Positions 1 to 20,670 of a DNA stretch of 20,670 nucleotides are shown in pieces; position 1 is the first letter of the stretch; each line of letters starts with the position of its first letter. The stretch lies in NCBI RefSeq assembly GCF_000972705.2, contig NZ_LATL02000164.1, forward strand, positions 1 to 20,670. Direction: 5' to 3'. The translations under genes and the position numbers were made by a program. The DNA is from Limnoraphis robusta CS-951 (lineage in GTDB: Bacteria > Cyanobacteriota > Cyanobacteriia > Cyanobacteriales > Microcoleaceae). The notes beneath the pieces were generated by a model. The model saw only the letters and a program-made list of their open reading frames with translations, searched no databases and was not told where the DNA came from.

Positions 1-1
1 C

Positions 2-24
2 CCCCTCCCCTGCCAGGAGAGGGG
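2..24. repeat. GC-rich imperfect hairpin at the window edge
   Basis: Positions 2-10 (CCCCTCCCC) pair with 16-24 (GGAGAGGGG) with one mismatch around a 5-nt loop (TGCCA). It lies 44 bp past the stop codon of the minus-strand lipoprotein gene, so it could be part of that gene's transcript end. No T-run can be seen on that strand because the window stops here. On the plus strand the stem is followed by AAAA rather than T, so a plus-strand terminator is unlikely. It could equally be an interspersed palindrome. Confidence 0.35.
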
Positions 25-67
25 AAAAGAATTCTTAGTATTAAATGCTTAGATGGAGTGAGAATCG

Positions 68-319
68 TTAACCTTCACCCCCTTCGCCACCTTCGCCGCC
101 ATCATCATCATCGGAATCTTGTTCTTGTTCAGCTTCTTCGCCAGCTTCGCCCCCTTCAGGAGCGGGAGCGGGAGCCACTTCTTCTGTGGTTTCTCCAGCT
201 TCGCCCCCTTCGCCCCCTTCTTCAGAGTCGCCGCCAACTTCACAGCCTGCTAACGGACTTATCAAACCCAATAATAATGCTAAACTAACAGCTTTTGCAG
301 CGATTTTTTTGTCTGTCAT
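68..319 (-). CDS. Small, highly acidic Gly/Glu-rich lipoprotein
   Basis: An 83-residue protein. Residues 1-25 form a signal peptide with a Lys-rich N-terminus, a hydrophobic core (VSLALLLGLI) and a lipobox LAGC that places the lipidated Cys at residue 26. The mature part is about 58 residues of Glu, Gly, Asp, Ala and Pro, with an APAPAP stretch, four consecutive Asp, and a GGEGGEGGEG tail; it has no recognisable fold and a strongly negative charge. The start is supported by GAGG six bases upstream of ATG on the minus strand. Being predicted as lipid-anchored, it should sit on the periplasmic side of a membrane. Its function is unknown; cation binding or a flexible spacer are guesses. It lies 253 bp downstream of the signalling operon and has its own probable promoter, so co-transcription is uncertain. 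The lipoprotein call is firm, the role is not. Confidence 0.75.
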   Translation of the reverse strand: MTDKKIAAKAVSLALLLGLISPLAGCEVGGDSEEGGEGGEAGETTEEVAPAPAPEGGEAGEEAEQEQDSDDDDGGEGGEGGEG

Positions 320-368
320 TCTAACCTCACAATTAAAGAACGTCTAGTAAGCGATCATCAATTTCCAG

Positions 369-396
369 AATTTAGCACATTCTCCTAGAATGTCGA
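369..396 (-). promoter_or_regulatory. Candidate promoter with embedded operator-like palindrome for the lipoprotein gene
   Basis: On the minus strand TCGACA (plus 391-396) and TAAATT (plus 369-374) are separated by 16 bp, an acceptable sigma70-type -35/-10 pair about 50 bp upstream of the lipoprotein start. Between and overlapping them lies a perfect 7-bp inverted repeat, ACATTCT-CCT-AGAATGT (377-393). A dyad in the -35/-10 spacer is where a repressor would be expected to act. The palindrome is seen directly; the promoter boxes are a match by eye. It does not match the cyanobacterial LexA consensus, and no regulator is assigned. Confidence 0.35.
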
Positions 397-572
397 GTTT
401 TTGAACAAAAGTTTACATAAAATTCAAAATTAATCTTCATTTTTATAGACTGAAAAACAACAGCAAAATCAAGCCAATCTATTAATACAAGGGTTAAGAA
501 GTTCAAGCTTTTGACGTTCACCTTTATATTTTATGAACTCAAGTATCCTCCTCAAATTCCGGTTGAAGACTT

Positions 573-1673
573 TTAAGATTGATCAGGTGTCGGGAGTTCA
601 ACTCGCACAGTGGTTTGTTGATTGGGTTCGCTTTCAATCATCAATTTTCCGCTATGTAACTCGACTAAACGCCTGACAATACTCAAACCCATTCCCGATC
701 CTTGTTGTTCATAAAGTTTGCGTTCAAATTGTAAATAAGCACCCATTGTTTGAATGTGTTCCGGTGTCATTCCCCGTCCTTTATCGATAACAGAGAGAAT
801 AAATTTATCCTTCTCTACTTCAGTTTTCACGTAAACAGGTGTTCCGGGTTGGGAGAATTTAAACGCATTATTCAGCAATTCTTCGACTAATTTTGCGAGT
901 CGATTCGCAGCCATTTGTACGGGAGAATCTTGAAGTTTGAGCTGTAAATCAGCTTCTCGATTAAACTGTCGAGCTTGTTCTTGAGCAGCATCATCAATCA
1001 GGGAATCTACAGAATTGACAGAACTTTTTTGTAACGCTTGAATTCTCTGATTATTCGTCGCAATCAGTTCTAAGTCTGCATAGAGTAAAAAGTTAATAAT
1101 CAGGCGATTGAGGCGTTGGCTAGAGGTGCGAATATCTTCCAAGATCATTCGCATCTCGGCAACATCAAGATCTTCTAATTCTAATAAGAGTAATTCGGTA
1201 TTTCCCAAAATACCATTAAGCGGGGTTCGCAGTTCATGGGGTAAAGAATGGGTAATACTACGCCGTAAATCATCCAGTTTGATCTCAGATTGCTTCTCAA
1301 AGATCTCCTGCTTTTTTAGCCGGGTTCTAACTGCCTCCAATAATTCTTCTGCGGTGCAAGGTTTGGTTAAATAGTCATCTGCTCCTAACCCCATTCCTTG
1401 ACGAATATCGGAGTATTCAGCCTTAGCCGTCAGGAAAATAAACGGAATTGTCGCTGTCGTTGAGTTAGAACGTAAAGCACTTAAAACCCCATATCCATCG
1501 AGTTCAGGCATCATCACATCACAGAGGATTAAATCCGGTAAATGTTCACTCGCCTGTTGAAATCCAATGCGGCCATTTTCAGCACTGATCACTTCAAAGT
1601 CTTCTATCTCTAACAATTCGACAATATTTTCTCGAATGGCTTCTTCATCTTCGATGACTAAAATTTTACTCAT
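573..1673 (-). CDS. Response regulator-histidine kinase hybrid (REC-HisKA-HATPase)
   Basis: A 366-residue cytoplasmic protein with an N-terminal receiver. The receiver has an acidic pocket in IEDEE (8-12), phospho-acceptor Asp52 in CDVMMP, Thr82, and Lys104 in LTKPC. A kinase core follows: H-box PHELRTPLNG with His146, N-box EELLNNAFKFS (Asn268/269), G1 DKGRGM (from Asp297) and G2 GSGMGLSIV (325-333). No membrane helix or separate sensor domain is visible, so the receiver is probably the input: phosphorylation at Asp52 would control the kinase, an arrangement common in cyanobacteria. Its receiver closely resembles that of the REC-GGDEF-EAL protein two genes upstream (shared DEEAIREN, GADDYLTKPC), which suggests duplication. 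It is the last gene of a tightly spaced minus-strand cluster, 72 bp from its neighbour. No Shine-Dalgarno is obvious before the ATG. The output partner is not encoded within the protein. Confidence 0.9.
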   Translation of the reverse strand: MSKILVIEDEEAIRENIVELLEIEDFEVISAENGRIGFQQASEHLPDLILCDVMMPELDGYGVLSALRSNSTTATIPFIFLTAKAEYSDIRQGMGLGADDYLTKPCTAEELLEAVRTRLKKQEIFEKQSEIKLDDLRRSITHSLPHELRTPLNGILGNTELLLLELEDLDVAEMRMILEDIRTSSQRLNRLIINFLLYADLELIATNNQRIQALQKSSVNSVDSLIDDAAQEQARQFNREADLQLKLQDSPVQMAANRLAKLVEELLNNAFKFSQPGTPVYVKTEVEKDKFILSVIDKGRGMTPEHIQTMGAYLQFERKLYEQQGSGMGLSIVRRLVELHSGKLMIESEPNQQTTVRVELPTPDQS

Positions 1674-1745
1674 AATTCTAATTTTTTTTGATTTAAAGGC
1701 ACTATTAAAAGGTTTGAGTTACCTGATTTTTATTATATCAATCAT

Positions 1746-2864
1746 TCAACCAAGATTAACAGAAGATTCAACCCAGGGAAGGATCACGGTGAAGGTTGTC
1801 CCGGTTCCGGGTTCACTCTCAACGGTGATTTCGCCTCCGTGCAAGTCTACCGCCTGTTTGACAATGGACAAACCCAGTCCTGTTCCTTTAATCTCGCCGA
1901 CGTTTGAGGCTCGTTCAAAGGCTTGAAAGAGCTTATCTTTGTACTCCGGAGGCAGTCCAATTCCTTCGTCTTGAACCCGAAAGGTGACTTTTTGAGAGTC
2001 TTGGATGAGATCAAAGTGAACAGTTCCCCCATCAGGAGAATATTTAATTGCATTAGACAGTAAGTTCGCTAAAATATGATTGAGGAGCTTTTCATCTAAC
2101 ATAACCTCTCCCTCAAAATCCGATTTATAGTTAAACTCAAGCCGATGTTTTTCAGTAAGTAAAGCTTGAAAACCATCTGCTAAATTAGAGGAATACTGTC
2201 TCAAATTCAGCGATACAGGTTGGAAGACCATTTTACCCGACTCGGATCGACTCAACAGTAACACATCTTCGAGCAACTGATTCATATTTTTTATCGCTGA
2301 TTTTATGCGATTAAAATGTTTAGATTTTTTATCCGTTGTTAATTTTTGATCATAATTTTCCAGTAAATCAGCCGACATTTGAATCGCCGATAAAGGCGTT
2401 CGTAAATCGTGAGAGGCTATCGATAATAATCGGCTTTTTTCTTCTTTGCTCAATTGGACATTTTCTAAGTTCTTTTGTGCCTCCAGTTGGGCTTGATGTT
2501 TTCGCAAGGCTAACTTAATGGTGGCGTGAAGTTCTCGCTCTTTATAGGGCTTCAATAAATAGCCATAAGAACCTGTTTGTTCGGCTCTATCTAATGTGCT
2601 ATCATCCGCATAAGCCGTCACATAAATCACCGGAATATTAAAGCGTTGATGCAAGAGTTCAGCCGTCTCAATTCCGTCCATCTCGCCTTTGATGACGATA
2701 TCCATCAAGACTAAATCCGGTTGAGTTTCTGCAACTTTTTCTAGAGCTTTTTCACCGGAAGATACAATATCAACAACAGTATACCCTAATCTTTGCAGTT
2801 TTCGGGCTAATCCTTTGGCAATTAATAGCTCATCTTCGACAATCAAAATTTTAACTTCGCTCAT
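1746..2864 (-). CDS. Response regulator-histidine kinase hybrid with a divergent receiver (REC-HisKA-HATPase)
   Basis: A 372-residue soluble protein. The receiver has VEDE (9-12), phospho-acceptor Asp55 in LMDIVIKG, Thr83 and Lys105 in LLKPY. It belongs to a different receiver subtype from its neighbours: MDIVIKGEMDGIE and VTAYADDSTLDRA are typical of receivers paired with multi-PAS kinases. A helical linker (about 118-145) leads to the H-box SHDLRTPLSA (His152), N-box residues Asn267 and Asn271 (NLLSNAIKYSPDGG), G1 DEGIGLP (from Asp299) and G2 GTGLGLSIV (327-335). All catalytic motifs look intact. The kinase core (FNRIKSAIKNMNQLLEDVL) resembles that of the sensorless kinase at the head of the cluster, so these two are likely paralogues. 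It probably receives phosphate on Asp55 and relays a signal through its own kinase domain. Possible donors are the divergent giant kinase or the sensorless kinase; this is inferred from proximity. Confidence 0.9.
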   Translation of the reverse strand: MSEVKILIVEDELLIAKGLARKLQRLGYTVVDIVSSGEKALEKVAETQPDLVLMDIVIKGEMDGIETAELLHQRFNIPVIYVTAYADDSTLDRAEQTGSYGYLLKPYKERELHATIKLALRKHQAQLEAQKNLENVQLSKEEKSRLLSIASHDLRTPLSAIQMSADLLENYDQKLTTDKKSKHFNRIKSAIKNMNQLLEDVLLLSRSESGKMVFQPVSLNLRQYSSNLADGFQALLTEKHRLEFNYKSDFEGEVMLDEKLLNHILANLLSNAIKYSPDGGTVHFDLIQDSQKVTFRVQDEGIGLPPEYKDKLFQAFERASNVGEIKGTGLGLSIVKQAVDLHGGEITVESEPGTGTTFTVILPWVESSVNLG

Positions 2865-2951
2865 AATTAATCACCCGTTTTTTGAGGAAAAGTAGAAATA
2901 GGTCTATTTGTCTATTATAGGAACAAATTGAAGAATCTCAGCTAAAAAAAA

Positions 2952-4634
2952 TCAGAAAATAGACCATTTTCTCAAAAGTTTCTGAATCTCAGACGCTGAG
3001 ACTAATGAAACCTGCTGTACTTCATCACATTTTTGCTTTTTTAACAGGTTGAGTTGTTCGTCAGTCTCTACTCCATCTGCAATTACTTTCAATTTTAAAC
3101 CTTTGGCGATAGAACTGATCATATCAATTACAGTTGATCTGACTGAAAGGGTTTGTAGTAAGCTAGAATCCAGTTTGATTCCATCTAGGGCGAGTTCTCC
3201 TAAATAACTGATCGTCGCGTGTTCTAAGTTAAACTGACTGATGATTGTTTGAATTTTCAGTTGTTTGATGTTCATTAGTTGAGCCGCCAGTGCATTCAAA
3301 TTTTTAGCATTGGCAATCAAATCAGCAGAAATTTCTAATGCTAAATGAGCCGAATCCACTCGTGATTCTTGACACCAATCCGCTAATTTTTTCAGGCTAT
3401 TATTTTCGGTTAATAACGATTCGGGATAGGGAACCGCCACTTGTAAAAACAACCGGGAATTTTGCCAAGCTTTGGCTTGTTCAAATGCGGTTTTTAAGAT
3501 CCATTCACTAACGGTTATCGTCAAACCTGATTCGGCAATTAAATCAGAAATTCTCGTCTGAGAAATTTCTCCAAATTGGGGATGATTCCAATAAATTGCT
3601 GTTCCAACACCGACTATTTTTTTGCGGCGAATATCGAGGCGAGGTTGATAATAAACTTTTAATTCTTGACGTTCCCAAGCTTGGCGAAAATCAGCCATCA
3701 GTTGAAACTGTTGAGACAGATCAGAACCAAACAGAGGCTGAGTATAAATTTGATAGCGATTTCCTCCTAATTGCTTGGCTTCTCCCATTGCAATACCCGC
3801 CTGTCGTCGCAACTCTTCTAACGTCGAACCATAAGGATAAAAAGCAATCCCAATCGTTGCCGTGATCGGAATTAATTTTCCGCCTAAATGAAAGGGTTCG
3901 CTAACTAAATTGAGCAAACGTTGAGCCAGATCAGCAACACTGGAAGTCTGAGAAACGGCGGGTAAAATGATCGCAAATTCATCCCCATTTACACGAGCCA
4001 CTTGAGAACCTTCTACATTCTGAATAAACTGATTCAATCGTTGGGCTAATTGTTGGAAGATTAAATCTCCATTGGGATAACCTATTGCTTCATTAACACG
4101 TTGAAATCGATCTAGCCCTAACAACAAAAAGGGAACTAAATTTTTTTGATTGTTTCGTTGAGCGATCGCTTGTTGTAAAGAACCATCAGTTTCTAAAGCT
4201 TGGAGGTTGAGTAAGCCTGTGAGTTGATCATAACGTTCTAACTGTTTAATGTGTTCTTGTTGTTGAGCGGTTCGTTGAAGTCTTGCGGCGATCGCATCTA
4301 ATAATTCTTCACTGCTACAGGGTTTCGTGAGATAATCATCTGCACCCAAATTCATCCCTTGTCGTAAATCGGTTCGTTCGGTTTTAGCCGTGAGAAAAAC
4401 AAAGGGAATATTAGCGGTTTCAGGATGCTTTCTTAACTCCATTAAAACGCCATAACCATCGAGTTTAGGCATCATTACATCACAGATAATTAAATCAGGA
4501 ATAATATGTTTTGCTTGTTTTAATCCTTCAATTCCATTGGTTGTAGTCTCCACCTCAAAGCCTTCTAGTTCTAAGAGTTCAGAAATATTTTCTCGAATGG
4601 CTTCTTCATCTTCTATGATTAAAATTTTCGTCAT
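2952..4634 (-). CDS. REC-GGDEF-EAL protein with degenerate catalytic sites
   Basis: A 560-residue protein with receiver (1-120; Asp52 in CDVMMP, Lys104), GGDEF domain (about 132-300) and EAL domain (about 310-555). The GGDEF half reads NGDEF at 216-220, and the usual first metal-binding Asp is Gly173 (LGLDRF for xDxDxF), so diguanylate cyclase activity is doubtful. The EAL half is clearly degenerate: the EAL triplet is GTA (344-346), the NLS motif is VPY, DDFGTG is replaced by SQFNLE, and EGVE is DGVE. Lys488 (KLD) and Glu434 remain. The protein is therefore probably a non-catalytic receptor or scaffold switched by phosphorylation; weak cyclase activity cannot be excluded. AAAGGAG about nine bases upstream of the ATG supports the start. 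It lies 33 bp after its better-preserved paralogue, with which it shares domain order and length. Confidence 0.88.
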   Translation of the reverse strand: MTKILIIEDEEAIRENISELLELEGFEVETTTNGIEGLKQAKHIIPDLIICDVMMPKLDGYGVLMELRKHPETANIPFVFLTAKTERTDLRQGMNLGADDYLTKPCSSEELLDAIAARLQRTAQQQEHIKQLERYDQLTGLLNLQALETDGSLQQAIAQRNNQKNLVPFLLLGLDRFQRVNEAIGYPNGDLIFQQLAQRLNQFIQNVEGSQVARVNGDEFAIILPAVSQTSSVADLAQRLLNLVSEPFHLGGKLIPITATIGIAFYPYGSTLEELRRQAGIAMGEAKQLGGNRYQIYTQPLFGSDLSQQFQLMADFRQAWERQELKVYYQPRLDIRRKKIVGVGTAIYWNHPQFGEISQTRISDLIAESGLTITVSEWILKTAFEQAKAWQNSRLFLQVAVPYPESLLTENNSLKKLADWCQESRVDSAHLALEISADLIANAKNLNALAAQLMNIKQLKIQTIISQFNLEHATISYLGELALDGIKLDSSLLQTLSVRSTVIDMISSIAKGLKLKVIADGVETDEQLNLLKKQKCDEVQQVSLVSASEIQKLLRKWSIF

Positions 4635-4667
4635 TTTGGATAACTCCTTTGAATTTAATCGCGGTAA

Positions 4668-6401
4668 TTATGGTTGACTTTTTAAATGCTGACCCTTTTC
4701 AAATAAAGCGAGAAACTCCTCCGCAGGTAAGGGACGACTGAATAAATAGCCTTGAATGATATCACAGTGATATTGTTGTAATAAATCTAATTCTTCTTGG
4801 GTTTCTACCCCTTCCGCGACGACCTGTAAGTTAAGCTGATGAGCCATTTTAATCACCGCTTCAACAATCACTTGATTTTTAGAATTTTGATCCAGATTTT
4901 GAATAAAGCATCGATCTAACTTCAAGACATCAAAGGGAAATTGTTGTAAGTAGCTGAGAGAGGAATATCCGGTTCCAAAGTCATCAATGGCAATTTGTAA
5001 GCCTAACGCTTTGAGATGATTGAGTTTTTGAATTGAGGCTTCTTCATGCTCGACTAAAAAACTTTCAGTTAACTCTAATTCTAAACAAGTCGGAGGTAAA
5101 CCTTCAGCTAATAAAATTTCTAATATTTTTTGACGAATATGAGGAAGATTAAACTGACGACCCGATAAATTCACCGCGATTTGCATGGCATTTAAACCCA
5201 GTTTATGCCATGCTTTTGTCTGTTTACAAGCGGTTCTTAAAACCCATTCACCAATCGGTTCGATTAAGCCACTTTCTTCGGCTATCGGAATAAAGACAGC
5301 CGGAGAAACAAAGCCTCGCTTACTCTCAAACCAACGAATCAGAGCCTCTGCTCCCATAATTTTACCTGTTTTTAGATCGACTTTGGGTTGATAATAAAGC
5401 TGAAGTTCATTTCGATCTAAAGCTCGTCTGAGATCGGTTTCTAAAGCAATTTGATCATGATCTTTCGTTTCCCAAGAGGCTTGATAATATTCATAGCGAT
5501 TTCCGCCTTTTTGCTGAGATTGACTGACTGCGGTTTGACTTCGATCTAGGAGTTGATCGATTTCGTCCCCATCACGAGGATAAAACGCTATACCGATACT
5601 GAAGGTTAGAAAAACTTCTTTATCGTAGATAAAAAAGGGTAAAGATAGGTTTTTGAGCAACATCTCTGCGAGTTTAAACGCAGTATTTTGATCGGTGATG
5701 GCCTCAAGAATTATCACAAATTTTTCTTCATTTAAGTGAGAGACTTTGGCTCGGTTTCTGAGCTGCTGAATCATTCGTTCTCCCACTGCCTTGAGAAGAC
5801 AACTACTCGCATCATATCCCCAGGATTCATTGATGCGTCTGAACCGATCTATATTGACAGAAATAATGGGAATCAGCCTATATTGATCAGGGTTTAGGCT
5901 TTGTTTTACATTTTCAAATTGTTCTCGCAGGCCTAAACGATTGGGCAGATTTGTAATATTATCAATATAGATTAATTGCTTGAGTTGCTCTTGCACTTTC
6001 TGTACTTGACTTTGATAGTGCTGTTTGACGATGGAATGTTTTTCCAGTCGAACTGTAATGGCTTTTAAAAGTTCGGTTGCCGTACAAGGTTTACTAATAT
6101 AGTCATCAGCCCCCAGTTCCATCCCTTTCCGAATATTGCTTCGATCTGCTAAAGCCGTCATAAAGATAAAGGGAATGGTAGCCGTTAAGGGATCACAACG
6201 CAGTTGTTGTAAAACTGCATATCCGTTTAGTTTAGGCATCATTACATCACATAAAATCAGATCGGGTTGATGTACTTGAGCTAGCTTTATTCCTTCTTCG
6301 CCATTTTCTGCTTCCCACACCTCAAACTCTTCGACTTCGAGCAACTCTTTAATATTAATTCTAATCATTTCTTCGTCTTCTATTATTAAAATTTTTTTCA
6401 T
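4668..6401 (-). CDS. REC-GGDEF-EAL c-di-GMP phosphodiesterase (GGDEF inactive, EAL intact)
   Basis: A 577-residue protein: receiver (phospho-acceptor Asp52, Lys104), GGDEF domain (about 140-305) and EAL domain (about 320-570). The GGDEF signature is replaced by NEEKF (224-228) and the first metal Asp by Asn183, so cyclase activity should be lost. The EAL site is complete: EAL (352-354) within GAEALIRW, Asn411 in VNLSGRQF, Glu443 in ELTES, Asp473/474 in DDFGTG, Lys494 in KLD, Glu530 in AEGVE, plus IQGYLFSRPLP near the end. The expected activity is hydrolysis of cyclic di-GMP to pGpG, controlled by receiver phosphorylation; the dead GGDEF may still bind GTP as a regulator, as known for some family members. 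The start at 6401 is preferred over the ATG seven codons upstream because GGGGAG lies five to six bases before it. It is the second gene of the signalling cluster, 33 bp ahead of its degenerate paralogue. Confidence 0.9.
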   Translation of the reverse strand: MKKILIIEDEEMIRINIKELLEVEEFEVWEAENGEEGIKLAQVHQPDLILCDVMMPKLNGYAVLQQLRCDPLTATIPFIFMTALADRSNIRKGMELGADDYISKPCTATELLKAITVRLEKHSIVKQHYQSQVQKVQEQLKQLIYIDNITNLPNRLGLREQFENVKQSLNPDQYRLIPIISVNIDRFRRINESWGYDASSCLLKAVGERMIQQLRNRAKVSHLNEEKFVIILEAITDQNTAFKLAEMLLKNLSLPFFIYDKEVFLTFSIGIAFYPRDGDEIDQLLDRSQTAVSQSQQKGGNRYEYYQASWETKDHDQIALETDLRRALDRNELQLYYQPKVDLKTGKIMGAEALIRWFESKRGFVSPAVFIPIAEESGLIEPIGEWVLRTACKQTKAWHKLGLNAMQIAVNLSGRQFNLPHIRQKILEILLAEGLPPTCLELELTESFLVEHEEASIQKLNHLKALGLQIAIDDFGTGYSSLSYLQQFPFDVLKLDRCFIQNLDQNSKNQVIVEAVIKMAHQLNLQVVAEGVETQEELDLLQQYHCDIIQGYLFSRPLPAEEFLALFEKGQHLKSQP

Positions 6402-6471
6402 TGTTCTCCCCAAAATAAACATAAAAAATGATAAATTTACAAGATGATAAGCTTTGGGAAAATCAGTTCAC

Positions 6472-7329
6472 TCAATCACAGTTTTGAATGATTACCGTTT
6501 CACAAGTTTTCAACGGTAGAATAATCGTGATTTTAGTCCCAACATTTTCTTCACTTTCATAGCTAATTTGACCTTGATGCAGATCAACTATTTTTTTAAC
6601 GATAGATAATCCTAAGCCAGTCCCCGATATGGTGCCGACATTTGTACCTCGATGAAAATGAGTAAACAAACGCTCTTGATCTTTTTGGGGAATGCCAATT
6701 CCTTGATCTTTTACTTTTAATACGGCTTGATTATTTTCCGTGATTAACTCTAATTGTATTTGCCCTCTTTCTTGAGAATATTTCAGGGCATTATCCAGTA
6801 TGTTTTTTAGCATTTGTTTGATTAAATTCTCGTCTAATTTTACTTTATTTTCCCCTCCAGAGCTTGTAAAAAAAATCGGATTATTGGGAAATTTTTGTTG
6901 CATTTTTTCAACGAGATTTGAACAAAGTTTTTCTAAATCTATTGGAGTGAAATTAATCTCCGAATCCCCGGAATCTAACTTACTGACAATCAAAACCTCT
7001 TCCAATAAACTTGTCATTTGTTCAATTCCCTGTTTAATACGCAGGAAATGGTTGTGTTTTTTCTCCTCCGAAATCTTATTACTGTAGTTTTCCAGGAGTC
7101 CGGCCGAGAAGGAAATGGTTGTGAGTGGAGTCCGAAATTCGTGAGAAACCGTAGTAATAAAACGTGATTTCAACTCGTTTAATTCATGTTCAAGTTGTTT
7201 CAGTTCATAATAATGATTTTCTTTCATTTCTTGCATTTCGCTTTCGAGATGATCAATGATTTTTTGTAAATCATCAATAGATTTGGAGGATCTTTTAACG
7301 CGCTTAAAATCATCTTTATTTTCAATCAT
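6472..7329 (-). CDS. Soluble histidine kinase without a sensor domain
   Basis: A 285-residue protein consisting only of an N-terminal coiled coil (about 15-58, Glu/Lys/Leu-rich) and a kinase core. Motifs are H-box SHEFRTPLTT (His63), N-box KNILDNALKYS (Asn176, Asn180), G1 DQGIGIP (from Asp208) and G2 GTGLGLSIV (236-244). The HKHFxRIK-type dimerisation helix and the RGTNVGTISGTG loop resemble the REC-kinase at 1746-2864. It has no PAS, GAF or receiver domain and no membrane helix, so input must come from a partner, probably through the coiled coil. It is first in the minus-strand cluster and diverges from the giant kinase, with 389 bp between the two starts. The ATG at 7329 is chosen; an in-frame TTG six codons upstream (7347) is possible, and neither has a strong Shine-Dalgarno. 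Confidence 0.87.
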   Translation of the reverse strand: MIENKDDFKRVKRSSKSIDDLQKIIDHLESEMQEMKENHYYELKQLEHELNELKSRFITTVSHEFRTPLTTISFSAGLLENYSNKISEEKKHNHFLRIKQGIEQMTSLLEEVLIVSKLDSGDSEINFTPIDLEKLCSNLVEKMQQKFPNNPIFFTSSGGENKVKLDENLIKQMLKNILDNALKYSQERGQIQLELITENNQAVLKVKDQGIGIPQKDQERLFTHFHRGTNVGTISGTGLGLSIVKKIVDLHQGQISYESEENVGTKITIILPLKTCETVIIQNCD

Positions 7330-7718
7330 AATCAATACCCAACTCAATACAACAACTCAGAAATCGAATTTTCCGAACTATAGCATAGTTTGATTCAAGC
7401 CTAATTTTTTAGATTTATTTTTTTAAAAAACTCGGGTTTGTCTTGAATAGAACTAGATCAGTAGAGATTCAGAGCAAGCACTGCATCAAATAGAACAGAT
7501 AACCAACTAGGTCAGACGTTGAGTGTGATAACTGAATGATTTACTGACTCAATAGACCTGAAGCTTGCAACTGAAAACTCTTGTTTCTATCTTAGTTCAT
7601 CAGGAACAGATTAAATTTAAAATTTGTAACCTGCTCAAGCCCAGTCGTCACTAGAGTCTACTGACTCAGGCTAAGATTAAAATAGATTAAATAATATATA
7701 CTTAGTTTCAAATCACCT
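7330..7718. other. Divergent intergenic region between two kinase genes
   Basis: 389 bp with no credible ORF, AT-rich near both gene starts. It should contain the promoters of the minus-strand signalling cluster and of the plus-strand giant kinase. Visible structures are a small dyad AACTAT-AGC-ATAGTT (7376-7390), which includes a TATAGT -10-like box for the minus strand; a 19-bp palindrome (7647-7665); and a 10-bp direct repeat TACTGACTCA at 7542-7551 and 7659-7668, the second copy overlapping the palindrome. An AT-rich stretch (7674-7701, with AATATATAC near its end) precedes the giant kinase. No clear -35/-10 pair or Shine-Dalgarno is seen for that gene. Confidence 0.6.
7647..7665. promoter_or_regulatory. 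19-bp near-perfect palindrome (possible operator)
   Basis: The sequence has the form GTCA-c-TAGA-g-TCTA-c-TGAC. It is symmetric at every position except 5 and 15 and the central base. It lies 53 bp upstream of the giant kinase start, where a dimeric regulator could bind. The second copy of the direct repeat TACTGACTCA overlaps its right arm, and the first copy lies 117 bp upstream. The symmetry is seen directly; the operator role is inferred and no regulator is assigned. Confidence 0.4.
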
Positions 7719-10700
7719 ATGGCAATGGTCATACAGCCCGATCTTTTGCCGATCTACTCCATAAATCTGGAAGAGATTATTGAACGCCGTCCGCTTGTGG
7801 TTGAGCCTCACACCTCTATTTTAGAAGTTTTGGCTCAAATGAATCAAACGGCAGGTTCGAGTTGCTCCATTTCCCAGTCTCTATCCGAAGGAACCCTTAA
7901 AGCTTCAATTTCAGCAAACAGCTATGCTTTAGTGATGGTGGGTGATCGGATAACGGGTATTTTTACGGAGCGAGATGTCGTGCGTCTAACGGCTTCAGGA
8001 AGTCATCTTCACACCTCTATTGCTGAAGTGATGACTCAACAGCTTCAGGTTCTGCATCAGGCTGAATACCGGGGTATTTTCACAGTTTTGTCACAATTTC
8101 GACAGCATCAAATTCGTCATCTTCCGGTTCTCAACGATCAGGGGAAATTATGGGGCGTGATCACAAAAGAAAGTCTCAGCCAAGCCCTCAAGCCCGCCAA
8201 TCTCCTAAAAATGCGTTCTGTCGCTGAGGTGATGAATACTCAAGTCATTGATGCACCTCCAAGCACTTCAGTCTTAGAAATCGTGCAGTTAATGGCGAGA
8301 TCTGGGGTGAGTTGTGTTGTGATTACGGAAACCCAAAGCAGCATCGGCGATCAAAAGCCGTTCAAAATTCCCGTCGGGATCATAACAGAACGAGATATTG
8401 TTCAATTTCAAATTTTAGGTTTAAATTGCGATCGCTTGTCTGCTGAAGAAGTGATGAGTCAACCGCTCTTTACCATCAAACCGGATGAGAGTTTATGGAT
8501 AGCCTATCAACAAATGCAACCCAAATCGATTCGTCGGCTCGTCGTCACCGGAGAACAGGGAGAACTGCAAGGTTTACTCACACACAGCCATCTCATCCAA
8601 CCGTTAGACCCCGTAGAACTATATGGCGTTTTTGATGTTTTACACCAAAAAGTCTGTCACCTCGAACTCGAAAAACAGGAGTTCCTCAAACATCAACAAA
8701 TCGAAACTGAACTGAAAATTCGCGCCAAACAACAAGAAGCGATCGCTCATCTGAGTCAAGTCGCAATCAATCAAACTCAACTCGACAATTTACTCACTGA
8801 AGCCGCTGCTTTAGTCGCCCAAACCCTAGACATTGAATACATTGAAATTCTCGAACTTCTCCCTAACCAAGCAACATTTTTACTGAGAAACGGTGTGGGT
8901 TGGGGAAGCGATTTAATCAAACAAGCCAGGATCTCCGCCAATTCACAAACTCAAGCGGGCTATACCCTCAGCACAGGTGAACCCGTGATCGTTAGCGACT
9001 TACGAGTGGAAACCCGTTTTAAAGGGACTCCTATGCTCCACAACACAGGTATTGTCAGTGGGGCGACGGTGATTATCGCTGGAAAACAGCATCCCTTTGG
9101 CGTGTTAGGCGTTCATTCCCAGCAAGAGCGAACCTTCTCACCCGATGACCTCTACTTTTTACAAGCGATCGCCAATATTATCGCCTCTGCGGTAGAACGA
9201 CTCGAAGCCGAAGCCGAACTCAATCAATTTTTTCATCTGTCTCTGGATTTGTTTTGTATTGCGGGAACAGATGGCTATTTCAAACGCATCAACCCCCGAT
9301 TTCAATATCTCCTTGGCTACAGCGAAGCAGAACTATTATCTCAACCCATGTTGAGCTTTGTTCACCCCGAAGATCAAGCCAAAACCCAGTCCGAGTTAGA
9401 ACACTTAAGCCAAGGAATTCCCGGGACTTATTTAGAAAATCGCTATCGATGCAAAGACGGTTCCTATCGCTGGTTGTCGTGGATATCAACACCATTAGAA
9501 CAGGGTTTATTGTATGCTGTCGCCCGCGATGTGACCGAACATAAACAGTTTGAACAAGAATTACAAGCCAGTCAAAGACGCTACGCCACCCTCACCGAAG
9601 TTTCTCCTGTGGGGATATTTCATATCAATACTCAAGGGGAATGTCTCTACGTCAATCAACGTTGGTGTGAGATAGCCGGGTTGTCTCCTGAAGAAGCGCT
9701 CGGGAATGGATGGATAAAAGCCATTCATCGTGAAGATCGAGAACAAGTTTCTCAGCAATGGCATGAAGCCGCTCAACAAAAGAAACAATTTAAATGCGAA
9801 TATCGCTTTCAACGCCCTGATTCTAGTATTATATGGGTCTATGGTCAAGCCACAGCAGAACGCAATTCGAGTGGAGTGACGATCGCTTATGTTGGGACGA
9901 TTACTGATATTAACGAACAGCAAGCTGCACTTCGTGAACGCAAACAAGCAGAACTCGCCCTCCAACATCTCAATCAACAATTAGAAGTGATGGTCGAGCG
10001 ACGCACCACTCAATTAAAGCAGATAAACCAACAACTTTTCAAGGAAGTTCGAGAACACCGTCAAACTGAAGCCGAACTGAAACAGAGTCAGCACTTTATC
10101 CAAAGTATTACTGATGCGACTCCGAATATTCTCTATATTTATGATCGGATTGAGCAACGAAATATTTATGTCAATCGGGAAATAGAGATCCTTTTAGGTT
10201 ATACTCGCCAACAAATTCAAGACATGGGCGATCAACTGTTTTTGAATATTATTCATCCCGAAGATTTAGCAAAACTTCCCGCTCATTACCTGAAATTTGA
10301 CACCGCTAAAAATAATGAAATTATCGAAATAGAGTATCGGGTTAGGGATGTCAAGGGAAACTGGCATTGGTTACTCAGTCGAGATACAATATTTACTCGT
10401 ACCGCCGGGGGTAAACCGAAACAAATTCTCGGCGCTGCATCGGATATTACCTCACGCAAAAAAACGGAAGAACAGTTACGTTTGAGTGAACGAGCGATCG
10501 CGGCGAGTAGTAATGGAATTGTCATCTCTGATGCTCGTTTAGAAGATCATCCAGTAGTTTTTGTCAACCCCGCTTTTGAAAAAATTACCGGATATTCAGC
10601 CTCAGAAATTATCGGAAGAAATAGCCGTTTTTTACAAGGAGCGGATTACGATCAACCGGGACTGGAACGGTTACGTGCTGCATTCAAAAATCAAGAAAGC

Positions 10701-13571
10701 TGTACCGTTGTCCTTCGCAACTATCGCAAAGATGGGAGTTTATTTTGGAATGAATTAAACGTTTCGCCGATTTACGATGATCAGGGAAATATCACCCACT
10801 TTTTAGGAATTCAAAATGATGTTACTGAGTCCAAACTCGCCGAAGAACGACTGCGAAAACAGATCAAACGAGAACAACTGATTAAAACCCTGACTCAACG
10901 CATTCGAGAATCTTTAGATCTCAATGAAATTCTCAATACAACCGTCACCGAAGTTAAGCAGGTACTAGAAACAGATCGAGCGTTAATTTATCGTATCTTT
11001 CCAGATGCGACGGGTTTTGTGATCGCTGAAGCCCTTAATTCCGGTTGGACTCCCATCCTCAATCAAACCTTCCCCGAAGAAAATTTTCCCTCAGAATGTC
11101 ATCAAGATTATCTTCAGGGTAAAGTCTGCGTCATCTGTGATATTCAGCGAAATAAAGTGTTACCTTGTTTAGTTGAATTTGTTGAGCAGTTTAAAGTCAA
11201 AGCTAAAATTGCGGTGCCGATTATTCAGCAAAATACCTTGTGGGGATTGTTGATTGTTCATCAGTGTTCAAGTGAGAGAACATGGCTCGCAAAAGAGATT
11301 GATTTACTCAAACAACTCGCCAGTCAGTTAGGAATAGCGATTAAACAATCTGAACTCTATAACCAACTGCAAACCGAACTAAAAGAACGTCAAGAAGCAC
11401 AACAAGCCTTGCTGATGAGTCAAGAACGATTAGAATATTTGCTGTCTTCAAGTCCAGGGATTCTCTACAGTATTGAAGCCCAAGGAGAGAACCGCACAAC
11501 CTTTGTGAGTCAGAATGCTTTAAGTGTTTTAGGTTATGAATTTTATGAACTCCTGAAACCCGGATTCTGGTTTGAGCATCTTCATCCAGATGATATTTCT
11601 CGGATTACAACAACAGGATTAGCACCGTTATTTAAGCAAGGATATTACAGTCACGAATACCGTTTTCTACATGGTGATGGTAGATATCGTTGGATTTATG
11701 ATCAGTTAAAATTGGTGCGAGATGCGGCGGGTAAACCGTTAGAAATTATCGGCTATTGGATTGATATTAGCGATCGCAAACAAGCCGAAATGGAGTTGCG
11801 TGACCTCAGTAATGCGATGCAAAATACAGTTGAGGGAATCTCTCGACTTGATCCGCAAGGGCGTTATGTTACAATTAACCCCGCTTATGCTCATATCTGC
11901 GGTTATGAACCCGAAGAATTAATCGGGGTAGAATGGTCAAATACCGTTCATCCTGATGAAATTGATCGCTTAAATCAAGCCTATCAGCAAATGCTGAGAA
12001 CGGGAAAAGTAGAAGTTGAAACCCGAGGCGTTCGCAAAGATGGTTCCTATTTCTATAAGCAAGTTACGATGGTCAGCGCCTACGATGATCAGGGACAATT
12101 TAGCGGTCATCATTGCTTTATGAAAGATATCAGCGAACAGCAAGCTGCACTTCGTGAACGCAAACAAGCAGAAGAACAACTGAAAGCCACAAACGAACAA
12201 TTGCAAGCCGTTTTAGATGCGGTTCCAGGGTTTGTTTCTTGGGTGAGTTCTGATCTGCATTATCTAGGCGTGAACCGCCAACTCGCTAGCGCGATGAACC
12301 TAACTCCAGAAGAATTTATCGGTCAAAAGGTAGGGTTTTTAGATCCTTATTCGTCAGCGTTTAGTCAGTTTTTTGAACAGTTTTTCAGCGATATTAAAAG
12401 TAGCACTTATCAAGTTTCCTTAGAAATTAAAATTGCCAATGAAGCCAGATTTTATTTACTGGTTGCTCAAAAATATAATCAAGATCAAGCGGCGATTTTG
12501 GTGGGAATTGATATCACCGAACGCAAGCAGATCGAAGAACAACTGCGAGCAACGACTTTTCGGTTTAGTACCTTGATTGAAAACTTACAATTGGGGGTTT
12601 TAGTTGAAAATGAAAATCAAGAGATTGTGTTAGTAAATAAAACCTTCTGTGATTTATTGCAAATTCCAATTGCTCCTCAAACCCTGATCGGACATCATTT
12701 TTCTCATTGGATTCAAAACTATCAAGATTTATTTCCCGATCATCGTCAGTTTATCCAACGATCTCAGGAGATTATCAATCAAGAGAAAATCGTCACCAAT
12801 GAAGAATTGAAAGCTATAGGTGAACGTGTGTTTGAGCGAGATTATGTTCCGATAAAGAGCCAACAGCAATATCAAGGACATCTTTGGATGTATCGAGATA
12901 TTAGCGATCGCAAAGAAGCGGAAATACAGTTAAAGAACTCCTTACGAGAAAAAGAAATTTTACTCAAAGAAATTCATCATAGAGTCAAAAATAATTTATT
13001 TGTGGTCGCGAATTTGTTAGAGTTTCAGTCCGATTACTTTGATGATCCGAAACTGATTCAAGCCCTAGAAGATAGCAAAAATAGAGTGTATTCAATGGCG
13101 TTAATTCACGAAAAACTCTATCAATCAACCAACTTATCTCGGATTGATTTTGGAGAGTATCTCGAACAGTTAATTTATCATTTGCTAGAATCTTATAGCG
13201 GGATTGATGAACGGGTTGAGTTTGAAACCGAAATCGAACCGGTTTCCTTAAATATTGAAACGGCTCATCCCTGTGGGTTAATTGTCAATGAGTTAATTTC
13301 TAATGTCTTTAAACACGCCTTTCCCAACGGAAGAACAGGTAAAGTTTACTTCAAACTCCATCAAAATTCCCAAGGAATTATCACTCTAAAAATTCAAGAT
13401 AATGGAATCGGTTTTCCGGCGGATATGGATTTTCACAATGTTGATTCTCTCGGGATGGAATTAATCTGTACTTTAACCACTCAACTTGAGGGAAATCTCG
13501 AACTGATTCCCTCAGAAGGAACGACTTTTGAGTTAACCTTTTCTGAACTCGAATATCGACAACGCTACTAA
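7719..13571 (+). CDS. Giant soluble multisensor histidine kinase (4 CBS, GAF, 8 PAS including a Cys-less LOV, CBCR-like GAF, HisKA_2)
   Basis: A 1950-residue protein without membrane helices. Domains in order: four CBS motifs (about 20-295, GIFTERD and GIITERD); coiled linker; GAF1 (355-495); PAS1 (505-610); PAS2 (620-735); coiled coil (735-790); PAS3 (792-915); LOV-like PAS4 (922-1045); phytochrome/cyanobacteriochrome-like GAF2 (1055-1215); PAS5 (1232-1352); PAS6 (1360-1475); PAS7 (1488-1602); PAS8 (1610-1732). The output is HisKA_2 (EIHHRVKNNL, His1753/1754) plus HATPase with NELISN (1857-1862), DNGIG (from Asp1894) and SLGMELI. In the LOV-like domain GRNCRFLQ reads GRNSRFLQ (Ser969), while flavin-contact residues Asn968, Asn1001, Asn1011 and Gln1032 are kept. 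In GAF2 the bilin Cys is kept (Cys1150 in LPC) but followed by Leu rather than His. It has no receiver, so phosphate must go to a separate regulator; the divergent operon offers four. ATG 7719 is used, ATG 7725 is possible. Confidence 0.93.
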   Translation: MAMVIQPDLLPIYSINLEEIIERRPLVVEPHTSILEVLAQMNQTAGSSCSISQSLSEGTLKASISANSYALVMVGDRITGIFTERDVVRLTASGSHLHTSIAEVMTQQLQVLHQAEYRGIFTVLSQFRQHQIRHLPVLNDQGKLWGVITKESLSQALKPANLLKMRSVAEVMNTQVIDAPPSTSVLEIVQLMARSGVSCVVITETQSSIGDQKPFKIPVGIITERDIVQFQILGLNCDRLSAEEVMSQPLFTIKPDESLWIAYQQMQPKSIRRLVVTGEQGELQGLLTHSHLIQPLDPVELYGVFDVLHQKVCHLELEKQEFLKHQQIETELKIRAKQQEAIAHLSQVAINQTQLDNLLTEAAALVAQTLDIEYIEILELLPNQATFLLRNGVGWGSDLIKQARISANSQTQAGYTLSTGEPVIVSDLRVETRFKGTPMLHNTGIVSGATVIIAGKQHPFGVLGVHSQQERTFSPDDLYFLQAIANIIASAVERLEAEAELNQFFHLSLDLFCIAGTDGYFKRINPRFQYLLGYSEAELLSQPMLSFVHPEDQAKTQSELEHLSQGIPGTYLENRYRCKDGSYRWLSWISTPLEQGLLYAVARDVTEHKQFEQELQASQRRYATLTEVSPVGIFHINTQGECLYVNQRWCEIAGLSPEEALGNGWIKAIHREDREQVSQQWHEAAQQKKQFKCEYRFQRPDSSIIWVYGQATAERNSSGVTIAYVGTITDINEQQAALRERKQAELALQHLNQQLEVMVERRTTQLKQINQQLFKEVREHRQTEAELKQSQHFIQSITDATPNILYIYDRIEQRNIYVNREIEILLGYTRQQIQDMGDQLFLNIIHPEDLAKLPAHYLKFDTAKNNEIIEIEYRVRDVKGNWHWLLSRDTIFTRTAGGKPKQILGAASDITSRKKTEEQLRLSERAIAASSNGIVISDARLEDHPVVFVNPAFEKITGYSASEIIGRNSRFLQGADYDQPGLERLRAAFKNQESCTVVLRNYRKDGSLFWNELNVSPIYDDQGNITHFLGIQNDVTESKLAEERLRKQIKREQLIKTLTQRIRESLDLNEILNTTVTEVKQVLETDRALIYRIFPDATGFVIAEALNSGWTPILNQTFPEENFPSECHQDYLQGKVCVICDIQRNKVLPCLVEFVEQFKVKAKIAVPIIQQNTLWGLLIVHQCSSERTWLAKEIDLLKQLASQLGIAIKQSELYNQLQTELKERQEAQQALLMSQERLEYLLSSSPGILYSIEAQGENRTTFVSQNALSVLGYEFYELLKPGFWFEHLHPDDISRITTTGLAPLFKQGYYSHEYRFLHGDGRYRWIYDQLKLVRDAAGKPLEIIGYWIDISDRKQAEMELRDLSNAMQNTVEGISRLDPQGRYVTINPAYAHICGYEPEELIGVEWSNTVHPDEIDRLNQAYQQMLRTGKVEVETRGVRKDGSYFYKQVTMVSAYDDQGQFSGHHCFMKDISEQQAALRERKQAEEQLKATNEQLQAVLDAVPGFVSWVSSDLHYLGVNRQLASAMNLTPEEFIGQKVGFLDPYSSAFSQFFEQFFSDIKSSTYQVSLEIKIANEARFYLLVAQKYNQDQAAILVGIDITERKQIEEQLRATTFRFSTLIENLQLGVLVENENQEIVLVNKTFCDLLQIPIAPQTLIGHHFSHWIQNYQDLFPDHRQFIQRSQEIINQEKIVTNEELKAIGERVFERDYVPIKSQQQYQGHLWMYRDISDRKEAEIQLKNSLREKEILLKEIHHRVKNNLFVVANLLEFQSDYFDDPKLIQALEDSKNRVYSMALIHEKLYQSTNLSRIDFGEYLEQLIYHLLESYSGIDERVEFETEIEPVSLNIETAHPCGLIVNELISNVFKHAFPNGRTGKVYFKLHQNSQGIITLKIQDNGIGFPADMDFHNVDSLGMELICTLTTQLEGNLELIPSEGTTFELTFSELEYRQRY
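9914..9953 (+). repeat. 40-bp exact direct repeat, copy 1 (inside the giant kinase gene)
   Basis: This 40-bp stretch encodes the linker EQQAALRERKQAE after PAS2 and is identical in DNA to 12134-12173. The copies are 2220 bp apart, exactly 740 codons, and in the same frame. Identity at silent positions points to recent duplication or gene conversion rather than protein-level constraint alone. Confidence 0.9.
12134..12173 (+). repeat. 40-bp exact direct repeat, copy 2 (inside the giant kinase gene)
   Basis: This second copy of the 40-bp linker repeat encodes the same EQQAALRERKQAE sequence after PAS6. Recombination with copy 1 would remove 740 residues in frame (PAS3, the LOV-like domain, the CBCR-like GAF, PAS5 and PAS6) and leave a shorter kinase with CBS, GAF, PAS1, PAS2, PAS7, PAS8 and the kinase core. 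Confidence 0.9.
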
Positions 13572-13592
13572 AGCTCATGGCGTGAAAACATC

Positions 13593-13736
13593 TATAGCAG
13601 AAATCAGGAGACAGGAGACAGGAGACAGAATTGAAACCTTTATCATAAAAGGATTTGACAGAAAAACAGTGTCCTAATCAACTCTTTCTCTGCTATATCC
13701 TAAGATCAATGCTGTCCCCTATCCCCTGTCCCCTGT
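13593..13736. repeat. Composite repeat spacer: inverted TATAGCAG ends and heptamer repeats
   Basis: In the 260-bp gap after the giant kinase, TATAGCAG (13593-13600) is repeated inverted as CTGCTATA (13690-13697). Three tandem heptamers CAGGAGA (13605-13625) are mirrored by TCCCCTA, TCCCCTG, TCCCCTG (13715-13735), the reverse-complement CAGGGGA family with one purine change. The two heptamer blocks could pair into a long imperfect stem. Short heptameric tandem repeats of this style are known from cyanobacterial genomes (STRR-type). No transposase is present, so a small non-autonomous element or a structured transcript end are both possible. Confidence 0.5.
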
Positions 13737-13831
13737 AACCGAATTGCCCCTTGCCGAGTGCAAATATTCAAGTCTTTGATATAAGATCAAATTGAGTAAT
13801 GTAGATTTATCTACCAAACAGGATCAGAGAG

Positions 13832-14491
13832 ATGAAAGCATTTGTAGCGGGTGCAACGGGTCAAACGGGTCGGCGTATTGTCCAGCAACTGGTTGACCAA
13901 AATATTCCAGTACGGGCTTTAGTTCGCAACTTGGAAACGGCTCAAAAGATTCTTCCCAGCGAGGCAGAATTGGTTGTAGGAGACGTTCTTCAACCCCAAA
14001 GTTTAAAAGCGGCGATCGCCGACAGTACGGTGTTGTTGTGTGCCACAGGCGCAACTCCGAGCTTTGATCCAACCGGACCCTATAAAGTAGACTACGAAGG
14101 GACGAAAAATCTTGTAGAGGTTGCTAAACAAACAGGCATAGAACATTTTGTATTAGTCTCTTCGCTGTGTGTCTCCCAGTTTTTTCACCCTCTCAATCTA
14201 TTTTGGCTGATTTTGGTTTGGAAAAAGCTTGCCGAAGACTACATTCGTCAGAGTGGTTTACCCTATACGATTGTTCGTCCCGGCGGTTTGAAGAACGAAG
14301 ACAATCAAGATACAATTGTGATGAAACCAGCCGATACCCTGTTTGATGGCAGTATTCCCCGAACGAAAGTGGCTACTGTTTGTGTCGAAGCATTGTCTAT
14401 TCCAACGGCACGTAATAAAATTGTCGAGATCATTGCCAAGCCAGAAGGAACCCAACCTTCTTTTGAGCAGTTGTTCGCCACTGTGGTTTAA
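13832..14491 (+). CDS. Atypical SDR / NmrA-like NAD(P)-binding protein
   Basis: A 219-residue single-domain Rossmann protein. The N-terminal GATGQTGR (7-14) is the glycine motif of atypical SDRs (Tic62, Ycf39 and NmrA relatives). Further family features are RALVRN (28-33), VGDVLQP (Asp51), CATGA (70-74), LVSS (108-111) and the SGLPYTIVRPGGL block (141-153). A classical YxxxK active site is not seen, as usual for this group, which includes both reductases and cofactor-binding scaffold proteins. It probably binds NADP(H); the substrate is unknown. The length matches compact cyanobacterial and plastid homologues. An AGAG stretch just before the ATG may be a weak ribosome site. Only 6 bp separate its stop from the next gene's start, so co-transcription with the lysozyme-like protein is likely. 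Fold assignment is secure, biochemical role is not. Confidence 0.85.
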   Translation: MKAFVAGATGQTGRRIVQQLVDQNIPVRALVRNLETAQKILPSEAELVVGDVLQPQSLKAAIADSTVLLCATGATPSFDPTGPYKVDYEGTKNLVEVAKQTGIEHFVLVSSLCVSQFFHPLNLFWLILVWKKLAEDYIRQSGLPYTIVRPGGLKNEDNQDTIVMKPADTLFDGSIPRTKVATVCVEALSIPTARNKIVEIIAKPEGTQPSFEQLFATVV

Positions 14492-14497
14492 AGCTTC

Positions 14498-15358
14498 ATG
14501 CGTCGTACAAAAAGAACCAGAAGCCGAGTTCAACCGCTAAATCTACAGCCGGGAACTCCGATTCAATTTCAAGATATTACCTCTGCATCGGGCAGTATGG
14601 CAGCCTTTGCCATGAGGGAACGTCGCCAAAGACGGACGGGTAGCCGAGGTCGTTTTCTGCAACGCCTGATTTTGATGAGTTTGGTGTTGGCTGGAATTGT
14701 GGTGTACTGGCCAGAAGCGCAGATCGATCAATATGCCGGAGATCAACTGGATATGGTTCTCGAAGAAATTAATCGAGATATTGATCGCAGATGGCCGCCT
14801 TTAGTCATGGAAGGCGGTGATCCCTATGTACGGGCTTTGATGCGAACGATCTCCGCGAGTGAATCAAATTCCTCTAAGCCCTATCATGTCCTCTATGGTG
14901 GGCGTCATGTTTCTGATCTGGCTCATCATCCCGATCGCTGTGTGACGATTGTTGTTGGCCCGAATAAAGGACGCTGTACAACTGCCGCAGGTCGCTATCA
15001 ACTGTTAACCGACACTTGGGAACGAATTGCTTATCGCTATCATCCTGAACCGAGTCAGTTTTGGTTTCGCCAACCCTACAGTTTTGAAGCGAAATATCAA
15101 GATATGGTGGTTTACCGTTGGTTAACGGATGTGGAATTTTGGGAAATGGATATTGCTCAAGCGTTGCGTGCGGGCCAACTGAGTGAGGTCTTACGTTCCC
15201 TCTCAGATACTTGGACGAGTTTAGGATATGGGATTGAAGATAATGTGATGACTCCCTATTTACCTAAAATTTATGAGGAGATTTTACAGCGAGAATTGGA
15301 TGCTGTGAATGCTCCGCCGGGATCGAATCCCTATTCTTCGTCTTCAACATTAGATTGA
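14498..15358 (+). CDS. Membrane-anchored lysozyme-like glycoside hydrolase (phage endolysin fold)
   Basis: A 286-residue protein. The first 50 residues are Arg-rich and cytoplasmic in character, followed by one hydrophobic segment (about 53-71, LILMSLVLAGIVVYW), which suggests a type II anchor with the catalytic domain outside. The domain at about 108-260 has the pattern of lambda-R / GH104-type lysozymes: ALMRTISASES with candidate catalytic Glu122, YHVLYGGRHVSDLAHHP, and CTTAAGRYQLLTDTWERIA. This family cleaves peptidoglycan glycan strands. The short C-terminal tail is Pro/Ser-rich. A chromosomal, membrane-tethered version with an ordinary metabolic neighbour suggests cell-wall remodelling rather than phage lysis; this is inference. 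It starts 6 bp after the SDR gene with no strong Shine-Dalgarno, so translation may be coupled. Internal Met34 or Met39 are alternative starts. It ends 10 bp from the convergent endonuclease V gene. Confidence 0.82.
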   Translation: MRRTKRTRSRVQPLNLQPGTPIQFQDITSASGSMAAFAMRERRQRRTGSRGRFLQRLILMSLVLAGIVVYWPEAQIDQYAGDQLDMVLEEINRDIDRRWPPLVMEGGDPYVRALMRTISASESNSSKPYHVLYGGRHVSDLAHHPDRCVTIVVGPNKGRCTTAAGRYQLLTDTWERIAYRYHPEPSQFWFRQPYSFEAKYQDMVVYRWLTDVEFWEMDIAQALRAGQLSEVLRSLSDTWTSLGYGIEDNVMTPYLPKIYEEILQRELDAVNAPPGSNPYSSSSTLD

Positions 15359-15368
15359 TTTTTCGGGG

Positions 15369-16049
15369 TTAATTTGATTTATTCTCGTCGGATTTTGAAG
15401 CTAAATAATCCGCCCAACGAGTGGTTTCGGGTAAACGATATTTCGGCGTACATTGCAATACATAATTAATAGCCGTTTCTAAGCTAATTCGATGACCCGC
15501 AGACACATACAATGGCTTAACATTGGTTCGCGATCGCACCACCGCCCCGATGACTTCTCCGCCATCTATTAAGGGTTGCCAACTTCCCTTTTCTGGAGGT
15601 AATTCTTGATGAATTCCTATCAATCTTGACTTTGCCGCCCCAATGGTGGGAACATCTATTAATACTCCTAAATGACAGGCTAAACCAAAGCGTTTCGGAT
15701 GGGCAATTCCTTGACCATCACAGATGATTAAATCGGGGGTAATTGTCAGTTTTTCTAAGGCATCTAAAATCACTGGAACTTCCCGAAACGATAAAAAACC
15801 CGGAATATAAGGAAAGGTTGTTTTACGTTGAGTAATCGCTTGTTCTTGCAGTTGTAAATCGGGAAAACTCAACACCGCCACGGCAGCCTGAGAAATGCTA
15901 TAATTGTCTAAAAATCCGACATCAACTCCCGCTACATATTGAATAGAGTTGAGTTGATCGGTTGTCACAACTAAAGATTTTAACTGGTCTTGAATGGGGA
16001 TGGCTGCTTCTGCGGTTTCCGGCCAATTCTGGGGATGTTGAATCTTCAT
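15369..16049 (-). CDS. nfi: Endonuclease V (deoxyinosine 3' endonuclease)
   Basis: A 226-residue cytoplasmic DNA repair enzyme. It nicks DNA at the second phosphodiester bond 3' of deoxyinosine, starting removal of deaminated adenine. Catalytic residues are in place: Asp43 in GVDVGF, Glu90 in SFREVP, Asp111 in ICDGQGIAHPKRFG with His117, and Lys140 in GAAKSRL. The family motif YIPGFLSFRE (81-90) is also present. Spacing agrees with the Thermotoga enzyme (Asp43, Glu89, Asp110), which supports the chosen start. ATG 16049 is preceded by AAGGGA with 8-bp spacing; a longer TTG-initiated frame to 16121 would begin inside a palindromic repeat and is rejected. The gene is divergent from the FecR-domain gene, with a 160-bp gap that holds a REP-like palindrome, and convergent with the lysozyme-like gene. 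Confidence 0.95.
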   Translation of the reverse strand: MKIQHPQNWPETAEAAIPIQDQLKSLVVTTDQLNSIQYVAGVDVGFLDNYSISQAAVAVLSFPDLQLQEQAITQRKTTFPYIPGFLSFREVPVILDALEKLTITPDLIICDGQGIAHPKRFGLACHLGVLIDVPTIGAAKSRLIGIHQELPPEKGSWQPLIDGGEVIGAVVRSRTNVKPLYVSAGHRISLETAINYVLQCTPKYRLPETTRWADYLASKSDENKSN

Positions 16050-16119
16050 TTGTTGATCCCTTAGTATTTTTTGGACTAATACTGTTATATATAGCACTTG
16101 GCCTGATCGCGAAGACACC

Positions 16120-16152
16120 AAAAACCCGGTTTCTCAAAGAAACCGGGTTTTT
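16120..16152. repeat. Solitary REP-like palindrome (15-bp perfect stem, 3-nt loop)
   Basis: Left arm AAAAACCCGGTTTCT (16120-16134), loop CAA, right arm AGAAACCGGGTTTTT (16138-16152). The 33-bp reverse complement is identical, loop included, to the palindrome at 20454-20486 beside the RAYT gene, so this is the same element in inverted orientation. It lies in the spacer between two divergent genes and cannot be a terminator for either. It matches a widespread Oscillatoriales-type interspersed palindrome and is most simply a dispersed REP copy. Confidence 0.85.
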
Positions 16153-16180
16153 TACTTTTAGGCTGAAGAAACGCTATAGT
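16151..16180 (+). promoter_or_regulatory. Candidate promoter of the FecR-domain gene
   Basis: TTTACT (16151-16156) and TATAGT (16175-16180) are 18 bp apart, 30 bp before the ATG at 16210. The -35-like box overlaps the last T residues of the REP-like palindrome, so the repeat may have supplied or altered the promoter. The match is by eye only. Confidence 0.3.
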
Positions 16181-16209
16181 ATTTTTAAAGTTAGTTTTGA
16201 GGGTTAAGG

Positions 16210-17118
16210 ATGAATTTATTATCTCACAAACAACTTAGAATCTTAACCGGGGTAATGTTGGCGTTGTCTATTCCTTGGTTTACGTTAGATGTTGCCGTTG
16301 CAAATCCGATTCTAGAAACCGTTCAAAGCTTAGAAACTCGCGGATTAACGATAGAAGAAATTAATGGAAAATCGGTTAGTCTCAACGGAGAACCCGCCCA
16401 AGTTGGAGATATTTTAAAAGTTGGCGATCAAATTAGCACGGGTAAAGATACTATTATTAATTTGCGAATTGATAGTTATATTGGTTTAGTTGAAGTTGCC
16501 GAAAATACAACCGTTGAAGTGAAAACCCTTTCGGGTGAAGCCGGAATTGATCCTAATCAAATCACCGTTTTATCCGTAACAGCAGGACGAGTGAGATTAT
16601 CGATTTCTCGGTTTGTGAGTTCCCCTTTTTGGAGTGAAACCATTCCTCAAAATCAACGCCAAAATTCAGTCACAAATTCTCCCTTTAGAATCGAAACCCC
16701 GACGACAATTATCGGAGTCCGAGGCACCACATTTGGAGTCAATGTCGCCCCCGATGGAAGAACAGCAATTCACAGTCAAGAAGGAATAGTTGGAGTTGTC
16801 ACCGACGGAGAAGAAGTTAAACTAGAAAAGGGTCAAGTTGCTATTGTTACCCCCGCCGAAAAACCAACAGCAGTCGCCAATATTCCCCCCTTATCTCAAC
16901 TGCGAGTTAGAACTTTAACAAGATTGGGTTTAGAAACGGTACAATTGCGAGGAACAGTCGATCCGATGGATTTAGTGTATATTAATGATCAACCGATTCA
17001 AACGGATGCTGGGGGAAATTTTGACTTCATCGGACGTTTACCCGTGAGTCGGCGTTTAGAGGTAACAGTACGGGGGCCATCGGTAAGAGAACGATTTTAT
17101 GTCATTGCCGTTCCTTAG
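16210..17118 (+). CDS. Secreted FecR-domain protein
   Basis: A 302-residue protein with a cleavable signal peptide (basic start MNLLSHKQLR, hydrophobic 11-25, probable cleavage after AVA at 31). The region at about 60-225 has FecR-domain character: VGDILKVGDQISTGKDT, INLRIDSYIGLVEVAENTTV, GRVRLSI, then FRIETPTTIIGVRGTTFGV followed by HSQEGIVGVV. The C-terminal part (about 235-300) has a small beta-rich module (VQLRGTVDPMDLVYIND... FIGRLPV) resembling an Ig-like fold. Classical FecR senses iron siderophore signals together with a FecI sigma factor; no FecI, TonB receptor or transmembrane helix beyond the signal peptide is present here, so this is a stand-alone periplasmic or cell-surface version common in cyanobacteria. 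The role is unknown. GAGG seven bases upstream supports the start. It is 44 bp ahead of mtnD, but a functional link is not evident. Confidence 0.85.
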   Translation: MNLLSHKQLRILTGVMLALSIPWFTLDVAVANPILETVQSLETRGLTIEEINGKSVSLNGEPAQVGDILKVGDQISTGKDTIINLRIDSYIGLVEVAENTTVEVKTLSGEAGIDPNQITVLSVTAGRVRLSISRFVSSPFWSETIPQNQRQNSVTNSPFRIETPTTIIGVRGTTFGVNVAPDGRTAIHSQEGIVGVVTDGEEVKLEKGQVAIVTPAEKPTAVANIPPLSQLRVRTLTRLGLETVQLRGTVDPMDLVYINDQPIQTDAGGNFDFIGRLPVSRRLEVTVRGPSVRERFYVIAVP

Positions 17119-17162
17119 TGCTAAATTATTAATTATGTGTTTTGTAAGGGAAGATAGAAACA

Positions 17163-17729
17163 ATGGCAATTTTACAATTAGAAGACGGAAGGACTTACAC
17201 CCAACTTGAGGATATTTCTCGCAGGTTAGAACCGTTGAATGTGCGGTTAAATTATTGGCCGGTTAGACAACACCCGGAATTCCAGGCTTTGTTAAATAAA
17301 CCCGCTTTAGATGAGACTGAAAAAGAACAATTGCTTCAGGGATTAGATCATTATTTTGAACAGTTAAAACAAACCGATGGTTATCAATCTCGGGATTTAA
17401 TTGCGTTACATCCTGATATTCCCAATCTTGATTCATTAATGGCAAAATTTGAAAGTTGTCACACCCACGCCGATGATGAAGTCCGCTACATTATTGACGG
17501 TGAAGGGGTGTTTGGGTTTGTTTGTCCCGATGGTTCCCAGATGGAATTAACCATTCAACCCGAAGAGTATATTAATGTTCCAGCCGAAAGCGAACATTGG
17601 TTTCATTTGACTGATAAAAAGCGCATTAAAGCGGTGCGTTACTTTATCACGACAGAGGGTTGGGTTCCCGAATATACGGAAACAAAAATTCGCATGAATT
17701 CTCAAACCAACTCGTTAGTCATGGGTTAA
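17163..17729 (+). CDS. mtnD: Acireductone dioxygenase
   Basis: A 188-residue cupin enzyme of the methionine salvage pathway. With Fe2+ it oxidises 1,2-dihydroxy-3-keto-5-methylthiopentene to formate and 2-keto-4-methylthiobutyrate, the direct precursor of methionine; with Ni2+ the family makes methylthiopropionate, formate and CO instead. Metal ligands are visible as His100 and His102 (CHTHADDEVRY), Glu106 and His145 (SEHWFHL), in the spacing seen for the Klebsiella enzyme. Other family marks are EVRYIIDGEGVFGF and the IRPxEYINVPA-like QPEEYINVPAES. Length is typical. AAGGGAAG upstream of ATG 17163 serves as ribosome site. It is the first of three consecutive mtn genes; a hairpin lies between it and mtnW. 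Confidence 0.95.
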   Translation: MAILQLEDGRTYTQLEDISRRLEPLNVRLNYWPVRQHPEFQALLNKPALDETEKEQLLQGLDHYFEQLKQTDGYQSRDLIALHPDIPNLDSLMAKFESCHTHADDEVRYIIDGEGVFGFVCPDGSQMELTIQPEEYINVPAESEHWFHLTDKKRIKAVRYFITTEGWVPEYTETKIRMNSQTNSLVMG

Positions 17730-17736
17730 AATAAAA

Positions 17737-17764
17737 TCCCCCAATCTTGAAAGAGAACGGGGGA
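17737..17764 (+). terminator. Hairpin between mtnD and mtnW (weak terminator or processing site)
   Basis: TCCCCC (17737-17742) pairs with GGGGGA (17759-17764) around a 16-nt loop, 8 bp after the mtnD stop. No T-run follows, so full termination is doubtful. It could attenuate or stabilise the mtnD message relative to mtnW and mtnB. Confidence 0.35.
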
Positions 17765-17793
17765 AATGAGTTCATTTTGTGTTAATATTAAAG

Positions 17794-18960
17794 ATGACTA
17801 TTGAAGTAGATTATCGCTTTCCTGCGGGTGTTGATGCGGAACGTCAAGCGAAAGTCATTGCTATCGGACAAACGGCTGGAACTTGGGATGCACGGTTTAG
17901 TCACCGAGAAGAAATTATGCGATCGCATTTGGGGGAAGTTCTCGGGATTAAAACGAATAAAAAGGGAGAATATATTGCAACGATTTGCTTTCCAGAAATT
18001 AACGTCGAAAATGATATTGCTAGCCTGCTGACGATGATTTTTGGCAAGTATTCAATGGCAGGTGTCGGTAAGGTTGTCGGCTTGCGTTTAGATGAAAATT
18101 ATGGCAAGTTTCCTCAGTTTGGAATCGAGGGAATTAGAAAACTATTAAATGTGTATAACCGCCCCTTAATTATGGCAATTTATAAGCCTGCTTTGGGGTT
18201 ATCTGCTGCCGATCATGCTAATATTTTAGAACAGGTGGCGTTTGCGGGGTTGGATATTATTAAAGATGATGAAATCATGGCAGATTTAGACGTCGCCCCT
18301 ACGTTAAAACGCTTAGAAGCTTGTTATCCGGTTTTGGAACGAGTTAAAAAAGAAACCGGGCGAACCGTTTTGTATGCGGTAAATGTCACGGGTTCAGCCA
18401 CAGAATTAATAAAAAAAGCTAAAATGTTAGTTCAAAATGGGGCAAATGCTCTATTATTAAATGTGCTAACTTATGGGTTTTCCGTGTTGGAAGCATTAGC
18501 CGCAGATCCAGAGATTAATGTGCCGATTTTTGCCCATCCAGCGTTAGCGGGGGCGATGTGTGCTTCATCGGATACAGGGTTAGCTTATTCGGTGGTTTTA
18601 GGAACATTAATGGCGCATGGCGGGGCGGATGCGGTGCTTTATCCGGCGCATTATGGAAGTTTACCGTTTGATGCGGTAGAAGAAGGTAAAATAAGAGATA
18701 TTTTGCGATCGCGAAATGTTTTTCCGGTGCCTTCTGCGGGGATTCATCCGGGTATTGTTCCCCAAGCTTTAAAAGATTATGGAAATGAGGTTATTTTAAA
18801 TGCGGGAACCGGAATTATGGATCATCCAGAGAATCCATCAGCAGGTGTAAAAGCGTTTTTTGAAGCGTTAGAACGATGTCAAAATCAACAATCTTTTGAA
18901 CTAGAAAATGTACCAACTGGGGCGTTACGTCAAGCCTTGGAAAAATGGGGAAATAAATAA
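17794..18960 (+). CDS. mtnW: RuBisCO-like protein, 2,3-diketo-5-methylthiopentyl-1-phosphate enolase
   Basis: A 388-residue form IV RuBisCO homologue. It has the RuBisCO barrel signature GLDIIKDDE (153-161), in which Lys157 is the expected carbamylated, Mg-binding Lys together with Asp159 and Glu160. KPALGLS (131-137) corresponds to KPKLGLS of true RuBisCO, with the second Lys replaced. GSATELIKKA, FAHPALAGAM and SAGIHPGIVPQ follow. The protein is shorter than true large subunits (about 470 residues) and lacks the loop-6 catalytic Lys, so CO2 fixation is not expected. The neighbours fix the role: MtnW tautomerises 2,3-diketo-5-methylthiopentyl-1-phosphate to the enol phosphate. An enzyme of this kind is established in Bacillus and in Microcystis. 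The ATG at 17794 fits the family start; a GTG five codons upstream is less likely. No strong Shine-Dalgarno is seen, so coupling to mtnD translation is not assured. Confidence 0.93.
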   Translation: MTIEVDYRFPAGVDAERQAKVIAIGQTAGTWDARFSHREEIMRSHLGEVLGIKTNKKGEYIATICFPEINVENDIASLLTMIFGKYSMAGVGKVVGLRLDENYGKFPQFGIEGIRKLLNVYNRPLIMAIYKPALGLSAADHANILEQVAFAGLDIIKDDEIMADLDVAPTLKRLEACYPVLERVKKETGRTVLYAVNVTGSATELIKKAKMLVQNGANALLLNVLTYGFSVLEALAADPEINVPIFAHPALAGAMCASSDTGLAYSVVLGTLMAHGGADAVLYPAHYGSLPFDAVEEGKIRDILRSRNVFPVPSAGIHPGIVPQALKDYGNEVILNAGTGIMDHPENPSAGVKAFFEALERCQNQQSFELENVPTGALRQALEKWGNK

Positions 18961-18973
18961 GGAAAAAACAGAG

Positions 18974-19597
18974 ATGAACAGCGATCCACGTCAAGATTTA
19001 ATCACCGCTTCTCGTCAATTTTATCAACTGGGTTGGATGGCGGGAACGGCTGGTAATTTGTCTGCTAGAGTCGAGGATGGGAGTTTTTGGATTACCGCCA
19101 GTGGCAAACAAAAAGGCAAGTTAACCGAAGAAGATTTTGTGCGCGTTTCTCTGCAAGGAGAGGTGATAGAAAACCCAAATTTAAAGAATCGCCCCTCCGC
19201 AGAAACGAGTATTCATCAAGCTGTTTATTCGTTGTTTCCTGATGCAAAAGCTTGTTATCATGTTCACTCTGTAGAAGCGAAACTGGTGACAAACTTTACC
19301 GAAGGCGATCACTTGAATTTACCCCCCATTGAAATGTTAAAAGGGTTAGGGGTTTGGGAAGAACATCCGAAAGTCGTGATGCCTGTGTTTAAAAATTACT
19401 TAGAAGTGTCTAAAATTGCAGAAGAAATTGGCGATCGCTTTAAACAATCAAAACCCGATGTTCCAGCGTTATTGATTAGAAATCATGGGGTTACGGTTTG
19501 GGCAAATTCAGCCTTTGATGCCGAAAATTATATTGAATTAACAGAATATATTTTCCGTTATATTGTGGCAGCGCGTCAAGTCGGAGTGAACCATTAA
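18974..19597 (+). CDS. mtnB: Methylthioribulose-1-phosphate dehydratase
   Basis: A 207-residue class II aldolase-fold enzyme. It removes water from 5-methylthioribulose-1-phosphate to give 2,3-diketo-5-methylthiopentyl-1-phosphate, the substrate of the enolase encoded just upstream. The Zn site is visible as His96 and His98 (CYHVHSVEA) and His171 (IRNHGVTVW). Family motifs also include GWMAGTAGNLS, ITASGKQKG and RPSAETSIH (with Glu77). Length is normal. ATG 18974 is preceded by AAGGA with about 11-bp spacing and starts 13 bp after mtnW ends; a frame extension to 18908 overlaps mtnW and lacks family similarity, so it is rejected. It is the third gene of the salvage operon and is followed by a hairpin at 19621. 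MtnX or MtnC, MtnA and MtnK/MtnP must be encoded elsewhere. Confidence 0.94.
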   Translation: MNSDPRQDLITASRQFYQLGWMAGTAGNLSARVEDGSFWITASGKQKGKLTEEDFVRVSLQGEVIENPNLKNRPSAETSIHQAVYSLFPDAKACYHVHSVEAKLVTNFTEGDHLNLPPIEMLKGLGVWEEHPKVVMPVFKNYLEVSKIAEEIGDRFKQSKPDVPALLIRNHGVTVWANSAFDAENYIELTEYIFRYIVAARQVGVNH

Positions 19598-19620
19598 TCT
19601 TGACTTCAACCTAAAATAAA

Positions 19621-19651
19621 CTGCTTTAGCCCTGAAACCCGACTAAAGCAG
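19621..19651 (+). terminator. Hairpin after mtnB
   Basis: CTGCTTTAG (19621-19629) and CTAAAGCAG (19643-19651) form a perfect 9-bp stem with a 13-nt loop, 23 bp after the mtnB stop. The following bases (CTAAAACTA) lack a T-run, so it may be a processing or stability hairpin rather than a strong intrinsic terminator. It marks the probable end of the mtn transcript. Confidence 0.5.
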
Positions 19652-19772
19652 CTAAAACTATCTCAATGGAATTCAATGCTACTCAGCCTCTTGTCAAAGA
19701 TTTAACAATTGAGCGTGAGCAAATTATATGGTAGCACCTAGTTGAAGATTTGGCTAGTTCTTTAGACAAATT

Positions 19773-19827
19773 TTCCAAAAACCAAGTTTCTCCAAAAACC
19801 CGCTAACTTCTGCAAAACCGGGTTTTT
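19773..19827 (+). repeat. Degenerate REP-like element overlapping the 3' end of the RAYT gene
   Basis: This 55-bp copy aligns with the element at 20433-20486. Both begin TTCCAAAAA, then CAAGTTTCTCCAAAAACCCG, and both end in ACCGGGTTTTT. Here the inner stem has decayed (CTAACTTCTGCAA instead of the GTTTCT/AGAAAC arms). The minus-strand RAYT stop codon (TAA, 19826-19828) lies in the final T-run, so the gene's end and the repeat's end coincide. Within the element CCAAAAACCAAGTTTCT and CCAAAAACCCGCTAACT repeat with a 17-bp period, an extra left arm also seen in the upstream copy. Confidence 0.75.
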
Positions 19828-20389
19828 ATTCTAAAGTTAAGTGTTGAATCAAAGATTGTTCAATTTCTGATTCAACAAAAAGACGGTAGGAATTCTGAGT
19901 CGTAAATTGTGAGAGAATGATCTGAGGATGAGGTAAATAACCGTCTCTTAAGCCAATATATTCAAGATAACTTGAAAACTCCCAAGCTTCAGGCTTGTTG
20001 ACTAATTTCGCGGCTACAGGGTTTAAATGAATGTATCGAGATAAATGCAATAAATACTCGTTTTTATCTACATGAACAGCTTGAAAACGTCCTTGAAATA
20101 GTGAACCCAATCGATTATAGCGTTTGTTAATTGCTTTCGTATAAGATAGAGAGAACTTTTGCATCATCTCTGACATATTATCGGTTTTGAGATACACTAA
20201 TAAATGATAATGGTTAGGCATTAAACAATAGGCAACTATTTCTATTAAGTCGGGATTAAAAAAGTTACGAATTTGCCGTAAGAAGAATAAGTAATTTTCT
20301 CGTTCAAAAAAGATTAACTGTCTGTTATTGCCTCGATTATAAAGATGATAATAGTTACCTTGATAAAATTGAACAGAACGCGAGGGCAT
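19826..20389 (-). CDS. REP-associated tyrosine transposase (RAYT, Y1_Tnp family)
   Basis: A 187-residue single-domain HUH enzyme related to IS200/IS605 TnpA. The N-terminal YYHLYNRGNNRQ (13-24) and LMPNHYHLLV (56-65) give the metal-binding HUH motif with His60 and His62. SLFQGRF (96-102) and RYIHLNPVAAKLV (118-130) are hallmarks of the RAYT branch; Tyr119 is my candidate catalytic Tyr by alignment from memory. RAYTs nick single-stranded REP hairpins and are thought to spread REP elements; they are usually single-copy, domesticated and not flanked by IS ends. That fits here: REP-like elements lie on both sides, and no IS200-type ends or tnpB are visible. The frame is intact, which implies selection or recent arrival. 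It is convergent with mtnB. No Shine-Dalgarno is seen at ATG 20389. A probable promoter lies at 20416-20445. Confidence 0.9.
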   Translation of the reverse strand: MPSRSVQFYQGNYYHLYNRGNNRQLIFFERENYLFFLRQIRNFFNPDLIEIVAYCLMPNHYHLLVYLKTDNMSEMMQKFSLSYTKAINKRYNRLGSLFQGRFQAVHVDKNEYLLHLSRYIHLNPVAAKLVNKPEAWEFSSYLEYIGLRDGYLPHPQIILSQFTTQNSYRLFVESEIEQSLIQHLTLE

Positions 20390-20415
20390 CAGATTGAGTT
20401 CAAAACTTTGATTTT

Positions 20416-20445
20416 ATTATATCTTAAAACTATTCCAAAAAACAA
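20416..20445 (-). promoter_or_regulatory. Candidate promoter of the RAYT gene, with its -35 inside the REP-like element
   Basis: On the minus strand a perfect TATAAT (plus 20416-20421) lies 18 bp from TTGTTT (plus 20440-20445). Start of transcription would fall about 20 bp before the ATG. The -35 box lies in the outer arm of the upstream REP-like element, so element and gene expression may be physically linked. The -10 is a full consensus match; the -35 is weak. Confidence 0.45.
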
Positions 20446-20486
20446 GTTTCTCCAAAAACCCGGTTTCTTTGAGAAACCGGGTTTTT
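20433..20486 (+). repeat. REP-like element upstream of the RAYT gene (15-bp perfect palindrome plus extra arm)
   Basis: The core is left arm AAAAACCCGGTTTCT (20454-20468), loop TTG, right arm AGAAACCGGGTTTTT (20472-20486). It is preceded by a degenerate extra left arm CCAAAAAACAAGTTTCT (20435-20451), 17 bp in phase with the true arm. The core equals the reverse complement of 16120-16152 exactly. Its right arm is also the first bases of the 42-bp tandem array, so element and array are continuous. Confidence 0.88.
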
Positions 20487-20670
20487 CAACACCTATCAAC
20501 CCGGCTTCCTAGAAGTTACCGGGTTTTTCAACACCTATCAACCCGGCTTCCTAGAAGTTACCGGGTTTTTCAACACCTATCAACCCGGCTTCCTAGAAGT
20601 TACCGGGTTTTTCAACACCTATCAACCCGGCTTCCTAGAAGTTACCGGGTTTTTCAACACCTATCAACCC
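20476..20670 (+). repeat. 42-bp tandem array of palindromic units (4 full copies plus 27 bp, open at the window end)
   Basis: Units begin at 20476, 20518, 20560, 20602 and 20644, each starting ACCGGGTTTTTCAACACC and continuing TATCAACCCGGCTTCCTAG and AAGTT; all visible copies are identical. Across each junction AACCCGG-CTTC-CTA-GAAG-TTA-CCGGGTT forms a hairpin of 7 plus 4 bp with a TTA bulge, a variant of the REP palindrome. A constant 14-bp linker (TTTCAACACCTATC) joins consecutive hairpins. Perfect identity implies very recent expansion or homogenisation. The window ends inside unit 5, so the copy number is unknown. The 42-bp period is a multiple of three, but no gene runs through it. Confidence 0.93.

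Follow-up and report, generated by a model that had tools for sequence, protein, structure and literature searches.

The window analysed here, the whole 20,670-nucleotide stretch of DNA from Limnoraphis robusta CS-951, carries close to its right end a small module composed of a RAYT gene, palindromes on both sides of it and a tandem array (Table 1). Further to the left, at positions 573-7347 and 7719-13571, lie response regulator-, histidine kinase- and GGDEF/EAL-like ORFs, as well as a 1950-aa ORF with PAS-like repeats, all judged by eye from the translations. Methionine-salvage-like genes occupy positions 17163-19597, upstream of the module. They include a RuBisCO-like protein, for which the diketo-methylthiopentyl-phosphate enolase models are the nearest although it stays below their cut-offs, and a methylthioribulose-phosphate dehydratase (TIGR03328, above cut-off) that directly precedes the module.

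Table 1. Features of the RAYT module, with positions in the window
Feature	Position	Strand	Evidence
RAYT (TnpA-REP-like Y1 HUH transposase), intact ORF, 187 aa	19826-20389	-	ORF list, profile searches, alignment, model
Canonical perfect 33-nt palindrome, type A core, AA...TT ends, 5' of the RAYT start	20454-20486		Repeat search, folding
Palindrome at the RAYT stop, degenerate; arm similar to the array unit in reverse reading direction	19794-19826		Repeat search, folding
Left direct-repeat unit: 21-nt non-palindromic lead plus palindrome	19773-19826	+	Repeat D2, sister-genome collinearity
Right direct-repeat unit: lead as in the left unit plus canonical palindrome	20433-20486	+	Repeat D2
Array of 42-bp tandem units, 4.6 or more identical copies, continuing past the window end	20476-20670	+	Repeat search, folding

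The original prediction placed an intact RAYT between two related palindromes in the same orientation, one of them continuing into a tandem array of variant palindromes, and both statements hold. The co-oriented palindromes belong to a direct repeat of 59 nt (D2, 19768-19826 versus 20428-20486, 78% identity). DNA folding gave a perfect 15-3-15 hairpin for the upstream palindrome (-15.8 kcal/mol, z -6.2, 0 of 200 shuffles equally stable), a 9-bp stem for the downstream one (z -2.9), and a hairpin with z -3.7 for the array unit, which consists of a 28-nt imperfect palindrome (7 bp + 4 bp, with a 3-nt bulge) and a 14-nt spacer. The visible array units match each other at 100% before the array runs past the window end, and this identity shows a recent tandem amplification. 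The further suggestion that it is a fresh product of the RAYT is not supported in the same way, as slippage or recombination would look alike. The canonical palindrome has five T at its 3' end, and the CT dinucleotides closest to it lie 2 nt on its 5' side (20450-20451) and 6 nt on its 3' side (20493-20494). In a sister genome (G014), which is 90% identical to the window across nearly all of 17163-19597, collinearity breaks at window position 19771, immediately before the repeat unit; the RAYT is absent from the stretch read there after the break, and a search of that genome gave no RAYT match. The same genome holds 25 type A words, mostly in diverged copies, the AA...TT-ended form of the window copy is frequent in it, and its matches to a 66-nt element at E <0.05 all fall inside query positions 24-65, centred on the 33-mer (29-62).

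The protein scores 46.7 bits against Pfam Y1_Tnp (cut-off 23) and 78.7 bits against NCBIfam REP_Tyr_transpos (NF047646), just below the cut-off of 80; the latter model matches all 31 aligned family members at E 0.001 or better, scored by E and not by cut-off. Its HUH motif is H60-Y61-H62, accompanied by F98-Q99 and S139-S140, and the family alignment identifies Y119, within YIHLNP, as the catalytic tyrosine, which completes a Y1_Tnp HUH core with the Y---NP signature. Residues H60, Y61, H62, F98, G100, Y119, N123, P124, S139 and S140 are invariant in the 31 aligned members, and the catalytic core of the window RAYT is intact by sequence. The best PDB match of an AlphaFold2 model of the protein (mean pLDDT 90) is 4er8, E. 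coli TnpA-REP with bound REP hairpin (E 1.1e-8, TM 0.65/0.73, rmsd 6.4), which is also the nearest structure by sequence profile (E 8.6e-8). The E. coli residues W94, Q95, E100, H101 and R104, which the accessible text of Quentin et al. (2018; PMC6006769) discusses for GTAG recognition, align with F98, Q99, A104, V105 and D108 of the window RAYT.

The pairing of the enzyme with candidate cognate palindromes, also part of the original prediction, recurs among its relatives, for which one scan of the genome collection yielded the best 80 of at least 550 RAYT loci. Among flanks of at least 150 nt, 99/109 upstream and 95/109 downstream ones contain an inverted repeat (loops of 2-60 nt, doublets included) no more than 250 bp from the RAYT. 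Random windows, which are mostly coding, gave 15/459, and a fairer and higher control, the flanks of other ORFs at those RAYT loci, gave 33/254 upstream and 47/254 downstream. Both sides carry such repeats at 86 of 108 RAYTs, and in 81 of these 86 pairs the two sides have the same arm, a count that tolerates up to four differences in 13 and was made without a control set; a single RAYT, at locus L044, has an inverted repeat on neither side. Strict 33-mers are found in 48/91 upstream and 48/91 downstream flanks (control, 12/1564 windows). Usually each flank holds one complete hairpin or a multi-copy array; most of the closest RAYTs have type A palindromes on either side, which at several loci form arrays (periods of 83-102 bp). 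Beside more distant RAYTs the palindromes are different but built alike, namely type B in Nostoc (AGATCCCCGACTTCTT arm), type C in Microcystis, the Leptolyngbya-like types D-F and type G in one Chloroflexi MAG and one Desulfobacterales MAG. One enzyme family thus comes with seven or more natural palindrome types, similar in length and different in their arms. The predicted lack of the GTAG tetranucleotide in the elements is supported: the frequency of GT[AG]G stems beside the window RAYT and its relatives does not exceed background (5/298 flanks versus 19/1084 control windows), whereas in 400-nt flanks of other Y1 loci the identical scan detects them at 9 of 30.

The 184 flank palindromes reduce to 103 distinct 33-mers with 55 distinct left arms, and base composition was tabulated from one 33-mer per left arm (n=55, a few chance palindromes among them). 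Information is at most 0.1 bit outside positions 1-33, so that conservation stops at the borders of the 33-nt compact form; inside them the position counts are A1 45, G2 34, C7 40, G9 39, T15 49 and T33 48, with mirror positions alike. Across RAYT clades the arms vary, but length and a TTCTT-N-AAGAA centre stay constant and the ends are usually AG...CT; the window copy, with its AA...TT ends, deviates from the rule for the ends. A further set of 89 cores was picked by first letters and at least 12 paired positions, which builds in the paired fraction and the 5' letters, so only pair diversity counts there: 13 of 15 pair positions show at least two Watson-Crick types.

Support for the statement that the abundant palindrome type follows the RAYT type comes from the enzyme tree and from word counts. 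The tree kept 110 rows of 163 RAYT-like loci, leaving out those with stops, shorter than 170 aa, below 45% identity or identical to another row. Arm-type labels change 18 times on it, against a shuffled mean of 58.3 and with 0 of 200 shuffles as low; the 22 rows labelled 'none' were counted as a state, and the test is inflated by near-copies and by the non-independence of related genomes. Both enzymes occur together in Nostoc parmelioides FACHB-3921, where type A palindromes flank L015 and type B palindromes flank L072. Words were counted in 388 genomes, all belonging to one order: 265 contain the type A word, the highest count being 1,719 (the reversed word, as control, does not exceed 4), type B words reach 417 per genome, and a RAYT match at E 1e-20 occurs in 63. 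Genomes with an intact type-A RAYT (n=30) have a median of 360.5 A words and 3 B words, those with an intact type-B RAYT (n=13) a median of 1 A word and 109 B words. With broken copies included, A words outnumber B words in 32/35 type-A genomes and B words outnumber A words in 18/18 type-B genomes. The exceptions are G376 and G378, which have an intact type-A RAYT and merely 9 and 3 type A words, and G290. The remaining 10 of the 63 RAYT genomes have other types; five with the Microcystis-type palindrome hold 2-13 A and 0 B words, and another, G162, has a distant RAYT. Note also that both types are abundant in G290 (361 A and 370 B words), whose two RAYTs (L125, L189) differ in their flanks, with type A beside one and a AGAAGCCCGACTTCTT palindrome beside the other. 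A divergent pair of RAYTs (L126 and L180, in G155 and G074; stem branch 0.56) has the hybrid arm AGAAACCGGGTGTCTT, possibly an intermediate palindrome type.

Away from the enzyme genes, the matching palindrome type appears, by word count, to be dispersed in relatives, its copies numbering from tens to hundreds. A 200-kb stretch of one of them (G121) has 64 words, 5 of them in called ORFs, where 46 were expected, and 21 '-+' inverted pairs are spaced 41-42 nt apart, the 21 clusters including 9 pairs and 3 singles; in 200 kb of another (G020), 9 of 24 words lie in ORFs against 17.4 expected, a weak extragenic bias, and six compact hairpins with a 3-nt loop are present. ORF calling was crude for both (at least 300 nt). 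In the one sampled genome G121 the palindromes thus look clearly intergenic and often form REPIN-like inverted pairs. Inverted doublets at fixed spacing and arrays, as in REPINs and BIMEs, are found in relatives, where arrays adjoin RAYTs, and not as such in the window itself.

The expectation that palindrome abundance tracks the RAYT stands for the correspondence of types described above and, in part, for copy number. Among the 61 genomes of the G003 family, median word counts are 455 with a RAYT (13 genomes), 282 with a broken one (4) and 241.5 without (44), with p 0.002 before any correction for kinship. It finds less support elsewhere: at least 20 type A words occur in 80 of 325 RAYT-negative genomes (no match at E 1e-20), and in the Microcoleus-like subset no significant difference separates 6 genomes with a RAYT from 16 without (p 0.22 with the 12-mer, 0.06 with the 15-mer). 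Copy homogeneity, considered as a sign of activity, gave p 0.06 and was set aside. Three genomes (G178, G204 and G162) hold more than 1,300 type A words each and no close RAYT. Other Y1 transposases were considered as the palindrome source in RAYT-negative genomes and rejected: in 30 palindrome-rich genomes, namely 29 of the 80 RAYT-negative ones and G162, 86 other Y1 matches fall in 84 stretches, 78 of which contain no type A word and six of which contain one to three (L140, L150, L151, L307, L322 and L324).

One conserved site, 3' of one gene, was followed through relatives by its upstream flank, the downstream flank of L007 being rearranged and unusable as a synteny anchor; 36 genomes matched and 30 loci were fetched. 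Five genomes have RAYT and arrays at this site, G036 has a broken RAYT, five have palindromes with the RAYT absent from the stretch seen (that of G028 ends 98 nt on), and 19 have neither palindrome nor RAYT (3 nt are visible in G029). In G057 (71% at the flank) a RAYT lies about 265 nt past the site in reversed orientation, which makes a shared ancestral insertion uncertain, and in G045 the site is empty and the RAYT is elsewhere. The simplest account would be that the RAYT was lost and the palindromes stayed behind; gain of the RAYT at a favoured site is an admissible alternative, and a RAYT lying between arrays could have escaped notice where the assembly is fragmented.

We consider it likely that the module is REPtron-like, i.e., a domesticated single-strand transposase of the Y1 (IS200/IS605) type flanked by its own cognate short palindromes. 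A different origin of the same arrangement would be a mobile element, IS-like or of the TIRtron kind of Di Nocera et al., of which the palindromes are the ends, the RAYT the own transposase and the dispersed copies solo ends. We hold this to be rather unlikely, even though the sister genome is collinear up to the start of the repeat unit and lacks the RAYT, and two RAYT matches are present in 6 of the 63 genomes (e.g., G008, G011 and G121). The neighbourhoods fit as well: the RAYT adjoins one conserved gene in five Microcoleus-like genomes, stands next to that gene in reversed orientation in G057, and has other places in G045 and G003. Against it, 57 of the 63 genomes combine a single RAYT match with palindromes by the tens to hundreds, most flanks consist of a whole hairpin or of several copies in an array, and the right end of the window element lies beyond the window, so that no clean empty-site pair is formed.

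It is less probable still that the palindromes spread by other means, such as recombination, slippage or another transposase, and that the RAYT is a hitch-hiker or uses them as landing sites. The many palindrome-rich genomes lacking a RAYT (80 of 325) and the near-equal abundance in Microcoleus-like genomes with and without it fit that reading. However, landing on pre-existing palindromes would not yield the match of clade and type that is seen across phyla and within one genome, the other Y1 genes of the 30 genomes surveyed are untied to the palindrome, and one site presents RAYT, broken RAYT, palindromes alone, and neither. Finally, the hairpins could be ordinary intrinsic terminators or mRNA-stabilising hairpins that are kept by the host and stand beside the RAYT by chance. 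They are strong and, in G121, mainly intergenic, the window copy ends in T residues, and the flanks of other genes have inverted repeats too (33/254 and 47/254); but the frequency at RAYT flanks far exceeds that gene-flank control, the T tract after the 33-mer is not conserved across families (at most 0.1 bit at positions 34-41), and a simple terminator scan of 19600-20670 found none. The terminator reading was rejected, and we regard it as highly improbable.

Our preferred reading is that of a GTAG-less REPtron and not of a classical REP system, in which cleavage and mobility would proceed by analogy with characterized enzymes. The available text on the TnpA-REP enzymes of E. coli and Stenotrophomonas describes cutting of single-strand REP at CT (PMC8266576). 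Likewise, the RAYT would bind the palindrome as a single-strand hairpin and read the hairpin arms for identity, Tyr119 would cut at a CT by the hairpin foot, as in E. coli TnpA-REP, and the cut palindrome would be rejoined elsewhere in the genome. In most relatives this CT would be the palindrome's own end; the window copy would need one of the CTs outside it, at 2 nt on its 5' side or 6 nt on its 3' side. The AG at the hairpin foot could serve as guide, a role that the AA...TT window copy would fit poorly without those outside CTs. Palindromes could outlive the enzyme, and in the 42-bp array a variant palindrome may have been amplified locally and secondarily, via the enzyme or recombination.

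A further step, which we take only tentatively and consider somewhat less probable than its opposite, would be to recognize here a separate REP class. Recognition would then take place inside one perfect 33-nt hairpin, with the clade-specific arm as identity, AG/CT at the foot in place of the external GTAG guide and the two strands as equivalent substrates; the class would fall in a branch of RAYTs hitherto regarded as REP-less and extend over Cyanobacteria and, on MAG contigs, Chloroflexota, Poribacteria and Desulfobacterales. This proposal is weakened because the window copy ends in AA...TT. The question addressed is how a RAYT chooses its palindromes and how these move without a GTAG guide, and the seven or more palindrome types, two of them in one strain, constitute a ready specificity series for binding and cleavage assays. 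Modules of this type may also lie behind many dispersed repeats in the genomes of filamentous cyanobacteria.

Cyanobacterial GTAG REPs and RAYTs are already in print, as the accessible parts of two papers attest (PMC3733652; PMC3116915), and the original prediction, which presented a cyanobacterial REP/RAYT module as a departure from mostly proteobacterial accounts, has to be corrected on this point. A text search for the letters of the two main palindromes returned only papers unrelated by title; an earlier description is possible in figures or supplements, and some of these palindromes may already be drawn in the figures of Di Nocera et al. (PMC3733652).

Compared with the REPtrons built on GTAG REPs (group 2 in E. 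coli, group 3 in Stenotrophomonas), the module shares the Y1 HUH enzyme with the 4er8 fold, dispersed short hairpins on both sides of it, inverted pairs and arrays, and the going together of enzyme and palindrome types. It differs in that GT[AG]G stems are unenriched, the compact hairpin is a perfect 15-3-15, FQ replaces WQ and three residues of the GTAG region are replaced. REPINs have been reported for Nostoc punctiforme (Bertels and Rainey, 2011; PMC3116915), and the inverted doublets near RAYTs resemble these and other REPINs, by the description in the available text and not by repeat sequence. The TIRtron/TIRYT system, as far as the accessible text goes (Di Nocera et al., 2013; PMC3733652), likewise has a RAYT-like gene between GTAG-less repeats, some self-complementary and some dispersed; however, its common motif GGGGWSAS is present in only 16/220 RAYT flanks here, counted without a control. 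By its motifs the window RAYT resembles TnpA-Y1 subclass 2.1 (group 1 of Bertels in the table of Quentin et al., 2018; PMC6006769), with which it has in common NH[YF]H, FQ, Y[IV]HLNP and the conserved serines. According to the portion of that paper available, members of this subclass have a C-terminal HTH or DnaA-like (Bac_DnaA_C) domain and a median length of 238 aa, and automatic and manual searches gave no REP-like sequences for them. The RAYT described here, in contrast, has 187 aa, Pfam reports Y1_Tnp alone without a C-terminal domain, and palindromes are present, a finding that fits poorly with the published statement of a REP-less RAYT branch.
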